Translations under genes and position numbers: made by a program
Shown here: piece by piece, positions 1 to 64,000 of the stretch
Numbering within the stretch: position 1 is the stretch's first letter
How the letters are laid out: the number at the start of each line of letters is the position of its first letter
The notes under the pieces: generated by a model
What the model saw: the letters and a program-made list of their open reading frames with translations, nothing else
Told to the model about the DNA's origin: nothing
Database searches by the model: none
Assembly (NCBI GenBank): GCA_016929595.1
Contig: JAFGIN010000193.1
Span: 1-64,000, forward strand
Origin: Chitinispirillaceae bacterium
Lineage (GTDB): Bacteria; Fibrobacterota; Chitinivibrionia; Chitinivibrionales; Chitinispirillaceae
Length of the DNA stretch: 64,000 nucleotides
Direction: 5' to 3'

Positions 1-2
1 AT

Positions 3-194
3 AATTATTTTTGGAAGAAAATACAGGAAGAAGAAGTACAATTTCAAACTGATGAATCTATTGCAGTATTAAATTGGTGGCCGCAGTCGTCTGTTATCTA
101 TATAAAAAAATTATGGATCGCCGGGCGAAGGAGTATGGGCATGTTAGAGCGTGCGACGTCGAAGCTTCGGGTGAACCCATACTTACAGGCATAA
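3..194 (+). CDS. C-terminal fragment of an unrecognised ORF entering from the left edge
   Basis: An open frame enters at the left edge and stops with TAA at 192-194, giving about 63 residues rich in Trp, Lys and Arg, with WKKIQEEEVQF near the edge and LRVNPYLQA at the end. No start is visible, so it could be the 3' end of a gene upstream of the window, for example a transposase or another island gene. I do not recognise the family. It converges on the res gene, whose stop lies 108 bases away. The stretch 195-301 holds nothing else I can name. Confidence 0.25.
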   Translation, partial: NYFWKKIQEEEVQFQTDESIAVLNWWPQSSVIYIKKLWIAGRRSMGMLERATSKLRVNPYLQA

Positions 195-301
195 GCTATC
201 GCCGGAGTAATTGCTATGTCCCTCTCAACAAAGTCATTAATGATCTGTTTAAAAGTACCTTTACGTACGCGCTCACCACAAGTACGGCGGAGGCTGTTGA
301 T

Positions 302-3300
302 TTATGCCATTATCTTGTCTTTCAATGAGCTGTAAGAATCTATTACATCATACTTAATGTCTTTATGTCCTAAAGCTTCAAAATGCTTTTTTGCATAGCT
401 GATTTTCTTCTGTTCCATTTCTTTTAATTGCAAAGTCTCCATGCTGCCTTTTGTTTCTGCGATGAAATAAACGTATTTGAATTTATTGGTATCAAAAACT
501 ATTGCCCAGTCAGGGTTGTAATTACCGACCGGCGTGGGGATTTTAAAACCGGAAGGGAGTTTTGCATAAACAAGAACTTCCTCACACTCTAATTCTGTTG
601 CGAAGGATCGTTCGGTTTTTGAATCTGTTTTCAGGTAATCGTAGATATGTTTCTTGACTTCGAGTATATTTTCTTTCAAAGAACCCTTGAAATTATTGAT
701 TGTAAAAATATCATCATCATAGGTTTTATCGGTTTTGGAGTAGGTGATATTATTTATCAGCGTAGCGGCTTTCTCACTGTTGATTAAGTTTGAAACGCCT
801 TTTATGAAACTTTCCGGGTTGACTCTGAAATTGGAGAAAGTGCTTGCACGCAATCCCTGCACTATTTTGACAATAGTTTTTCTGGTCAAATTTGTTTCTT
901 TTGCAATTTCGGCAATCAAGTCATATTTTAAAGAACCAAGCAGCGAATCTGCCTTTTCGGTTATGTTCTTCAATTTCTCCATGCTATTGCCTGATCTCAG
1001 GCTTTCTTCATCAATTTTATCTTTTTGTTCGCCATCCGATATATTTATCGTGACTTTCTTTATCGATAGATTGCTTTCAATTGCTCCTATACTCTTTTTA
1101 ATGAGTTCGGTGCTGTCAAAGTCAACTTCGTAAACGGTTTTTACTTTCAATTTCTTCCACAAATCCTGAAATTCCTTCTTTGCGAAGTTCTCATTGGGTT
1201 TGAGGATGGCTTCATTGATATTATTTGCCTTTTCATCATCTGCAGCTTTGAAGTTGGCCGTTGTATAAATGCTTTGGACTAATTCTTCTACGCACGATTG
1301 AAAGCCTTCAAGTCTTGCAGGCACTTTGTAGGTATGGTTTTCAATAGCTTTGATTAGGTCTTCGGTTACCTGGTAGTTCTCGTCAACATAGCCTTTCATC
1401 TTGAAATCAAAAATTAAATCCATTGAAGTCTGATTATCGAAAACGAATTTGTCACCCTTATCGTTTGTAAGAATACGGTCAACCAGAACATCGTTGGTCA
1501 GTTTTACCGGTCGTTCAGAAAGGGATTCAACAATTTCGCGCTGCAAATCACGGGCAAAACTTTCATAAGATTCACTTGCAACAACGGTTAATTTATTAAC
1601 TTCAAAGAATTCGTTTTCCAGTACAGATTCATCCATCCGCTCGCCATGTTCATTTACGCAAATACGCAATCCGCGGCCTATTTCCTGTCTCTTGCTGATA
1701 TTTGATTGACTGTGTTTAAGAGTGCAAATCTGGAATACATTTGGGTTGTCCCAACCTTCACGGAGTGCAGAATGAGAAAAGATAAAGCGGGTAGGCTCAT
1801 TGAAACTTAAAAGCTTTTCTTTGTTTTTCATAATCAAGTCGTAAGCACTCTCATCGTCACTGCCGCCTTCACCTCTTTTTTCACTGGAATTGACGAATTT
1901 CCCTTTTTTATCTATTGAGAAATAACCCTGATGCACTTTGTCTGCGGGATGTTTGGATAGGTATTGGTTATAGTTTTCTTCAAAAATATTCTGCTCGGCA
2001 ATTGCATTATTGTATTCCTGCTCAAATATTTCTGCGTATTCACCTTTGAGCTGGTTATTGCTCTTATCATAAACCCGGTATTTTGCCACTTCATCAATGA
2101 AAAACAGAGAAAGAACTTTAATACCTTTGGGGAACATGATTCGTTCTTTTTCGATATGGGATTTTACCGTTTCACGAATCTGGATTCTGCGGACATGTTC
2201 TTCGTCCACGTCGCCAATGGTCTGCCCGACATGCATTACTATACCGTTCGTGAAACTGACAATGTTTTTTAGCCCGTTGATTTCTTTAACCGTAAATCCT
2301 TTGTATTCCGGTAACTCATTGGAATGCACAAACAGTTCATCTTTTTCTTTAATCTTCTTAATTTTCTTTGCAATGACAGTTTTTTGCTTTACTTCAAGCT
2401 CTATAAACGCAACAGGGTAGTGGTTTGTACCGACCTGGATTCTGTCAAGAAAAAGGTAGCTGTTAGTGCCGCTGTTACCGACAACTTCAATCCCTTTTAC
2501 GTTGATTTTTTTTACCAGTTTGTGGTTGTATGCATCGATTGCATCAAGCCGGTAAATCTTGTTGAAATCGTTTTTGTGGGTTGCGGAATAGCGAAGCGTA
2601 AAAAGCTGGTTAAATTCTCTATCGGTAAAAATCTTCTCGGCCTTATCACCAAACCGTTGCGGTTCATCTATGATAAGTATAGGTCTGGCCCTTTTAATAA
2701 TATCAATCGGTTTTTCGGACTGAATGGAATCAAGCTTCTGATAAATTTTGCGGGATTCTTTGCTCGTGGTGGCAAACGCCTGGTAGTTCATGATAATCAC
2801 TTCAATATTTGCCGTCTCCGCAAAGCTCTTTATGTTAATGAGGTTTGATTTGTTCTGCGTGTTATAAATCGAAAAGCGGATCTTCTTACCGTACATTTCC
2901 TGAAAGTGGTCGGCGGTAATTTCAAGGGATTTATGTACGCCTTCACGGATTGCAACCGATGGAACCATTATGATAAATTTACTCCACCCGTAGTGTTTGT
3001 TCAATTCGTACATCGTTTTGGTATACACATAGGTTTTACCGGTGCCCGTCTCCATTTCAATAGTGAAATTCAATCCGGCTAACTGGCTGCTGATTTTAAG
3101 GCCCTGTTCCCTTTGCATTTCCTTAATGTTTTTGAGAAGTTCTTCTTCACTTATCTCAAGTTTTTTATTTGAGAATATTTCATGGGTCAGAAAGCCGGTG
3201 CGGCCGGAAACTTCTTTCCTGAACCCTTTGCCCTGACCTTCAAAGCACTTTACCGTTGCCATTGCCGCATCGGTCTGATATGCTTGTTGCTTGAATTTAA

Positions 3301-3307
3301 GTTTCAT
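302..3307 (-). CDS. res: Type III restriction endonuclease, Res subunit
   Basis: Res is the ATP-dependent translocating and cleaving subunit of a type III restriction system and works in a complex with Mod. The protein has 1001 residues. It has Walker A GTGKT near residues 88-92, a Walker B-like DEPQ box near 212, an SAT motif (TLRYSATHK), REGWDNP near 515-523 and the motif VI QEIGRGLR near 540. A C-terminal PD-(D/E)xK nuclease follows, with NPDW near 926 and ETKG near 949. I chose ATG 3307 because AAAGGA lies six bases upstream. A longer frame to 3403 exists, but it would only translate the GCCACGAAA repeat. Res is the last gene of the island operon and is separated from rhuM by a repeat pair. 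All catalytic motifs appear intact. Confidence 0.93.
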   Translation of the reverse strand: MKLKFKQQAYQTDAAMATVKCFEGQGKGFRKEVSGRTGFLTHEIFSNKKLEISEEELLKNIKEMQREQGLKISSQLAGLNFTIEMETGTGKTYVYTKTMYELNKHYGWSKFIIMVPSVAIREGVHKSLEITADHFQEMYGKKIRFSIYNTQNKSNLINIKSFAETANIEVIIMNYQAFATTSKESRKIYQKLDSIQSEKPIDIIKRARPILIIDEPQRFGDKAEKIFTDREFNQLFTLRYSATHKNDFNKIYRLDAIDAYNHKLVKKINVKGIEVVGNSGTNSYLFLDRIQVGTNHYPVAFIELEVKQKTVIAKKIKKIKEKDELFVHSNELPEYKGFTVKEINGLKNIVSFTNGIVMHVGQTIGDVDEEHVRRIQIRETVKSHIEKERIMFPKGIKVLSLFFIDEVAKYRVYDKSNNQLKGEYAEIFEQEYNNAIAEQNIFEENYNQYLSKHPADKVHQGYFSIDKKGKFVNSSEKRGEGGSDDESAYDLIMKNKEKLLSFNEPTRFIFSHSALREGWDNPNVFQICTLKHSQSNISKRQEIGRGLRICVNEHGERMDESVLENEFFEVNKLTVVASESYESFARDLQREIVESLSERPVKLTNDVLVDRILTNDKGDKFVFDNQTSMDLIFDFKMKGYVDENYQVTEDLIKAIENHTYKVPARLEGFQSCVEELVQSIYTTANFKAADDEKANNINEAILKPNENFAKKEFQDLWKKLKVKTVYEVDFDSTELIKKSIGAIESNLSIKKVTINISDGEQKDKIDEESLRSGNSMEKLKNITEKADSLLGSLKYDLIAEIAKETNLTRKTIVKIVQGLRASTFSNFRVNPESFIKGVSNLINSEKAATLINNITYSKTDKTYDDDIFTINNFKGSLKENILEVKKHIYDYLKTDSKTERSFATELECEEVLVYAKLPSGFKIPTPVGNYNPDWAIVFDTNKFKYVYFIAETKGSMETLQLKEMEQKKISYAKKHFEALGHKDIKYDVIDSYSSLKDKIMA

Positions 3308-3322
3308 TGAATTCCTTTTTTT

Positions 3323-3448
3323 GCCACGAAAAACACGAAAGAGCACGAAAAAAATACAATTATTATGGTTTACAAATTGTGGTATGTTCCAAAATGGAAC
3401 CAATCACTTTATTTGAATATTTCGTGTGTTTTCGTGCATTTCGTGGCC
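3323..3448. repeat. Inverted-repeat element (GCCACGAAA family), res/rhuM spacer
   Basis: Two copies of the island repeat face each other. The left one (3323-3351) begins GCCACGAAA and runs through two further CACGAAA units. The right one (3420-3448) ends TTTCGTGGC. About 68 AT-rich bases lie between them. The layout is that of a small non-autonomous inverted-repeat element of about 126 bp. It fills almost the whole space between rhuM and res. Confidence 0.8.
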
Positions 3449-3452
3449 AATC

Positions 3453-4484
3453 TTATTCTTTATTCTCTAAAAATTTCTGGATTTCCTTGTCAAAATCACT
3501 CCTGAATAATCTATCCTGAATCGGCCGGTATTTTTCAAATTCACTTTCGGCGAATAATCTTGCTATTTCTGCAGTTACTTTTCCGGCATTATGTAAAATA
3601 TCTTCTTCATTAAATTGTAAGAAAGCGTCCAGTTTTTTCACCCAGTCATGCATAGTCATAGGAATTCCCCGTTCAGCCTGATGTTCGGCATAATCGAGGT
3701 ACATCGTTACAATCCGGTTAAGCGGCTTTAATTCTTTTTCGGTCAGATAATTTTTTGCAATAACGACATCGGTCTTTCTGATTTTTCCCTGAGGAGAATA
3801 TTTCCACGATGTCAACCCGATGTACTCTTTGCGATGATCTGCGCGGGATACGATTACTTCCGCAGCTGTTTGACCGGTGATTGCCCAGTGAAGCTTGTTC
3901 TGAACTGTTGCAAAAAAAAGTTGGGTAATTTCTGCATTTACATCATAATCTATGCTGCATTCTGCATAAATATCGGTAATTTTTTGATACAATCTGCGTT
4001 CGCTACTGCGGATATCCCTGATCTTTTCGAGCTGCTCGGCAAAGTAATCCTGGCCAAAAATTGGCGTTGGATTTTTCAAACGCTCCACATCCATTGTGTA
4101 GCCTTTGATGATAAATTCTTTAAGAATTTTCGTTGCCCAAACTCTAAACTGTGTGGCTCTAAAAGAATTAACTCTATAGCCAACAGCAATAATTATATCG
4201 AGGTTGTAATAATTGATCGGTTTATCGGAATGAGCAAAGTGCATTTTTTGCACATTGCTTTTTTCTTCAAGTTCGTTGCTTTCAAAAATGTTTTTAATAT
4301 GTTTCGTAATAACAGTTCTATCTACATCAAAAAGCTGTGCGATTTTATTTTGGGGTAGCCAAATAGTCTCATTTTGAAGTAAAACATCAATTTTTACATC
4401 ACCATTCGGGTTTTTATAGAGTAAAAATTCTGTAAGTTTTTCCTCTTTTTTCGTGTCTTTTCGTGTCTTTCGTGGTTCCCTCAT
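3453..4484 (-). CDS. rhuM: RhuM family protein
   Basis: The 343-residue product matches the RhuM family, which was named from Salmonella pathogenicity island 3 but is common in restriction and defence loci. Recognisable stretches are the winged-helix-like WLPQNKIAQLFDVDRTVITKH, NYYNLDIIIAVGYRVNS and the Fic/DOC-like C-terminal part with ITGQTAAEVIVSRADH and GLTSWKY. The biochemical role is not established for the family. The ATG at 4484 overlaps the mod stop (ATGA), which indicates translational coupling. The first 16 or so residues (REPRKTRKDTKKEE) are encoded by a half-copy of the GCCACGAAA repeat. The native N terminus is therefore probably LTEFLLYKNPNG, and the leading basic segment was added by the insertion. 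Confidence 0.88.
   Translation of the reverse strand: MREPRKTRKDTKKEEKLTEFLLYKNPNGDVKIDVLLQNETIWLPQNKIAQLFDVDRTVITKHIKNIFESNELEEKSNVQKMHFAHSDKPINYYNLDIIIAVGYRVNSFRATQFRVWATKILKEFIIKGYTMDVERLKNPTPIFGQDYFAEQLEKIRDIRSSERRLYQKITDIYAECSIDYDVNAEITQLFFATVQNKLHWAITGQTAAEVIVSRADHRKEYIGLTSWKYSPQGKIRKTDVVIAKNYLTEKELKPLNRIVTMYLDYAEHQAERGIPMTMHDWVKKLDAFLQFNEEDILHNAGKVTAEIARLFAESEFEKYRPIQDRLFRSDFDKEIQKFLENKE
4447..4475 (-). repeat. Half-copy of the GCCACGAAA repeat inside rhuM codons 4-15
   Basis: On the minus strand the segment reads CCACGAAAGACACGAAAAG followed by another ACACGAAAAA unit, and it is translated in frame. No oppositely oriented partner is present nearby, so this is a solitary arm, unlike the paired copies elsewhere in the island. 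Confidence 0.75.
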
Positions 4485-6544
4485 AGCACCGTAATCCTGG
4501 TTTCAGGCGAAAGCCTCTTAAACCGCTCTTCCACATTAATTCTGTCTTTATCATCTTTGAAACTGGCATCTTTGAACACCACCTTTAAAGGCTGCAAGTC
4601 GGCGATTTCATCCATGATTTTGAAGTTGATATCGTTGTCGAAACAGGCGACCAGGGCGTTTGTCTGGACGATGAAGACGGTGTTGCCATTGGTTCCTGAG
4701 CCGGGTCGAAGGATCTTTTTTTCGATAGGAAGACTGAGTTCCAGACCAAGGTCGAGCAGTACCTGAGTAAGAAGGTCTTCGGGTGTGCGGTCTTCCTTGA
4801 TGTTGCTTATCAGGCCGGCAAGCGCTGTCTGCTGCAGCTCTGTGGGGTGGTAGAAGATGTCTTTCGTATTTGATGAATCTACCTTGTAAACACGGAAACC
4901 GATGTCAAGATTTTTTTGCCACGAAAGACACGAAAGGTCACGAAAATTTTCAGTTTCAGCTTCGCTGAACAAATTCTCCTGATTATCATCTTCTTTTTTT
5001 CCGTGTTTTTTCGTGCTTTTCGTGGCTAACTCTTCCAGTATTTTCTTCCCCGCGCGGCGTATTCGTTCTTTGCCGATGTCGGCAATGGTTTTGTAACCGG
5101 CTTTGTAGGCTTCGCTGGAGGGATCGGTTTGTTCGGGGAGTTGGACCATGATGAATTTACGATTGCCAACCTCGCCGGTTGCTGAGCTTGTCGAAGCATC
5201 GGCGTTGAGTTGCATGACGGCGTGGGCGGTGGTGGCGGAGCCGGAGAAGAAGTCGAGGATTATTGCATCTTTTTCTGAATTCAAACCTATTTGAATTAAT
5301 TTATATAAAAATTTGGATGGCTTAGGAAAATCGAATATCTTTGCATCATTAAAAATACCAACAAATTCATTTGTTCCATGCTGTGTGTAGATGTCATCTA
5401 TAATTGAGAATGGTTTGGTTTTTCGCATTTCTCCACTCTCATCATTTAAATATTGTTTTGATGATAATATCCAATTACCTTGGTTGTCTTTTGAAAATTC
5501 TATTTCATTTCTTTGGAGTGCATTTTCTACTCTCTCTTCTCCCCATCGCCATTGTCGTTTAGGATAAACTAAATCTCCATTTGGTGCCTTGATTGGAAAT
5601 TTTAAATTCTCTCTGACATCAAAACTTTTCATTGCTTCAAGCGGATGTGTTCTATATGGTCCTTTAACACCAAAATGTTCATCTTTATTTTTATAATATC
5701 TGTCAATTGCATCATCTTTTAATGGTATAAATAGTTCATTAAGTGAAGAAATGTTTTTAGTATATACCAATACATATTCATGTAGAGCAACTAAATATTT
5801 CTCTTTTGCCCCCCCGCCATAACGTTTTTTCCAAATTATTGGATCTATAAAATTCTCCTCCCCAAAAACCTCATCACAAATTTTCCTCAAATTATGCACT
5901 TCATTGTCATCAATACTAATAAAAATCACCCCATCATCCCGCAACAAATCCCTCGCCACCACCAACCTCTCATACATCATACTCAACCAATCCGAATGGA
6001 ACCTCCCGTTACTATCCGTATTCCTGAAAAGCTTTCCGCCGTCTTCATCTTCAACCCCCAATTCTTCTTCGTACTCTTCTTTACTCTTTTTAAAATCATC
6101 TTTGTAAATAAAATCATTCCCGGTATTATACGGTGGGTCAATGTAAATCATCTTGATTTTACCGAGGTAGCTCTCCTGCAGAATTTTCAACACCTCAAAG
6201 TTGTCACCTTCAATATAAAGGTTTTCTGTGGTGTCAAAATTGACACTCTCTTCCCTGCACGGCCTGAGAGTTTTATCAACAGGCGTGTTTGCCTTTAAAA
6301 GCGAAGCCTTTTTCCCCGGCCAGTCCAGGCGGTAACGCTCATTATCATCTTCAACAAGCACACCGGATAACTGCTGTCGTAGCAAATCAAAATCTATTGC
6401 TTTTTTATATCTCTTTTTTTCGTGTCCTTTCGTGTCTTTCGTGGCTCCATCTTCTATTTCTGTAATGACATTTGGAAATAGTTGGGCAATTCGCTCGATA
6501 TTCTCCTGCGTTCTGTCCGGTGTCTGCATTTTCAGTTTTTCCAT
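4481..6544 (-). CDS. mod: Type III DNA adenine methyltransferase, Mod subunit
   Basis: Mod recognises the target site and methylates adenine at N6. It protects the host and recruits Res. The 687-residue protein has motif IV DPPYNTGNDF at 136-145 and motif I-type DFFSGSATTAHAV near 428-440, the order of the beta class to which type III Mods belong. The C terminus has the usual GFRVYKVDSSN. Its start overlaps the dinD stop by one base (TAATG) and its stop overlaps rhuM. Three repeat-derived insertions are translated in frame. They are ATKDTKGHEKK near 34-44, DASTSSATGEV just after motif I, and a whole inverted-repeat element near 507-543. All sit in places where a linker is plausible, so the enzyme may still be active. 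A central part (4.5-6 kb) is AT-richer and is probably the variable target-recognition region. Confidence 0.93.
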   Translation of the reverse strand: MEKLKMQTPDRTQENIERIAQLFPNVITEIEDGATKDTKGHEKKRYKKAIDFDLLRQQLSGVLVEDDNERYRLDWPGKKASLLKANTPVDKTLRPCREESVNFDTTENLYIEGDNFEVLKILQESYLGKIKMIYIDPPYNTGNDFIYKDDFKKSKEEYEEELGVEDEDGGKLFRNTDSNGRFHSDWLSMMYERLVVARDLLRDDGVIFISIDDNEVHNLRKICDEVFGEENFIDPIIWKKRYGGGAKEKYLVALHEYVLVYTKNISSLNELFIPLKDDAIDRYYKNKDEHFGVKGPYRTHPLEAMKSFDVRENLKFPIKAPNGDLVYPKRQWRWGEERVENALQRNEIEFSKDNQGNWILSSKQYLNDESGEMRKTKPFSIIDDIYTQHGTNEFVGIFNDAKIFDFPKPSKFLYKLIQIGLNSEKDAIILDFFSGSATTAHAVMQLNADASTSSATGEVGNRKFIMVQLPEQTDPSSEAYKAGYKTIADIGKERIRRAGKKILEELATKSTKKHGKKEDDNQENLFSEAETENFRDLSCLSWQKNLDIGFRVYKVDSSNTKDIFYHPTELQQTALAGLISNIKEDRTPEDLLTQVLLDLGLELSLPIEKKILRPGSGTNGNTVFIVQTNALVACFDNDINFKIMDEIADLQPLKVVFKDASFKDDKDRINVEERFKRLSPETRITVL
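4918..5026. repeat. Complete inverted-repeat element inside the mod reading frame
   Basis: GCCACGAAA at 4918 and TTTCGTGGC ending at 5026 bound a 109-bp element with the same arms as the intergenic copies. On the minus strand it is open and translated, starting ATKSTKKHGKK and ending RDLSCLSWQ. It lies between the Mod segments RRAGKKILEEL and NLDIGFRVYKVDSSN, which are close together in ordinary type III Mods. Confidence 0.8.
5181..5197. repeat. Dispersed repeat GAGCTTGTCGAA within mod
   Basis: GCTGAGCTTGTCGAAGC lies in frame in mod and encodes the STSSA portion of ADASTSSATGEVGNRKF. A related copy (TTCGACAAGCTCAGTG) lies in non-coding DNA at 12464-12479. It is a second repeat family, unrelated to GCCACGAAA. 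Confidence 0.6.
6414..6445 (-). repeat. Half-copy of the GCCACGAAA repeat inside the mod N terminus
   Basis: On the minus strand this reads GCCACGAAAGACACGAAAGG followed by ACACGAAAAA. It is translated as ATKDTKGHEKK, directly before the conserved segment KKAIDFDLLRQQLS. No inverse partner is nearby. Confidence 0.75.
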
Positions 6545-7398
6545 TAGTTATTCTCACTTTTCAGACAATCGCTATTTTTTAGAGATTTTTTATTTTCTGC
6601 GTTTAGTTTGCGCTCAACTTTTTTTATATCTTCTTCCGGAGGAATGTTTTCGGGAACAATACCTCTGGAAATAAGCGTATTTCTTACTGTTTTGTTATTG
6701 GTAATATGCTCATCGGATATTTGTCTCTCTGTGTTCATGCTTTTGTCTTTAGCATTATAAATTGTAATTTCTGCAGCAAAATCTTTTGCTTTTAAAAGGA
6801 TGGTGGGCATGTGATCGGCAAGGGGTTTCTGAGCGATACCCCATTTGTCTTTCATTTGCTGTGTTGTTCTGTTAAAAAGAGCCTGGTCACCTTTACTTCT
6901 AATAAGTGCAAAATTTTCATTTCCGCCGGTTTGCTCAAAAATTACTTTAGAGAGTTCTTTCTCGGTTTGTGCAAGTTTATGGCGGGCTTGAACTCTTTCG
7001 TATTCTAAGATTTTTTGTTCAATAATTTCGGCTTTTCTTGTCTGAACGGCAAAATATGTTTGCGCAAATGCAATCTCTTCTTTGCGCGGATCACCGTTTT
7101 GCGCAATAAGATAACACGCGTATCGGGTGAGCATAACGTCTTCTATTTCTTTTGTCGCGCCCGATCCAATATCAACCATCTTCCCGGCGTCGGGAAAATG
7201 GTCTGCGACATTTTGACCCGATACTTCACATGCTGTTTTAGCTTTGACTATTACATTTTTAAAATTGTCCCATTTACCGTATCCAAGGAGCGTTTGTAAA
7301 TCTCTTGCCAGCCAGAATTCTACACCGCTTTCGGATTTGTTTGCGAAAGATTCAAAATTATTGGTTAACGATATTACTATGGCTTTTTCCATCGTCAT
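6544..7398 (-). CDS. dinD: DNA damage-inducible protein D (DinD) homologue
   Basis: The 284-residue product resembles E. coli DinD. Its N-terminal BRO-like domain has FWLARDLQTLLGYGKWDNF, followed by DVMLTRYACYLIAQNGDPRKEEIAFAQ split over the conserved core, and its C-terminal part is alpha-helical. E. coli DinD is LexA-regulated and inhibits RecA filament activity. DinD-like genes are frequent in restriction islands, where their role is unclear. I chose ATG 7398 because it overlaps the DUF4391 stop (TAATG) and has GGAG just upstream; an alternative ATG at 7392 would drop two residues. The stop overlaps the mod start by one base. No LexA-type operator is visible immediately upstream, since the gene is internal to the operon. 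Confidence 0.9.
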   Translation of the reverse strand: MTMEKAIVISLTNNFESFANKSESGVEFWLARDLQTLLGYGKWDNFKNVIVKAKTACEVSGQNVADHFPDAGKMVDIGSGATKEIEDVMLTRYACYLIAQNGDPRKEEIAFAQTYFAVQTRKAEIIEQKILEYERVQARHKLAQTEKELSKVIFEQTGGNENFALIRSKGDQALFNRTTQQMKDKWGIAQKPLADHMPTILLKAKDFAAEITIYNAKDKSMNTERQISDEHITNNKTVRNTLISRGIVPENIPPEEDIKKVERKLNAENKKSLKNSDCLKSENN

Positions 7399-8030
7399 TA
7401 ATCTCCTGTAACTTCTTTGAGTAACGCTTTTTTTTCCAGTAAATATTTATTAATCTCAACCTTCCGATTGAACTGTTTTTCCTGCCTGATTTTATTTTCC
7501 AACAGCGCGATTTCGGTTAATAATTGTTTTTTTCTGGTATCCCCCGCAACAAGCTCGCTAAAATCCTTCTTTGTTTCGGACTCTACAGTGATAAACGCCA
7601 TTACCAGCTTCTGGTAAACTTTTTCTAAATCGATTCCGGTAAAATCAAAAGGGACTGGTACATCCCACGCTGAAAAATAGTAATTTTCAGCCTTGTTACC
7701 CTCCTTTAAAGTGATACCCCACGCAAAAGAATTCTTGTAATAGAATTTATACAGTATTTGATAGGGTATAGCGCGGTCAATAACTTTTAAAACCCGCTCC
7801 GGAATGATCTGTTCCTTCAACTCAAGTTCAAAAATCTGGATCTCTGTTACTTTTTCCGTTTTTGAAATGCCGATTGTCTCTTCGGCAAGTTTATACTTCC
7901 AGGTGATTCGCTGGATGCTATCAACGAACTCTTTATGCAGGCGGGAACTGATATTTGATCGTTCATAGAATTTAGTCTTCGCGACGAACTTATTGACAAA
8001 TGCTTGTTGGGGTAGGTTTAATTCATTCAT
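7398..8030 (-). CDS. DUF4391 family protein
   Basis: The 210-residue product matches DUF4391, a family found next to helicases and Mod proteins in restriction-type loci and without a known activity. Recognisable parts are an N-terminal MNELNLPQQAFVNKFVAKTKFY, a central VLKVIDRAIPYQILYKFYY and YFSAWDVPVPFDFTGIDLEK, and a C-terminal charged coiled-coil-like segment with many Lys, Glu and Leu (about residues 165-207). It could be an adaptor between the large helicase and Mod; that is inference from context. The ATG at 8030 has no good ribosome-binding site, because the GCCACGAAA repeat lies immediately upstream. The stop overlaps dinD. Confidence 0.85.
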   Translation of the reverse strand: MNELNLPQQAFVNKFVAKTKFYERSNISSRLHKEFVDSIQRITWKYKLAEETIGISKTEKVTEIQIFELELKEQIIPERVLKVIDRAIPYQILYKFYYKNSFAWGITLKEGNKAENYYFSAWDVPVPFDFTGIDLEKVYQKLVMAFITVESETKKDFSELVAGDTRKKQLLTEIALLENKIRQEKQFNRKVEINKYLLEKKALLKEVTGD

Positions 8031-8035
8031 TTTTA

Positions 8036-8171
8036 GCCACGAAAAGCACGAAAAAACACGAAAGAGTATAAAATATTAAAAGGATAGCTCTTGCCCTGAA
8101 TTTAAAAACATTCATGTTAATATATAACTTCTGTCATTCTTTTTTTCGTGCTATTTCGTGTATTTAGTGGC
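8036..8171. repeat. Inverted-repeat element upstream of the DUF4391 gene
   Basis: GCCACGAAAAGCACGAAAA at 8036 faces a copy ending TTTAGTGGC at 8171. The 136-bp unit resembles the elements at 3323-3448 and 4918-5026, with a different AT-rich core. It ends 14 bases before the next pair begins at 8186. Confidence 0.75.
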
Positions 8172-8185
8172 CAGTTTTTCTTTTA

Positions 8186-8624
8186 GCCACTAAAAGCACG
8201 AAAAAACACGAAAGGGTTTATAATACTATACGTTTAATTTCAACTTTTGGGTATGCGCCAAAATTGACTATCAAACCCAACTTCAAATCTGTTGCTTTTA
8301 AATAATTTAACACTTGAGCCTGATGCTCCTTTGCAATCGCAGAAACGCCTTTTAGCTCAACAATAATAGCATCAAAACAAATAAAATCAGGTTTATACGT
8401 TTGTTTTAACGGTTCACCTTTATACATCAAAGAAAGAGTTTTTTGAGAATCAAATGGAATTTTCCGCAGCGAAAATTCTCTTTCCAGACATTCCTGATAT
8501 ACAGCTTCCAGGAAACCGTTTCCCATCTCTTTATAAACTTCAAAAACAGCACCTTGTAACAGGTAGCTTTCTTCTTTAAACAAAATTTCTTGCATTTTTT
8601 CGTGCCCTTTCGTGTATTTCGTGG
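8186..8624 (-). mobile_element. Cassette: GxxExxY gene bracketed by the inverted GCCACGAAA repeats
   Basis: A left arm (8186-8215, starting GCCACTAAAAGCACGAAAA) and a right arm (8595-8624, ending TTTCGTGGC) enclose 439 bp that hold the GxxExxY gene and essentially nothing else. The gene stop is three bases inside the left arm. Its ATG directly abuts the right arm, which supplies an AAAGGG ribosome-binding site. The outer edge of the right arm is one base from the helicase stop. Mobility is inferred from the layout; no target duplication was evident to me. Confidence 0.55.
8218..8595 (-). CDS. GxxExxY family protein (PD-(D/E)xK nuclease fold)
   Basis: The 125-residue product is a typical GxxExxY protein of usual length. 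It has the name motif GFLEAVY near 27-33, then YKPDFICFDAIIVELKG, in which the Asp and the E-L-K fit a PD-(D/E)xK active site, and a closing LNYLKATDLKLGLIVNFG. Its function is unknown; a nuclease-like role is inferred from the fold. Unlike its neighbours it does not overlap them. Instead it is framed by inverted repeats, so it looks like an inserted passenger rather than a core member of the restriction operon. The likely ribosome-binding site AAAGGG is part of the upstream repeat. Confidence 0.9.
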   Translation of the reverse strand: MQEILFKEESYLLQGAVFEVYKEMGNGFLEAVYQECLEREFSLRKIPFDSQKTLSLMYKGEPLKQTYKPDFICFDAIIVELKGVSAIAKEHQAQVLNYLKATDLKLGLIVNFGAYPKVEIKRIVL

Positions 8625-8625
8625 C

Positions 8626-11600
8626 TTATTTTATCACCACAAAAGTAAGCAGCTCAAAATCTTCAAGTCCTTTGATAGTATTTACCAGAGCTGTAGTTCC
8701 ACCCGCACTGAAAAGGCTGTCTACATCCCGTTCATCCTTGACAGAAATTATCGATTCAATTGACTTGTTTAAAAGTGAGGAGTATTTTTCCATCTCCTTA
8801 CCATCACCTGTTTCATCGTTAAATAATTCGTAAACATCTTTAAGCGGTTCATTATACCCTTTCGAAATTAACCTTAAGATATCCAGTGTTTCCTTCACAT
8901 TCAGGTGGTTTGAAAGAATCTCACCATTTTCCTTTATGTATACCAGATAGAAGGGATGAAGCTGGTTTGTTTTGTCAATATTTACCGCGTTATTGATGTT
9001 TTTCAGCACATAGATAACGCCTTCATCAATTCCTTTTTCTTTATCTTTCCGGCAGACCGTGTGCATGCCGTTTGCGACATCCTCAAGCGTACCGTTTTTC
9101 TCAATGTAGCCGACCAGATCCATACGGAAATCATTAAGACCTAAATCGGTAATTGAAACGCCTGAACCGATATCCTCAATATCTACGACTTCTTCCTGTA
9201 GTTTTTCGAGTTGTTTTTTCCTGAACAGTAAGTCCGAGGACTTGTTGGTAAGGACATTGTCTTCACCGGTAGCCGTGGCATCTACCATGAACATTTTACT
9301 TTCAACTCTGCTTTTCAGGTTGATATAGTCATCAAGGGAAAGCTGCGGCCAGAAATTTATAAGCTGAATGTCCTTGTTTACAGAGCCAATACGGTCGATA
9401 CGGCCAAAGCGCTGAATAATCCGCACTGGGTTCCAGTGGATGTCGTAATTAATGAGCGTATCGCAATCCTGCAGATTTTGCCCTTCAGAAATACAGTCGG
9501 TTGCAATAAGCACATCAATTTCGGGGGCTTCTTTATTTTTTCTTTCTTTGGACCGTGGTGAGAAATTTATCAGCAGGTTATTAAAATTTGCATGGATTTT
9601 CAGGGTTGTCTGGTTTTGATCCGATCCCACTATTTTTGCCGATTCTAACCCATACTCTTCTTTTACATGTTCAGCAATATTTGTATAGAGATAGTGCACG
9701 GTATCTGCAAATGCACTGAATACCAGTACCTTTTTATTACCTGCGTTAATCGGGTTATTGATTTTAGCAGCAATGACCTTTTTCAAATCCTGCAGTTTTG
9801 TATCATGCTCCGGTGTTACCCGTTTCATCTCTTCTGAAAGCGTGGCAGCAATATAATAATCTGCCTGTAAATCCTCTTTCCACCCGGTAGTATTCATGTC
9901 GGCGAGATTGATTTTGACCTTATCACCAATACTGAACTCATCATTAAGCCAGTCATCGCTGTTATCATCAAGGTTTACATCATCAAATTGTGTCGCAGTG
10001 GTAAAAGCTTGCGATCCGTTTTTTTCAAATTCTTCAATAGCAAAAATTGTTCGTTCAATTTCCTTGATAAATTTGCCGAGTGTAATCCGGAATGAGTCAA
10101 CAGAACTTTCAAGCCTTTTAAGCAGATTAACCCTCATAAGTGTTTGGAGATTTTTTTCGCGGTGCGACTGCTTGAAACTGGTGTTGTCCTTCAGTTTCGT
10201 ATCGTAAACATCACTGTAAAATTCTTTTTTTGAATCGAGGATATATTCAAAGGGGGAATAAATAGCCATATTGAGGCGCGTCAGCTCTTTATAAAGGGAA
10301 GCTATTTCGATAAAATCCTTCAGGTCGGTAATATCCGCATGGTGGGTGATCGGCTTCAACCTGTTAGGGAATTTACCGATTTTACCAGTGTCATAATACT
10401 TCTCAATATGCTTTCTGCTGCGTGCAATGGTGACGCTATCAAGCAGTTTGAAAAAATCAAAATTAGTATTGAGACTCGTTATAAGCTGCTGGCTGGTGCG
10501 TTCCTCTATAGGCAGTTTTGCCCAATCATTGAAAGTTTTCTGAGCGTTTTTAAGGATATTGTCAACCGATTTTCCTGTTTCCAGCTTTGTATCTAAATCA
10601 CCTGTTTGTCCTTCAAAGGCCAGCGCCAACTGGTTTTTCAAATCATTAAATCGGTTGTTAACCGGTGTTGCAGAAAGCATAAGTACTTTTGTTTTGACTC
10701 CGGCTTTCATGACGTCGTTCATAAGTTTCTGGTAGCGTGTCACCCTGTCTTTACGGGGATCATTGTTCCTGAAATTATGAGATTCATCTATGACGACCAG
10801 ATCGTAATTGCCCCAGTTTATCCGGCTTAAATCGATACCGTTTGATTCACCGTTTTCCCTTAAAAGGTCCGTGTGGTAGAGCACATCGTAATTCAGGCGG
10901 TCTTTAATAAGCGGGTTGTCATCGTAGTTATTCAGGAATGTCTGCCAGTTATCACCAAGCTTTTTAGGACAGAGTATCAGCACAGTCCGGTTGCGTTCCT
11001 GGTAATACTTTATTACACCCAATGCAGTGAAGGTTTTGCCAAGGCCAACACTGTCGGCAAGGATGCATCCGTTATGCCGTTCCAGTTTATTGATAATACC
11101 AAGTACAGCATCTCGTTGAAAATCGTACAGTTTATTCCAGATTACCGACTGCTTAAAGCCTGTTTTTTCGTTTGCCAGTTCATCTTCGGAAATATCCTCA
11201 AGGAATTCATCGAAAATATTGAATAGGGTCAAATAGTAGATAAATTCTGGTGAATTCTCTTTATAGAGGTTCGATATATACCCGGCAACTTCTGCTGTTA
11301 CATCTTTGAGGATAGTAGTATCATTCCAAATCTCTTCGAATGATTGCATATACTGTTTTGTGGTATCATAATCATCAGTTTTAATTACCTGATGCAGGAT
11401 TGCATTGTCCTTTTCATACCCAAAGCCAGCACTGCTGAACTCATGTATCCCCATATACACGAATTTTCGCTCTTTCGTGTCGAGGGTGATATGCGGCTGG
11501 ATATACTTATTGCCGAAATTGGTTTTAAAATGTACCTTTTCTTCTATCCACTTGCGACATTCCCGCGCAATCGCTTTGCCCTTTAGTTCGTTTTTAAGGT

Positions 11601-11874
11601 TAATCTCGAAATTTGAACCACCAATAGCTTTCTGGCGTTGGTTGGTTAAAATCTGGAATTGCCTGCTCTCCCGACTATTTTTGTCAATATCAACAAACGT
11701 TGGATCTGTGAAAATGAAGTTGAGACTTTCAACTTTCTTCAGTTCTGTTTTCAGTGATTCAAACCCGTATATTGTAAAAATCCCCGCAGCAACTTCCAGT
11801 TTGCTACCTTTGGTAATTTCTTTTTGTAGGTCGTCACCGACTTTTTCGGTTCTGTTATTAAAGGAATGGATCAT
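8626..11874 (-). CDS. SNF2/DEAD-type helicase with N-terminal PLD-like domain
   Basis: A 1082-residue superfamily 2 ATPase. The N terminus (about 1-190) looks like a phospholipase-D-type domain: KGSKLEVAAGIFTIYGFE resembles its first strand-helix, and YMGIHEFSSAGFG takes the place of the usual GSSNFT motif. The HxK catalytic signature is not recognisable, so the domain is probably inactive. The helicase core has DSVGLGKT (Walker A, near 270), DESHNFR (near 360), LMLSATPVNNRF (near 400) and IIQRFGRIDRIGS (near 818). It probably translocates on DNA, and in this operon may act with DUF4391 and Mod. Its start overlaps the preceding small ORF by one base (TAATG). Confidence 0.9.
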   Translation of the reverse strand: MIHSFNNRTEKVGDDLQKEITKGSKLEVAAGIFTIYGFESLKTELKKVESLNFIFTDPTFVDIDKNSRESRQFQILTNQRQKAIGGSNFEINLKNELKGKAIARECRKWIEEKVHFKTNFGNKYIQPHITLDTKERKFVYMGIHEFSSAGFGYEKDNAILHQVIKTDDYDTTKQYMQSFEEIWNDTTILKDVTAEVAGYISNLYKENSPEFIYYLTLFNIFDEFLEDISEDELANEKTGFKQSVIWNKLYDFQRDAVLGIINKLERHNGCILADSVGLGKTFTALGVIKYYQERNRTVLILCPKKLGDNWQTFLNNYDDNPLIKDRLNYDVLYHTDLLRENGESNGIDLSRINWGNYDLVVIDESHNFRNNDPRKDRVTRYQKLMNDVMKAGVKTKVLMLSATPVNNRFNDLKNQLALAFEGQTGDLDTKLETGKSVDNILKNAQKTFNDWAKLPIEERTSQQLITSLNTNFDFFKLLDSVTIARSRKHIEKYYDTGKIGKFPNRLKPITHHADITDLKDFIEIASLYKELTRLNMAIYSPFEYILDSKKEFYSDVYDTKLKDNTSFKQSHREKNLQTLMRVNLLKRLESSVDSFRITLGKFIKEIERTIFAIEEFEKNGSQAFTTATQFDDVNLDDNSDDWLNDEFSIGDKVKINLADMNTTGWKEDLQADYYIAATLSEEMKRVTPEHDTKLQDLKKVIAAKINNPINAGNKKVLVFSAFADTVHYLYTNIAEHVKEEYGLESAKIVGSDQNQTTLKIHANFNNLLINFSPRSKERKNKEAPEIDVLIATDCISEGQNLQDCDTLINYDIHWNPVRIIQRFGRIDRIGSVNKDIQLINFWPQLSLDDYINLKSRVESKMFMVDATATGEDNVLTNKSSDLLFRKKQLEKLQEEVVDIEDIGSGVSITDLGLNDFRMDLVGYIEKNGTLEDVANGMHTVCRKDKEKGIDEGVIYVLKNINNAVNIDKTNQLHPFYLVYIKENGEILSNHLNVKETLDILRLISKGYNEPLKDVYELFNDETGDGKEMEKYSSLLNKSIESIISVKDERDVDSLFSAGGTTALVNTIKGLEDFELLTFVVIK

Positions 11875-12131
11875 TACGAATGGCTCTCAATTGAAATTAA
11901 CATCGGTGGAATATTCCATTTTCTTTCCCCATCTTTCAAGGTTAGCGCTGCGGTTAATGCAGCGATAATATCATAGGCAGTAGCCTTATCGGGTACAGGC
12001 AATTCAGCGCCTCGGTGCAGTTTATTCCCTTCACCTACATAAGCTTGGATGCGGACACCGGAAGAATCTCCCCATGTCTTTCCAAGACAAGTAACCCATA
12101 CATTGCCCACATCATAAGGAGTGAGTATCAA
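11874..12131 (-). CDS. Small hypothetical protein, first gene of the island operon
   Basis: About 85 residues if started at TTG 12131; GTG 12110 is an alternative, and no ATG is available before the conserved-looking part. The sequence has a compact look: VWVTCLGKTWGDSSGVRIQ, then ELPVPDKATAYDIIAALTAALTL, and a C-terminal GERKWNIPPMLI. I do not recognise a family. Its TAA overlaps the helicase ATG by one base, the same coupling used elsewhere in this operon, which supports it being translated. It may be a regulator or partner of the helicase; this is inference from position only. Confidence 0.5.
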   Translation of the reverse strand: MILTPYDVGNVWVTCLGKTWGDSSGVRIQAYVGEGNKLHRGAELPVPDKATAYDIIAALTAALTLKDGERKWNIPPMLISIESHS

Positions 12132-12463
12132 AGCAGTAGATGGTGTCCTGCGGCGTTATGAGTTGAAAAGAGTAAAATAGGATCAGTTGAGACAAAAGTC
12201 AACACTGTATTTTTATAATGTGTTTATCGCTTGTGTAAGAGTGCCAAGGCCATGCTTACATACTTTTAATACTGTTTTTCCGGCAGGGAAAGAGGGTGCG
12301 GTAACCATAACTCTTCAGCTGCAATAATCGATGCTCTGCAAAGCATTTATATGTAATAATGCCATAATCATACTACTGTTTATTTACCTGACAATAATTT
12401 AGTCAGGCGGGTCCCCCCTGAACATGTATCAATCTTAACAAATCGCTGCCCGGGGGGTACACA

Positions 12464-12479
12464 TTCGACAAGCTCAGTG
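12464..12479. repeat. Dispersed repeat TTCGACAAGCTCAGTG
   Basis: This is the same core, in inverse orientation, as the copy built into mod at 5181-5197. It lies in non-coding DNA beside a GC-rich run. Confidence 0.55.
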
Positions 12480-12501
12480 CACCGCCCAGACTGAAGCCTT
12501 T

Positions 12502-12532
12502 AGCCCCATACTGGTTTTGTATTGGGGCTTTT
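12502..12532 (+). terminator. Hairpin with T-run
   Basis: AGCCCCATAC and GTATTGGGGCT pair (one bulged base) around a short loop and are followed by TTTTGT. It resembles an intrinsic terminator on the plus strand, though no plus-strand gene precedes it within the window. It may instead shield the two minus-strand units. Confidence 0.45.
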
Positions 12533-12615
12533 GTATAAAAAGGTAACGAAAAGATTATCAAGCAGCAGCAGGAATTTCAATGAAACTCCATTTCGTATCC
12601 CATTTTCGTACCAGA

Positions 12616-13413
12616 TCAGACTCTGTCAGGAGCCAACTCCGGAAATATCGAGTGTAATCTTTCCAGATCGGAATCATCATACGCCCTGCCCTGAAGAACT
12701 TTAACAAATGATTCAAGTTCTTCAATGTGCAAGGTATATCGGATATCAGGGTTTTCAGATTTTATTCTGGAAAAATGGTTGTAAACGGTTTTAAAGCTGA
12801 CTGGTTTTGTTACACGTGATCGGCCTTTTGAAATTTCTAAAAATAACACATCCTGTTCTTTTCCGGCAGGAGCTTTTAATGTCCTGTCGATAATCTCTCG
12901 TGCACGATTCCAGGAGATCTCTCCGTTTTCGAGTTTCTGGTGTATCTCATTTGATACCATAGGGGCGTATTTTAAAATATCCTCAATCCAGGATACGCTT
13001 TTGTCGAGAAATTCGGCAATGCGTTCTGTTGACCAGTTAACATTGTTTAAATAGATGACCGTTTCAAAATAATCGGTTATTTTCGTATCAACACGATCTG
13101 TATTCAGTTTTAAATTAAGAGCTCTTATTTCATCAGGTTCACCCGACACAACCCGTACATCAACATGTTCAAAATAGCCAGGGTTAGCATTCCGTATCCC
13201 TTTTATAGCTTCAAGACGATGAAAGCCTCCAACAAGAAAGTATTCGCCCTGATTGCGTTCCCAGACAACCAGTGGCTCGAGAAGACCATTACGGAGAATA
13301 TCTTTTTCAAGATGAGAAACTTTTGATGGTGATAACTGACGATGATTGCCTACCGAAGGGTGAACCGCAATCTTATCGAAATTCAAATATTCGTAACGTC
13401 TTGTTGTTAACAT
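12616..13413 (-). CDS. ParB/sulfiredoxin-like nuclease-domain protein
   Basis: The 265-residue product has an N-terminal ParB-type domain. NHRQLSPSKVSHLEKDILRN is followed by LLEPLVVWE and the characteristic GGFHRLEAIKG (near 63-73), the counterpart of the ParB GERRxRA box that binds CTP in true ParB. A helical segment with STERIAEFLDKSVSWIEDIL follows, like the ParB HTH. No parA is next to it, so it is probably not a chromosome partition gene. Solitary ParB-like proteins are common in mobile or defence islands. The ATG at 13413 has AAAGGAG eight bases upstream. The C terminus (IHSIFPELAPDRV-like end) shows no known domain. Confidence 0.8.
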   Translation of the reverse strand: MLTTRRYEYLNFDKIAVHPSVGNHRQLSPSKVSHLEKDILRNGLLEPLVVWERNQGEYFLVGGFHRLEAIKGIRNANPGYFEHVDVRVVSGEPDEIRALNLKLNTDRVDTKITDYFETVIYLNNVNWSTERIAEFLDKSVSWIEDILKYAPMVSNEIHQKLENGEISWNRAREIIDRTLKAPAGKEQDVLFLEISKGRSRVTKPVSFKTVYNHFSRIKSENPDIRYTLHIEELESFVKVLQGRAYDDSDLERLHSIFPELAPDRV

Positions 13414-14095
13414 TAGCTTTACTCCTTTATGGTTGGAATTGATAGCACCATATTACCTGGTTCTGTGTTTTTCGGTTTTTCAAGAAACTGTTATGTTTAA
13501 TAATGACTATCTGATTTTTTTTTACGATATAATAATACATCGATTGCCCAGAAAGTCAATAGATATTTTTAATCCCTATACAGTCAAGACGTTATGACGC
13601 ATCAGAGATTTCAGCGAAAGAGGAAAACTGTAATAGAGTTGTAAGGTTTTTGCTTATGTATTTTTTACAGGGTCCGGTTCTGTAGAGAGTTTACATAATG
13701 CAAGCAGGTTCAACCGGCACTGTTGACAGATCTGCAGATGTAAAATCGCATGCAACTTTTATTGTAACCTATTATTCGGGCAATTAAATAGTACTCACTG
13801 TAATCTCGCTAAAGCTTATAATTTTGAATCCTGTCCTTAAGAACAGGCCACCCTTAAGTGTTGAACGGGCACTATTTAATTGCCGATTTAGGTGTAAGGT
13901 AAAAAACGTGGTACAGAAGAGTATACGGGATATTTTTCTAAAACTGGAAGCGAAACAGTAGATTAGAATGTAAAACAGGGTGCACCTGTATTGCTATCTG
14001 TTTTCTTTCAGAAAACATTTTTTTGAGGTATGATCACCATATCTGGTAAAATAATAGTAGTTTAAGAGAATATGAATTAATCCGGAGGTGCTTAT
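13414..14095. other. 682-base spacer with an inverted-repeat element
   Basis: No gene is supported here. It should hold divergent promoters for the parB-like gene and the secreted-protein gene. The one clear structure is the pair of 14-base inverted arms at 13779-13884. The plus-strand gene that follows has a strong CCGGAGG ribosome-binding site at about 14082. Confidence 0.5.
13779..13884. repeat. 106-bp element with perfect 14-bp inverted ends
   Basis: GGCAATTAAATAGT at 13779-13792 and its exact reverse complement at 13871-13884 enclose a core with the near-palindrome CTGTCCTTAAGAACAG. The size and ends are those of a MITE-like or folded-RNA element. I saw no second complete copy in the window. 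Confidence 0.55.
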
Positions 14096-14839
14096 ATGAA
14101 AATCAGTTCACTTTTAATGATCGTACTTATCTTTTGCACTAAAATTCAGGCATTTCAGTCGGTACATACAGTACGCCTCAACAGGACTGATGGAATACTT
14201 TTTAGTGAAAATGGCGAAATATCTGTCACTAATGATCAATGGAAACAACAGACTGACTATGATTTCTATTTCATTCCTGGAAGATACCCGACAATCTGTC
14301 CTGTTAAAGAACCGCTGGAAATTTACGCAAAATCAAAATTCTATATTTACAAAAACAAACAGAAACCATTTTCATTTTATAACCAGACAATAAATCTTGA
14401 GAGCAGCGATTTTGATACAAGTATCAGCGTTGTGCACAGCAACTATGCTGAATATTTCTCTTTTTTACATATAGAAAACAGCGTACCTCAATTTTTTATT
14501 TTCAAAACTACTTTAAACATGTGTGCACTTCTTATCGTTGACTCAATGAAAATAGGACCGGGTTGTCCTGTTACCATTCCTGAGTGTTGCAGGGCTGATT
14601 CGATTGAAGAACTCCACGTTACCATTGTACTTCAATCAAACGGTCTTCCACAATTCCCGGTGATCGGCACACGAGTGAAAAAGATTGAATCATCACGAAA
14701 ATGCGTCCTGACCCGACAACATCCCCGGTTAATTGATATTCAGGGACGCATTATTGACAGAACCGGGTACGCTGCCGGCTTACGATTGATTACGACAGGC
14801 GGCGACATTCTTTTAAACAGATACACCATTACAGATTGA
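14096..14839 (+). CDS. Secreted protein of unknown function
   Basis: The 247-residue product begins with a signal peptide (KISSLLMIVLIFCTKIQAF, cleavage probably near residue 19). The middle is beta-rich without a motif I recognise and has a Cys-rich patch (PGCPVTIPECCRAD). The C-terminal 50 residues, with RLIDIQGRIIDRTGY and a closing LLNRYTITD, look like the strand pattern of the Por/FlgD-type tails seen in several other proteins of this window, though in shortened form. The ribosome-binding site CCGGAGG lies seven bases before the ATG. It stands alone between two spacers. Confidence 0.7.
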   Translation: MKISSLLMIVLIFCTKIQAFQSVHTVRLNRTDGILFSENGEISVTNDQWKQQTDYDFYFIPGRYPTICPVKEPLEIYAKSKFYIYKNKQKPFSFYNQTINLESSDFDTSISVVHSNYAEYFSFLHIENSVPQFFIFKTTLNMCALLIVDSMKIGPGCPVTIPECCRADSIEELHVTIVLQSNGLPQFPVIGTRVKKIESSRKCVLTRQHPRLIDIQGRIIDRTGYAAGLRLITTGGDILLNRYTITD

Positions 14840-14920
14840 ATTTTGACAGAGGAGTAGAAGACGGTAAAATAGTTGTTACTGATCAATTACTATATACGAC
14901 GACATAAATAGTACACCTAT

Positions 14921-14966
14921 CCCATCCTTCCTCCGTTAACGGGGAAAGGTGCCGAAAGCGGATGGG
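14921..14966. repeat. Imperfect hairpin with CCCATCC/GGATGGG ends
   Basis: CCCATCC (14921-14927) pairs with GGATGGG (14960-14966), and an inner CCGTTAACGG is palindromic. There is no T-run. It sits between convergent genes and could be a transcript-end structure or a dispersed repeat. Confidence 0.4.
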
Positions 14967-15041
14967 GGAACCGTGCATAACAAGTCAGAAAAAAATATCT
15001 ATTCGCAATTTAATATGTCGCTGTGTTTAAAAACTGTATTT

Positions 15042-15605
15042 TCAGTTCTTTTTCCTGCTCTGTAATTTAGCGATTCTTTTGTCAATAGTCTTGTTGTTGG
15101 GGCTTGAAGTTTTTGCCTGTCGCCAGAACTTTTCAGCGGATCCTAAATCGTTCTCCTCGTATGCAACATCCCCTGCAAGACAATTAACAGATACATCTTC
15201 AGGTTTAAGCTTCACCGCTTCGGTGGCAGATTGCCGGGCATCGGCAATGTTTTTTCCTTTAAGCGCTGCTGCGCCAAAATTAACATAAGCAAAGACCAGG
15301 TCGTTGCGTATGTCATCATCTTGCGGAATTAAAGAGTTGGCTTTCTTAAGAATTTCGATTAATGCAGACCATTCGTTTTTCTTTTGACACTCTGATGCAA
15401 ATGTACGGCAGGCAGCGATATAATTTTTTTTAATCTGGGCATTATCAGGGCTGCATGTTACTGCATCCGAAAAGTATTCCGCAGCACTTTTGTATTGACC
15501 CGCTTTAAATGCATCTACACCCTGTTTATTATAAGCGGTACAATCGGTACCCAATACCGGAATGCAGAAAAAAAACAGGAGTATGTACCATGATTTAAAC
15601 ACCAT
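15042..15605 (-). CDS. Secreted tetratricopeptide-repeat protein
   Basis: 187 residues. A signal peptide (SWYILLFFFCIPVLG) precedes three or so TPR units: NKQGVDAFKAGQYKSAAEYFSDAV, a second degenerate unit, and a third around YVNFGAAALKGKNIADARQSA and AGDVAYEENDLGSAEKFW. TPRs form a scaffold for protein contacts; the partner is unknown. The gene lies 49 bases downstream of ptsH on the same strand and is probably co-transcribed with ptsH and the MCE gene. Confidence 0.8.
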   Translation of the reverse strand: MVFKSWYILLFFFCIPVLGTDCTAYNKQGVDAFKAGQYKSAAEYFSDAVTCSPDNAQIKKNYIAACRTFASECQKKNEWSALIEILKKANSLIPQDDDIRNDLVFAYVNFGAAALKGKNIADARQSATEAVKLKPEDVSVNCLAGDVAYEENDLGSAEKFWRQAKTSSPNNKTIDKRIAKLQSRKKN

Positions 15606-15653
15606 ATACTGAAAAATTCCTTTGAAAAGAGAAATGTGTACGCCTGGAGGCGG

Positions 15654-15917
15654 CTATTCTTTAAATTTTTCATTAAAGAGTTGTGCAATTGCCGCCAGCG
15701 CAGCCTCTTCATCATCACCGTCTGTTCGTATCGTTATCGTAGTCCCGAACTCCGCACCAAGCATAAGTACATTGATGATACTCTTTGCATCTGCAGCGGT
15801 ACCATCTTTAATAATTGCTATTTGGGATTTAAACCTGATAGCTGTCTGAACTATCATTGATGCCGGACGGGCATGGATTCCAAGGCTATTTATTACTTTA
15901 ATTTGTTGCTCTTTCAT
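15654..15917 (-). CDS. ptsH: HPr-type phosphocarrier protein
   Basis: The 87-residue product has the full HPr layout: SLGIHARPAS with the phosphorylated His at position 15, and DAKSIINVL with Ser at position 46, the site used by HPr kinase. HPr accepts phosphate from PEP via enzyme I and passes it to sugar-specific EII components, or serves regulation. No ptsI, EII or HPr-kinase gene is present in the window, so a regulatory function cannot be separated from sugar uptake here. The start overlaps the end of the MCE gene by 20 bases. Confidence 0.93.
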   Translation of the reverse strand: MKEQQIKVINSLGIHARPASMIVQTAIRFKSQIAIIKDGTAADAKSIINVLMLGAEFGTTITIRTDGDDEEAALAAIAQLFNEKFKE

Positions 15918-16863
15918 CTGTTTCTTTTTTCTTCCGCTTTCCGAAACCGATTTTTACTCTGAGTTTGAGTGCGTTATGCTGTACATCATTTATTAATGTA
16001 TCCAGGTTGGCGACACTTTTTTTCAGGTCGGTATAAAATTGTTTATCTTTTATCAGCATGTTTAGTGTTCCGTCGCCTTTATCAATTTTATCGATCATCA
16101 GTTTAACCGAACGGATCAGAGAATCGGCACCGTTGCTGATTGTTACCGCATTTTCCAGGAGTGTGTCTCCATTGCTGATAATATTGTTGATACGAGTTTT
16201 GCTGCTTTTAACAATAACATTCAGTTCTGTAGTGAGATAATTGACTTGTTTGATAATCGAATCGAGTTTAGGTTCATTATCCACAATAATCGACTGTCCG
16301 GTACTGGTTATTGTATCCAGCCGCGAGAGTAGAACGGTGAATGTCTCAGAGAAGGAGGGGTCGCCCACAGTTTGATCGATAATCCTGGAAACATTTCCTG
16401 CGAGCACTCTTACTTCGCTTAATACGGTACCTACCATACCCATAGCCTCAGCAATTCCGGTATCAAAATATCCTTTCAGATATGTTGTATCCTTTCCTCT
16501 GACTGGTGGAACGGTAGTTCCGGCTGAAACGAGTGTAATGCCCACACCCCGTTCACCCATAAGGCCGATATTCTGGACTGTTACCTGACATGAATCAGTT
16601 AAACGAATGTTCCGGTCCAGATCAAAAACAGTCATAACCATATTATTTCTGATATCCAGATTTTTAACAGATCCTTTGGGAATCCCGTTTACCATGACCG
16701 GATCTCCAGCCTGCAGTGTTCCTACATTTGGAAAAAGTACTGCATATGATACAAGCTTCCTTGAGACAGATACTTCTTTAAGCCACAGTACACCCGTGAT
16801 AAGAATTATCAGAGAGAACAGAATCGATGCTCCAACGATAAGATCGACATTGGCTTTCTTCAC
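15898..16863 (-). CDS. MCE/MlaD-type lipid-transport protein
   Basis: About 321 residues. One N-terminal membrane helix (LIVGASILFSLIILITGVLWL) is followed by a single MCE domain (about 35-115) with the pattern VLFPNVGTLQAGDPVMVNGI and IGLMGERGVGI, then a long helical tail with many Asn, Ile and Leu, as in Mla/Mce proteins that form periplasmic lipid channels. The usual partner genes (MlaE permease, MlaF ATPase) are not adjacent. I prefer GTG 16863, which has GAAAGGT upstream, over GTG 16881, which has no ribosome-binding site. Coupling to ptsH by a 20-base overlap is unusual. Confidence 0.85.
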   Translation of the reverse strand: MKKANVDLIVGASILFSLIILITGVLWLKEVSVSRKLVSYAVLFPNVGTLQAGDPVMVNGIPKGSVKNLDIRNNMVMTVFDLDRNIRLTDSCQVTVQNIGLMGERGVGITLVSAGTTVPPVRGKDTTYLKGYFDTGIAEAMGMVGTVLSEVRVLAGNVSRIIDQTVGDPSFSETFTVLLSRLDTITSTGQSIIVDNEPKLDSIIKQVNYLTTELNVIVKSSKTRINNIISNGDTLLENAVTISNGADSLIRSVKLMIDKIDKGDGTLNMLIKDKQFYTDLKKSVANLDTLINDVQHNALKLRVKIGFGKRKKKETDERATN

Positions 16864-17027
16864 GTAATAAGTACCTTTCACTCAAAAGAGCAGAGTAAAC
16901 TGCGGTATTACCTTAAATATAACATCTTTTTAAAGAAAATTTAATCCAATTATCAGCGATAAACCTGGAATGTGTCAGAGTTGACAGCAATTGTGCTTTT
17001 ATCGGTGCCGGGTTGAGAAATAAAATG

Positions 17028-17056
17028 GGCCGGAGGCTATTATGCTCTTTCCGGCC
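17028..17056 (-). terminator. Probable terminator of hpf
   Basis: GGCCGGA (17028-17034) pairs with TCCGGCC (17050-17056) just past the hpf stop. On the minus strand the stem is followed by CATTTTATTT, a weak T-run. Confidence 0.5.
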
Positions 17057-17069
17057 ACTATAGAGGCTG

Positions 17070-17411
17070 TTATTGATCCAGTTCAGGAATCATATCCGGA
17101 ACTACCATATCCGGAACTGTAGTTTTATGATTTTTAATTTTTTCATTTAATTTTTTTAATTGACGTTCTGTTTTTGAAAGTGCTTCATCAATAGCTTTTC
17201 CAAGGTTATCGGCTTTAGCGCTGGCTACGACCTGATGACCCGGGGCGCTCAAAGTAATTTCCACTGTCTTATCCACATGCTCACTGTCAAGAATGACGTG
17301 ACATGATGTAATCTTATCAATAAATTTCTCCATTCGTTGAAGTTCTGTAGTAATAGTGTCCTGCAAGGCCTGTGATGCTTTGTTGTGGCGCGAGGTGATT
17401 TGAATCTCCAT
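17070..17411 (-). CDS. hpf: Ribosome hibernation promoting factor (HPF/RaiA family), short form
   Basis: 113 residues with the beta-alpha-beta-beta-beta-alpha pattern of the family: MEIQITSRHNKASQALQDTI, HVILDSEHVDKTVEITLSAPG, ASAKADNLGKAIDEALSKTERQL. Such proteins dimerise or silence ribosomes in stationary phase. It is the short type, lacking the long C-terminal dimerisation domain; a 20-residue Pro-rich end (PDMVVPDMIPELDQ) replaces it. I chose ATG 17411, nine bases after AGGAG; the in-frame GTG 17417 is too close to the ribosome-binding site. Confidence 0.88.
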   Translation of the reverse strand: MEIQITSRHNKASQALQDTITTELQRMEKFIDKITSCHVILDSEHVDKTVEITLSAPGHQVVASAKADNLGKAIDEALSKTERQLKKLNEKIKNHKTTVPDMVVPDMIPELDQ

Positions 17412-17460
17412 AGTCACCTTCTCCTTATAATTAAGGTTAACACTGAAACTTCGGGATTAC

Positions 17461-17484
17461 AAAAAAGCCACATCCTATGTAGCT
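17461..17484 (-). terminator. Terminator of lipA
   Basis: On the minus strand AGCTACAT and ATGTGGCT pair over a three-base loop and are followed by TTTTTTG. It lies 96 bases past the lipA stop and before hpf, so the two are probably separate units. Confidence 0.6.
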
Positions 17485-17579
17485 GTTTCTGTTGTCCCTC
17501 TATTTTGAAAATAATTTATATCTTACCATAAAATCAGCTTAAAAAGTAGCTCCATAATGTCAGCACTGCTAAGCTATTG

Positions 17580-18434
17580 TCATTTATTGAAATATTCCTC
17601 TGCCCTGTAGGAACTTCGTATGAACGGTCCACTATACACGGCATCAAACCCCATTTTCAAACCCTCTGATTTATACATTTCAAATGTTGAAGGAGTAATA
17701 AACTCCTGTACCGGTATCTGTCGTGACGTTGGTTGAAGGTACTGACCAATTGTCAGAATGGTACAACCATGTTCCCGAAGATCGTTCATGGCATCGATAA
17801 CCTCCGTCGTTTTTTCTCCGAGTCCAACCATAATTCCCGATTTTGTTGTAAGACCATTTGATGCCGCTTTACACAAGACATCAAGTGAGCGGTGGTATTG
17901 TGCCTGTGGTCTGATCTGAGCGTACAACGATGGAACCGTTTCGATATTATGATTCAGGATGTCAGGTTTGCTTTGAAAAACAACCTTCAAAGCTTCATCG
18001 TTGCCCTGAAGATCGGGAATCAGAAGCTCTATTGTTACCGACGGTATCCGCTCTCTCAGCTGGTAGACGATCTCACTGAAAACCGATGCTCCTCCATCCT
18101 CAAGATCATCACGTGTTACCGAAGTGATAACAACATGTTTCAGTTCCATTTTTTTTACAGCATTAACCAGGTTTTCCGGTTCCTGTTTATTCAGTTCTCC
18201 CGGTGGATCGTGACTGATACTGCAAAATGCGCAGTTTCTTGTACAATTTTCACCCAGAATAAGAAATGTGGCAGTACCTCGGGAGAAACATTCACCCCTG
18301 TTGGGGCATTTTGCTTCCTGGCACACCGTGTGCAATCCATATTTCCTGATCTCATCATGGACTACATTCTGCTTTCCGGAGTATGCAAGCGGGCGTTTTA
18401 ACCAGACTGGAAACCGTTTAACAGCTTTATTCAA
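17580..18434 (-). CDS. lipA: Lipoyl synthase
   Basis: LipA is a radical-SAM enzyme that inserts two sulfurs into protein-bound octanoyl groups to make lipoyl cofactors. The 284 residues include the auxiliary cluster cysteines C38, C43 and C49 (CQEAKCPNRGEC), the radical-SAM cysteines C64, C68 and C71 (CTRNCAFC), the family stretch TSVTRDDLEDGGA and the closing SGPFIRSSYRAEE with the Ser that ligates the auxiliary cluster. Length and motif order are normal. No lipB or lplA is adjacent. The gene stands alone with its own terminator. Confidence 0.97.
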   Translation of the reverse strand: MNKAVKRFPVWLKRPLAYSGKQNVVHDEIRKYGLHTVCQEAKCPNRGECFSRGTATFLILGENCTRNCAFCSISHDPPGELNKQEPENLVNAVKKMELKHVVITSVTRDDLEDGGASVFSEIVYQLRERIPSVTIELLIPDLQGNDEALKVVFQSKPDILNHNIETVPSLYAQIRPQAQYHRSLDVLCKAASNGLTTKSGIMVGLGEKTTEVIDAMNDLREHGCTILTIGQYLQPTSRQIPVQEFITPSTFEMYKSEGLKMGFDAVYSGPFIRSSYRAEEYFNK

Positions 18435-18722
18435 TTACAATCCTGACAATTTAAATAGTAACTACTTTAGATTAACCGCTAAATATCATGAATATAAAAT
18501 ACGGGAAGCTAGCCTTATTTGTTTAAAAAAACATTTATAATTGTGTATTCAGAGGAATGTGTGTCAGAGCGCGCGGTTGCTGATTTTTCCGACTGCTGTC
18601 CACCGTATACAGGTCATTGCAACAAAAGGTCTGATCTTTGCTTCATGCTACACGACTGTTTTCTCGATGTAGCTACAGTGAATTACCATTTTTGACAAAG
18701 TGTTTTATCAAGGAGATTACAT

Positions 18723-19880
18723 ATGCGAATTGCGATGTTAACCTGGGAGTCTCTTCATTCAGTTTCCCTGGGAGGAGTGGCGGTTCATGTAACAGAACTT
18801 GCTGCTGCACTTGAACGAAAAGGGCATGAAGTGCACGTTTTCACTCGAATGCGATGGGCAGGCGATTGGCAGTATGACCAAATCCATGGCGTTCATTACC
18901 ACAGAGTACCGTACTGCGGAGCACTGGATGTAGTCGATGATACTAACCAGATGTGCAGAGCTTTTGTGGATTCAGTTTTTCATAATGAGAATTATATGGG
19001 GGCGCATTTCGATATTGTACATGCTCACGACTGGATGTCATCAAATGCCATGGTCTGGATCAAGCAGGGACGAAACCGCAAAGGCATCCTTACTATACAC
19101 TCGACAGAGTATGGCAGGTGTGGCAATAATTTTTACGGCGGACGATCCGGAAGAATAATGGATCATGAGCGCCACGGGACCTATTGTGCTGATAAGGTTA
19201 TAACTGTTTCCCAAATGTTGAAAAATGAGATCCAGTGGATTTACAATGTGCCTGACTGGAAATCCTCCGTTGTTCAGAATGGTATTTCGTACCACTCTTT
19301 TGATGGGTTTGTTGATCCGGGTGTGATTAAAGCTCGTTATGGAATTGGTCCGACTGATCCAACAACCCTTTTTGTGGGAAGAATGACTGCACAGAAGGGA
19401 CCGGATCTGCTGGTCAGAGCAATACCGCACATTTTAAGGTATTACCCAAATGCAAAATTCGTTTTCACTGGTGAGGGGGATATGCGTGGTCATGTTGAAG
19501 AGCTTGCAAGAAATCTGGGTGTAGCACATGCCTGCAGGTTTTATGGCGTGTTTCCAAGAGGTGAACTGATAGATCTTTACAGAGCCAGTGAATGTGTGGC
19601 TGTTACCAGTCGTAATGAACCATTTGGTATAGTGGTTCTTGAAGCATGGGCTGCAGGAAAGCCGGTGATCGCAACTCATAACGGGACAGAGTTTGTCTGG
19701 CATGATGTTAACGGATTTAAAGTCTATCCTGACCCCGGTTCTATCGCCTGGGGCATAGGTTCTCTTTATGCTGATTTTGATCATGCCCGGTGGATGGGGA
19801 AGAATGGGCGGGAAGCCGTTGAACAGTCGTTCTCATGGGATATTGTGGCTGACTACACTCTGGGTGTTTATTGTAATTAA
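18723..19880 (+). CDS. GT4 family glycosyltransferase (glycogen-synthase-like)
   Basis: 385 residues with a two-domain GT-B fold. The N-terminal domain begins RIAMLTWESLHSVSLGGVAVH with the nucleotide-sugar loop, and has FDIVHAHDWM. The C-terminal domain has TTLFVGRMTAQKGPDLLV and the EX7E motif in SRNEPFGIVVLEAWAAGKP. Close relatives are annotated as GT4 glycogen synthases acting on glucose-nucleotides, but a different sugar acceptor is possible. AAGGAG lies eight bases before the ATG. It is monocistronic, with a long spacer before the chemosensory operon. Confidence 0.85.
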   Translation: MRIAMLTWESLHSVSLGGVAVHVTELAAALERKGHEVHVFTRMRWAGDWQYDQIHGVHYHRVPYCGALDVVDDTNQMCRAFVDSVFHNENYMGAHFDIVHAHDWMSSNAMVWIKQGRNRKGILTIHSTEYGRCGNNFYGGRSGRIMDHERHGTYCADKVITVSQMLKNEIQWIYNVPDWKSSVVQNGISYHSFDGFVDPGVIKARYGIGPTDPTTLFVGRMTAQKGPDLLVRAIPHILRYYPNAKFVFTGEGDMRGHVEELARNLGVAHACRFYGVFPRGELIDLYRASECVAVTSRNEPFGIVVLEAWAAGKPVIATHNGTEFVWHDVNGFKVYPDPGSIAWGIGSLYADFDHARWMGKNGREAVEQSFSWDIVADYTLGVYCN

Positions 19881-19889
19881 ACTCATACA

Positions 19890-19928
19890 ATCGCTCATCG
19901 CAGGCTTTTGCAATGCCCGATGAGCGAT
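19890..19928 (+). terminator. Long hairpin after the GT4 gene
   Basis: ATCGCTCATCG (19890-19900) and CGATGAGCGAT (19918-19928) form an 11-bp perfect stem starting ten bases after the stop. There is no T-run, so it is either a Rho-independent terminator of atypical form or an mRNA-stabilising end structure. Confidence 0.5.
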
Positions 19929-20364
19929 CCTGCAACTGATCTAATTGTGCTCATGTTTTAGTGCTAGATTATAAGTTTTAAGCCTCCGCTTATCCCAGGC
20001 TGCCTGGTAACGGTTCAGCCACAGCAACAAATATATAGCACAACAGCGAATAAAATGACATAATAGAGCTTGGACCTGATAATCGTTCGAGGTACTTCCT
20101 TGCTGCTTGCAAGTATATGTTCAAATCAGACTGATAGTGGTAAAAACGCTTGTAGTCAATAAATGAATATTCAGAGGGTGTTTACGCAGGCCTGACAGTG
20201 AAAGATGCACAGCATAATGAGAAGTTATATATACACTATTTTAAAAAGGGTGATTTCATCTGTGGACCTCAAATTGGTGACAGATGGTAATATGGAGCGG
20301 CAATCATCGTCGAAGTTTAAAGCGTTGATGGAACCGAAGGGTAAAACATGCCAAGGAGCAAGAA
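19929..20364. other. Spacer before the chemosensory operon
   Basis: About 436 bases with no supported gene. It must contain the promoter of the STAS-CheA operon; the AT-rich segment at 20225-20250 (TTATATATACACTATTTT) is the best place for it, but I cannot assign boxes. AAGGAGC lies just before the ATG at 20365. Confidence 0.4.
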
Positions 20365-20679
20365 ATGATAAACTTTGTTGATTTGCATGAGAAAGATCAT
20401 GTCAGGTTTGTTTTAGATGGCGAACTGGTTGCAGGTGGAATGGACAAACTGCGTGAATCCTTAAAAAGACATATCGAAAACGGTGTACAAAAAGTTGTAT
20501 TTGATATGGAGAGGGTGTCAACGCTCGATTCTGCCGGTGTGGGTTTTCTGGCTGCAGCACATAATTCTCTTGTCAAAGTCAACGGATCGATTAGAACTGT
20601 TCAACTTTCAGAAGAGATGTACAATTTTTTTGTAAGTTTACGTTTGAATACCCATTTCAATATTGAGCAGCGGACGTAA
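20365..20679 (+). CDS. STAS-domain anti-anti-sigma-type protein
   Basis: The 104-residue product is a stand-alone STAS domain. FDMERVSTLDSAGVGFLAAAHN carries the conserved D-S pair, the Ser being the phosphorylation site in SpoIIAA-like proteins. In chemosensory operons such proteins may couple the pathway to a partner-switching module, but no anti-sigma kinase or PP2C phosphatase gene is present here. AGGAGC precedes the ATG. The cheA start lies 43 bases downstream, which suggests co-transcription. Confidence 0.88.
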   Translation: MINFVDLHEKDHVRFVLDGELVAGGMDKLRESLKRHIENGVQKVVFDMERVSTLDSAGVGFLAAAHNSLVKVNGSIRTVQLSEEMYNFFVSLRLNTHFNIEQRT

Positions 20680-20722
20680 AGAATCCTTAAATCTTTTAAA
20701 AAATTCTAATTGGGGAATTTAC

Positions 20723-23700
20723 ATGCAAGATTCGCTATTAAACGATTTTCTGGTAGAATGCAGGGAGCACCTTGAGGGAATAGAGTCTGATCTGCTTGCC
20801 ATAGAGGAATCTGGAAAAAATGTCGATAGTGAGTTGGTGAATAAAGTATTCAGAGCTGCTCATTCGATAAAAGGCGGTGCGGCTTTTTTCAATTTATCTC
20901 AAATAAAAGTTCTGGCGCACAGAACAGAGACTGTCCTTGATATGATTCGCTCCGGAAAATTACAGGTTTCACCTGAAATAATTAACATCCTTCTGAACTC
21001 ATTTGATACGCTACGTTCGATGATCAATAATCCCGATGAGATGGATTCTGTAGATATTTCTTCTCAGGTAGGAGCACTTCAGGAAATCGTTGACAACTCA
21101 GTAACAGAAAAAGAGAGAGGTTCTTTCAACCGTTCAACCAGACTTGCAGATCTGTCAGGAACATGTTCAGTAAATGTACCGGAAATTGATGTCAAGACGG
21201 CAGAAAAAGAATTCCAGTATATCTACCTTATAGAATATGACTTATTGCATGACATAGAAATGGCTGGGAAATCCTCTCTGATGATGCTTAATAGTTTATC
21301 CAGGATGGGAATCATTGTTGATACTCTCTTTGATATAGAAGGGGTGGGGACACTGGATGATGAACCTGTAAATTCTATTGTGGTAAAACTGATATATCGG
21401 ACGGTTGTAGAGCCGGATCTGATCGAAACTGCCGTTGAAGCAGGACATGAAAAAATAGTTTGTATCTATAATCCTCATTCTAAAAAAGAAAAAACGGATG
21501 ATACAAATGCGGATACACAGAAAACTGAAACGTTTAATGATGCCGGGAATGATGACAAAGGTGGTGAGGCACATACTGCGAACCTTTCACAAGCCGGGAG
21601 CAGTTCTGTAGAAGGTCGGTCGAAAAATCCGGTAACGGTGACCGAAACAGTTAGAATTAACGTAGAAGCACTTGACACATTGATGACGCATGCTGGTGAA
21701 CTCGTATTAAGCAGAAATCAACTAATCGATGCAATCAGCCGCAATGATCAAAAGGCTCTGAAGACCTCCGCTCAGCGGCTCAATTTTGTCATTTCCGAAT
21801 TGCAGGAAGCAGTAATGCAGACAAGGCTGCAACCTATTGGAAATGTGTTCAATAAATTTCCCCGGATGGTTCGTGATCTATCAAAAACGCTTAATAAAGA
21901 ACTGCACCTCAATATTGAAGGGAAAGATGTTGAGCTGGATAAAACAATTATTGAGGGATTGAGTGATCCTTTGACACATATGGTTAGAAACGCTGCGGAT
22001 CACGGTATAGAATCACAGTCTGAGAGAACAAAAAAAGGAAAACCCGCAGCAGGTACTATTACTCTGAAAGCTTTTCATGAAGCTGGACATGTAAATATTG
22101 AACTGAGTGATGATGGTAAAGGTATCGATTCAGAAAAAATTGCCGATAAAGCTTTTTCGATGGGGCTCATTACTGAAGAAAAATTAAGAGGTATGACAGA
22201 TTACGACAAAACATCACTGATTTTTCTTCCAGGGTTGTCAACAGCTGAAAAAGTCAGCGAAACCTCCGGACGGGGAGTCGGGATGGATGTTGTTAAAAAT
22301 AATCTCGATCGTCTGGGTGGCAAAGTTTCGATCCAGTCTGCAATTGGGAAGGGTACCGTTTTCAATATCAAATTACCGCTTACACTGGCGATTATACCTT
22401 CATTGATAATTCATGAAGAGCAGGAGCGATTTGCAATACCCCAGGTGAATGTTATAGAATTGCTTCGGATACCTTCAGTACAGATTAAAGACAGGCTTCA
22501 AATAGTGGGAGATACTGAGGTTGTTGTGGTAAGAGGGGAATTGATTCCTATAGTACGCTTTGCCGACCTTTTAGGAATACCAAAAACGTATATCGACCCC
22601 AATACCGGGAATGTTGAAATTGATAGACGCAGTAGAGTTGCTGATCGAAGGTCAAAGAGACGGTCGATCGATGGGCGTATGGATGTTGTGTCTGCAGAAA
22701 TAGAGCAACGCCGAACGGGAAAAGACAGACGTGTAAGAGCCGCAAGTGATGTGAATATTGTCATTGTTTCCAGCGGATTGCTTCAGTATGGTCTCGTTGT
22801 CGACAATATGAGAAATACTGAAGAGATTGTGGTAAAACCTCTGGGTACGCACTTCAAGAAGATGCAGGAGTATGCCGGTGCGACAATAATGGGTGATGGG
22901 GGTGTTGCGCTCATTATCGATGCTACAGGTCTTGCACTCAAAGCAGGTATTACATCTGTATCGGCAGCAAAAAATAAAGGAAATATAGCGGATCTATCGG
23001 GCAGTGAAGGAGAACACTCGTTACTCATTTTTGAAAATACTCCTGGTGAATGCTGTGCTTTATTACTGGAACTGGTATTAAGAATCGAGCAAATCGCAGC
23101 GAACCAGGTCGAATATAAAGGTGGTATTCGCTCAATGCAATACCGGGGAAAATCACTACCTCTGGTACAGTTGTCGGATGCTGCAAATGCAGGTGATGTA
23201 CCGCTTGAAAAAGAACTGGTTGTGATCGTGACCCGGGTTTCTAATAGGGAAATCGGTCTTCTGGGACTTATGCCCGTTTCGGTTGAAGAACGAAACTTTA
23301 TTGTAGATACTACAATCCATCGGCAGCCGGGAATATGCGGTTCAATGATTTTTGATGAAAAAACGGTTATGATGATTGATGTGTTTGAGATAATAGACAA
23401 AGTGTATCCCGAATGGAAAACTGAAAAAAAACGAGACGAAAGAAATGTCGGAACTACGGTACTTCTGGCTGAGGATAGTGAATTTTTCAGAGAACAGGTT
23501 ACAAAATATTTGAATGATGGCGGATATAATGTTATAGCTACCTCTGATGGGATGGAGGCATGGGAAAAACTTCAGGAGCATAAGAATGAAGTAAAATTAG
23601 TTGTAACCGATATAGAGATGCCTGTTATGACAGGATTGGAATTGTGCAAAAAAATCAGAACCGATAAGACATTTTCATCATTGCCGGTTATAGCATTGAC

Positions 23701-23815
23701 ATCTCTGGCTGGAGATGAAGACCGCGAAAAAGGTCTTGCTGTGGGAATTACGGATTACCAGGTAAAATTTGATAGGGACCGTCTTAATGAGGGTATCAAA
23801 AGGTTATTGTCTTAA
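20723..23815 (+). CDS. cheA: Hybrid chemotaxis kinase CheA with two CheW-like domains and a receiver
   Basis: 1030 residues. In order: HPt domain with the phospho-His H47 in [12 protein letters not shown]; a P2-like domain near 160-250 ([17 protein letters not shown]); a dimerisation helix pair near 309-375; an HATPase with the N box MVRNAADHG near 423 and GRGVGMDVV near 516; a CheW domain from about 553; a second CheW-like domain near 761-896; and a C-terminal receiver near 913-1030 with phospho-Asp in [12 protein letters not shown]. An Arg-rich insert ([15 protein letters not shown] and a second block) sits at about 633-672. I chose ATG 20723, which has GGGGAATT upstream; the longer frame begins inside the STAS gene. 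With the built-in receiver no separate CheY is needed. Confidence 0.95.
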
Positions 23816-23853
23816 AATGTATAAAAATAAAATATAATGGAGGATGGAACAAA

Positions 23854-25530
23854 ATGAATCTCTTCTCAAAAATAAAAATTGGTAAAAGACTCATGTTATC
23901 ATTCGCAATGCTGTGTGTTTTTACTATTGCGATAATAGCAGTTACCATAAGCGGACTGGTAGATGTTACTAAACAAGTTAATTTGAACGCAAGAAACTCA
24001 GAACTGCTTTTAACGTCACAGGATGTATCCGTATACGCTCACAAAATTGGAGAGCTTTTAGCTGTGATAACAATTACAAATGATAAAAATCAGAGAGAAA
24101 TGTATAAATCGAAAATCGGGAAAATCCGTCTTGCATATCGTTCATTACTTGATTCGCTGCAAAAACAGGTTGCTAGTGAGGAAGAAAAGGTGCTTTTGAA
24201 AGCGGTCGTAGATGTAATAACGGGTGTCCAAGTGTCAACTGATCAGGCAATTGCATTAGCTGATAGCGGGCTGCTGGATAATGCACGGTCCCTTTTTTCT
24301 GAAAAGGCTGTCGTTGAGTTGGAGAAGATAACTGAAAATGCTGAAAACTTTGTTGCTTTTCAGAAAAAGCAAATTCTTAATCTTGAAAGCAAGGTTAAAA
24401 AAACTGTTGTATCCCTGTCGAGACTAGTAATTTTTCTGGGAGTACTGCTCGTTGCATTTTCGATCATAATGTCGACATTAACAACCAGAAGTATAACCAG
24501 GCCGCTGGCTGAAATCGGCAGTAAGATAGTAGCGGTGGCAGATGGCAATATTGCATCAGATATATCACAAGAGCTGCTGTCGCGATCTGATGAAGTTGGC
24601 ACTATAGGAAAGTGTGTACAGAATCTGATTTCAAATCTGAAAAATAGTATAGTAAATTTGACATCAGGTATGAAGGATATTGCTAATTCTACAGGAGAAC
24701 TTCAATCAATTGCAACAACGTTAAATAAAGAAACTGCCGGATTAAAACAACGTGCAACAACCGTCGCTGCATCAACAGAAGAGATGAGTGCTAATACCCA
24801 CTCTGTGGCATCGGGAATGGATGAAACAAGCAACAGTATCTCCTCGGTCGCTGCTGCAACAGAAGAGATGAATGCTACCATTTCTGATATAGCTCAGAAT
24901 GCAGAAAAAGCAAGAAGTGTAAGTGCTGAGGCGATGAAACAGGGGGAAACAATCGTTGATGTCGTTAAAAAACTTGGAATTTCCGCAAAAGATATCAATA
25001 CCGTTACTGAGACAATTACAAGTATCTCCGCTCAGACAAACCTGCTTGCCCTTAATGCGACTATTGAAGCTGCGCGTGCAGGTGCTGCAGGAAAAGGTTT
25101 CGCAGTCGTAGCAAATGAGATAAAAACACTGGCCGAACAAACATCAACTGCAACCGGTGATATAAAAGCTAAGATAAATGGTATTCAAACTGCTACCGAA
25201 AAGGCAATTGCTGATATTCAACAGATTACAGGAGTGATAAAGGATGTCGGTGATATCGTAAATGGTATTGCAACTGCAATAGAAGAACAGTCAACCGTTA
25301 CAAAAGATATCGCGGCAAATATCTCGCAGGCAACTGATGGCGTAAAGGATGCAAATGTCCGTATCAGAGAGACTGCAAAGGTTTCTAATGAAGCTGCCAG
25401 AGATATTTCTATAATGAAAAATGGGTTTGACGGGATTGTGGAGGTAACCGGACAGGTAAACTACAGTACTGAACAAATAGTAAATGCTTCCGGAAAAATA
25501 AAATCTATTGTAGAGCAGTTCAAAGTCTGA
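23854..25530 (+). CDS. Methyl-accepting chemotaxis protein
   Basis: 558 residues. A first membrane helix (about 13-35), a four-helix-bundle sensor region, a second membrane helix (about 190-208, [18 protein letters not shown]), a HAMP linker and a long signalling coiled coil. The hairpin tip carries [19 protein letters not shown] and [11 protein letters not shown]. No CheR-docking pentapeptide is seen at the C terminus. The sensor should be periplasmic. The ligand is unknown. It sits between cheA and cheW, so it is probably the cognate receptor of this pathway. GGAGG lies eleven bases upstream of the ATG. Confidence 0.94.
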
Positions 25531-25572
25531 ACCCGGTCACTATTATCAGAGTAAATTAAAAACGGAGTACTG

Positions 25573-26055
25573 ATGATATCAATTGAAAATACAGAACAGA
25601 ACAGTATCCTGACGGTCATTTTTGTGGTTGATGACATCCTCTTTGGTCTTGATGCAGGTATCATTCAGGAGGTTGTACAGGTAAAAAAAATAACTCCGGT
25701 ACGTCAAGCGCCACCCTATATTGCAGGCGTTATGAACCTTCGCGGACGTGTTGTTACAGTGATCGATCTGGGAACAAGACTGGAGATGCAACAGGTCGAA
25801 ATAAATGATCAATGCAGAATACTTATTGTCGAGTGGAAACAGGAATATATAGGTGTGCTTGTTAATTCTGTATCTGAAGTGATCCAGGTCGAAAAAAGTG
25901 ATATAAAATCGTCACCTGGAAATGTCAAAGGGGTACAGCAGATGTTTATTTCCGGTGTTTTTAAAAGGTTGGATCAAACGCATGCGTGCTTGCTTGATAT
26001 AGACAAACTCTTAGATCCTGAATCCAGAGAAAACGAAAAAGATAGAGTTGAATAA
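25573..26055 (+). CDS. cheW: Chemotaxis coupling protein CheW
   Basis: 160 residues, a single CheW domain. Recognisable parts are VIFVVDDILFGLDAGIIQEV, the central APPYIAGVMNLRGRVVTVIDL and LVNSVSEVIQVEKSDI. CheW links the receptor tips to CheA. It lies 42 bases after the receptor gene and 81 bases before cheB. Nothing unusual. Confidence 0.94.
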   Translation: MISIENTEQNSILTVIFVVDDILFGLDAGIIQEVVQVKKITPVRQAPPYIAGVMNLRGRVVTVIDLGTRLEMQQVEINDQCRILIVEWKQEYIGVLVNSVSEVIQVEKSDIKSSPGNVKGVQQMFISGVFKRLDQTHACLLDIDKLLDPESRENEKDRVE

Positions 26056-26136
26056 TTTATATATGTAAATTATTGTTCTGCACTGACCCTTACCACATTT
26101 TATTATTGACAAACAATTACATGAGGAAGTAAACGA

Positions 26137-27249
26137 ATGAGTCTTCGGGTTCTGGTTGTCGATGATACTATCATTTTCAGGACGATACTTGCTGATGTCC
26201 TGAGAGAAATTGATGATGTTGAAGTTGTGGGAACTGCACCGAATGGAAAATCTGCAATTGCCAAAATAGCAGAATTAAAACCCGATCTTGTTACGCTTGA
26301 TATCGAAATGCCGGGAATGAATGGCATTGAAGTACTCGAACAGATCCGTCTGAATAATTACTCAACTGGAGTGATTGTCGTAAGTTCCTTCACAGAAAGC
26401 GGAAGTACCTATACAATCCAGGCGCTTGAAAAAGGTGCTTTTGATTTCATTACCAAACCTTCAGAAGATACCATTGAGAAAAACAAGACATTTATAAAAA
26501 ATGAATTGCAGCCTAAAATAAGGATTTTTTTACGGAAGTGGGAGATCCGGTCGATTCTGAAAGGTTCGTTTTCGCCTGCTTCTGGTGGTCGTAAGCCAGG
26601 TTTAGAAAGTAAGGTGCTGACTACTCCTGTACTTGTCAGCAGTACTACCACAAAAAAAATGGTACATCCTCAGATGATTCTCATAGGAGTTTCAACAGGG
26701 GGGCCAGCAGCGCTTTCTGTTATTATTCCTCAGATTCCTTCAAATATCAATGTACCGGTTTTTATCGTTCAACATATGCCGCCCATGTTTACGCAGGCAC
26801 TTGCCGAAAGTCTTCAATCAAAATCAAAATTAGAAGTAATGGAAGCTGCAGATGGAATTGAACCAATGCCCGGCTGCGTTTATATCGCACCTGGTGGAAA
26901 GCAGATGAAGCTTGTAAAGACTCCTGGCAATTTAAAACGCATCGAGATTACAGATGATCCCCCCGAAAATAATTGTAAACCAGCGGTTGATTACCTTTTT
27001 AGATCGGTTGCAAGTAATTTTCCGGCACAGTCTGTTGCGGTTATACTGACCGGAATGGGCAGTGATGGGACAATCGGTTTGAAATTACTTAAGAGGCAGG
27101 GGTGCCAGATCATTGCACAGGATGAAGCAAGTTGTGTTGTTTTTGGAATGCCGCGTTCTGCTATTGAAGCTGGAGTGGTTGATGAAGTGCTGCCGCTTGG
27201 CAAAATCGCTGAACGAATGACTGAGATCGTAAAACGGGGTAGGATTTGA
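26137..27249 (+). CDS. cheB: Chemotaxis response regulator protein-glutamate methylesterase CheB
   Basis: 370 residues. The receiver domain begins LRVLVVDDTIIFRTIL and has its phospho-Asp at D55 (LVTLDIEMPGMNG). A linker leads to the methylesterase domain, with the catalytic Ser in GVSTGGPAAL, His in VQHMPPMFTQ and Asp in TGMGSDGTIGL. It removes methyl groups from receptor glutamates and so resets sensitivity. Its stop overlaps the cheR start by four bases (TTGA). Confidence 0.96.
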   Translation: MSLRVLVVDDTIIFRTILADVLREIDDVEVVGTAPNGKSAIAKIAELKPDLVTLDIEMPGMNGIEVLEQIRLNNYSTGVIVVSSFTESGSTYTIQALEKGAFDFITKPSEDTIEKNKTFIKNELQPKIRIFLRKWEIRSILKGSFSPASGGRKPGLESKVLTTPVLVSSTTTKKMVHPQMILIGVSTGGPAALSVIIPQIPSNINVPVFIVQHMPPMFTQALAESLQSKSKLEVMEAADGIEPMPGCVYIAPGGKQMKLVKTPGNLKRIEITDDPPENNCKPAVDYLFRSVASNFPAQSVAVILTGMGSDGTIGLKLLKRQGCQIIAQDEASCVVFGMPRSAIEAGVVDEVLPLGKIAERMTEIVKRGRI

Positions 27250-28085
27250 TACCCGTTACATCTCAGGAACTTCAGTTGTGGGGTACATTTATAAAAAGTG
27301 TGTGCGGGAATAATATCGAAGATAAAGCTTATCTCATAGAAAGCAGACTTTCTCCAATCGCAAAAGAATTAAACTGCGATTCATGGCAGGAACTATACTA
27401 TAAAGTAAAAAATGACATAAGCGGAACACTGAAAAGAAAAATAATTAATGCCATCACTACAAATGAAACCTCGTTTTTCCGGGATAACAGCCCGTTTGAA
27501 ATGTTAAAATACAAGATTCTCCCTGATCTTATAGATAAACGAAAAAAAACTACCCCTTCAGGAAGTGATATCCCTATAAGAATCTGGAGCGCAGCATGTT
27601 CGACCGGACAGGAGCTCTACAGTATTGCTATTGCTATCAGAGAAACTGTCGGGAATCTCAAAGGATATGATGTGCGCCTGTTAGGAACTGACATTTCTGA
27701 TGATGTGGTGACAAAAGCCAGTCGGGGTATCTACGGCAAAATTGAGATTGAACGCGGACTTGCTCCCGATATGCTTAACAGATATTTTGAAAAAAAAGAC
27801 AGTGAATGGAAAATCAAGGATGAAATAAGGGCTTTGGCAACCTTTAAACATATTAACCTGTTGGAATCTGTTACATTTCCCAATAAGTTTGATATCGTTT
27901 TCTGTAGAAATGTCGCAATTTACTTTTTAACAGATGATCGTAAAAAACTATACACAAACATAGGGAAAGAGCTTGCTTCTGATGGCTATCTTATAATAGG
28001 TGCGACCGAATCATTGGCAAATCTTTGTCCGCAGTTTCAATCTTTCAGATATCTGCGTTCAGTTTATTACCAACTGAAGAGATAG
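27246..28085 (+). CDS. cheR: Chemotaxis protein methyltransferase CheR
   Basis: 279 residues from a TTG start coupled to the cheB stop. The N-terminal helical domain has TTNETSFFRDNSPFEML, and the SAM-binding part has RIWSAACSTGQELYSIAIA, LGTDISDDVV and IVFCRNVAIYF. It methylates receptor glutamates. In most CheR proteins the SAM loop reads STGEEPYS; here it is STGQELYS, a mild deviation. It is the last gene of the operon. I see no strong terminator before the convergent NUDIX gene. Confidence 0.94.
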   Translation: MIPVTSQELQLWGTFIKSVCGNNIEDKAYLIESRLSPIAKELNCDSWQELYYKVKNDISGTLKRKIINAITTNETSFFRDNSPFEMLKYKILPDLIDKRKKTTPSGSDIPIRIWSAACSTGQELYSIAIAIRETVGNLKGYDVRLLGTDISDDVVTKASRGIYGKIEIERGLAPDMLNRYFEKKDSEWKIKDEIRALATFKHINLLESVTFPNKFDIVFCRNVAIYFLTDDRKKLYTNIGKELASDGYLIIGATESLANLCPQFQSFRYLRSVYYQLKR

Positions 28086-28224
28086 TAACGGCTTCAGAAT
28101 TGTCGAATCTTCTCTCGATAGTAGTTATCGGGATCGATTCTTAATTACAGTGCTTTTTGATACCGATACCGAAATGAATACCGAAATGAATACCTGTCCA
28201 TCGTATTATGAGGCGGTTAATAAC

Positions 28225-28890
28225 TCATTGCGCAGACCTGCTCTGTTGTGCAAAGCGATTGAAAAGAAATAACCCTGCCATCACCTGTATTGACGTGCAA
28301 TTAGAGATAATCTCATCCTGAGGCGCAAGGTCAACGGTTATGTATTCTTTTTCATCACTGTTGCCGCACTTTTTACCCTTAAATCCGTTGAACTGTTCAT
28401 CACTGACCTCTTTTATACACCCAAAGAAGTAGATCGCTTCATCGGAAGCACCAGGTGAGCTGTAAAGAGGTTCACTGTTTAACGGAAATATTTCATTGTC
28501 ACTTATAACAAGACCGGTTTCTTCCTGGAGTTCCCTGATCGCTACCCCTGTAGGATCATCGGTTGAATCATCAAGCATACCGGCAGGAAACTCTATAGTC
28601 AATTGACCGCTGGCAATACGTCGTTGCTTAACAATTAAAAAGAGCTCTTCGTTCGTCTTACGGTTTCTTATACAGGGTACAATTACCGATGCGTGGCCTC
28701 GTATAAAAACTATGCCAGGAAGCGGCTTCCCTTCTGGTGATATTGTTTGTGTGTCCAGCAATGCAAACAACAATGATCTGTCTTTTTTGCGGATTTCGGC
28801 AACAGATTGCACCGCCTGTACCTCTGTACCCGATTTTTTTAATGTGTTAAGCCAGTGACGGACTTTTTTTTCGTTGTTAATTGTACTCAT
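28225..28890 (-). CDS. NUDIX hydrolase, ADP-ribose pyrophosphatase-like
   Basis: 221 residues from ATG 28890; a longer frame back to 29007 overlaps the upstream gene and lacks family similarity. The NUDIX region reads PAGMLDDSTDDPTGVAIREL and continues QEETGLV. The REL-QEE-TGL core is intact. The Glu that normally follows Gx5 is replaced by Asp, with one extra residue in the loop. ADP-ribose pyrophosphatases and related nucleoside-diphosphate hydrolases share the upstream PGIVFIRGHASVIVPCI-type strand. The substrate is not certain. Confidence 0.88.
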   Translation of the reverse strand: MSTINNEKKVRHWLNTLKKSGTEVQAVQSVAEIRKKDRSLLFALLDTQTISPEGKPLPGIVFIRGHASVIVPCIRNRKTNEELFLIVKQRRIASGQLTIEFPAGMLDDSTDDPTGVAIRELQEETGLVISDNEIFPLNSEPLYSSPGASDEAIYFFGCIKEVSDEQFNGFKGKKCGNSDEKEYITVDLAPQDEIISNCTSIQVMAGLFLFNRFAQQSRSAQ

Positions 28891-28954
28891 TATAAACCTG
28901 TTCAATATGTGTGAATAACCGGTTCTAAAACCATCACAGTATATGCCATCATAT

Positions 28955-30277
28955 CTATTTGAAAAAAAAGTGACATACAAGCAGAGAACCAAGAATTCCA
29001 GCTGCATCAGCGCAGAGCGCAGCCGGAAGTGCGTGTCGTGTCTTTTTTATGCCGGCAGCACCGAAGTAAACTGCCAGTACATAAAAGGTTGTTTCTGTTG
29101 AACCCTGAATTACAGATGCGAGAAATGATGAGAAACTGTCGGGAGCTTTGGAAACAATTTCGGACATGAGTCCAAATGCACCTGTACCTGAAAGAGGTCG
29201 AAGAAGTGCCATTGGAAGAACTTCTACCGGCATCCCTATAAGTGAAAGGAGCGGTGATGTCAATTTTGTAAGAATTGTCAAAGCTCCACTTTCACGGAAA
29301 ATTCCAATTGCTACAAAAATTGCAACCATATAGGGTATTATCCGCACCGCAACATTAAATCCCTCTTTTGCACCTTCAGTGACGCTTTCGTAAACTTTTA
29401 CACCTCGGAGAAATCCAAACAGCAGCAATCCTCCCATGATTATGGGAATAAGCCAGTCAGTCATTTTTGTAACGGTATCCAGGGAGAATGGTGGCATTCC
29501 ATGTTTGTACCATCTGGCTGCTATGGCATAAAGGAACAATGCCAGAGCAGTGTATCCGATTATCTTCATAATGACCGATACTTTGACAAGTTCAACTTCC
29601 GGTTGTACAATCTCCTGCTCAAGGTTTTTTGTCAAATTCTCTGCTGATGAATTATATACATCCTCACTACATGATGAGCGACCAGCCAGGAGTTTGGAAA
29701 CAATGATTGCAACCGTTGTTGAAATTACTGTTGCAAGAATTGCCGGTATTAGAATCGCTGATGGCGTAGTTGCTCCTGCCGCAGCTCGTACGGCAATAAC
29801 TCCCAGTGGTAAAATTGTGACAGATGATGTATTGACTGCAAGAAATAAACACATCGAATTTGTTGCAGTACCTTTATTCGGATTTATTTTTTCAAGTTCA
29901 GTCATTGCTTTTATACCCATGGGGGTAGCTGCATTTCCCAATCCCAGCATGTTAGCTGCCATATTCATGATCATCGCGCTCATTGCCGGGTGTTCAGCCG
30001 GAACATCCGGAAAAAGCCATACCATTACAGGCCGAATTGCCTTTGCAATAATTTTCATTAGTCCGGCATGTTCGGCTACCTTCATGATACCAAGCCACAA
30101 TGCCATTGCTCCGATAAGATTGAATGCAAGCGTAACAGCGTTTTTAGCTGAATCAAAGGATGCTTTGGTAATGACATCCATTTTATTGGTATATGCAGCA
30201 GTGAGTATACCGCTGAGTATGAGAAATAACCAGATTACGTTGATTGCAGCAGGCTTTTTTTCCATGAGTCTATCCAT
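28955..30277 (-). CDS. SpmA-SpmB fusion (nucleoside-recognition/Gate domain membrane protein)
   Basis: 440 residues with about ten membrane segments. The N-terminal half matches SpmA (MNMAANMLGLGNAATPMGIKA within it) and the C-terminal half SpmB (RESGALTILTKL, then ALLRPLSGTGAFGLM). In Bacillus the two are separate spore-maturation proteins, yet fused forms are widespread in non-spore-formers, where the transported substrate is unknown. There is no hint of sporulation here. ATG 30277 is used; ATG 30265 is equally possible because neither has a strong ribosome-binding site. The downstream NUDIX gene is probably in the same unit. Confidence 0.9.
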   Translation of the reverse strand: MDRLMEKKPAAINVIWLFLILSGILTAAYTNKMDVITKASFDSAKNAVTLAFNLIGAMALWLGIMKVAEHAGLMKIIAKAIRPVMVWLFPDVPAEHPAMSAMIMNMAANMLGLGNAATPMGIKAMTELEKINPNKGTATNSMCLFLAVNTSSVTILPLGVIAVRAAAGATTPSAILIPAILATVISTTVAIIVSKLLAGRSSCSEDVYNSSAENLTKNLEQEIVQPEVELVKVSVIMKIIGYTALALFLYAIAARWYKHGMPPFSLDTVTKMTDWLIPIIMGGLLLFGFLRGVKVYESVTEGAKEGFNVAVRIIPYMVAIFVAIGIFRESGALTILTKLTSPLLSLIGMPVEVLPMALLRPLSGTGAFGLMSEIVSKAPDSFSSFLASVIQGSTETTFYVLAVYFGAAGIKKTRHALPAALCADAAGILGSLLVCHFFFK

Positions 30278-30308
30278 TTGTTATGATGCGTAATGTGAGA
30301 TGTCCGGT

Positions 30309-30962
30309 TTATTTACCTTCCCAACCGTGTTCACCAATAAGAGGCACAAAAACCACATTTGCTGCAACTTTACAGGTGAGTTCATGTTCAGTTCTGTCGT
30401 ATTGGAAAAGCTCCTGACAGCTACGGTCACCGGCAGGAATTATCATGCGTCCATTAATGGAAAGCTGATTGCATAGTGTTTCCGGAACAGTAGGGGCTCC
30501 GGCTGTTACAATAATTTTATCAAATGGTCCATGCTGAGGCCAGCCGCAGGAACCATCAGCTACTTTAAATACGATATTTTCGTATCCCATATCCCGAAGT
30601 CGCTTTCGTGTGGTATCACTCATCTCCCGGTGGCGTTCGATGGTGTATACTCTCCGGGAAAACTGCGCCAGTATTGCCGTTTGAAATCCACTGCCGGTTC
30701 CGATTTCCAGTATCTTCTCATCCTTCTTTAACGCCAGAAGCTCTGTCATCAGTGCTACGATATAAGGTTGAGAGATAGTCTGGCCGAATCCGATTGGTAA
30801 AGCGTTGTCATCATACGCCTGTGCATACATGGCGCCATCAACGAAGAGATGTCGTGGGACTTTTCTGAATGCGTCAAGAACCCGTTCATCTGTAATACCT
30901 TTACTTCTAAGTATTTTGATCAGACGTTCTGATGCAATTTCCGGTTTTAAATGGTTGTTCAT
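30309..30962 (-). CDS. pcm: Protein-L-isoaspartate O-methyltransferase
   Basis: 217 residues. Pcm repairs isoaspartyl damage in aged proteins. It has the N-terminal SKGITDERVLDAFRKVPRHLF, the family stretch IGFGQTISQPYIVALMTELL and the SAM motif ILEIGTGSGFQTAILA. I chose ATG 30962, five bases after the preceding GT2 stop, since it gives the usual length; the longer frame to 31019 would lie within the GT2 gene. Confidence 0.94.
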   Translation of the reverse strand: MNNHLKPEIASERLIKILRSKGITDERVLDAFRKVPRHLFVDGAMYAQAYDDNALPIGFGQTISQPYIVALMTELLALKKDEKILEIGTGSGFQTAILAQFSRRVYTIERHREMSDTTRKRLRDMGYENIVFKVADGSCGWPQHGPFDKIIVTAGAPTVPETLCNQLSINGRMIIPAGDRSCQELFQYDRTEHELTCKVAANVVFVPLIGEHGWEGK

Positions 30963-30967
30963 GCGTT

Positions 30968-31681
30968 TTATTGTATCTTTTTGAGTTGAGAATGTACCGA
31001 GAGGACTGCCCGGACCCATCGGATTGTATCATAAAAATGAGAAATATGACTCGTTTCATCCAAATATACTGTCTGAATCGGTACAAATCCTACAGAATAA
31101 CCGGCGGATGCAGCCTTAAGAAGGACTTCTGACTCCATTTCAAAACGGTTATACTCGATAGTGATAGAAGTAATGAAAGAAAGTGAATAGATTCTGTATC
31201 CGCATTGTGAATCAAGGATTGGCTGCCTGCAGTATGCAGACATAATCCACGAGGTAATTTTGTTGGAAAGAATTCGTGCTGCAGGCATTTTTCCTATACG
31301 CATCTCCCTTTTACCAACGCATATAGCGGTTTGAGGATGCTTTCCGATGTAATCCAGAAAAACCGGGATATCTGCTATTGCGTGCTGCCCATCTGCATCC
31401 ATCGTAAAAATCCAGGATACGTTACCTTTTTTTTCAAAATGTTGAAATCCGGTTCTGAGTGCGCCGCCTTTACCCTTGTTGACAGAATGAACAATGCAGG
31501 TTATTCCGTATCTCTCACAAACCCCAACGGTGGCGTCTCCGGATGCATCATCGATGACAATAATATTTTCTGCAGGGACAATGTCAATGAGTTCCGGTAA
31601 AAAATTTTCGAGGCTACCTGCTGCTTTATATGCGGGAATACAGATACAGATATTTTCAGGCCAGCTTGGAAGCAACATCAA
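30968..31681 (-). CDS. Family 2 glycosyltransferase (polyprenyl-phosphate type)
   Basis: 237 residues with a GT-A fold: ICIPAYKAAGSLENFLPELI at the N terminus, IIVIDDASGDATV, and the metal-binding DADGQH motif. This resembles dolichyl/undecaprenyl-phosphate mannosyl- or glucosyltransferases without a C-terminal membrane domain. Its start overlaps the end of the DUF374 acyltransferase gene by 26 bases, which suggests a shared role in envelope lipid or glycan assembly. The sugar cannot be told from the sequence. Confidence 0.9.
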   Translation of the reverse strand: MMLLPSWPENICICIPAYKAAGSLENFLPELIDIVPAENIIVIDDASGDATVGVCERYGITCIVHSVNKGKGGALRTGFQHFEKKGNVSWIFTMDADGQHAIADIPVFLDYIGKHPQTAICVGKREMRIGKMPAARILSNKITSWIMSAYCRQPILDSQCGYRIYSLSFITSITIEYNRFEMESEVLLKAASAGYSVGFVPIQTVYLDETSHISHFYDTIRWVRAVLSVHSQLKKIQ

Positions 31682-32333
31682 ATTTCTCCTGTATCAATGT
31701 CCTGACAGACTCAACCTTATCATTAGAGTCTGGTACATCCCCTGCATAGAGTGGAGCGCTGACATGGATGTTAACTCTTGTAAATGGTTTAGGGATCATG
31801 AACCTGTCCCAGCTTTTTAATCTCCACACCTGTTGAGGCTTTACAGTCAGAATAATTACAGGTGCACCTGAGAGTGCAGCAAGTTGAGCCGCTCCCGATT
31901 TCACCACCTCCCGTGGCCCGCGTGGGCCATCTGGTGTTATTGCTATTGACCCCTGATCATTGAGTACTTTAATGCTCTGGCGTAGAACCGCCGTGCCCCC
32001 TCTGTGAGAAGAACCTGAGATGATCGAGTGACGCCATTTACCGGCAATATATGAAGCCAGAATCCCATCACGGCTTCGGGAAACAATCGCGTGTATTCCG
32101 CTGTCTCTGAATTTAAAGGAGAGCGGCAGCAGTTGGGAGTGCCAGAATGCGTATATTCGTCCGTAATCTGCTCTCTCTGATGGTGCCATATTGGTCTGAC
32201 CGCTCAAAGATACTTTCCAGGTGAAACCAATCGCGCTGCTGAGCGCCCATATCGCAGTTCCTGCAGCTCTTGATGAAAACTGTGCTGGAACAAGGGTATT
32301 ATGATCTGATCTGGAATCTTCTGATATATGCAT
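31656..32333 (-). CDS. DUF374 family lysophospholipid acyltransferase-like protein
   Basis: 225 residues from ATG 32333; TTG 32339 is an in-frame alternative. It has IYAFWHSQLLPLSF, in which the His corresponds to the acyltransferase HX4D box but the Asp position is not obvious, then VSRSRDGILASYIA and ITPDGPRGPREVVKSGAAQL, typical of DUF374. The family is thought to transfer acyl chains to lipid A precursors or lysolipids. It probably acts on the inner membrane. It is coupled to the GT2 gene downstream and close to the 100-residue ORF upstream. Confidence 0.85.
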   Translation of the reverse strand: MHISEDSRSDHNTLVPAQFSSRAAGTAIWALSSAIGFTWKVSLSGQTNMAPSERADYGRIYAFWHSQLLPLSFKFRDSGIHAIVSRSRDGILASYIAGKWRHSIISGSSHRGGTAVLRQSIKVLNDQGSIAITPDGPRGPREVVKSGAAQLAALSGAPVIILTVKPQQVWRLKSWDRFMIPKPFTRVNIHVSAPLYAGDVPDSNDKVESVRTLIQEKFDVASKLA

Positions 32334-32344
32334 TGTCAAATGTT

Positions 32345-32647
32345 TTATTCTTTGTTATCCCTCTGGATATATGCTGTAACAGCATCTTTCAATGTGCCTC
32401 TGCCACCGAGATAAATCAGGTCCTGCAGAATGTTAACAAAAGCGATACCGAAAATGTTTCTCTGGTCACTATATACGATGCGATATTCATCTTTCTGGAA
32501 AACGGTCCATATATCGATACTATGACCGTTCAAGGTTTCACATTTCACCTTTTCTGGCTTTACAAAGTACTGTTTGAGCTCCCTGAACTCCTCTGGAAGC
32601 AGCTGCACTTCCTTTTTCATGAAATCTTCGACGGTCTCACCATTCAT
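32345..32647 (-). CDS. Small conserved-looking hypothetical protein
   Basis: 100 residues beginning MNGETVEDFMKKEVQLLPEE. It has a hydrophobic stretch IFGIAFVNILQDLIYLGGRG and an acidic, Lys-rich N-terminal half. AGGAAGGA lies six bases before the ATG, so translation is likely. I do not recognise the family. It is 11 bases upstream of the DUF374 gene and on the same strand, probably the first gene of that unit. Confidence 0.6.
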   Translation of the reverse strand: MNGETVEDFMKKEVQLLPEEFRELKQYFVKPEKVKCETLNGHSIDIWTVFQKDEYRIVYSDQRNIFGIAFVNILQDLIYLGGRGTLKDAVTAYIQRDNKE

Positions 32648-32766
32648 TAGAAATCCTTCCTGTGAATATGTTTTGAAAAAATTATATTCTGCAGGCTTCT
32701 AATACATATATTTCCATCATTATAGATTAAATCTGATGAAATTTCTCCATTCTTTTTTCGAATAGT

Positions 32767-33540
32767 ATGCAATTTTTTGATACACACTGCCATCTTCAGG
32801 ATGAACGATTTAAAAATGATGCTGATACAGTTATCAGGCAGGCCATTGATGATGGGGTGGAGTATTTTGTGTGCTGCGGCAGCAGCGAATCGGATTGGGG
32901 AGATGTTGCGAATCTTGCACGAAGCTGGAAACAGATCATTCCGGCATTTGGAATTCATCCCTGGTATCAGAAGTGTCGAAGTACAAAATGGCAGGAGCAT
33001 CTGAGATTCCATCTTTATGAATTTCCTGAGGCGGCAGTAGGGGAGATTGGTCTTGATCACCATCATACTTCAAATGACTGGAATGAACAGAAGAGTCTTT
33101 TCGTCCAGCAACTTCAGCTTGCCGCTGAACTGAACCGGCCGGTTTCAATACATTGTCTGAAGGCCTGGGGAGATCTTATCAGTGCTTTTTCTATGGCCCC
33201 TGAACTAACCGGCGCTACAATACTTCACTCATTTTCCGGCTCACTTGAAATGGCAGGAGTGCTGGAAAAAATGGGGTGCTATTTTTCATTTTCCGGTGCT
33301 GTTACATATGATAATCATACAAAAATCCGCAAAGCAGCTCAGTTGGTACGACCAGAACGAATACTGCTTGAAACTGATTCACCCGATATTGTTCCGATGG
33401 GGTATAATGGATATACCCGGCCATCAGCTATACAACAGATAAATAAAGTGGTAGCATCGCTCAGGGGTCTCAATGAGCTGGAGATGTCGGATATTGTATT
33501 TAAAAATGCTCTTAGATGTTTTAAGGTAGATAATGAATAA
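32767..33540 (+). CDS. tatD: TatD family metal-dependent hydrolase
   Basis: 257 residues with the family metal ligands in order: FFDTHCHLQDE (HxH), GEIGLDHHH (Glu), SIHCLKAWGD (His), ILHSFSGS (His) and LLETDSPDI (Asp). TatD proteins are 3'-5' DNA/RNA exonucleases or deoxyribonucleases. It is one of the shorter members. No ribosome-binding site is seen before the ATG. The stop overlaps the start of tcdA by eight bases. Confidence 0.93.
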   Translation: MQFFDTHCHLQDERFKNDADTVIRQAIDDGVEYFVCCGSSESDWGDVANLARSWKQIIPAFGIHPWYQKCRSTKWQEHLRFHLYEFPEAAVGEIGLDHHHTSNDWNEQKSLFVQQLQLAAELNRPVSIHCLKAWGDLISAFSMAPELTGATILHSFSGSLEMAGVLEKMGCYFSFSGAVTYDNHTKIRKAAQLVRPERILLETDSPDIVPMGYNGYTRPSAIQQINKVVASLRGLNELEMSDIVFKNALRCFKVDNE

Positions 33541-34309
33541 ACGATTTTCCCGTACTGCATTATTGCTGGGTGACCAGGGGTTGGAGCGGTTGCAGGTCGC
33601 ACGGGTTGTTGTATTTGGACTGGGTGGTGTCGGTGCGTATACTGCAGAGTCGCTCGTTAGAAGCGGCGTCGGATATATACGTATCGTTGATTTTGATACG
33701 GTAAAGCTTTCAAATTGCAACCGTCAGATTCTTGCACTGGAAAGTACTTTGGGAATGCTTAAAACCGATGCTGCGTATAACAGGCTCAAAGATATCAATC
33801 CATTGTGTGAAGTTGACAGGCGGGTTGAATTTGTTGACGAAAAAACAGCACCCGGTCTTCTTGAAGGAATCGAATATGCTGTCGATGCTATCGACAGCGT
33901 ATCATCAAAGGTATCGCTGCTTGCGCATGCTCATATGTTGGGCATACCGATAGTCACATCGATGGGATCTGCAAGAAAAACAGATCCGTTTCTTATTCGC
34001 AGTGGTGACATTTCAGAGTCGTATAACTGTCCGCTCGCTAAAATTATCCGCAAACGTCTTCACAGAAGAAATATCTTCGAGGGAATACGGTGTGTCTATT
34101 CTGTAGAACCTGTTGATAAAAATGGTGATGCAGAGAGGGAACTGGATTCAGAGGAAACATTTACCCGTGGAAGAGAGAGGGCTCCTCTGGGCAGTATTGC
34201 TTATATGACGGGAATGTTTGGACTGGCTGCAGCCCGTGAATTGATCGACCTTATCCTGAACCCACACTCTGACAAGGCCAAAGAAGACTTAATGAGTGGC
34301 GTTTGTTAG
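33533..34309 (+). CDS. tcdA: tRNA threonylcarbamoyladenosine dehydratase
   Basis: 258 residues of the ThiF/E1-like family. VVFGLGGVGAYTAESLVRSG carries the nucleotide-binding loop, and DFDTVKLSNCNRQ and the later NCPLAK contribute to the active site. TcdA cyclises t6A to ct6A in tRNA using ATP. The protein lacks an obvious C-terminal membrane anchor, as in the short form. It overlaps tatD by eight bases. Confidence 0.93.
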   Translation: MNKRFSRTALLLGDQGLERLQVARVVVFGLGGVGAYTAESLVRSGVGYIRIVDFDTVKLSNCNRQILALESTLGMLKTDAAYNRLKDINPLCEVDRRVEFVDEKTAPGLLEGIEYAVDAIDSVSSKVSLLAHAHMLGIPIVTSMGSARKTDPFLIRSGDISESYNCPLAKIIRKRLHRRNIFEGIRCVYSVEPVDKNGDAERELDSEETFTRGRERAPLGSIAYMTGMFGLAAARELIDLILNPHSDKAKEDLMSGVC

Positions 34310-34345
34310 AATTTTATACCGGTTCGATTACTCAACTCTTCATTG

Positions 34346-36124
34346 CTATTGCGTTTGAATTTGTTTTTCAAGAAGTTTTGCGAACTCCATAGCCGGAATC
34401 GGTGGGCTGAATAGATATCCCTGCATCTCTTCACAGTCATGTAGTGATAGAAACTCCGCCTGTTCGATCGTCTCAACTCCTTCTGCGATTACTTTGAGGT
34501 GCATGCTGTGGGCAAGCGCAATTATTGCAAGAACAATTGCTGTATCATTGAGGTCGGTCTTGATGTCAGATACGAATGACCGATCAATTTTTAAGGTGTC
34601 GATAGGGAACTTTTTGAGGTAACTCAGGGAAGAATAACCGGTTCCGAAGTCGTCGATCGAAATATGAATTCCCATCTGTTTAAGTTCTTTTAACGTCCGC
34701 AATGTCAGCTCCGGGTTTTTCATACCAAGGCTTTCGGTAATTTCAAGTTCGAGGTACTTAGGTGCGAGGCCGGTTTCATCGAGAATCGTTCTGACAGTGT
34801 TGACAATATCCTGTTGCAGAAACTGTCGCGCTGAGAGGTTTACAGATATTGTAAGGCCCTTTTTGTATTGTTTTCGCCATTGTTCCGTCTGGCTGCATGC
34901 TGTGCGCAGGACCCATTCACCAATCGGAATGATTAAACCATTTTCTTCTGCGATAGGAATGAACTCGCCTGGTGAGATCATTCCAAGTTTCGGGTGTTTC
35001 CACCTGATAAGGGCTTCGATACCGACAATCTCATTTGTTTTAAGGTCGACCTGAGGTTGATAATAAACAATAAACTCCTCTTTCATGAGGGCTTTTCGAA
35101 TGTCGTTTTCAAGAGTCAACTGCTCGACTGCACGGTTATTCATTGCAGGCTTATAGTGCTGATAGTTATTGATCCCAAGCTCTTTGGCACGGATCATAGC
35201 ATCTTCAGCATTTTTCAGTAATCCTTCATGACCCTCAGCATCAGATGGAAAAATACTGATACCGATACTTACTGTTGCGTACAGCTCGCGATTTGCAATC
35301 GTAAAAGGAAGAGAACATGTTTCTATGATACGTTTAGCGACTTTTGATACAGCTTCCGGTTCACTGACATCATCGAGTATAATTGCAAATTCATCATCCC
35401 CCGAACGAAACACCGTATCAACATCGCGGATGCTTGATGACAACCGGGAGCCAAGTATTTGAAGCAGAGCGTCTCCCGCTGTATAGCCCAGTGTATCATT
35501 GATCATTTTAAAACGCATTATATCAAGTAGAAGCACTGCAACTACACGCTTGTTTCTTCGGGCAAGATTGAGAGTAAACTCGAGTCTGTCATGAAGAAGT
35601 AAACGGTTGGGCAATCCTGTGAGGGAATCATGCTGAGCATTGCTCTGGATATTTTCATTTTTATTGATAAGGTTGGTGATGTCGTTGAAAATTGCGAGGA
35701 ATTCTTTATCCGCACAGTTCTTATCAACGAGTGCGATTATTGAGAGCCATTGGGGGTAGATCTCACCATTTTTTCGTCGGTTCCATATCTCTCCTTGCCA
35801 TGAGCCATTATTTTCCAGACTCTCATAAATCTGTCCGTAAAATTTTTTGTCGTGGCGATTGGATTTGAAGATTGACGGAGTCTTTCCGAGCACTTCTTCT
35901 TCAGTGTATCCGGTAATATGACAGAAGCCCGGGTTTACGCGAATAATTTTTTTCCGGGAATCGGTAATAAAGATTCCCTCAACTGAATTGAGAAATATTG
36001 CATCCGCTTCAGCTATTAATTTTTTGTGTAAGATGTCAGCCTTCTGCCTGTTTGATTGTATAAAATCATTGAGACGCTGAATCTCTTTAATGAGCTGTGG
36101 TTTTGTACTTTTTGAATATTCCAT
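34346..36124 (-). CDS. PAS-GGDEF-EAL protein with degenerate GGDEF
   Basis: 592 residues. A coiled-coil N terminus leads to a PAS domain (VEGIFITDSRKKIIRVNPGF) and then a GGDEF domain whose signature reads RSGDDEF instead of RxGGDEF, so diguanylate cyclase activity is doubtful. The EAL domain keeps EALIRWKHP, ELEITES, DDFGTGYSS, KIDRSFV and AEGVET, so c-di-GMP phosphodiesterase activity is likely. There is no membrane segment, so it is cytosolic. I chose ATG 36124, which has AGG five bases upstream; the earlier ATG 36157 would sit in a hairpin. No diguanylate cyclase gene is nearby. Confidence 0.92.
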   Translation of the reverse strand: MEYSKSTKPQLIKEIQRLNDFIQSNRQKADILHKKLIAEADAIFLNSVEGIFITDSRKKIIRVNPGFCHITGYTEEEVLGKTPSIFKSNRHDKKFYGQIYESLENNGSWQGEIWNRRKNGEIYPQWLSIIALVDKNCADKEFLAIFNDITNLINKNENIQSNAQHDSLTGLPNRLLLHDRLEFTLNLARRNKRVVAVLLLDIMRFKMINDTLGYTAGDALLQILGSRLSSSIRDVDTVFRSGDDEFAIILDDVSEPEAVSKVAKRIIETCSLPFTIANRELYATVSIGISIFPSDAEGHEGLLKNAEDAMIRAKELGINNYQHYKPAMNNRAVEQLTLENDIRKALMKEEFIVYYQPQVDLKTNEIVGIEALIRWKHPKLGMISPGEFIPIAEENGLIIPIGEWVLRTACSQTEQWRKQYKKGLTISVNLSARQFLQQDIVNTVRTILDETGLAPKYLELEITESLGMKNPELTLRTLKELKQMGIHISIDDFGTGYSSLSYLKKFPIDTLKIDRSFVSDIKTDLNDTAIVLAIIALAHSMHLKVIAEGVETIEQAEFLSLHDCEEMQGYLFSPPIPAMEFAKLLEKQIQTQ

Positions 36125-36147
36125 TATGCCTGACAATACTATCTGTT

Positions 36148-36171
36148 TTACCTGCATTATTATGCAGGTAA
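36148..36171. promoter_or_regulatory. Hairpin in the leader of the PAS-GGDEF-EAL gene
   Basis: TTACCTGCAT and ATGCAGGTAA pair perfectly over a four-base loop, 24 bases upstream of the chosen start. It could be an operator or a translation-controlling structure. No known motif is matched. Confidence 0.4.
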
Positions 36172-36406
36172 TTAAAAATCAGGATATATTTTACTAAAGA
36201 ACCCTGTAGCACCTTTTTCGATTATAGCATTTTTATGGGGGTGTTTCAACTAAAAAGCCTTACGAATGTTCCCGAACTGGCAGAAAATTTGCGCAGTATA
36301 GTAAATGCGAACCCGAAATGTTTGGTAATCGTGCTTATGTATCCATTTTAAACCGCTTCATACTACACCCTTGTAGTTTAAAGCTTTTCCAGAAGGACGG
36401 TAAAAC

Positions 36407-36991
36407 ATGTCTGCAACTCCATCAACAATGCTCGCACTTGGCACTGAAGCCCCTGTTTTTTCTCTCTATGACACTGGGGATAATCTGATTAAACGGGATG
36501 ATTTCAAGGGGGCAAGAGCATTTCTGGTAGTATTTATGTCCAATCACTGTCCTTATGTAAAACACATAAGAAAACATCTGGTCTCACTGATTACCGAGTA
36601 TCAGGATAAAGGTGTTGCTGCCGTAGGTATAAATTCCAACGATGTGGAGAACTACCCCGATGACTCTCCATCACGTATGGCTGAGGATGCTTCTGAGTAT
36701 GGATATACATTCCCCTATCTTTTTGATCCCTCACAAAAAGTAGCTAAAGCGTATAAAGCTGCATGCACACCAGATTTTTTTCTTTTCGACAGTGCATTCA
36801 AATTAGTCTACAGAGGTCAGATGGACGATTCCAGACCAGGCAATGGAAAGGAGATTGATGGGAAAGACCTCAGAAACGCCCTTGATGCAGTTCTTGAAGG
36901 ACGGCCGGTCTCCGAAGTGCAGAAACCCAGCATGGGGTGTAATATCAAATGGAAGTACGATAACGAACCTGAGTATTACCATAAGGTCTAA
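36407..36991 (+). CDS. Thioredoxin-fold (peroxiredoxin-like) protein
   Basis: 194 residues. It has APVFSLYDTGDNLIKRDDF, then VVFMSNHCPYVKHIRKHL. This carries only the first Cys of a CxxC motif (CPYV), as in the family of thioredoxin-like proteins with NHCPYVK. A later CTPDFFLFD resembles the redoxin signature, and a third Cys (SMGCNIKWK) lies near the end. The first two Cys could form a disulfide. The natural substrate is unknown. GAAGGACGG precedes the ATG. It is convergent with the propeller-like gene, six bases away. Confidence 0.85.
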   Translation: MSATPSTMLALGTEAPVFSLYDTGDNLIKRDDFKGARAFLVVFMSNHCPYVKHIRKHLVSLITEYQDKGVAAVGINSNDVENYPDDSPSRMAEDASEYGYTFPYLFDPSQKVAKAYKAACTPDFFLFDSAFKLVYRGQMDDSRPGNGKEIDGKDLRNALDAVLEGRPVSEVQKPSMGCNIKWKYDNEPEYYHKV

Positions 36992-36997
36992 CGGCCA

Positions 36998-38260
36998 CTA
37001 TTTTTTTAAATTGATGGTTGATGTGCGATGGATACCTCTCTCGTCGTACTGGACGTTTATTAATACACCTGTCCGATTGTTGCAATTCCCCCCGGGAAAG
37101 AATCGTCTTCCATCAATTGTGTACCTGACCGCCATTACCTTCTGTGGGAAAACAGGATGCGGTGTTTTCCTGCGTACATTTGTCCCGCTATCTGGCATGT
37201 ATTTCCAGAGGCCAGTCCGGGTGCCAGCATACACTGCTTTTGAATTTCCAGGATTAAGTGAAACGATACCATAAGATTTGAGGCTGGTTGTGTTAACCCA
37301 TTTATTGGGGTTCAACCGTGGTGACAGAATATAGATTCCGCTGTCAGTTGAAGCGAATATCTCCCTGGCATTAATGCTGCTGTCAAACGTTACGCATATA
37401 TGATGCACCGGAGCAGCGTTCAATTGCGGAGACAGAGGAAACCACTGGCCTGTGTCAAAATCGCTGGCACAGAAAATGCCGCGTGAAGTTCCTGCGTAGA
37501 GTTTACCGGAGTAATCGCTGGTAAGCGAAAATACGTTACTGTCAACACATTGGTTGATAATACATGTGCTGTTAGTCCAACTGTGGGCATTGCTGCTTCC
37601 TGTCAATACTCCACCGAATCCATCAGTTCCCGCCGGAATATATGATCCTGCCAGAAATGGTGCGTTCCACCAGGTGATCAGTGATGTAAAGTGGGGAAGA
37701 CGTGACGGCTCAGGTAACCATTTGGATACACTGCATGCTGTCCAGGTACCAAAAGGTGATTTAGCCCTGTATAACTCAGTTGCTGTTGCAATACAGTAGG
37801 TGGTGTCTCTGTTTGCTATTGCTATTACTGGTTCAGAGGCAAATTGTGCAATTTTTTTCCATGCAGGCAACGAGGAGAACATCATGCTTTGCCCGTAAAG
37901 ACCACTATCGGTTCCGGCAAATGTCTCAACTCCGTTATTGCTGACAAAAAGCGCACGAACCGCTCCAACAGGCTTATCCGATGCTCCCAGATTGGGATTG
38001 GGGTAGCGCTTAATACTATCATATTCGCCAAAAATGCTAAAAATTTCACCAATCTCCGTTCCCGCAAAAATTGCTTTTTGTTGTTGATGAAAGATGTCGA
38101 CACCTGTAGTAATCGCTGTAACATCTACTCCGGCAAGCCCGATACGGTTCCAGGCGGAGAATAGAGTCGTTGCGGTTCCGCTACACAGGATAAGAAAAAT
38201 TGAATGGAGAAGAATGTTACATTGCCTGAAATACTGGATGATGTTTTTAAATGTATGCAT
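36998..38260 (-). CDS. Secreted beta-propeller-like protein
   Basis: 420 residues. A signal peptide (NILLHSIFLILCSGTATTLF) is followed by repeated blade-like units such as FAGTEIGEIFSI, FAGTDSGLYG, YAGTSRGIFCASD, FASTDSGIYIL and YAGTRTGLWKY, spaced about 45-80 residues, typical of YCF48/BNR-like propellers. The C terminus (MAVRYTIDGRRF, then RTGVLINVQYDE) has the look of a short Por/FlgD-type tail. It is probably exported to the cell surface. Its ligand or role is unknown. Confidence 0.78.
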   Translation of the reverse strand: MHTFKNIIQYFRQCNILLHSIFLILCSGTATTLFSAWNRIGLAGVDVTAITTGVDIFHQQQKAIFAGTEIGEIFSIFGEYDSIKRYPNPNLGASDKPVGAVRALFVSNNGVETFAGTDSGLYGQSMMFSSLPAWKKIAQFASEPVIAIANRDTTYCIATATELYRAKSPFGTWTACSVSKWLPEPSRLPHFTSLITWWNAPFLAGSYIPAGTDGFGGVLTGSSNAHSWTNSTCIINQCVDSNVFSLTSDYSGKLYAGTSRGIFCASDFDTGQWFPLSPQLNAAPVHHICVTFDSSINAREIFASTDSGIYILSPRLNPNKWVNTTSLKSYGIVSLNPGNSKAVYAGTRTGLWKYMPDSGTNVRRKTPHPVFPQKVMAVRYTIDGRRFFPGGNCNNRTGVLINVQYDERGIHRTSTINLKK

Positions 38261-39185
38261 GCGTGGATCCTTTTATGGGGCGTACTACTGGTTCTTACCA
38301 TAAAAATAGAAAAAAGAATTGAGTAATGCAGAGATGAAAAAAAGATTCGTTGTTTGTAGACAACAGTGTGGGCGTGATTTTATTGTTAAGCCTATTTCGC
38401 TTATTGAACTGTGATAATGCTATGCATGCGTAAATTATACTACCGATGATTGAAACGAATATAAACCAACTTCCTCCCAGCCAGATTAATGAGCTCCGTA
38501 GGAGTGCGCACTTTCTGATTTCAGGGTCTTCACTGCATTTAAAAATTATTATGATAAGTTAATTATCGAATGCATACATGATAAGAGCCATGTTTAGCGC
38601 GAGTTATGCTATAATGGTAACTGCAATAGTATGTTTTCTACTCATATAATATGACGTTTAGCCACCAAACATTTGTTGCAATATTTGTATTGTTTCAACT
38701 TGTTGATATATTGTCTGATTTGGTTTTTTTTCCCAATAAGATATAATCTATCATCCATTGTCCGGGCATCAGCAGGATTCAATTTAAGACGAACACGTAT
38801 ATTGTTTTTTGATAGTTGTTATTGTATGTTTTGACAAATGACTGTCTTCTTGTTAAACGGATATTTCGATCCGTTTTATTCATAATTCAACATTTATACT
38901 TTGAGCTTCTATTCAAAATTTCCTTTTTTGGTTGCAATAAGATAAGTAATATATCACTTCTTGTGAAGTCTTTCATTAAATTCAGATATGGATTGTTTTT
39001 GGTCTTATCGTAGCTATGTTACTATACTAACAAATAAAATTTTATTTGCAGTTATGTAAAAAATGCAATTATATTACATTTTAACTTTTTTCATATTTTC
39101 ACGCCTGAATTACAATGCTCATCTAAGCGCTGAAATATGGACATTATAAGCACCTGAACTGTATAAAAAAAAGGAAGGTATTATC
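38261..39185. other. 925-base AT-rich spacer
   Basis: No gene is supported. An ORF of 65 codons at 38816-39013 (plus) is hydrophobic and has no ribosome-binding site, so I treat it as chance. The stretch probably contains the divergent promoters of the propeller and FISUMP-lipoprotein genes. No hairpin or riboswitch was recognised. Confidence 0.4.
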
Positions 39186-42100
39186 ATGCTTCGGTATGCC
39201 ATTTTCACAATTGTATTTTTGCTGCTCTCTATCGCATCTTGTAATTTGCCAGATCCTTATAACCCCGGCAACAGTGGAGTTGACCTTATTCTGACTTCCT
39301 CAGATGGATTATCCAGTGGACAATTGGTTGTAGATTCTGTAGATCATGATATCAGAATTTCTGTTGCTTATTTCTTTCCAGAATTTGTCCGGTACACAAC
39401 GGTTCACATCGTGAATTCTGATAACAGTTTTGCTTTCGACACGACGTTTTACATGGCCACTACACTGGCTTTAGATACCGTTACGATAGTAAGAAAAATA
39501 TTGACACCTGGTGAAAAAAAAGTTATTGCGGCGATTCATATTAATAATGGGGATGTTAAAGCAGATACCTCAAGGTTAACAATTCTAGGAAAAATAAATG
39601 AGAACAGGCCGCAGGATGAAGAGCTTTTCGCGCCAGGACATCTCCATATCATTAAAACAATCAACGATTCACTTCTTCTTTTATGGGAAAAGGTGCCAGC
39701 TGCAGACTGCTATACCATTTATGCGTCAGCACAGGTCAACAACGGATTCACAATTCTTAGGGATTCCTTGAAAGCTTTCGAGTACAAAACTGCCAATACT
39801 TCGAATATGTTTTATTATGTGATTGCAAAAAATAATACCGGTGTTTCCGGACCCTCAAATATAGTTTCATCTGCGGATACCGGGAATATTGCTCCGCAAT
39901 GGGATTCGCCGGATACATTCAAAGTGGAGATGGTTGCTGATAAATCGTTTAATTTGCATTTGAAAGATACCTGTTATGATGCCGATGGTGACCATCTTCT
40001 TTTTAAACTGATTGAAGGGGCTCCTTTCGGAGATATCATTGAAAACGGGATCTATACCTTTAGTGTATCAGAAAAAGATACGGGTAGTTATCTTATAAAA
40101 ATTGTTGCCTTTGATCCTGATAATTTAACTGATACACTATGTTTGAACATGACTATTTTTCCTTCGTCTGAATCTGACACTTCAATGGAAGATGATCTCG
40201 CACCGTCGATGCGTATTGTTGAACCAGCGGAAAATGGAAACCGGGTGTTTTCTGAACCTGCCATCATTAAAATTGTATGCAAAGATGAAAACGGTATAAA
40301 AAAAGTTGAGTATCTGTTTAAAGGTGCTATTACAGAAATCGTAAGTAGTGATTCAGTTTATACTGCGACTGTTACCGGGTTAACAGCGGGTGGAAGTGAT
40401 ACAATCACTTTCAAGGTTACTGATAACTCAGCTAATGCAAAAAGTGCAGAGTTTCCAGTGATTATAAAATTTAACCGTGTTGTTAATGCGCTTACTCTGG
40501 TTTCACCAATTGGTGATCTTAGTGGTGTCTCTTGCACACCGGAATTTACCTGGAGTAGTGGTGATGATCCTGATGGGGACAAGGTGTATTACAAAGTAAT
40601 GTACGGAACATCACAGCTAAGTCTGGCCAGTCAATCTCCCGAACTAACTGAGAAAGAGTACACTGTACCGCAAGGGAATGCGTTGAACAGTGCATCAGAA
40701 TATTACTGGCAGGTGATTGCATACACAACGGTATTCAGAGATACCAGTTGGTCACCAGTACAAAAATTTACGACCATTGGTATGGCTCCAATTGTTACGC
40801 TGCATCCGGTGAATCAGTCAGCAAAAATCGGCCAGGCAGTTTCATTTTCTGTTACAGCCACAGGAACAGATATTCAATATCAGTGGCAGAGAGCTGGAGT
40901 GGATATTCCAGCGGCAATTGCAGCAACCTGGATAACATCTCAAGTAGTCAAAGAGGATAATGGGGTTGCGATCAGGTGTAAGGTTTACAATACAGTGGAT
41001 ACAGCATTTTCACAACCGGGGATAATCACTGTTCTGACAATGGTTACCTACGATGACAATGGTGCCCTTACAGGCATAGCACCGGCAGATACGGTCGGGT
41101 ATGCCGAATACGCAACTGTAATAATCAAGGGTGGTAATACGCTTGCCCGTTCTGGAAATATATTTGACGGTTGGAGCAGGGTGCCGGATGGTTCGGGAAA
41201 AGTATACAATGCAAATGACACACTGAAGATGCCTGCTGGAGGAGTAACCCTTTATGCGCGATGGACAGTTCAGACCTGCCGGGTAACCTTTGAGTCCAAT
41301 GGTGGAACTGCTGTTGCAGCACAGGATGTAACCTATAACGGTGTTGCTGCAGTATCGACTGCTCCAATTAAGAACGGTTATTCGTTTGGTGGATGGTATA
41401 TATCCAATACATTAAATACAGAGTTTGACTTTGCAGCAACACCAGTCCTTGCTGCAAGAACACTCTACGCTAAATGGAATCTGGTAACCTATTCTATAAC
41501 ATATGTATTTAACGGCGGGATACTTGCGGCTGCCAACCCTGCTTCTTATAACGTTGAATCACAGCCGGTTAAGTTGAATAATCCAGTGAAAATCGATAGC
41601 ACATTTACAGGATGGTACACAAGCTCTTCAGTTACAGGAACGCCGGTAACACAGATACCAACAGGATCCTATGGTAATAAAACGTTTCATGCCGGCTGGG
41701 TATGGGCAAATACAGTCACCGATATCGATGGTAATGTATATCCGACGGTAAAGATTGGGAATCAGATATGGACTTCGGTGAATCTGAGAGTGACGAGGTT
41801 TAATGATGGAAGTGCGATAAAGCATGTTCCCGATAGTGTAGAGTGGTTTATTAGTGGAGTAGGAGCTGCATATTGTTTTTATGCGAATACTGCAAATCTC
41901 ATTGAGCAGGTCAAATATGGCGCACTTTATAACAGAACCGCAGTTAATAATAGCTTAATAGCGCCTCCAGGGTGGCATGTGCCCACTGCTGATGATTGGC
42001 TGAAACTAAAAGAATTTTTGTGTAATGATACAACTCCCGAAAACAATACCGCGAAAGCTATTGCTTCGCAAAAAGATTGGGATTATTCTGATTCTGTTGG

Positions 42101-42356
42101 TGCTCCTGGTTTTCCGTTAGGTATTAATGATCGAACGAGGTACAATGCTAAACCTGCTGGGCACCGTGGATTGTACATAAGTTCTGATGCTTTTGAAGAT
42201 AAAGGAAGTGTTACCTACTGGTGGATACCTCAATCGGGCGATCCTGAAAGCCACTATTTTATCCAGATTCGCAATTCGTCGAAATATTTATTTGATGCAA
42301 AGTCATGGCGAATAAATGGTAAAGAAGGTTGTTCTGTTCGTTTGATTAAGGATTAG
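39186..42356 (+). CDS. Surface lipoprotein with InlB-type repeats and a C-terminal FISUMP domain
   Basis: 1056 residues. A lipoprotein signal ends in the lipobox IASC (Cys at residue 19). Several beta-sandwich domains follow: Fn3/cadherin-like parts (about 140-450), a WSSGDDPDGDKVYYKV module, and then three Listeria-Bacteroides (InlB B) repeats (about 619-838) marked by NGYSFGGWY and TLYAKW. The last 210 residues form a FISUMP domain (VYPTVKIGNQIWTSVNLRV to GKEGCSVRLIKD), first described in Fibrobacter succinogenes. It is probably anchored in the outer membrane, facing out. AAGGAAGG precedes the ATG. Its partner is not known. Confidence 0.9.
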   Translation: MLRYAIFTIVFLLLSIASCNLPDPYNPGNSGVDLILTSSDGLSSGQLVVDSVDHDIRISVAYFFPEFVRYTTVHIVNSDNSFAFDTTFYMATTLALDTVTIVRKILTPGEKKVIAAIHINNGDVKADTSRLTILGKINENRPQDEELFAPGHLHIIKTINDSLLLLWEKVPAADCYTIYASAQVNNGFTILRDSLKAFEYKTANTSNMFYYVIAKNNTGVSGPSNIVSSADTGNIAPQWDSPDTFKVEMVADKSFNLHLKDTCYDADGDHLLFKLIEGAPFGDIIENGIYTFSVSEKDTGSYLIKIVAFDPDNLTDTLCLNMTIFPSSESDTSMEDDLAPSMRIVEPAENGNRVFSEPAIIKIVCKDENGIKKVEYLFKGAITEIVSSDSVYTATVTGLTAGGSDTITFKVTDNSANAKSAEFPVIIKFNRVVNALTLVSPIGDLSGVSCTPEFTWSSGDDPDGDKVYYKVMYGTSQLSLASQSPELTEKEYTVPQGNALNSASEYYWQVIAYTTVFRDTSWSPVQKFTTIGMAPIVTLHPVNQSAKIGQAVSFSVTATGTDIQYQWQRAGVDIPAAIAATWITSQVVKEDNGVAIRCKVYNTVDTAFSQPGIITVLTMVTYDDNGALTGIAPADTVGYAEYATVIIKGGNTLARSGNIFDGWSRVPDGSGKVYNANDTLKMPAGGVTLYARWTVQTCRVTFESNGGTAVAAQDVTYNGVAAVSTAPIKNGYSFGGWYISNTLNTEFDFAATPVLAARTLYAKWNLVTYSITYVFNGGILAAANPASYNVESQPVKLNNPVKIDSTFTGWYTSSSVTGTPVTQIPTGSYGNKTFHAGWVWANTVTDIDGNVYPTVKIGNQIWTSVNLRVTRFNDGSAIKHVPDSVEWFISGVGAAYCFYANTANLIEQVKYGALYNRTAVNNSLIAPPGWHVPTADDWLKLKEFLCNDTTPENNTAKAIASQKDWDYSDSVGAPGFPLGINDRTRYNAKPAGHRGLYISSDAFEDKGSVTYWWIPQSGDPESHYFIQIRNSSKYLFDAKSWRINGKEGCSVRLIKD

Positions 42357-42794
42357 CTTTTTATTACTTTTTGTCCCTTGATGGAAGACTGGTACTGGAG
42401 AATCAATTTTTCAGGAGTTAAAAAAAGATTCATTTATAGAAAAAGAACTCTCGGAACGTTTTTCGAACGTACTTATTTTGTGAAAAAGGGGGGCTCAATA
42501 ATGGTTTAGTTGAGATACACACACTCTCTCCACTCTTCACGGCATTCCTGACTCGACACTCCTGAGATTTTTCCCGATTGCCTGAACTTAACTGCCTATG
42601 TATATTACTAAATCCTTTAAAATGCTCCGGTTGTTGTTTATTAAAACTCCTGCCGTGTTCTTGTTTATGGTGAAGTCCTTCCTTAAGCGCTTATTTTAGG
42701 CTCTGGAAGTGGTGTCTGCATAGAAATCAAGTTTGTCTGGAGTTTTTTTCGTATAATAATTGTGTACTTATACATTCTTTGAAGAGAGGGTAAT
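42357..42794. other. 438-base spacer before the tail-protein/GH3 pair
   Basis: No gene is seen. A TATAAT at 42752-42757 lies a plausible distance upstream of the ATG 42795, but no good -35 partner is present. The ribosome-binding site AGAGAGGG lies five bases upstream of the ATG. Confidence 0.35.
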
Positions 42795-43184
42795 ATGAAC
42801 CGCATAGTATCGATGCTTTTATGTGGAGCGGTTTTTCTTGCGACTTCAGCTTTTGCTGTCGAGTGGCAGAAAGAGAGTGCTCCTTTTGAATTTCCAGTTT
42901 CAGCCGTTAAATTCTCAAGAAATACAGCTAAGGGCTTTTACCTTTCACATGGAAAGCGTAGTGGTAAGAACCAGATCGTGTTCAGATACACACTCCCTAC
43001 TAACAATGCCGCAGAGCTTGAAATCTATTCGATCAGCGGAGTTCGACTGGCATCGCTCCCGCTTGCGAAGAAATCATCAAGTGTTATCTGGAAAACCACA
43101 ACAAAACACGCATCCGGAACCTACACCGCACTTTTAAAAACCGCGGATCTTCAGAAATCCGTACGCTTTGTCATTGCAAATTAA
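42795..43184 (+). CDS. Small secreted protein made of a FlgD/Por-type tail domain
   Basis: 129 residues. A signal peptide (MLLCGAVFLATSAFA) is followed by little more than one Ig-like domain (about 45-128) of the FlgD/Por-tail type: FRYTLPTNNAAELEIYSISGVRL, then IWKTTTKHASGTYTALLKT and a short closing strand. Such domains normally form the C-terminal end of much longer exported enzymes. Here it stands alone, 12 bases upstream of a GH3 gene that lacks the domain, so the two may function together. AGAGAGGG is the ribosome-binding site. Confidence 0.78.
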   Translation: MNRIVSMLLCGAVFLATSAFAVEWQKESAPFEFPVSAVKFSRNTAKGFYLSHGKRSGKNQIVFRYTLPTNNAAELEIYSISGVRLASLPLAKKSSSVIWKTTTKHASGTYTALLKTADLQKSVRFVIAN

Positions 43185-43196
43185 GGATTATCTATA

Positions 43197-45665
43197 ATGA
43201 GAAACAGAAAAATAGTTGCGATAGTCGCTTTTATAGGATCTCTTTTCGCCATTAATAATGCAGATCTTTCTGCTGTTACCGTTCCCATTGAAATGATTCA
43301 TGCTCCAGGTGCGGGACTCGGGTATCTGGGGAAAGTTACGTACACCTTAACGATCGATACGATCGAATTAGGTTTCTACCAGTATGATTCAATTTATGTT
43401 ACATTAGAAATAGTGCCTGAAGATGGTGGTTCTGCTTTGACTCTCGATGCAATAGAAGGTGCAGTTGGAGTCGTTCACATTCTTCCGAAACAACCTGAAC
43501 GTGATATCTTTTTCAGATACAAAGGCTCGCCTGCTGGGAGATATAAGGCTGTGGTTAAGGTTACAGCAATTGAAACTGAGGTTTTGAAAAAGACAAAGGC
43601 AATGTGTAGTGAAGCATCTGTTGCTGATATGGTTAAATTGTTCAGTGGGACACCCACACCAGGTTCAACAGAGTCTGAAGCATCTTTTTTTGAACAGGTT
43701 GGTATTACCACTGCATCGGGAAGTTTAAAGAATATCAGGACTGCTGATGGACCACATGGAGTGAATGTCCGGCAGGATGGTGGATGGGCGACATGTTTTA
43801 CAACCTGTGGCGGTATTGCATGTACCTGGGATGTTGATGCAGCATATGAACAGGGCATTGCAATGGGGGAAGAGTTCCGGGCGGATAAGCGTAACGTCTG
43901 TCTTGGTCCAGCGATGAATATCGTTATGAATCCTATGGGAGGTCGTGCTTTTGAATATTACAGTGAAGATTCTTACCTTTCTGGAAAAATGGCTGCTGCT
44001 CAGGTAAAGGGGCTTGCGGCAAGAGGTGTTATCTCTGCTATCAAGCACTTTGCAGTAAACAATAAAGAAAATGATCGTCGTAATATGTCTGCTCAGGTAG
44101 ATGAGAGAAGTCTGCATGAACTCTACCTTCCGCAATATAAAGAGTGTGTTACAAAAGCTGGTGCTCTCGGTGCTATGACAGCATATAACAAAATCAATGG
44201 ACAATATTGTACTGATAGTAAATATTTAGTTGAAGATCTTTTAAGAAATACCTGGGGTTTTCTTGGGTACACCATGAGTGACTGGGATGCGCAAGTAAAT
44301 GATAAATCGTTGGGTGATGCGGTTAAATATGGCGCTGACCAGCTTTTACCAAGTATCTTGTATAATGAGAACCATTTTAACAGTAACCCCGTGTATGCAA
44401 AGAAAAAAGCCAAACACATACTGTATGCTAATGGAAAGGCAGGACTACTCGATCCAAATTATAACCATGAAGCTTATAAAAATTCTTTTAGATCTAATGA
44501 ACACAAAGCCCTTGTTCGGAAAATTGGCGCAAAAGCTTTAGTGCTTACAAAAAATGATGGAAATGTTCTTCCAATCCCAAAATCAGGAAAGAAAATATTT
44601 ATAACAGGTGCAAAATATAATGCTGGATCCATGGGTGCAAATCCCCGGCAAAGTCAATACAATGGACAATTTGAACATCAGGTCGCACGACTTGGTGGTG
44701 GTGATTCCTGGTATTGGGAAAGCTCGCTGGTAAAAGTCCCCGATGAAGACAGGATCAGCCCTGAACGGGGTATAAAAGAATACCTTTCCCAATTAAATCT
44801 CGATGGAAAAACTACTATTGTTGACAATATGTATACTGCTGATTATATCATAGTTGTTACAGGTACCCATGATGAAGGTGAGGATGCAGACAGACCGAAT
44901 CTCAATGTATTTGAGGATGAGATAGTAAAGCAGGCCATGGCAGTTACTACAGCTAAGACAATTGTACTTTTTTCGGGCGGCTCCGCAGCAGTTCCGGGTA
45001 ACTGGTCAAATGCACCTGCGATACTTATCTGCTTTGGGCCGGGCCAGCAGCAGGGGTATTCCATTGCTGATGTACTTTTCGGTGATGTTTGTCCCGGAGG
45101 TAAACTGAATATGACATTTCCAAAAACAGCTTCGCAGACAGCAAATTTTCAGTATGATGAAGGAACTGTCAACCTTCAATATGGGAAACCAGAAGAAGCT
45201 CACGGATATTTCAAGGTTGATCATATGGGAGAAGAGCCACTGTTCGCATTTGGACATGGCTTAAGTTACACGACGTTTTCATATACAAATCTTCAGGTAT
45301 ACCCTTCAAAAATCGAAAAGGGTGATCGTATCTATATTACTGTTGATGTTGCCAATACTGGCAGCATTAAAGGTGATGAAGTCGTCCAGTTGTATTTATC
45401 ACTACCTACTGGCATAGTTCCTGTCCGCAAACAGGATCTCAGAGGTTTCGATCGTATTACTCTGGAGCCTGGTCAGAAAGAGACTGTTCGGTTTACACTG
45501 GAACCGGATGATATGGCCTACTTTAAAGTTGGCGCGCAGGAGTTTGATGGCAATGGGAAATGGGAAATACTCTCAGGAAATTACAAAATACGCGTGGGTA
45601 CATCGTCAAAAATAACTCCGGCTCCAGCAGAGCCTTCTCTAAATGGTTCTTTCAGTGTTAACTGA
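43197..45665 (+). CDS. Secreted GH3 family beta-glucosidase-type glycoside hydrolase
   Basis: 822 residues. A signal peptide (KIVAIVAFIGSLFAINNADL) is followed by a beta-rich N-terminal domain (about 25-125), the GH3 barrel with KHFAVNNKENDRR and the nucleophile Asp in MSDWDA (residue 362), the alpha/beta sandwich, and a C-terminal Fn3-like domain (EEPLFAFGHGLSYTTF onwards). GH3 enzymes release terminal sugars from beta-glucosides or xylosides. The substrate is unresolved. Unlike its upstream partner it has no sorting tail. A strong terminator follows at 45734. Confidence 0.94.
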   Translation: MRNRKIVAIVAFIGSLFAINNADLSAVTVPIEMIHAPGAGLGYLGKVTYTLTIDTIELGFYQYDSIYVTLEIVPEDGGSALTLDAIEGAVGVVHILPKQPERDIFFRYKGSPAGRYKAVVKVTAIETEVLKKTKAMCSEASVADMVKLFSGTPTPGSTESEASFFEQVGITTASGSLKNIRTADGPHGVNVRQDGGWATCFTTCGGIACTWDVDAAYEQGIAMGEEFRADKRNVCLGPAMNIVMNPMGGRAFEYYSEDSYLSGKMAAAQVKGLAARGVISAIKHFAVNNKENDRRNMSAQVDERSLHELYLPQYKECVTKAGALGAMTAYNKINGQYCTDSKYLVEDLLRNTWGFLGYTMSDWDAQVNDKSLGDAVKYGADQLLPSILYNENHFNSNPVYAKKKAKHILYANGKAGLLDPNYNHEAYKNSFRSNEHKALVRKIGAKALVLTKNDGNVLPIPKSGKKIFITGAKYNAGSMGANPRQSQYNGQFEHQVARLGGGDSWYWESSLVKVPDEDRISPERGIKEYLSQLNLDGKTTIVDNMYTADYIIVVTGTHDEGEDADRPNLNVFEDEIVKQAMAVTTAKTIVLFSGGSAAVPGNWSNAPAILICFGPGQQQGYSIADVLFGDVCPGGKLNMTFPKTASQTANFQYDEGTVNLQYGKPEEAHGYFKVDHMGEEPLFAFGHGLSYTTFSYTNLQVYPSKIEKGDRIYITVDVANTGSIKGDEVVQLYLSLPTGIVPVRKQDLRGFDRITLEPGQKETVRFTLEPDDMAYFKVGAQEFDGNGKWEILSGNYKIRVGTSSKITPAPAEPSLNGSFSVN

Positions 45666-45733
45666 TTAATCCTTTGAATAAAAGGTGTTTTTTGATCAGT
45701 AGTGCATTGTGTAATATATAACCAGAAATTACT

Positions 45734-45775
45734 ATAAGGACGTTAGGAACCTGTTTCAAACGTCCTTATGTTTTT
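45734..45775 (+). terminator. Terminator of the GH3 gene
   Basis: ATAAGGACGTT and AACGTCCTTAT form an 11-bp perfect stem around a 14-base loop, followed by GTTTTT, 69 bases after the stop. Confidence 0.8.
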
Positions 45776-45885
45776 AAGTCTTAATTTAAGGCGGTTGATT
45801 ATTTTGTGATATAGTAATTAAAATTCGATTGAGCATTAAATTTTCATAGTATATTAATAGAAAAGTTGTTATTAAAGGGGAAAAC

Positions 45886-47214
45886 ATGGTTAAACAATTC
45901 AGGTTGATAATGTGTTTTATTGCATGTTTACTTGCAATAAATATTTCTGCTCTTGAGTTGCAAACTGCAAATGATCAGTTTCAGTTAGATTTCAAGGGGT
46001 ATGGTGCTTTTTATTGTGGACAGGTGGTACGTGGGACCGGTATTCAGGGGGGAGGGCCGGTCGAAAAAATATGGACAGAAAATGCTTATGGAAATCTGCT
46101 CGTTGATGTCTTATACCAGGAAAAACTTCAAATAGTGTTGGGTATAGAGGCTGAAACAAAATTTTCCTGGCCAATGGAAGCACAGTTTTCAGTAACAAAA
46201 ACTGCACGTCCTGAAGTTACTCTCCTTGAATCATATGGAAAATACATGCTAAAGGGGCAGGCCAATGATCTGGATATTACTGCAGGAGTTTTTAAATATA
46301 AATATAATCAGGATGTGCGCAATCTTGGTGAGTTTATGTTCAGATCTGCAACTTATCCAGCATACGTAAAAACTGATTTTGATGAGCCGAGGGCAAAACT
46401 GCTTGGTCTCAAACTGAGTCATAAAATTATGGATAGTTTCTTTACGCAAGACCTTCTGCTTACTACAGAAACTGTCTTTTATCCAGCAATGGACTGGTCG
46501 TTATCTTACCTTTTTAATTTTGATGTATTAAATAAAGGTTTCGTAAATTTTGGCGCTGGCATCAGTCTGGCACATCTGTTTTCGGTGTATAAAGATGGAA
46601 ATGCAACAACACCAAAGATAATTGGGGAGCAGGGAAACCAGTATATTACAGCTGCTGGAGATACTGCGTTTTTTACCTTTAAAGGCAGCAAGTTTATGGC
46701 TAAATTAGCGGTAGATCCTTTAGCCTTTACAAGGGAACACTTAACGTATTTCGGAAAAGAGGACCTGAAATTGTATGGAGAACTGCTTATTGTAGGCTTG
46801 AAATCATACCCTGATACAACTGTATATGGTGTAAAAACACCATCCTATTCAGATTGGAAAGAAAAATCCATTGTGACGTTTGGTTGTAACTTGCCAACAT
46901 TTACTATCCTTGATGTAATGAGTCTTGAACTTGAGTACTGGGGATCAGAATACTACAACGATTATAGAGAAATCTATGTTGTGGCAGGAAAACCATTAGC
47001 ACCGGGAAAGAATGCAAACGTTAAAGAGTCGAAATGGAAATGGTCTCTGTATATGAAAAAGTCATTTTTTAATGATCACATTGCTTTAACCACACAATTA
47101 GCACGTGATCACATGCGTCTTTTCAGTTCTTATTACGATCATGCAAATCACCGTGAAATGCTCGTTGAGGCTGGTAACTGGTGGTGGGTATCAAAGATCA
47201 GTTTTAATTTTTAA
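45886..47214 (+). CDS. Outer-membrane beta-barrel protein
   Basis: 442 residues. A signal peptide (IMCFIACLLAINISALE) is followed by alternating amphipathic strands rich in aromatic residues, ending in SKISFNF with a C-terminal Phe, the usual signal for the BAM complex. I can identify no ligand or family. The strand content suggests about 16 strands. Length and context with the GH3 gene suggest a porin-like role; this is inference. The next barrel gene starts 34 bases downstream, so they are probably co-transcribed. Confidence 0.7.
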   Translation: MVKQFRLIMCFIACLLAINISALELQTANDQFQLDFKGYGAFYCGQVVRGTGIQGGGPVEKIWTENAYGNLLVDVLYQEKLQIVLGIEAETKFSWPMEAQFSVTKTARPEVTLLESYGKYMLKGQANDLDITAGVFKYKYNQDVRNLGEFMFRSATYPAYVKTDFDEPRAKLLGLKLSHKIMDSFFTQDLLLTTETVFYPAMDWSLSYLFNFDVLNKGFVNFGAGISLAHLFSVYKDGNATTPKIIGEQGNQYITAAGDTAFFTFKGSKFMAKLAVDPLAFTREHLTYFGKEDLKLYGELLIVGLKSYPDTTVYGVKTPSYSDWKEKSIVTFGCNLPTFTILDVMSLELEYWGSEYYNDYREIYVVAGKPLAPGKNANVKESKWKWSLYMKKSFFNDHIALTTQLARDHMRLFSSYYDHANHREMLVEAGNWWWVSKISFNF

Positions 47215-47248
47215 AAAACGGGAACACTTAAAAGTTGATGGAGATTTT

Positions 47249-48085
47249 ATGAAATATACAATGCTGTTTTCAATGGTTATAGTTTTAATGGGCACAACAC
47301 ATTCCGATCCTGCATTTATGATCGGTATTAATGGTAATGCTACAACAATTACGGGTAGCGGTTCTCTTATAGAAAGCAGCTCTTTCAGGCCAGGCTTAGG
47401 ATTGAAATTAGGCTTCGAACAGAATTTTACTGAACATATTTCTTTGGTGATCGGCGCAGGTTTGGATTCCAGAGGAGAACAGAATACACTCAGCAAGAAT
47501 CTGACTGAAACTATCAGGCAGGAGACAATTGAACAAATCGATATGCTCAGTTTACAGATTCCTATACTTGCGCAGCTAAATATACCGCTTAGTTTTTTTC
47601 GGATCAGTCTTTTTGGCGGACCCGATTGTGGAATTTTCCTCAATGGCAAAAAGTACCGTGAAAAAAAGGTGTATGTTCCCGCTGTAAATGATCAACCGGC
47701 TCGTGTTGATATTACTAAAGATACCCTGGATTTTTCCCGTGACATAAAAATGTTGGATTGTGGAGTAACTGTTGGATTCGGGTTCGAAGTTAAAACCGGT
47801 GTTTTTGGTACATTCTTTCTTCGCCCCACTGCATATATTGGCCTTTTAAATATTCTTCAAACCGGGCACGAAGTTGAAAATAATGTTAATCTGGATGGTA
47901 AACATCAGGCTTTCAGTGTTTCAATCGGCTACAAATTCAATATTCGCCAGAAAATGAATGATGTTTCTGACTACAAAACATCTGAGAAACCGAAAACTTC
48001 AGAGAGCAGCTCTACCGGATCCAATCTCGATGCATACCGCAATTACAACACCGACTCACAGGATGAGAGCAGTTTCGGGTTATGA
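47249..48085 (+). CDS. PorT-like outer-membrane beta-barrel protein
   Basis: 278 residues from ATG 47249, which has TGGAG upstream; the longer open frame overlaps the previous gene. A signal peptide (MLFSMVIVLMGTTHS) is followed by the pattern of the PorT/OmpW-like eight-stranded barrel: FRPGLGLKLGFEQNFTEHIS, IPILAQLNIPLSFFRI and FFLRPTAYIGLLNI. The last 35 residues (from QKMNDVSDYK onwards) are polar, Ser-rich and probably periplasmic. Some PorT proteins belong to type IX secretion; this link is only suggestive here. Confidence 0.72.
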   Translation: MKYTMLFSMVIVLMGTTHSDPAFMIGINGNATTITGSGSLIESSSFRPGLGLKLGFEQNFTEHISLVIGAGLDSRGEQNTLSKNLTETIRQETIEQIDMLSLQIPILAQLNIPLSFFRISLFGGPDCGIFLNGKKYREKKVYVPAVNDQPARVDITKDTLDFSRDIKMLDCGVTVGFGFEVKTGVFGTFFLRPTAYIGLLNILQTGHEVENNVNLDGKHQAFSVSIGYKFNIRQKMNDVSDYKTSEKPKTSESSSTGSNLDAYRNYNTDSQDESSFGL

Positions 48086-48548
48086 TTCATTGATGAGCGA
48101 GATTACTTGGGAACGGATTCTGGTGCAGCATGGCTTTTATTCCGGGCAAGTTGAATCTGTTAATGCAATCCAGGATGAAAGATCATTTGATGATAATGAC
48201 CTGCCCAGAGTTTTTTTCCATTCACTCCAATGCATTCTTACAATCTCCACTTGCCCAGTAAATCATTCCAGTGTTGAAAAAAACGATTGGTGAAGTGCTG
48301 TCTATGTGTGTCACCAGAGAAAACATTGAGAGTGTCTTTTTAATCTCATTTCTTTCTGGTGATTTGGAGGCACCAAGTTAAGGTGTAAAAGGCTACTCGT
48401 CATAACTGTTTTAAAATCAGAATCCTATATCATTTGGGCAAATGGTGTCAGTTGCTGTATCAGAATTCACTGAACACAGGATAGTTTGATTGTTTGTTGT
48501 TAATTGCACGTTTATCACTTTTTGCTTCGCATTATATCTTAGCATATT
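48086..48548. other. Spacer between convergent genes
   Basis: 463 bases without a supported gene. Short frames overlapping the end of the barrel gene are shadows. It ends in the strong hairpin at 48549-48584. Confidence 0.4.
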
Positions 48549-48584
48549 AAAAAAGGACTTGTGATGGTTCACAAGTCCTTTTTT
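48549..48584. terminator. Bidirectional terminator
   Basis: AAAAAGGACTTGTGA and TTCACAAGTCCTTTTTT pair nearly perfectly over a three-base loop, with A-run and T-run on the two sides. It separates the plus-strand barrel gene from the convergent minus-strand VWA gene. Confidence 0.85.
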
Positions 48585-48607
48585 AATAACGTAAACTGAA
48601 ACCTGAT

Positions 48608-50617
48608 TTACTCTTTCACACCCATCTTTCTTGTAAAAACACGTTCCTGACCATTTTTCTCTTTGAAACGTATCTTGATAAGGTATGTACCTATTCCCAC
48701 TGTCCGCTGATTAACGTTTCTACAGTCCCACAGAAAGCCATAGTTTACAGTGTCGCCGGGGTTGTTGTTTGCTTTTCTCATTTCTAGTGTATTGACAAGA
48801 TTCCCAACAGCATCATAGATATACCCTGTACCATATTGATCGGGTTTTCCGGGAGTCGGTTCAAGCCGGGCTGTTGCATGTACCGCGACCAGCATACCGC
48901 TGTTATTGTCCTTGATAACATTATTGAACAACGTTCTGACCTTTGATGAAAACGGTTCACTGGTATTCGGTGAAAAGGGGTTAGGAGTAATGTGAACTGT
49001 TAATGTGTCCGGTGGTGGAACATAGCTGTCTTCAATGTTAATCGTCGCCTTTGACTGGTCCTTGTTTATGTAGTATCGTATCTCTTTGTTACCAAACTTG
49101 TCTAAAAGCTGGACGTTTACAGTTTCGGATTCTTCATCGAGTTCATCATCGAGAGGGGTGATGATAACAGTAACCGACTTTTCACCATCTTTAAAAACGA
49201 CAGAATCCGTTGCCGTAATGGTAAAATCATCGTTGATCGTTGCGGTTCCATCTCTCTTGAAATAAACCGTTACGCTTCCATCTGTATTGTTTCTGTTAAC
49301 GGTGATTGTGCCCGGCTTTGCATCTTTTTCTTTTGCGTTTGCTTCTGTCGCCTGAACAGAGATGGTATAATAAATGGTGTCTCTGCAATCCAGAGCAATA
49401 CCTTCAGAGAGTGCTTTTTCGTTTGAGCGAATAACATCAAACGAAACCAGTACTGTCGTATCCTTTTGAATATTGAGTGAATCAGATTTTACGCTGTATT
49501 TTACTGCGATATCAAAATGGGTAAGGCTGTCGTTGAGCTGCAGACCGTTTCCAATGTCAAAGGTTGTGCTGTCTGAAATTGTTGAGTATATTTTGCTGTT
49601 GATAGTAAGTGACGTCGGTTTCTGCTTGACGCTGAAAATTAGCGGATTGAAAATGTTCTGCATCACTAAATTCATCAACGTTTCATAATTTGTTTGAATT
49701 GTCCATAACTGGCTTGACGGGTTTGATGCAGAATAATTGTTGATTTTTATATTTTCAGTCATTCTCTGCAGGCTTGCAGGTGCCTGTTCGTCTGCTCTGG
49801 CTGTAAAATAAACAGTGAATGTCGTGGGAACTGATACGCCATTTTCATAGTCAGTTACCGGTGTTGGTTCAGTTGTCGTGTGTGCTTCACCATCAGAAAT
49901 GAAAATGATATACTGATTGTCTTTTGTAAATGAGGATGCTTTCATTGCTTCTTTAGCTGCATCAAAGGCTACGTTTATATGTGTACCGCCAGAGCGATCA
50001 TATCCGGTTGGTTGATAAACCAGATCTGTGCTCCAGGTGGTATCTCCACGCCTGATATTGGAGACCACTTTTTTTGTCTGAAGAATATGTTTAAGATATT
50101 CGATTCCAGTCATTTCGTTTTTCTGTTTTACATTTAATTTCATGAGTGGTATATAAGCCTGGTTTGTTAATTCCTGTGGAGCGGCGAATCCATCCGGAAG
50201 CTTCTGGAACATCGGATCATCATCGGAATTAAAATACAGTTTATCATAAAAAACGACCAGGCCAACCTCTGCATCAGGAAATTTGCTATAAAGTGTATCA
50301 AGTAGAGAACTGGTGACAAGGAATCGGGAGCCATCACGGTCATAACCACTCGAACCCATCATACTATTGGAATGATCGATGATGAAAACAATTGAAGGTG
50401 GGGTACTGGTGCCATTTTCTATAACAGTTACAGGAATACATACTTTGAAATCTGGTGAGATGGACGTTACATACTCGGGAACATAAATCGTTTTGCCGTC
50501 AAAGTCCTCAGGACAATTTTTCAGGCTGAATGAACAGATTTTGTCTGCCTGAAGTAATGCAGGCAGAAGGATAATGATCATCAATAGTGAAAAGGGAATT
50601 ATCTTTTTGTGTTTCAT
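48608..50617 (-). CDS. Secreted VWA / Calx-beta protein
   Basis: 669 residues. A signal peptide (SLLMIIILLPALLQA) precedes a von Willebrand A domain (about 75-330) with the MIDAS residues in DHSNS (81-85) and ISDGEAHT, and DRSGGTHI supplying the Thr. Then come a beta-sandwich, a Calx-beta domain (about 440-535, with DGTATINDDFTIT and ITPLDDELDEESETV), and a FlgD/Por-like C-terminal domain ending YLIKIRFKEKNGQERVF. VWA with intact MIDAS suggests metal-dependent binding to a surface ligand. It probably stays at the cell surface. It forms its own unit. Confidence 0.85.
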   Translation of the reverse strand: MKHKKIIPFSLLMIIILLPALLQADKICSFSLKNCPEDFDGKTIYVPEYVTSISPDFKVCIPVTVIENGTSTPPSIVFIIDHSNSMMGSSGYDRDGSRFLVTSSLLDTLYSKFPDAEVGLVVFYDKLYFNSDDDPMFQKLPDGFAAPQELTNQAYIPLMKLNVKQKNEMTGIEYLKHILQTKKVVSNIRRGDTTWSTDLVYQPTGYDRSGGTHINVAFDAAKEAMKASSFTKDNQYIIFISDGEAHTTTEPTPVTDYENGVSVPTTFTVYFTARADEQAPASLQRMTENIKINNYSASNPSSQLWTIQTNYETLMNLVMQNIFNPLIFSVKQKPTSLTINSKIYSTISDSTTFDIGNGLQLNDSLTHFDIAVKYSVKSDSLNIQKDTTVLVSFDVIRSNEKALSEGIALDCRDTIYYTISVQATEANAKEKDAKPGTITVNRNNTDGSVTVYFKRDGTATINDDFTITATDSVVFKDGEKSVTVIITPLDDELDEESETVNVQLLDKFGNKEIRYYINKDQSKATINIEDSYVPPPDTLTVHITPNPFSPNTSEPFSSKVRTLFNNVIKDNNSGMLVAVHATARLEPTPGKPDQYGTGYIYDAVGNLVNTLEMRKANNNPGDTVNYGFLWDCRNVNQRTVGIGTYLIKIRFKEKNGQERVFTRKMGVKE

Positions 50618-51194
50618 AAGATTGCAGCCTCCTGTTTAAACTCCCATTAGGCATTTTTAAATGCAAATGTGTTCAAAATTATTTTGTTGATAATAAAATA
50701 GTCATTTTAAACATTATATCATACTTTCATTACATCGTTCTTCAGTATGTTGAGAAACAAATATCACAAAGGTTAAAATGGCTATGCAAGGCTCATATAT
50801 AAATATAATACCGAGTAATCTTTTTTTTAGGTACTTCGTGACTATTTTTCAAAAAACTGATTTCAACAAGAATACAGGCCGGCCTGCAATAGAACCAATC
50901 CCGACATGAACAGAAACCGCTTACCGAAAAGAAGACCTGTGGTCATCGAGCGAAGTCCGTCCTGGGGGCGTCCTGTGGTCATCGAGCGAAGTCCGTCCTG
51001 GTGGGCGTCCTGTGGTCATCGAGCGAAGTCGAGATGAAAAAATTTCTTTTGGTTACTGCAGGAATTATTTTTACCAACTACATGCGTTCAAGATTTGTGT
51101 TTGAACAAGTTTGAAAAGAAGTATTTTCTGTGTGCCGGTTTAAGAAACGATGTAGCGTTTCTTTATCGGGAGCAGAAAAGATCTGAAAATATAT
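50618..51194. other. Spacer before the SRP RNA
   Basis: 577 bases with no supported gene. It holds the tandem repeat at 50936-51036. The SRP RNA promoter should lie just left of 51195; I cannot identify its boxes. Confidence 0.4.
50936..51036. repeat. Three tandem copies of a 36-37-bp unit
   Basis: The unit starts CCTGTGGTCATCGAGCGAAG and recurs at 50936, 50972 and 51009. The third copy ends GTCGAGATG instead of GTCCGTCCTGG. The core CATCGAGCGAAGTCGAGATG belongs to the type of dispersed short repeats found in spacers. No unique spacers lie between the copies. Confidence 0.8.
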
Positions 51195-51292
51195 GGGCCA
51201 GGCCCTGCGCAATTAAAGGCCGTGAACCCCGCCAGGCCTGGAAGGGAGCAACGGTAAGCGGATGCTTGATGTGCCGCAGGCAAACTTGGCCC
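51195..51292 (+). ncRNA. ffs: Bacterial small SRP RNA (4.5S type)
   Basis: The signal recognition particle RNA binds Ffh and guides membrane-protein translation. The hairpin tip is recognisable: GCCAGGCCTGGAAGGGAGCA, the counterpart of the conserved CAGGxCxGGAAGGxAGCA, with AACGGTAAGC after it. The ends pair: GGGCCA (51195) with TGGCCC (ending 51292). A T-run (TTTTTTAT) follows as the terminator. The 98-base length suits the small SRP RNA without Alu domain. Its position ahead of dnaX, ebfC and recR is the widespread conserved order. Confidence 0.92.
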
Positions 51293-51300
51293 TTTTTTAT
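51285..51300 (+). terminator. T-run end of the SRP RNA
   Basis: The closing stem of the RNA (GGGCCA/TGGCCC) is directly followed by TTTTTTAT, which makes the RNA's own end stem the terminator hairpin. Confidence 0.65.
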
Positions 51301-51392
51301 ATTCTTTTAAATTATGGCCCTATTTAAGTGTAAATGAAGGGCTGGGACAATCAACTGGTTTTATTCGAATTATGGTCGTTTCCTGAAATTTT

Positions 51393-52604
51393 ATGAGTTA
51401 CCTTGTATTTGCAAGAAAATGGCGTCCACTGACATTTGATGATGTCGTGGGACAGGAGCATATTACCGATACGCTCAAAAAAGCTATTGAGAAGAATCGG
51501 GTAGCTCACGCATATATTTTTACTGGTACCCGTGGTGTCGGTAAAACTACATCAGCCAGAATACTTGCCCGTGCCTTGAATTGCGAAAAAGGTCCAACAA
51601 CAAACCCTTGTGGTGTGTGCACATCATGCAAAGATGTGATTGCCGGGTCCAGCTTCGATGTCCTGGAAATCGATGGCGCATCAAATAACTCAGTAGATGA
51701 CATTCGTGATCTTCGTGATAATATCGGCTACTCTTCGATGGGGGGGAAGTATCGGATTTTTGTTATCGATGAAGTACACATGCTGACAAAAAACGCTTTT
51801 AACGCACTGTTGAAAACGCTTGAAGAACCCCCAAAAAATGTAATTTTCATTTTTGCAACAACCGAACCTCAAAAAATTCCTGCCACGATACATTCACGAT
51901 GTCAGCGTTATGATTTCAAGCGTATTGGAGCTGAACAGATTCTTGGACGTCTGGTGCATATCTGCACAATGGAGAATATCGCTTTTGAACGATCTGCCCT
52001 GATGCTTGTTGCACGTAAAGCTGAAGGAAGCATGAGAGATGCTCTCAGTCTGTTAGATCAGGTGTATTCGTTCTGCCGTGAAAATCTCAACGAAAAAGAG
52101 GTCAGGTCGGTTCTTGGACTGGTAGGGATGGAAGTCTTTGAACACGTTGTCGATGCCATTAAAGCTAAAGATGCTGCCGGCGTTCTGAAAGTTGTTCAGG
52201 ATGTTCTTTTTCAGGGGTTCGATCTCCAGGAGTTTATTCTTGGGCTTCAGGAACATATCCGAAACCTGCTTTTTGCACGAATCCCGGGTGCCCTTCTGTC
52301 TCGAGGAATCGAACTTGATGCTGAAGCGATAGAAAAATTGACCAGTGTCGCTGCTCATTTTTCCGAAGGGGATCTGCTGAGAATGAGTGAAATAGTTCGT
52401 AAGGCAGAACAGGATCTTAAATGGAGCGCGTATCCCCGGTTCCTTGTGGAACTGATGGTTCTAAAGCTCGTATTTCTCGATAATACCGTCTCTCTTGAGT
52501 CCCTTATGCGGATGATCGGCAGTGATGGTAATCTGACTGAATTATCTGATCCTATTCCCACCAGTGTTGCGTCTGTAGCGGACGATCAAAAAAAAAAAAT
52601 CTGA
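51393..52604 (+). CDS. dnaX: DNA polymerase III clamp loader subunit DnaX, gamma-like zero-frame product
   Basis: In the zero frame 403 residues are made. They hold the AAA+ part: GTRGVGKTTSARILA (Walker A), zinc Cys residues around NPCGVCTSC, the VIDEVHMLTKNAFNALLKT box and the arginine-finger SRCQRYDF. The clamp loader opens the sliding clamp onto DNA. The frame ends QKKKI-stop at a run of 12 A (52588-52599). The minus-one frame continues without a stop for about 240 codons into the expected C-terminal domain, so the gene encodes a short and potentially a long form. The ATG follows TTCCTGAAATTTT, a weak ribosome-binding site. If the A-run were one base longer in truth, the zero frame would read through. 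Confidence 0.92.
   Translation: MSYLVFARKWRPLTFDDVVGQEHITDTLKKAIEKNRVAHAYIFTGTRGVGKTTSARILARALNCEKGPTTNPCGVCTSCKDVIAGSSFDVLEIDGASNNSVDDIRDLRDNIGYSSMGGKYRIFVIDEVHMLTKNAFNALLKTLEEPPKNVIFIFATTEPQKIPATIHSRCQRYDFKRIGAEQILGRLVHICTMENIAFERSALMLVARKAEGSMRDALSLLDQVYSFCRENLNEKEVRSVLGLVGMEVFEHVVDAIKAKDAAGVLKVVQDVLFQGFDLQEFILGLQEHIRNLLFARIPGALLSRGIELDAEAIEKLTSVAAHFSEGDLLRMSEIVRKAEQDLKWSAYPRFLVELMVLKLVFLDNTVSLESLMRMIGSDGNLTELSDPIPTSVASVADDQKKKI
52588..52599 (+). promoter_or_regulatory. Run of 12 A in dnaX: candidate slippage site
   Basis: The run is followed directly by TCTGA, where the TGA is the zero-frame stop. An extra A in the transcript, or a ribosomal step back by one, joins the two dnaX frames. 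In Thermus a similar A-run in dnaX causes transcriptional slippage. No stem-loop of the E. coli dnaX type is obvious just after it. Confidence 0.6.
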
Positions 52605-53320
52605 ATGATGTAAAGACTGTTTCAGTAAATGAACAGTTTGCAGACAGCGTTGAGGCAGACCTTACTGATTCGAAGAGTACTGGTGAACTGCAGGACTTTT
52701 CTCAGGCAATTTCAGGCCCGGAACTGCTGGAAGACTCTTCAGTCAGAGAAAAATCGGTACAGGAACAGCATCAAAACAGTTACTCCGATCAGGAATACTA
52801 TGAAGATCCGGACGATGAAGATGATGATTCAGATGATAATCATGGAGTATTTACTGGTATAAAGAGTCCTGCAGTTCCTGAAACTAATGTTCAAACTGAA
52901 ACTGCCCCTTCTAGACTCAGTGACAGCGCTGGTCAACGGATCGATATAAAAACGTTCTGGCCCGCCTTCCTGGATCATTTAATTCACGAACGTCCGAACA
53001 TGGGTTCATTTCTGGCCCTTGCATGCGCATTTCCTGCAGGTGAGGATGCAATAGATCTCAAATTTTCTTCAGCATACCGGTTTCAATATCTTGAAACTGT
53101 CAAGAAACAGAACAAAGATGAGATTGAGCAGCATCTGAAGAATTTTGCCGGGCGGGAGCTGTTGCTAAATATTACTATAGAGAATAAACCGATTGAAAAT
53201 CATGAACAGAATTATATAAAAGCAATCGGAAATGTTCCGTCAACTATTGATGATGAAATTGAGCGTGAGCCAATTATCAAAGCAGTATTGGATATTTTTG
53301 ATGGCGAAGTGTTAAATTGA
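52601..53320 (+). CDS. dnaX: DnaX, tau-like C-terminal extension (minus-one frame)
   Basis: 240 codons in the minus-one frame relative to the AAA+ part, open from the A-run to the stop. The first 90 residues are acidic and Ser/Gln-rich (a linker with many Asp and Glu). The remainder, FWPAFLDHLIHERPNMGSFL onwards to FDGEVLN, has the pattern of the C-terminal domain found in many bacterial DnaX proteins. It has no plausible start of its own (an internal ATG at 53000 cuts the domain), so it is most likely reached by frame change. Joined to the upstream part it gives about 642 residues, a normal tau length. Confidence 0.8.
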   Translation: MNDVKTVSVNEQFADSVEADLTDSKSTGELQDFSQAISGPELLEDSSVREKSVQEQHQNSYSDQEYYEDPDDEDDDSDDNHGVFTGIKSPAVPETNVQTETAPSRLSDSAGQRIDIKTFWPAFLDHLIHERPNMGSFLALACAFPAGEDAIDLKFSSAYRFQYLETVKKQNKDEIEQHLKNFAGRELLLNITIENKPIENHEQNYIKAIGNVPSTIDDEIEREPIIKAVLDIFDGEVLN

Positions 53321-53354
53321 TGTATGTACACTATTATATAACCGGGAGGTAGAT

Positions 53355-53666
53355 ATGACAAAAAATATGGGAAAGATTTTGAAACAGGCTCAGAAGATGC
53401 AGTCGCAGATGATGAAAGCTCAGGAAGAGCTTCAGAAAAGGGAGATCGAGGGAACTTCCGGGGGCGGGATGGTAAAAGTTATGCTCAACGGGAGCAATCA
53501 GCTTGTGTCAATAAAAATCAATCCTGAAGTCGTTGATGCCGATGATGTGGAGATGCTTGAGGACCTTATTGTTGCAGCTCATGCAAACGCGATGGAAAAA
53601 GTTAAGGAGATGACAGAGTCTACCTTTGGATCAATTACAGGTGGCTTGTCAATACCCGGTATATGA
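53355..53666 (+). CDS. ebfC: YbaB/EbfC nucleoid-associated protein
   Basis: 103 residues: an N-terminal Met/Gln-rich helix (MGKILKQAQKMQSQMMKAQE), the strand segment GTSGGGMVKVMLNGSNQLVSI and the C-terminal helix LIVAAHANAMEKVKEM. The family forms dimers that bind DNA and, in several bacteria, work near RecR. GGGAGG lies seven bases before the ATG. Its stop overlaps the recR start (ATGA). Confidence 0.94.
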   Translation: MTKNMGKILKQAQKMQSQMMKAQEELQKREIEGTSGGGMVKVMLNGSNQLVSIKINPEVVDADDVEMLEDLIVAAHANAMEKVKEMTESTFGSITGGLSIPGI

Positions 53667-54265
53667 TTCAGCCTTTAGAAGAACTGGTGGAAGCATTATG
53701 TACGCTTCCAACAATCGGTCGGAAGAGTGCATGGCGGCTGGCACTTCATTTGATGGAGCGTCCGGAACAGGATGCGCTGAAACTTGCCGAGTCGATTGTA
53801 AGGGTTCGTCAGAAACTTACCAGGTGCAAGAGATGCTACAATTACAGCGAGACGGAACTCTGTCCGATCTGTTCATCTGCGTCAAGAGATCAGAAACAAA
53901 TCTGCGTTGTGGAGAAACCTGTTGACCTCTTCGCTTTTGAGCGTAGCGGCAGGTACCGGGGAGTGTATCATATTCTTGGTGGTGTACTTTCGCCACTTAA
54001 TGGCATTACAGTCGATAAGCTGCGTATCAATGAGTTGAGTATGCGTATCATAAATGAACAACCCGGTGAACTGATTCTGGGGCTGGGGGGGAGCGCTGAT
54101 GCAGAAACGACTGCGTTGTATCTTGCGCGAATCTATCGGCAGCAGGGGATTCGTGTCACACGGCTGGCGCGTGGACTTCCGGTCGGAATGGAACTGGAGT
54201 ATGTTGATCAGATTACTTTAAGTCAAGCACTGAATGAACGGACTGATGTACATTATGAAAGCTAA
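53663..54265 (+). CDS. recR: Recombination protein RecR
   Basis: 200 residues. The helix-hairpin-helix region LPTIGRKSAWRLALHLM is followed by the zinc finger CKRCYNYSETELCPIC and a Toprim domain (ICVVEKPVDLFAFERSG, then YHILGGVLSPLNG). RecR loads RecA at gaps with RecO/RecF. Length is normal. It is in the dnaX-ebfC-recR order seen in many bacteria. Its end overlaps the start of pgpA. Confidence 0.96.
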   Translation: MIQPLEELVEALCTLPTIGRKSAWRLALHLMERPEQDALKLAESIVRVRQKLTRCKRCYNYSETELCPICSSASRDQKQICVVEKPVDLFAFERSGRYRGVYHILGGVLSPLNGITVDKLRINELSMRIINEQPGELILGLGGSADAETTALYLARIYRQQGIRVTRLARGLPVGMELEYVDQITLSQALNERTDVHYES

Positions 54266-54773
54266 ATTATCTAATTCTCCACTCTCCTGGTTGAGAAGAG
54301 CCGGAGCAAGTCTGCTGTTTATCGGATATTTTCCCTGGGCATCAGGTACAATCGGCTCAGCGGTTACAGTTGCCGGAATCTGGTACCTGAATACGAAGTA
54401 CCCGTCATTTTTTACATCATCACACTATTTGCACTACTGGTTTGCAATGGCGGCGATAACTGTGGTGAGCATATTTTTATCAAATGGCAGTAAAAATGTT
54501 TTCGGTGATGATGATCCATCGGCTGTGATTATCGATGAAGTCGCCGGGCAACTGGTTACTTTTTTTATGGTGCCGTTAACAATAAAAACACTTGTCGCAG
54601 GATTTCTGCTGTTCAGGTTTTATGATATTGTAAAACCCTGGTTCGTTAATAATCTTCAGGAACTTGATGAGGGTGCCGGGATAACTCTTGATGATGTGGC
54701 TGCTGGTGTGTTAGCTAATATCACATTGATGTTGTTACTTTTCGGGTATAACTGGGTAAAGGCTTACTTATGA
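54255..54773 (+). CDS. pgpA: Phosphatidylglycerophosphatase A
   Basis: About 172 residues if started at ATG 54255, inside the recR end; ATG 54246 or 54234 would add up to seven residues and no start has a strong ribosome-binding site. Recognisable are GYFPWASGTIGSAV, the family core DDPSAVIIDEVAGQLVTF and FRFYDIVKPW, with three or four membrane helices. PgpA dephosphorylates phosphatidylglycerol phosphate to phosphatidylglycerol. It overlaps the next gene by four bases (ATGA). Confidence 0.92.
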   Translation: MKAKLSNSPLSWLRRAGASLLFIGYFPWASGTIGSAVTVAGIWYLNTKYPSFFTSSHYLHYWFAMAAITVVSIFLSNGSKNVFGDDDPSAVIIDEVAGQLVTFFMVPLTIKTLVAGFLLFRFYDIVKPWFVNNLQELDEGAGITLDDVAAGVLANITLMLLLFGYNWVKAYL

Positions 54774-55099
54774 CATTCCATACCGTTGTGCATGATGTCG
54801 CTCAATTTTTAAAACAAAATATTCAATTTATCACATTCGGTATCACTGCGGTGACCGTTACTCTGGTCGGGCCATTTATTAATGGCACCGTCAAACGAAT
54901 TATAGCTTCACTGCACTGGATACTGCGCTATATCCTGTTTGTTTTACTATGCACAATAGGGTATGGATTCCTGTCACATACACTTTATTTCTGGTTAAAA
55001 AAATGGTTAACCCATTTACCGGAAATCCAGTTGATTATATGGGTCTCAGTTATCTATTTAGGGCTTGCCTGGGTTGCAAAGCAGCAAAAAGAGATCTGA
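54770..55099 (+). CDS. Small membrane protein of unknown function
   Basis: 109 residues with three predicted membrane helices: QFITFGITAVTVTLVGPFI, ILRYILFVLLCTIGYGFL and IQLIIWVSVIYLGLAWVA. A basic loop (KKWLTHL) separates helices two and three. I do not recognise the family. Its start is coupled to pgpA by ATGA, so translation is likely. It may support phospholipid synthesis or membrane topology; this is inferred from position only. Confidence 0.65.
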   Translation: MTFHTVVHDVAQFLKQNIQFITFGITAVTVTLVGPFINGTVKRIIASLHWILRYILFVLLCTIGYGFLSHTLYFWLKKWLTHLPEIQLIIWVSVIYLGLAWVAKQQKEI

Positions 55100-55175
55100 A
55101 TATTCAAACCTTGAATTGACTTGAAAATTTCTTCAATGTGATTGACTGACGGGCAGAATCATGAATTAGATTTAT

Positions 55176-55265
55176 TCTACATTGTTAGAATACCAAATAG
55201 CATCACCCCGGCCATTGATCCCGAGCTCGGGATCGACGACCGGAGTGTAATTCTAACAACGTAGA
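55176..55265. repeat. Hairpin element with imperfect 16-bp inverted ends and GC palindrome core
   Basis: TCTACATTGTTAGAAT (55176-55191) and ATTCTAACAACGTAGA (55250-55265) pair with one mismatch. Inside lies the perfect palindrome GATCCCGAGCTCGGGATC (55217-55234), flanked by CCGG on both sides. The 90-base unit could fold into one long hairpin and looks like a REP/MITE-type element in the spacer. Confidence 0.75.
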
Positions 55266-55322
55266 TTGATAGTAGAATATTTAACAGATCAATTCAGAAA
55301 AATGATTTTTACCTGAAGGAAT

Positions 55323-56345
55323 ATGATGCGTCTAAAAAAAGGAACTTTTTATGCAGGAATAATTTCAATCATCTCAGGAACCATTTTTCTGTGTTCTTCA
55401 AGAAAGCAGGTGGTGGTACTTCCTGACCAGTCTGTACTTTCTGAGAGTACGGAGCATTCAGATTCACTCACCGAAAATCTTAAAACCGATGAAACAGGTA
55501 TATTGATAGTTGAACCACAAAACTGGGTTAATGAGCAGTTTGTTCTTTTGGGAAAACCCGTGATGTTCCGGCGTTTCGGATACGAACTATTCCGGTGTCC
55601 AGATTTAAACCGTTGTGCCCGGGTAGATACTTTATATGAGCTTTCGAATAGAAGATTAAAGTATGAACGGTTTTATCTTGATACGCTTACCGTGAAGGGT
55701 GTGACACCGGATGAAGGTGGAGAATGGTTAATCGAGTTTCTGGATAAGAGGTACTCCATCAGTCTGTTTGCCCGAACAAAAAAATCTGCACTGCAGGAGA
55801 TGATTTTCCTGAAAGACTTTGATGCGGCTTGCAGACGGTGGCGTGGAAAAACAGTATTTTCAAGAAAAGGTGTTATCTCTGTTGAGCTACCTGGAGGCAA
55901 TTTGACAGGTGAAAAGGTTAAGAGATACGATTCACTCAAAGTAACCGATGTCCGGTATGGACTTTCCCCGCTTCCTGTAAATCCGATATGGTTGATGGTG
56001 ACTACTGCAAAGGGGACCGAGGGATTCATTGCGGTTCGTTTCAGCTGGACCAATACGATGTCTGATCAGGTTTCTGAATCTCTGTCGTGGAGAGATGATA
56101 TTGCTGAGGTCAATCCGATGCTACAATACGACTGGGACGCGACTACCTGGGAGGTTATAGAGAGCCACAGGATCACAGTTGGGATGAATAAAGATCAGGT
56201 TACAATGAGTTGGGGAAGGCCACTAAAAATTGTGGATACAACTCTTAACAACAGTAAGGTACAATGCTGGAATTATGCTGCTCAGAAGTTATATTTTAGC
56301 GATAACAGTTTAACTACAATTGAAGATCAGGGGAGTTTTAAATGA
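55323..56345 (+). CDS. Membrane-anchored envelope protein with SmpA/BamE-like end
   Basis: 340 residues from ATG 55323 (ATG 55326 equally possible). An N-terminal hydrophobic stretch (FYAGIISIISGTIFLCSS) resembles a signal or anchor; the FLC is not a standard lipobox. The middle is unfamiliar and charged. The C-terminal 65 residues, HRITVGMNKDQVTMSWGRPL to LTTIEDQG, resemble the SmpA/OmlA (BamE-like) fold with its GMxxxQVxxxxGxP pattern. Its stop overlaps the next start (ATGA). GAAGGAA precedes the ATG. Confidence 0.65.
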   Translation: MMRLKKGTFYAGIISIISGTIFLCSSRKQVVVLPDQSVLSESTEHSDSLTENLKTDETGILIVEPQNWVNEQFVLLGKPVMFRRFGYELFRCPDLNRCARVDTLYELSNRRLKYERFYLDTLTVKGVTPDEGGEWLIEFLDKRYSISLFARTKKSALQEMIFLKDFDAACRRWRGKTVFSRKGVISVELPGGNLTGEKVKRYDSLKVTDVRYGLSPLPVNPIWLMVTTAKGTEGFIAVRFSWTNTMSDQVSESLSWRDDIAEVNPMLQYDWDATTWEVIESHRITVGMNKDQVTMSWGRPLKIVDTTLNNSKVQCWNYAAQKLYFSDNSLTTIEDQGSFK

Positions 56346-57082
56346 AACCATGGGTAACTGTCGTTATAGGAGTCTGTTCGGCAGTAGTGGGGTATGTTGC
56401 GCATCTTCAGATTTCGGCATCTGAATCGGATTCATTGCAACGTTCAAAGTTTGAACTGATCGAACTGGCTGTTCAAAAGAACATGCGTCAGTTGTCAGAT
56501 GAAATAGAAGACCGTTTGTCCTCTTTTGCTGGTGCAGTTTCTGATGATGGGGTGTTTTCTTTAAGGCTGTTGGGCGAACAGGACAGGTCTTCTCCGGATG
56601 TTACTCAATTTGCATCAAGGTTTATCAAACCTATGGGTTTCTCGGTTCTTGATATTGTTGATTCCTCATTTACTGTGGTTTCTTCAGGGCAATTCACAGC
56701 AAACGCAGGGAGTAATGTTGCAGAAAAAATGTCAGCACTGGGGAAAAAGACTGGTTTTATTAAAGACAAAATAATGGGTGAATCGGTACTGACACTTCAG
56801 GCTAAAAAGTCTTTTAAAATTGCCGATATACCTTTTTTGGTTTCAGGAGGACGTCGTGTTGACAAAGAGCTTCTTAAACAGATTGCTCCGCATGATAGTT
56901 GTAATCTTTTTATAAAAATCGGCGATGAAATTTTTGGGAACGATACAATCCGTACCGTTTCAGAATTAACAGGGCATACGATGGTTATTAACGATAAAGA
57001 ATATGATGCGGTTGTTGTATCGGTTGCAGCTGAATCGAAATTATCACCTGAAATCGTAGTTTTTTTCAAAAATAACCGGTAA
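56342..57082 (+). CDS. Membrane-anchored protein with possible sensor-like domain
   Basis: 246 residues. An N-terminal membrane segment (WVTVVIGVCSAVVGYVAHL) is followed by a helix with many charged residues (SKFELIELAVQKNMRQLSDE) and then a mixed alpha/beta domain. The pattern of one anchor, a long helix and a strand-rich domain is reminiscent of Cache-type sensors, but no second membrane segment or output domain is present. I do not recognise the family. Coupling to the BamE-like gene suggests they act together in the envelope. Confidence 0.6.
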   Translation: MKPWVTVVIGVCSAVVGYVAHLQISASESDSLQRSKFELIELAVQKNMRQLSDEIEDRLSSFAGAVSDDGVFSLRLLGEQDRSSPDVTQFASRFIKPMGFSVLDIVDSSFTVVSSGQFTANAGSNVAEKMSALGKKTGFIKDKIMGESVLTLQAKKSFKIADIPFLVSGGRRVDKELLKQIAPHDSCNLFIKIGDEIFGNDTIRTVSELTGHTMVINDKEYDAVVVSVAAESKLSPEIVVFFKNNR

Positions 57083-57246
57083 AGCCCTTTTTTTAAATAT
57101 TTTTTGCAGGGGTCGAAACATATTCCTGAATGTAGGAGTTTCAGGGTAAAAAAAATCATTAATCTTTGAATTATACATTATATTTGTATATAGATGCCGC
57201 AGAGGCTTACATAATAGACAGGTGTGCAGAACCACGGATGGTTTTT

Positions 57247-57549
57247 ATGGAAATTAAAGGAATTGAATTCCGGCAATATGACAGCAACGGGAATACATGG
57301 CCAGGCGACACTGTTTTTTCTAAAAGAAGACGAAAGAATTCTCAAAATACGAAAAGACCTGTTAGTGCAATGACTTTTGATATGCTGGATCTGAATGTCA
57401 GGACAGTTGAAAACGATATTGCTTTGTTGTCAGATCTGGTAAAAAGCCTTCCTGATGAATATGTTCGTGATCGTATGAGTCAGGTTAAAGATGTGTATCC
57501 TATTATCGATGATTATCTGGTTGAAAAACTGATAATGGAAGAGCTTTAG
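57247..57549 (+). CDS. Small hypothetical protein, weakly FlgM-like
   Basis: 100 residues from ATG 57247, which has GGATGG five bases upstream; earlier ATGs in the frame lack one. An N-terminal polar, disordered-looking half (with KRRRKNSQNTKRP) precedes a helical half: LNVRTVENDIALLSDLVKSL, then RMSQVKDVYPIIDDYLVEKL. The end resembles the C-terminal helices of FlgM anti-sigma-28 factors, but similarity is too weak to name it. No flagellar genes are in the window. Confidence 0.5.
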   Translation: MEIKGIEFRQYDSNGNTWPGDTVFSKRRRKNSQNTKRPVSAMTFDMLDLNVRTVENDIALLSDLVKSLPDEYVRDRMSQVKDVYPIIDDYLVEKLIMEEL

Positions 57550-57647
57550 CCCTGTTTTTAAATGCCGATCGAAATGCGACCTCTGATTTGCTGCATTATT
57601 TCTCAAGTGATATGTATTTTTAGTTAAACGTTTAAAAGAGTTATGCA

Positions 57648-58253
57648 ATGGGAATCGCAGAAGATATTAAAAAAACTATTCAATCGAGACTGGTAATTCG
57701 CTACTGTACCGAGGAGATGCTTAAAAACCCTGAAGTGTTTTGTATTGTCTGCGAACGAAGGTTTAAACTCGACTCAAAACTTTGTATGTACATTCGCGGT
57801 GACGGACATATCTGCTCCAGTTGTTCGGATCGGTACGCACCCGAGCTCAAAACGCTGCTGGATGTTTCTGGGGATGTTGTTAAAAATAGGGGTACATTTT
57901 CGCAGCACCTGACTATTCATGAATGGAAGGAAATCTGGAAACATCTCAGCGTGCTGTTGAAGCTTACGGTAGAGCTGTCGCGCGGGATCTCAAGGGGAAT
58001 TGTTGAAGCTCCTTCAGGGCATATCGGGTTGCTTCATCTTGCAAAGGATATTGGTAAACCTGCCCGGAAAGAAGATGAAACCGATAAAGACTACGATTTA
58101 CGGGTAAAAAGTCATCGTATGGTTCATTTGTTTGATAAAATTAAAAATGAAACCTGGGGTCGTGTGGCTGCATTGCAGGAATATTTTGCAAAGCTTGGCA
58201 TGCCTGCTTTTCCTGATAAAGAAGAGGACCCTGGTGATGGAAGAGTATTTTGA
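57648..58253 (+). CDS. Hypothetical protein with CxxC zinc-ribbon-like segment
   Basis: 201 residues. FCIVCERRFKLDSKLCMYI with CSSCSD further on gives two Cys pairs (CxxC near 32-35 and CxxC near 56-59) likely to bind zinc. The remainder is mostly helical with many Lys and Glu (HLTIHEWKEIWKHLSVLLKL and LRVKSHRMVHLFDKIKNETW). I do not recognise the family. Its end overlaps the NUDIX gene by 17 bases, so the two are co-translated. Confidence 0.6.
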   Translation: MGIAEDIKKTIQSRLVIRYCTEEMLKNPEVFCIVCERRFKLDSKLCMYIRGDGHICSSCSDRYAPELKTLLDVSGDVVKNRGTFSQHLTIHEWKEIWKHLSVLLKLTVELSRGISRGIVEAPSGHIGLLHLAKDIGKPARKEDETDKDYDLRVKSHRMVHLFDKIKNETWGRVAALQEYFAKLGMPAFPDKEEDPGDGRVF

Positions 58254-58797
58254 TGTTCTGGATGAGCGGGGAAAATGTACGGGGCAGGTGTGTCCGCGCA
58301 GTGTTGTCCACCAGAATGGTTATTTTCATGCTACCGTTCATATCTGGGTAATTAATCGAACGTGCGATATCCTTTTACAGAAAAGATCCTCTCAAAAAGA
58401 TACACATCCGGGTTTATGGGACATTTCCTGTGCGGGACACCTTAGTGATGGAGACCGTTCACTGGATGCGGCTGTCAGGGAACTCAAAGAGGAACTTGGA
58501 ATTGCGGTTGCAAATCCCTCTCAGTTTCAATACCTTTTTCAGGTATTCAGTTTATACGTCTCGTCTGACAAGTTAATAAAAGACAATGAATTCTCTGATG
58601 TCTATATTTTGCGTATTGATAATGAAATCGCAACAATACAATTTTGTACTGAGGAAATATCAGAGATAAAATATGTTTCACCTGCCGAATTCGGAAAAAT
58701 GGTTTCTACGGCTGATCCCTCTCTTGTTCCTCATGATGAAGAGTATCGGAAGATACTTGATTATCTCAACATACATACTCCGCCGTTAGCGAATTAA
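58237..58797 (+). CDS. NUDIX hydrolase (isopentenyl-diphosphate isomerase/YfcD-like)
   Basis: 186 residues from ATG 58237, with AGAGG upstream; the longer frame overlaps the previous gene. EEYFDVLDERGKCTGQVCPRS and YFHATVHIWVINR resemble IPP-isomerase-like NUDIX proteins, as does LLQKRSSQKDTHPGLWDIS. The NUDIX box is GHLSDGDRSLDAAVRELKEE with LGI after it; the first Glu is Asp. It is more likely a nucleotide or other diphosphate hydrolase than an isomerase, as the catalytic Cys region is not seen. Confidence 0.85.
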   Translation: MEEYFDVLDERGKCTGQVCPRSVVHQNGYFHATVHIWVINRTCDILLQKRSSQKDTHPGLWDISCAGHLSDGDRSLDAAVRELKEELGIAVANPSQFQYLFQVFSLYVSSDKLIKDNEFSDVYILRIDNEIATIQFCTEEISEIKYVSPAEFGKMVSTADPSLVPHDEEYRKILDYLNIHTPPLAN

Positions 58798-58923
58798 TAC
58801 CTGCCTGTTAAGACCATAGAAACAAAAGTACCTGCTGTTTTCTGCTGGAAAACAGATAATGCTTTGCAGCGATTCAACTCAGGGCAGTAAACGGGTATAT
58901 TAAAGTTGTATGCATGAATTTGA
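58798..58923. other. Spacer with a short hairpin
   Basis: The hairpin CTGTTTTC/GAAAACAG at 58835-58855 has an 8-bp stem and no T-run. It lies 37 bases after the NUDIX gene and might mark the end of its transcript. Nothing else is seen. Confidence 0.35.
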
Positions 58924-59226
58924 AAAGAGAGCGTTATCTTTGAAAGTCACAGTACCGATGTTATCGCATCCCTGAATAAAAGTTTAACAATGGTCAAGGT
59001 AACAGGTAACGGTTTGTCACTTCAAATCGTTCTATCAGGTGCTGGTTCAAATGTAACAAGAGTTACAATGCTTGATATATCGGGAAGAGTTGTGCAGCAA
59101 TGGGTTGCCAATATGAGATCAGGCAATATGGTTTCGGTTAAAATGAATAAGCGATACAGTGGAACATTTTTAATACCGGTTCAGGTAGGGGCAAGAGTAC
59201 TACAGGAAAAGGTAGTACTGCCATAA
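58924..59226 (+). pseudogene. Orphan tail-domain fragment (FlgD/Por-type)
   Basis: An open frame of about 100 codons from a stop at 58921 to a TAA at 59224-59226. Its sequence is a typical secretion/adhesion tail: TRVTMLDISGRVVQQWV, then YSGTFLIPVQVGARVLQEKV. The only ATG is internal (58990), and no signal peptide or ribosome-binding site precedes it. A proper terminator follows at 59290. It therefore looks like the 3' end of a once larger exported protein, or a separate domain cassette. Whether any product is made is unclear. Confidence 0.5.
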
Positions 59227-59289
59227 GGCGCGTAGGAAAGCAAACGTGCAAATGGCTTCAGATAGGTTGTTTCTGTTGCCAGAGAGGGT

Positions 59290-59321
59290 AAGGAGCAGAA
59301 TGAAATTCTGCTCCTTTTCTT
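59290..59321 (+). terminator. Terminator of the orphan tail-domain unit
   Basis: AAGGAGCAGAAT and ATTCTGCTCCTT form a 12-bp perfect stem over three bases, followed by TTCTTTT on the plus strand. It ends directly at the stop of the convergent minus-strand gene. Confidence 0.8.
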
Positions 59322-60251
59322 TTAGTGTAAAGACAGTCTGACTGTTTCTGCTGTTTTATGTATTTGTACCGAAAGGTATATCACTTGAGAACTAAGTCCG
59401 GAATTAAATGTGTGAGAACGGGCATTATCGAACTGCTTTTTAAATAGTACGCTTCCATTGAGAGCGTACCCTGTAAGTTGTACCGGTGAAGGATTGCTTA
59501 AGTGCAGGGTGATACAATTATAACCGGATTGAACAACTCTCAGTGCTGGAGAAGATGAGGTACTCTTATTGGCAATCTGCTGCGTGTGAAGTGCCGGATT
59601 TCGTATCGCTTTATATGGCGTCCACTCCGGACCTGTAAGATTTACTATACGCTCTCTGCATCCGAAAACGGTCGATGATGCCTCACTGATGACTGTTTCT
59701 GCCGGGTCTTCTGCTTCAACGATCAGTATTGCATGATAGCCGTAGGCGCTGGATGCTTTGACCAGTGCATCACCGGCCTGAACACTGGTGATTGGCACTG
59801 TAGTGAAATTTTTGTTGTTGTAAAGATTTGTAGTGTTTGTCCGGGCGATATTCCAGGCAAAACAGAGGAAACCGGAGCAATCGGTACCAGTTACTTTACC
59901 TGATGGGTCGCCGAAAACGTTGTAATGGCACTGATGTGATCCTGCCAGAAAGCCTGTAGCGAGACGTGTCCTGAAAGTAAACCATGGGTCTTCACCACCG
60001 TATGAATATGCAATCCCCCTGTACGTTCGTCCGGCAATGAAATCGCAGTGCCGGTATATGGTATCGCTGCCGGTACACTTGTTACCATATTGAGTATACC
60101 ATAGTTCTGCTGTATTGGAAGAGTCTGGAGTCCATTCGATAGCGACACAACTGTCTGAACGGGTGATAACTGTGTCCAGTGAGAATGCATGCTGTGCCGA
60201 ACTGGAGAATAATGCGGCGGTTAGGATAAATATCAGGACAAATTGTCTCAT
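59322..60251 (-). CDS. Secreted NlpC/P60-like cysteine hydrolase with tail domain
   Basis: 309 residues. A signal peptide (FVLIFILTAALFSSSAQHAF) precedes an NlpC/P60-type domain: RGIAYSYGGEDPW, then VTGTDCSGFLCFAWNIA with the likely nucleophile Cys, and YGYHAILIVEAED with the His. Such enzymes cut peptidoglycan peptides. The C-terminal 85 residues are a FlgD/Por-type tail without a catalytic role. Its start overlaps the end of the upstream gene (ATGA). The hydrolase is probably exported to the cell surface. Confidence 0.82.
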   Translation of the reverse strand: MRQFVLIFILTAALFSSSAQHAFSLDTVITRSDSCVAIEWTPDSSNTAELWYTQYGNKCTGSDTIYRHCDFIAGRTYRGIAYSYGGEDPWFTFRTRLATGFLAGSHQCHYNVFGDPSGKVTGTDCSGFLCFAWNIARTNTTNLYNNKNFTTVPITSVQAGDALVKASSAYGYHAILIVEAEDPAETVISEASSTVFGCRERIVNLTGPEWTPYKAIRNPALHTQQIANKSTSSSPALRVVQSGYNCITLHLSNPSPVQLTGYALNGSVLFKKQFDNARSHTFNSGLSSQVIYLSVQIHKTAETVRLSLH

Positions 60252-61027
60252 TTATCCCCTGATAATCCGGTGCTGATTACTGAAAAACCGGATGCAGTTA
60301 CAATACAGTTGTAAATTTTATCTCTAAAAACGACCAGCGATTTACCTGAGAGAGTATGTCTGACGGGGGCAAGTTGTGCGGTTTTGTTGTGCCATTCAAT
60401 TTTCCCACTTCGGTATAGTATCGGATCTTTGCTGCTATAGATCGCGAGTCGGCTGCCATTGATATATTTTTTTACCTGTTTTGTGGTGACTTTTTGAAGA
60501 ACAGAACTTTCATCAATAACAAAGACCGCATGATTGTTGCCAATCAACAACTTTGAATTGTCAACAAATATTCTGTTAATCATTTTGTAACGGCGCTGGT
60601 TCCGTTCCATCGGAATTTCTTTTGGATAAACAATACTTTTACGTGCTAATCCTTTTTGGAGATCAAAAAACTCGAGTCTCAAATCCACAGTGTTAAGAAA
60701 GACTGCTTCGTTATTTCTTACGATGAAATCATCACCAACATATTCCCCGCGTCCGATGCTTTGGAGCTTTACTTTTCGGACAAATGTACCGGCGGTATCA
60801 AACAATGCGATGGATCTGTCAGCCATATCGTAAAGGTATATATTTTGAGAATCCGCCGTGACAGCTGTAATCGTTATCAGTTCGCCAGTTTCTGAACGTT
60901 TGTATTGAAATTGATTGCCAAACGTTTGCCGGATTAATGTGTCGTTGGCTGAGAAGCTCAGTTGAACAATAAAGAAGATGTGAAGTGCTGTAAGTGCTGC
61001 TCTGGTAAGAATCTGTTTTGTTTTCAT
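60248..61027 (-). CDS. Secreted hypothetical protein coupled to the NlpC/P60-like gene
   Basis: 259 residues from ATG 61027; a longer frame would need TTG 61063. A signal peptide (RAALTALHIFFIVQLSFSA) precedes a beta-rich body with propeller-like strands: IYLYDMADRSIALFDTAGTF, VFLNTVDLRLEFFDL and LLIGNNHAVFVIDESS. No known family is evident. Coupling (ATGA) and joint export suggest it supports the hydrolase. Confidence 0.68.
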   Translation of the reverse strand: MKTKQILTRAALTALHIFFIVQLSFSANDTLIRQTFGNQFQYKRSETGELITITAVTADSQNIYLYDMADRSIALFDTAGTFVRKVKLQSIGRGEYVGDDFIVRNNEAVFLNTVDLRLEFFDLQKGLARKSIVYPKEIPMERNQRRYKMINRIFVDNSKLLIGNNHAVFVIDESSVLQKVTTKQVKKYINGSRLAIYSSKDPILYRSGKIEWHNKTAQLAPVRHTLSGKSLVVFRDKIYNCIVTASGFSVISTGLSGDK

Positions 61028-61099
61028 ATAGATAATTATACCTGATCGCAAAGCTGAAAACAAGGAGTGCGGAATTGAGTCGGAGTTTGGATGAACTGG

Positions 61100-61996
61100 T
61101 CAGAGAATCTTTTTTCCGAATAACGAGCCTGCCAGTTCAACTGCAAGTTGTGCGGTCTGGTTGCGGTGATCAAGAACAGGATTTATTTCAACAATATCCA
61201 TCGAATGAACTTTCCCGCTTTCGGAAAGTATCTCCATGAGCGTGTGTGCTTCCCGGTAGGTTAGACCTCCTGATGCCGGGGTGCCGACTCCCGGTGCATA
61301 AATTGGATCAAGAGCATCCATATCAAGGCTTACATGAAGTTTTCTAAGGTGACTCAGAGACTTAAGTGCAGAGGAGACGGTTGATGCTATGCCATTTTCA
61401 TCAATCTCTTTCATGCTGAATATTTTTATGGAACTTTTTTTCAGCATGGTTTTTTCATCATAATCCAGATCCCTTGTTCCGATAAAAACAATATCGCTGT
61501 TTTTCAGTTTTGGTCCGATTTTTCCCGTGTTGATAAGTGATGGCATTCCGATCCCAGTAAGCACAGCTACAGGCATACCGTGGATATTTCCATTCGGAGA
61601 CGTTTCTGGAATGTTGTAATCTCCGTGAGCATCGATCCACACAACACCAACTGGTTCCCTGCATGACATTCCTCCAACAGAACCGATCGCTATTGAATGG
61701 TCACCGCCAAGAAAAATCGGGCAAAAACCCTCATCAGTTGCTTTTATCGCAGCATTATAGACGAGCTGGTTAACGTGTGTTATCTCAGGAGCGAATTCAA
61801 GGGCACTTTTATTACCGAGATGTTCTCGTATCGGGACAGGTATATTTCCCGAATCATCTACTTCATAACCAGTTCTGACAAGATATTCTTCAAGCCCTGC
61901 ATATCTGATTGCGGCAGGGCCCATATCTACTCCCCTGCGGCTTTGTCCAAGGTCCAGGGGCACACCAATGACTCTGATTTTTTTGTTATTCAGCAT
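61100..61996 (-). CDS. rocF: Arginase
   Basis: 298 residues with the manganese ligands of the ureohydrolase family: GGDHS (His at 100), WIDAHGDYN (D122, H124, D126) and SLDMDALDP (about 226-234). The stretch NIHGMPVAVL is typical of arginases rather than agmatinases. The enzyme splits arginine to ornithine and urea. No ribosome-binding site is seen before the ATG. It is alone, 72 bases upstream of the secreted-protein pair. Confidence 0.92.
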   Translation of the reverse strand: MLNNKKIRVIGVPLDLGQSRRGVDMGPAAIRYAGLEEYLVRTGYEVDDSGNIPVPIREHLGNKSALEFAPEITHVNQLVYNAAIKATDEGFCPIFLGGDHSIAIGSVGGMSCREPVGVVWIDAHGDYNIPETSPNGNIHGMPVAVLTGIGMPSLINTGKIGPKLKNSDIVFIGTRDLDYDEKTMLKKSSIKIFSMKEIDENGIASTVSSALKSLSHLRKLHVSLDMDALDPIYAPGVGTPASGGLTYREAHTLMEILSESGKVHSMDIVEINPVLDHRNQTAQLAVELAGSLFGKKIL

Positions 61997-62144
61997 TATG
62001 GATTAAAGATACAACATTCTGAGTGTTTAATAACATCAAATTTTTCTGCATCAAAGGGAAAGAATATATAAATAATCAACAGTTGATAGCACTGAATACC
62101 TATCCCTTAAGGAATGAAATGACAATATCTTGCGGGTTGAATAA

Positions 62145-62240
62145 GACCCGACTGAAAGACCCGACTGAAAGTCCCGATAAATTTATTCGGGATACATTTA
62201 TTCGGGATTCGAGACAAGGTCCCGATTTCCATTCGGGATC
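62145..62240. repeat. Cluster of CCCGA/TCGGG palindromes and short direct repeats
   Basis: AGACCCGACTGAA occurs twice in tandem (62145 and 62158). It is followed by the near-palindrome CCCGATAAATTTATTCGGG, by a second ATTTATTCGGGAT and by CCCGATTTCCATTCGGG. The whole stretch can fold into several alternative hairpins. Confidence 0.65.
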
Positions 62241-62302
62241 GTCACCAACTGCCGTTTTCAGGTTATTAAAATGTGCAACGGTTGTACCATAATAAAAAAG
62301 GA

Positions 62303-62333
62303 AAAGGTGCAGGTTTGTTACATCTGCACCTTT
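62303..62333. terminator. Hairpin, possible terminator
   Basis: AAAGGTGCAG and CTGCACCTTT form a 10-bp perfect stem over an 11-base loop. The T-run is better on the minus strand (TTTTCCTTTTTT). No gene on that strand precedes it directly, so the assignment is weak. Confidence 0.45.
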
Positions 62334-62712
62334 ATTGGGGGAAGGGTAGCGCCTCATTGAACGAATCTGATTATGGCAGAAAGACAACAGGGAATAGTTT
62401 AACACCTCAATTTTTTAAGCTTCACTCCTTGGATTGCTTTCGTTAGTTCATAATCATTCATATCTAAAATATAGACCAGTTTTGAAATTCTGTCTGTGAC
62501 GTAGATCACAAATCTGCATTTTTTTTTAAAAAATTCTGAACAGTACTTCCAATTGGAAGAGGTGAACCGAAGTTATAGTTTGATTTTGATAATTTCAGAT
62601 CTATTTTAAAATTAAATTGGCTTAATAATTGAGAAATTGGATAATTATGATTCTTTTTTTTCTAATCCGATAAATATCTTTATACCGATACATTTGAAAG
62701 GTGCTTTCAGAC

Positions 62713-64000
62713 ATGTCAAAAAAAATACCGCCAGCTCAGAATATTCAAATAAATGCTTCAATAAACGGTTTTTCATTGATCAGGATTCAACCCATTGAAG
62801 AATTAAATGTTACGGCATATGAATTTATCCATGAAAAAAATGGTGCCCGTTTAATTCATATTTATAATGAGGATCCAAATAATCTTTTTTCCATAGCCTT
62901 TAGAACACCTGTATATGACAGTACTGGTGTTCCACATATTCTTGAACATTCAGTACTCTGCGGTTCAAAGAAATTTCCGATCAAAGATCCATTTCAGGAG
63001 CTCCTCAAGGGGTCGCTGCAGACATTTTTAAATGCGCTTACGTATCCTGATAAGACCGTGTATCCAGTTTCTTCACAGGTGGAAAAAGATTATTTCAATC
63101 TTGTCGATGTTTACTGTGATGCGGTATTCAATCCGATGCTTACCGAGAATACCTTTTATCAGGAAGGGTGGCATTTTGATGTTGAAGATACATCAAAACC
63201 GGTAGGTATTAAAGGCATTGTATACAACGAGATGAAGGGCGTTTTCTCAAATTTCTCAAGTCATGTCGATCGAAAATCACTTTCGGCAATATTTCCGGAT
63301 ACAACATACTGCCATGAAAGTGGTGGTGAACCGGAGCAGATCATAAATTTGACATATGAACAGTTTAGAGAGTTTCATCGCAAATATTATCATCCATCAA
63401 ACTCTTTTATAATTCTCTATGGAAATATTCCGTCAGAAAAGACACTACGTTTTCTTAATGACAATTATGTTAATCATTTTGAGCGGCTTGAGATCGACTC
63501 TGTTATCAAACGCCAGGTACCATGGAGTGCGCCAAAAGAACAGTCAATTCTTGCTCCGGCACCAAAAGAAGATGATGGAACTGCTACTATTGCTGCATTA
63601 TGGATCTTTGGCGATGCTGCTGATCCTGTTTCATCCCTGGCTGGAAAAGTGCTCACACACTATCTCTTAGGTACAGAAAGTTCACCTCTTAAAAGGGCGC
63701 TTATCGATTCTGGTTTAGGTGAGGATCTGGATGACATTTCAGGATTTGAGTCTGATCTTGCGCAAACGATTTTTGCCGCCGGTTTACGAAAATGTCTTCC
63801 AGGAAATGCTTCAAAGGTACTTGATTGTATCATGTCAACTCTCAGAAAAGAAGTCGAGAGGGGAATGGATACAGAACTCCTTGAAGGCGCACTTCGTCAA
63901 ATTGAGTTTTCTTTGCGTGAGGTTACCAGCGGACATTTTCCATACAATTTAAGGCTTGCTGAGAGATGCTACCGTTCATGGATCTATGATGGTGATCCTT
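62713..64000 (+). CDS. M16C peptidase (PreP type), 5' part
   Basis: The frame is open from ATG 62713 to the right edge: 429 codons, incomplete at the C terminus. It matches the presequence-protease type of the M16 family: the inverted zinc motif HILEH (residues 75-79) in GVPHILEHSVLCGS, the third ligand Glu in GIVYNEMKG (E173), and LLKGSLQTFLNALTYPDKT. Such peptidases degrade short peptides inside a closed chamber; full length is about 970-1000 residues. AAAGGTG lies nine bases before the ATG. Nothing suggests a break in the visible part. Confidence 0.93.
   Translation, partial: MSKKIPPAQNIQINASINGFSLIRIQPIEELNVTAYEFIHEKNGARLIHIYNEDPNNLFSIAFRTPVYDSTGVPHILEHSVLCGSKKFPIKDPFQELLKGSLQTFLNALTYPDKTVYPVSSQVEKDYFNLVDVYCDAVFNPMLTENTFYQEGWHFDVEDTSKPVGIKGIVYNEMKGVFSNFSSHVDRKSLSAIFPDTTYCHESGGEPEQIINLTYEQFREFHRKYYHPSNSFIILYGNIPSEKTLRFLNDNYVNHFERLEIDSVIKRQVPWSAPKEQSILAPAPKEDDGTATIAALWIFGDAADPVSSLAGKVLTHYLLGTESSPLKRALIDSGLGEDLDDISGFESDLAQTIFAAGLRKCLPGNASKVLDCIMSTLRKEVERGMDTELLEGALRQIEFSLREVTSGHFPYNLRLAERCYRSWIYDGDP

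Follow-up and report, generated by a model that had tools for sequence, protein, structure and literature searches.

The chemosensory operon at 20365-28085 probably feeds a partner switch based on serine phosphorylation, a type of switch that governs gene expression, and not the control of swimming direction; it would work through a receiver-PP2C phosphatase (REC-PP2C) and the STAS protein that leads the operon. The operon lies in the window, by which we mean the whole stretch analysed, 64,000 nucleotides of a Chitinispirillaceae bacterium. What is new is comparative: on the evidence of gene order, a recurrent linkage of this type of CheA to PP2C, RsbW and STAS. The window operon itself encodes neither PP2C nor RsbW.

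The STAS-led operon and its CheA

Six genes lie on a single strand, their main domains pass Pfam cut-offs, and the preliminary description of a compact chemosensory operon led by STAS is thereby confirmed. Its statement that the operon has no CheY also held, in Pfam and in the neighbourhood annotation. With CheA taken from 20723, the spacing between neighbours runs from a 4 nt overlap to an 81 nt gap.

19881..20364, no strand: gap 5′ of STAS, the place of REC-PP2C in four relatives; no remnant seen
20365..20679, + strand: STAS-only protein, 104 aa, RsbV/SpoIIAA-like; Pfam STAS 48.7 bits
20530-20532, + strand: Ser56 of STAS, column of the presumed phosphorylation site
20723..23815, + strand: CheA, 1030 aa, with HPt, P2-like region, dimerisation domain, HATPase, split first CheW, second CheW and receiver (Pfam, own-genome HMM and alignment with relatives)
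23854..25530, + strand: MCP chemoreceptor, 558 aa, 4HB sensory module; Pfam MCPsignal 98.5 bits
25573..26055, + strand: CheW; Pfam 112.4 bits
26137..27249, + strand: CheB, methylesterase 219.6 bits and receiver 95.7 bits (Pfam)
27246..28085, + strand: CheR methyltransferase; Pfam 183 bits

The STAS ATG is preceded by aaggag. Among the matches listed, CheB alone passed an NCBIfam family cut-off (CheB subfamily, 403.4 bits; cut-off 293); STAS scored 38.6 bits against ant_ant_sig, under the cut-off of 53.45, and the HAMP match in the MCP reached 23.2 bits, below the Pfam cut-off of 25. A PP2C remnant 5′ of STAS was rejected, the best E value from tblastn of four REC-PP2C proteins being 0.63. Promoter-like sites numbered 26 versus 22.2 (sd 5.0) in shuffles and terminator-like sites 13 versus 6.3 (sd 3.3); we give neither any evidential weight.

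For CheA, the alignment favours ATG 20723 as the start, since most relatives begin there. The HPt, kinase, two CheW domains and receiver ascribed to this protein at the outset are all present (Pfam Hpt 62, H-kinase_dim 51, HATPase_c 64.8, CheW 79.7 in three stretches, and Response_reg 76.7 bits), but the boundaries had to be corrected, the first CheW domain being split by an insert.

20735..21016, + strand: HPt domain, Pfam Hpt, residues 25-118 numbered from 20663
21173..21469, + strand: P2-like region, CheA residues 151-249, class-conserved, predicted ferredoxin-like fold in the P2 position
22418-22597 and 22736-22933, + strand: halves of the first CheW domain (own-genome HMM hits)
22598..22735, + strand: Arg/Asp-rich insert, the gap between the two CheW half-matches
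23054..23398, + strand: second CheW domain, E 3.3e-6, 29 bits
23459..23791, + strand: receiver domain (Pfam Response_reg)

Three true CheW domains were considered and rejected: by HMM matches and alignment, the "third" arises from the split in the first. The insert carries a DRR motif in 10/10 aligned CheAs, and the HPt histidine is kept in 73 of 74 aligned class members, with a gap in the other. The P2-like region was modelled with AF2 (mean pLDDT 84.2, pTM 0.76). Its match to the T. maritima CheA P2 domain (1u0s_A; VIA Z 6.2, rmsd 3.2, 70 aligned) ties with unrelated ferredoxin-like folds, and that domain ranked 4th by VIA Z among ties and 46th in Foldseek. No Foldseek match reached E 0.001, and the Pfam P2 model was absent among the matches of 61 class members. 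By its modelled fold and its place between HPt and dimerisation domain, the region is a candidate for a ferredoxin-like, CheY-docking P2 domain.

Such a CheA is in itself not unusual: about 8% of CheAs carry two CheW domains. About 34% carry a receiver, which is reported to matter for the kinase in the examples investigated, and the architecture, insert included, is already published (accessible part of PMC10782961). The same portion of that paper reports the split-CheW artefact and notes Desulfobacteraceae CheAs in which the first CheW is split. It also describes the F5 class (Azospirillum type), which has in common with the window CheA two CheW domains, carried by 99% of F5 CheAs, and a C-terminal receiver; we found both in the window protein. 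The nearest CheA in the plasmid collection, a likely F5 member, shows 41.7% identity in two aligned segments that together cover 62% of the query. In a tree built by a quick method and containing several long branches, the 84 rows of the window CheA class group apart in a clade of their own (SH-aLRT 98). The Azospirillum thermophilum CheA, the single likely F5 reference, whose label is inferred from A. brasilense in PMC10782961 (accessible part), falls outside this clade and inside a 96-row group, again with long branches. Its gene row differs from that of the window: CheY is present, and STAS, PP2C and RsbW are absent.

Linkage to PP2C, RsbW and STAS

Two peptide patterns found at least 553 confirmed relatives, of which we took the best 80. 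Leaving out three duplicates of genomes already included (L099, L100, L103) and one locus without a CheA kinase (L173) gave 76 distinct named CheA loci, most from MAGs and with phylum labels taken from record titles; paralogues of the type on contig C142 of the window genome fall in the class clade and were left out of the 76. Genes were annotated with local HMMs built partly on the same sequences. Pfam checks agreed, 16/16 tested RsbW proteins matching HATPase_c_2 and 5/5 tested REC-PP2C proteins matching both Response_reg and SpoIIE.

Within this sample, the best 80 of at least 553, the order REC-PP2C, RsbW, STAS, CheA occurs at 21 of 76 loci in eight labelled phyla, with a median coordinate difference of 4 between neighbours in such rows; Acidobacteriota and Verrucomicrobia are among the phyla with the complete set. 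We compared the 53 class loci that have 2.5 kb upstream with 59 control CheAs. PP2C is in the gene chain at 23 of the 53 versus none of the controls (Fisher p 1e-9) and RsbW at 22 versus none (p 4e-9), kinship being ignored in both tests. STAS is in the chain at 39 versus 8 (p 7e-11, kinship again ignored), and here the control count may be low, because the STAS HMM missed a STAS-like gene on contig C208 of the window genome (a weak STAS_2 match, below cut-off). For the controls, a search of 37 genomes gave 139 CheA matches, about 101 of them non-focal; 60 of the latter were chosen high in the E-value ranking, and one region (L254) was removed as a class member. The 38 loci behind these genomes were hand-picked, 26 because they carry module genes. 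The choice mostly skipped frames of about class length, plus three contig-edge matches, and the controls are therefore uninformative on class-length paralogues.

Against the partner-switch reading, PP2C is missing from the chain at more than half of the loci in the same sample, 30 of the 53 and 51 of the 76 overall; the 25 loci that have it include L132, where a divergent PP2C lies far downstream. The cultured strain in the sample, Desulfatitalea alkaliphila M08but (L143), is among the loci without PP2C in the chain. Arrangements that may be swapped or scattered forms of the output are REC-STAS fusions, HEAT-repeat receivers and, in the window genome, the PP2C beside another MCP.

Distances among the partner proteins correlate with those of CheA (Mantel r 0.55 for PP2C over 33 loci, 0.79 for RsbW over 26 and 0.66 for STAS over 32; p 0.001 each). 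The positive controls CheR and CheB gave 0.86 and 0.84 (27 loci each, p 0.001 each), and the PP2C value is lower than both. Aspartate occupies five PP2C columns, which we take to have a metal role, in 33/33 proteins, and the receiver aspartate is kept in 31/33. The STAS serine column, presumably the phosphorylation site of RsbV/SpoIIAA, holds serine in 24/24 proteins with RsbW in the locus and in 16/28 without, a pattern that rests on three tree changes and for which an independent-pairs test found six pairs, about one agreeing and none opposing (median p 1). The presence of PP2C needs 11 changes on the tree.

Closer to the window, a REC-PP2C orthologue (E 1e-40) occurs in 5 of 24 genomes, once each, and all five have the window-type CheA. 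A sixth holder of that CheA, G017, keeps STAS-CheA, but its assembly contains no orthologue of REC-PP2C. In four of five family relatives REC-PP2C lies directly 5′ of STAS-CheA. The window genome has a single copy on another contig (G000:C220:27842-28978; SpoIIE 94.6 bits), with its conserved PP2C aspartates kept and a NIT-domain MCP adjoining it. In the window genome the STAS serine is present, and the phosphatase with its aspartates is present but unlinked to the operon. The nearest relative of this detached PP2C is the copy in G018; in the tree the CheA nearest to that of the window is G017's, followed by G018's. Also adjoining the C220 gene is a hybrid histidine kinase that carries an HPt domain; it could be the real phosphoryl donor, which counts against CheA in that role. 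On contig C142, upstream of a paralogue of the same CheA class, the place of PP2C is taken by a receiver protein of 226 aa; the contig ends there.

In the window family the operon lacks a kinase gene. No RsbW orthologue that is both free-standing and confined to CheA holders turned up in this family; the best matches were PP2C-RsbW-sized fusions (400-467 aa frames), also seen in genomes without the window-type CheA. In the window genome HATPase_c_2 has 12 Pfam matches, seven of them over cut-off and none assignable to the window STAS, and an RsbW profile found nine; proteins on C77, C123 and C220 are candidates for the kinase. Because RsbW is outside the operon in this lineage and PP2C is on C220, the window operon would be a partly dispersed version, its kinase acting from elsewhere. 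The preliminary description had offered sigma-factor partner switching as a possible output of the STAS protein and suggested looking for a PP2C or an anti-sigma kinase elsewhere. The phosphatase was found; the kinase was found in distant class operons, with none assignable to STAS in the window genome. Overall, the position of PP2C in the relatives, the C220 orthologue and the distant RsbW genes support the partner-switching proposal on grounds of linkage.

Alternative outputs

STAS might instead act on CheA itself. STAS-only genes are known from other chemotaxis clusters, among them rhizobial CheS, which in S. meliloti is reported to bind CheA and to affect CheY handling; no PP2C or RsbW is described with it in the accessible part of the source (PMC12654446). 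By analogy, the window STAS could bind CheA and influence how phosphoryl groups are shared among CheB, CheA's own receiver and receivers encoded elsewhere, with no partner switch. STAS, unlike PP2C and RsbW, does remain with CheA in the window; it is also in the chain of those 8 of 59 control CheAs, and at 12 of the 28 loci without RsbW it persists beside CheA with Pro, Ala or Met for serine. A role of this kind leaves unexplained both the REC-PP2C and RsbW genes that stand in a row at 21 of 76 loci (best 80 of at least 553) and the serine itself, which is invariant where RsbW is present and in 6/6 window-family STAS proteins, and we consider it unlikely.

Cross-talk to flagella is less probable still. 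It had been noted that no flagellar genes are present, and among window ORFs of at least 130 aa we recognised none by eye; the organism nevertheless encodes flagella, in a cluster on contig C4 (FlhA 914.6 bits, FliM 228.2 bits), and the idea of an organism without flagella was rejected. The genome also has four further CheA genes, and the clusters on C208, C36 and C203 hold lone receivers that are CheY candidates. Flagellar genes and a dedicated CheY elsewhere, co-regulated with the operon, were the observation said in advance to count against a non-flagellar output; what we found is the C4 cluster and these lone receivers, so that phosphorylation of CheY-type receivers of other clusters by the window CheA, with STAS incidental, is conceivable. 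The A. thermophilum relative, which has two CheW domains and a receiver, is indeed encoded in the gene row CheA-CheW-CheY-CheB-CheR, and fliI follows some 5 kb beyond its CheA gene. However, the window operon has neither a CheY nor linkage to flagellar genes (ORFs inspected by eye), and lone receivers are rare in class operons: those of at most 170 aa occur downstream at 1/53 class loci versus 13/59 controls, and CheY-sized ones upstream at 3/53 versus 29/59 (best 80 of at least 553).

An output through the fused receiver, also suggested initially and here taken to mean that the domain binds some partner protein, is very improbable and was not borne out: its Asp and Lys are kept in 74/74 aligned class CheAs, but receivers are common in CheAs, as noted above, and the neighbourhood indicates no partner.

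The proposed partner switch

In the partner-switch reading, CheA autophosphorylation depends on whether the MCP has bound its ligand, as in the known pathway, and CheA would pass its phosphoryl group to the receiver of the REC-PP2C protein. The PP2C so activated would dephosphorylate Ser56 of STAS, as its family, the kept residues and the conserved linkage suggest. Unphosphorylated STAS would then switch to a new partner, an RsbW-type kinase, whose client, a sigma factor or other regulator, would be released. MCP, CheW and the two-CheW CheA would form the array and CheR and CheB would adapt it; the CheA-fused receiver, by analogy with other CheAs, would most likely be a phosphate sink or kinase modulator.

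Parts of this scheme are known elsewhere. Bacillus cereus RsbK-RsbM-RsbY with RsbV-RsbW combines a receiver-bearing kinase, methyltransferase, REC-PP2C, STAS and RsbW, but RsbK is one hybrid membrane histidine kinase that senses directly, whereas the window has a CheA with separate MCP, CheW, CheB and CheR (PMC4574943, accessible part). In Pseudomonas aeruginosa HptB-HsbR-HsbA, a phosphorelay ends at a receiver-phosphatase, which controls the phosphorylation state of Ser56 in a STAS protein; there, HsbR doubles as kinase, the donor is HptB rather than CheA, and the partners are FlgM and HsbD (PMC5085249, accessible part). A Campylobacterota proposal ties PP2C/STAS proteins to chemosensory proteins in the reverse direction, STAS acting on the chemoreceptor and the receiver of a REC-PP2C-kinase being fed by an unknown kinase (PMC9239204, accessible part). 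In the open-access literature searched, which lacks subscription papers and with them the original classification of CheAs, we found no description of a CheA array with a PP2C/RsbW/STAS operon.

Chemosensory arrays are best known for flagellar steering; type IV pili, c-di-GMP and a small number of transcriptional regulators are other known outputs. A broader proposal, to which we give even chances, is that a class of arrays across phyla had, ancestrally to this CheA clade, a dedicated REC-PP2C/RsbW/STAS output through which MCP signals, adapted by methylation, set a sigma-factor-type regulator, and that members have since swapped or scattered it. If the partner-switch reading is true, stress- or lifestyle-type regulators would benefit from the gain and the memory that chemotaxis receptors provide. 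The output of CheY-less CheA systems would become directly testable, because the predicted targets are named: REC-PP2C, then the STAS serine.

Architecture of the operon and its CheA

The window carries a six-gene chemosensory operon, entirely on the plus strand, and Pfam confirms the domains named for it in the preliminary description.

Genes of the chemosensory operon (assignments by Pfam)
20365-20679, plus strand, STAS protein
20723-23815, plus strand, CheA
23854-25530, plus strand, chemoreceptor (MCP)
25573-26055, plus strand, CheW
26137-27249, plus strand, CheB
27246-28085, plus strand, CheR

The CheW region of the CheA gives three matches, two of which are halves of one CheW, split by an Arg/Asp-rich insert, and the third a true second CheW. 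This architecture is already known, because Berry, Andrianova and Zhulin (PMC10782961) report the same false third CheW from Desulfobacteraceae CheAs; they put CheAs with two CheW domains, nearly all of class F5, at about 8%, and those bearing a receiver at about 34%. Between the HPt and dimerisation domains lies a conserved stretch of 99 residues whose fold is predicted to be ferredoxin-like (pLDDT 84.2, pTM 0.76, 61 sequences). Its top VIA matches include the P2 domain of Thermotoga CheA (Z 6.2, rmsd 3.2, 70 aligned), tied with unrelated ferredoxin-like folds; the Pfam P2 model is absent from the matches of the 61 class members. On this modelled fold, a P2-like docking domain is plausible.

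Elsewhere in the window, the minus strand at 302-11874 holds large ORFs that by eye resemble a type III restriction enzyme, a methyltransferase and a big helicase, possibly a defence island.

The REC-PP2C, RsbW and STAS genes beside class CheAs

Using the CheW-CheW-receiver part of the CheA as query, we scanned 84,980 species genomes, and the best 80 of 553 confirmed relatives gave 76 loci after removal of three duplicates and one truncated locus. Many of these have a gene of 134-177 aa between a receiver-phosphatase gene (REC-PP2C) and STAS; all 16 tested matched HATPase_c_2, to which kinases of the RsbW type belong. In 21 of the 76 best-matching loci the genes stand precisely as REC-PP2C, RsbW, STAS, CheA (median coordinate difference 4), and in 23 all three module genes lie in the run of neighbouring genes; that run includes PP2C in 25 loci and RsbW in 24. 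By record label, which may be wrong for single MAGs, the 23 comprise Acidobacteriota (7), Thermodesulfobacteriota (4), Verrucomicrobiota (3), Myxococcota and Planctomycetota (2 each), Pseudomonadota, Chloroflexota and Spirochaetota (1 each) and two unplaced.

As a control, we used 59 other CheA regions taken from the 37 genomes in which 38 of the class loci lie; a sixtieth turned out to belong to the class and was dropped. They were annotated identically to those 53 class loci that have 2.5 kb or more of upstream sequence. The contrast in module genes is plain: PP2C accompanies 23/53 class CheAs vs 0/59 controls, RsbW 22/53 vs 0/59, and STAS 39/53 vs 8/59. Lone receivers of at most 170 aa show the reverse, both downstream (1/53 vs 13/59) and upstream (3/53 vs 29/59). 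Fisher values for these comparisons overstate the evidence, since related loci are taken as independent.

The class forms one clade of 84 rows (SH-aLRT 98) in a 103-row tree of CheAs, made up of the 76 loci, six family members and two paralogues of the type found on contig C142; CheAs of the G020/G021 and C203 types fall outside. Two Planctomycetota loci that form the first branch of the clade have full modules, others are dispersed through it, and PP2C presence needs 11 changes. We read this distribution as early presence followed by repeated loss; repeated gain is a possible alternative. Distances of module proteins correlate with CheA distances (PP2C, r 0.55, 33 loci; RsbW, 0.79, 26; STAS, 0.66, 32; p 0.001 each), as do the positive controls CheR (0.86) and CheB (0.84; 27 loci each).

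Most Desulfobacteraceae loci of the class are without the module; some have REC-STAS fusions or, following CheR, a receiver protein with HEAT repeats. The fusions, immediately upstream of CheA in Desulfobacteraceae-type loci (L137:7142-7888, also L135 and L153; Pfam on L137), carry Met in the serine column, and their receiver may address STAS directly. The HEAT-repeat protein (L122:9977-11668; Pfam on L122), with genes of similar size following CheR in L147, L151 and L157, is a possible substitute output in loci that lack PP2C and RsbW.

A detached phosphatase in the window genome

Orthologues of the window CheA occur in six of 24 family genomes: its own and, at 51-62% identity, G017, G018, G005, G004 and G001. 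The last four have a gene of 367-403 aa directly upstream of STAS, in every case encoding Response_reg plus SpoIIE. The window STAS lacks this upstream neighbour, of which no remnant was seen. The preliminary description had proposed looking for a PP2C phosphatase elsewhere, and the genome does contain a single clear REC-PP2C orthologue, on contig C220 (55% to that of G018; next own PP2C 27%). Because its nearest relative is the G018 protein, the pattern fits a move out of the operon. At E 1e-40, REC-PP2C is found once each in five of 24 family genomes, all holding window-type CheA; the G017 assembly has no orthologue, though STAS-CheA is kept.

The C220 gene has on one side a hybrid histidine kinase (PAS, two receivers, HPt) and on the other an MCP with a NIT domain, the three lying in a row (L050:4927-12011; G000:C220:23926-31010). 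The relocated phosphatase may take input from two sources, with an alternative phosphate donor possibly adjoining.

The genome has five CheA genes. The C142 CheA is a paralogue of the window's, of the same architecture and 40% identical; a STAS gene may lie farther upstream, because the contig ends after a gene for a 226-aa receiver protein. Convergent with that operon is a likely redox or hydrogen receptor, an MCP signalling domain fused to iron-only-hydrogenase-like and 4Fe-4S domains (L039:3887-6046, Pfam); judged by sequence, locus L089 has such a receptor too (2622-4811). Further chemosensory clusters carry lone receivers. The lack of flagella in the preliminary description does not hold for the organism: contig C4 encodes FlhA and FliM (Pfam), with a sigma-70 family protein close by and, read by eye, FlhF, FlhB, FliP/Q/R and other flagellar genes.

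In the G005 operon, an MCP has a Cache sensor and, at its C terminus, a hemerythrin domain (L086:3987-6185), which hints at oxygen-related input in this family. The G001 operon on C133 (L088) has two hemerythrin-like genes (one Pfam-checked); its CheA groups with Verrucomicrobia/Acidobacteria loci, apart from other family CheAs, possibly through horizontal transfer.

A proposed partner switch

At the position aligned with Ser56 of the window STAS, serine is found in 24/24 STAS proteins with RsbW in the locus; without it, Ser stands in 16/28, Pro in seven, Met in three and Ala in two. This would fit loss of STAS phosphorylation where the kinase is gone, a pattern resting on three tree changes, for which an independent-pairs test is powerless. 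Window-family STAS proteins keep Ser (6/6), though none of their loci has RsbW. Across 33 REC-PP2C proteins, Asp is invariant at five columns; a sixth column is Asp in 27, and 31 keep the receiver Asp.

The best-supported mechanism, judged from sequence, is a partner switch. An MCP signal would drive CheA autophosphorylation; for the later steps, which we infer from gene neighbours and kept residues, CheA would phosphorylate REC-PP2C, which would dephosphorylate STAS and so change its partner at an RsbW-type kinase. The window genome has 24 STAS, eight SpoIIE/PP2C and 12 HATPase_c_2 matches (seven above cut-off), none of the last assignable as kinase for the window STAS. The strongest rival is that STAS acts on CheA itself, like CheS (PMC12654446).

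The partner switch would share its working principle with RsbK-RsbM-RsbY, described from Bacillus cereus (PMC4574943), and with HptB-HsbR-HsbA, described from Pseudomonas aeruginosa (PMC5085249); unlike in those systems, a chemoreceptor array would here stand in for the sensor kinase. The open literature searched yielded no description of this operon, and the nearest proposal in it (PMC9239204) runs in the opposite direction.
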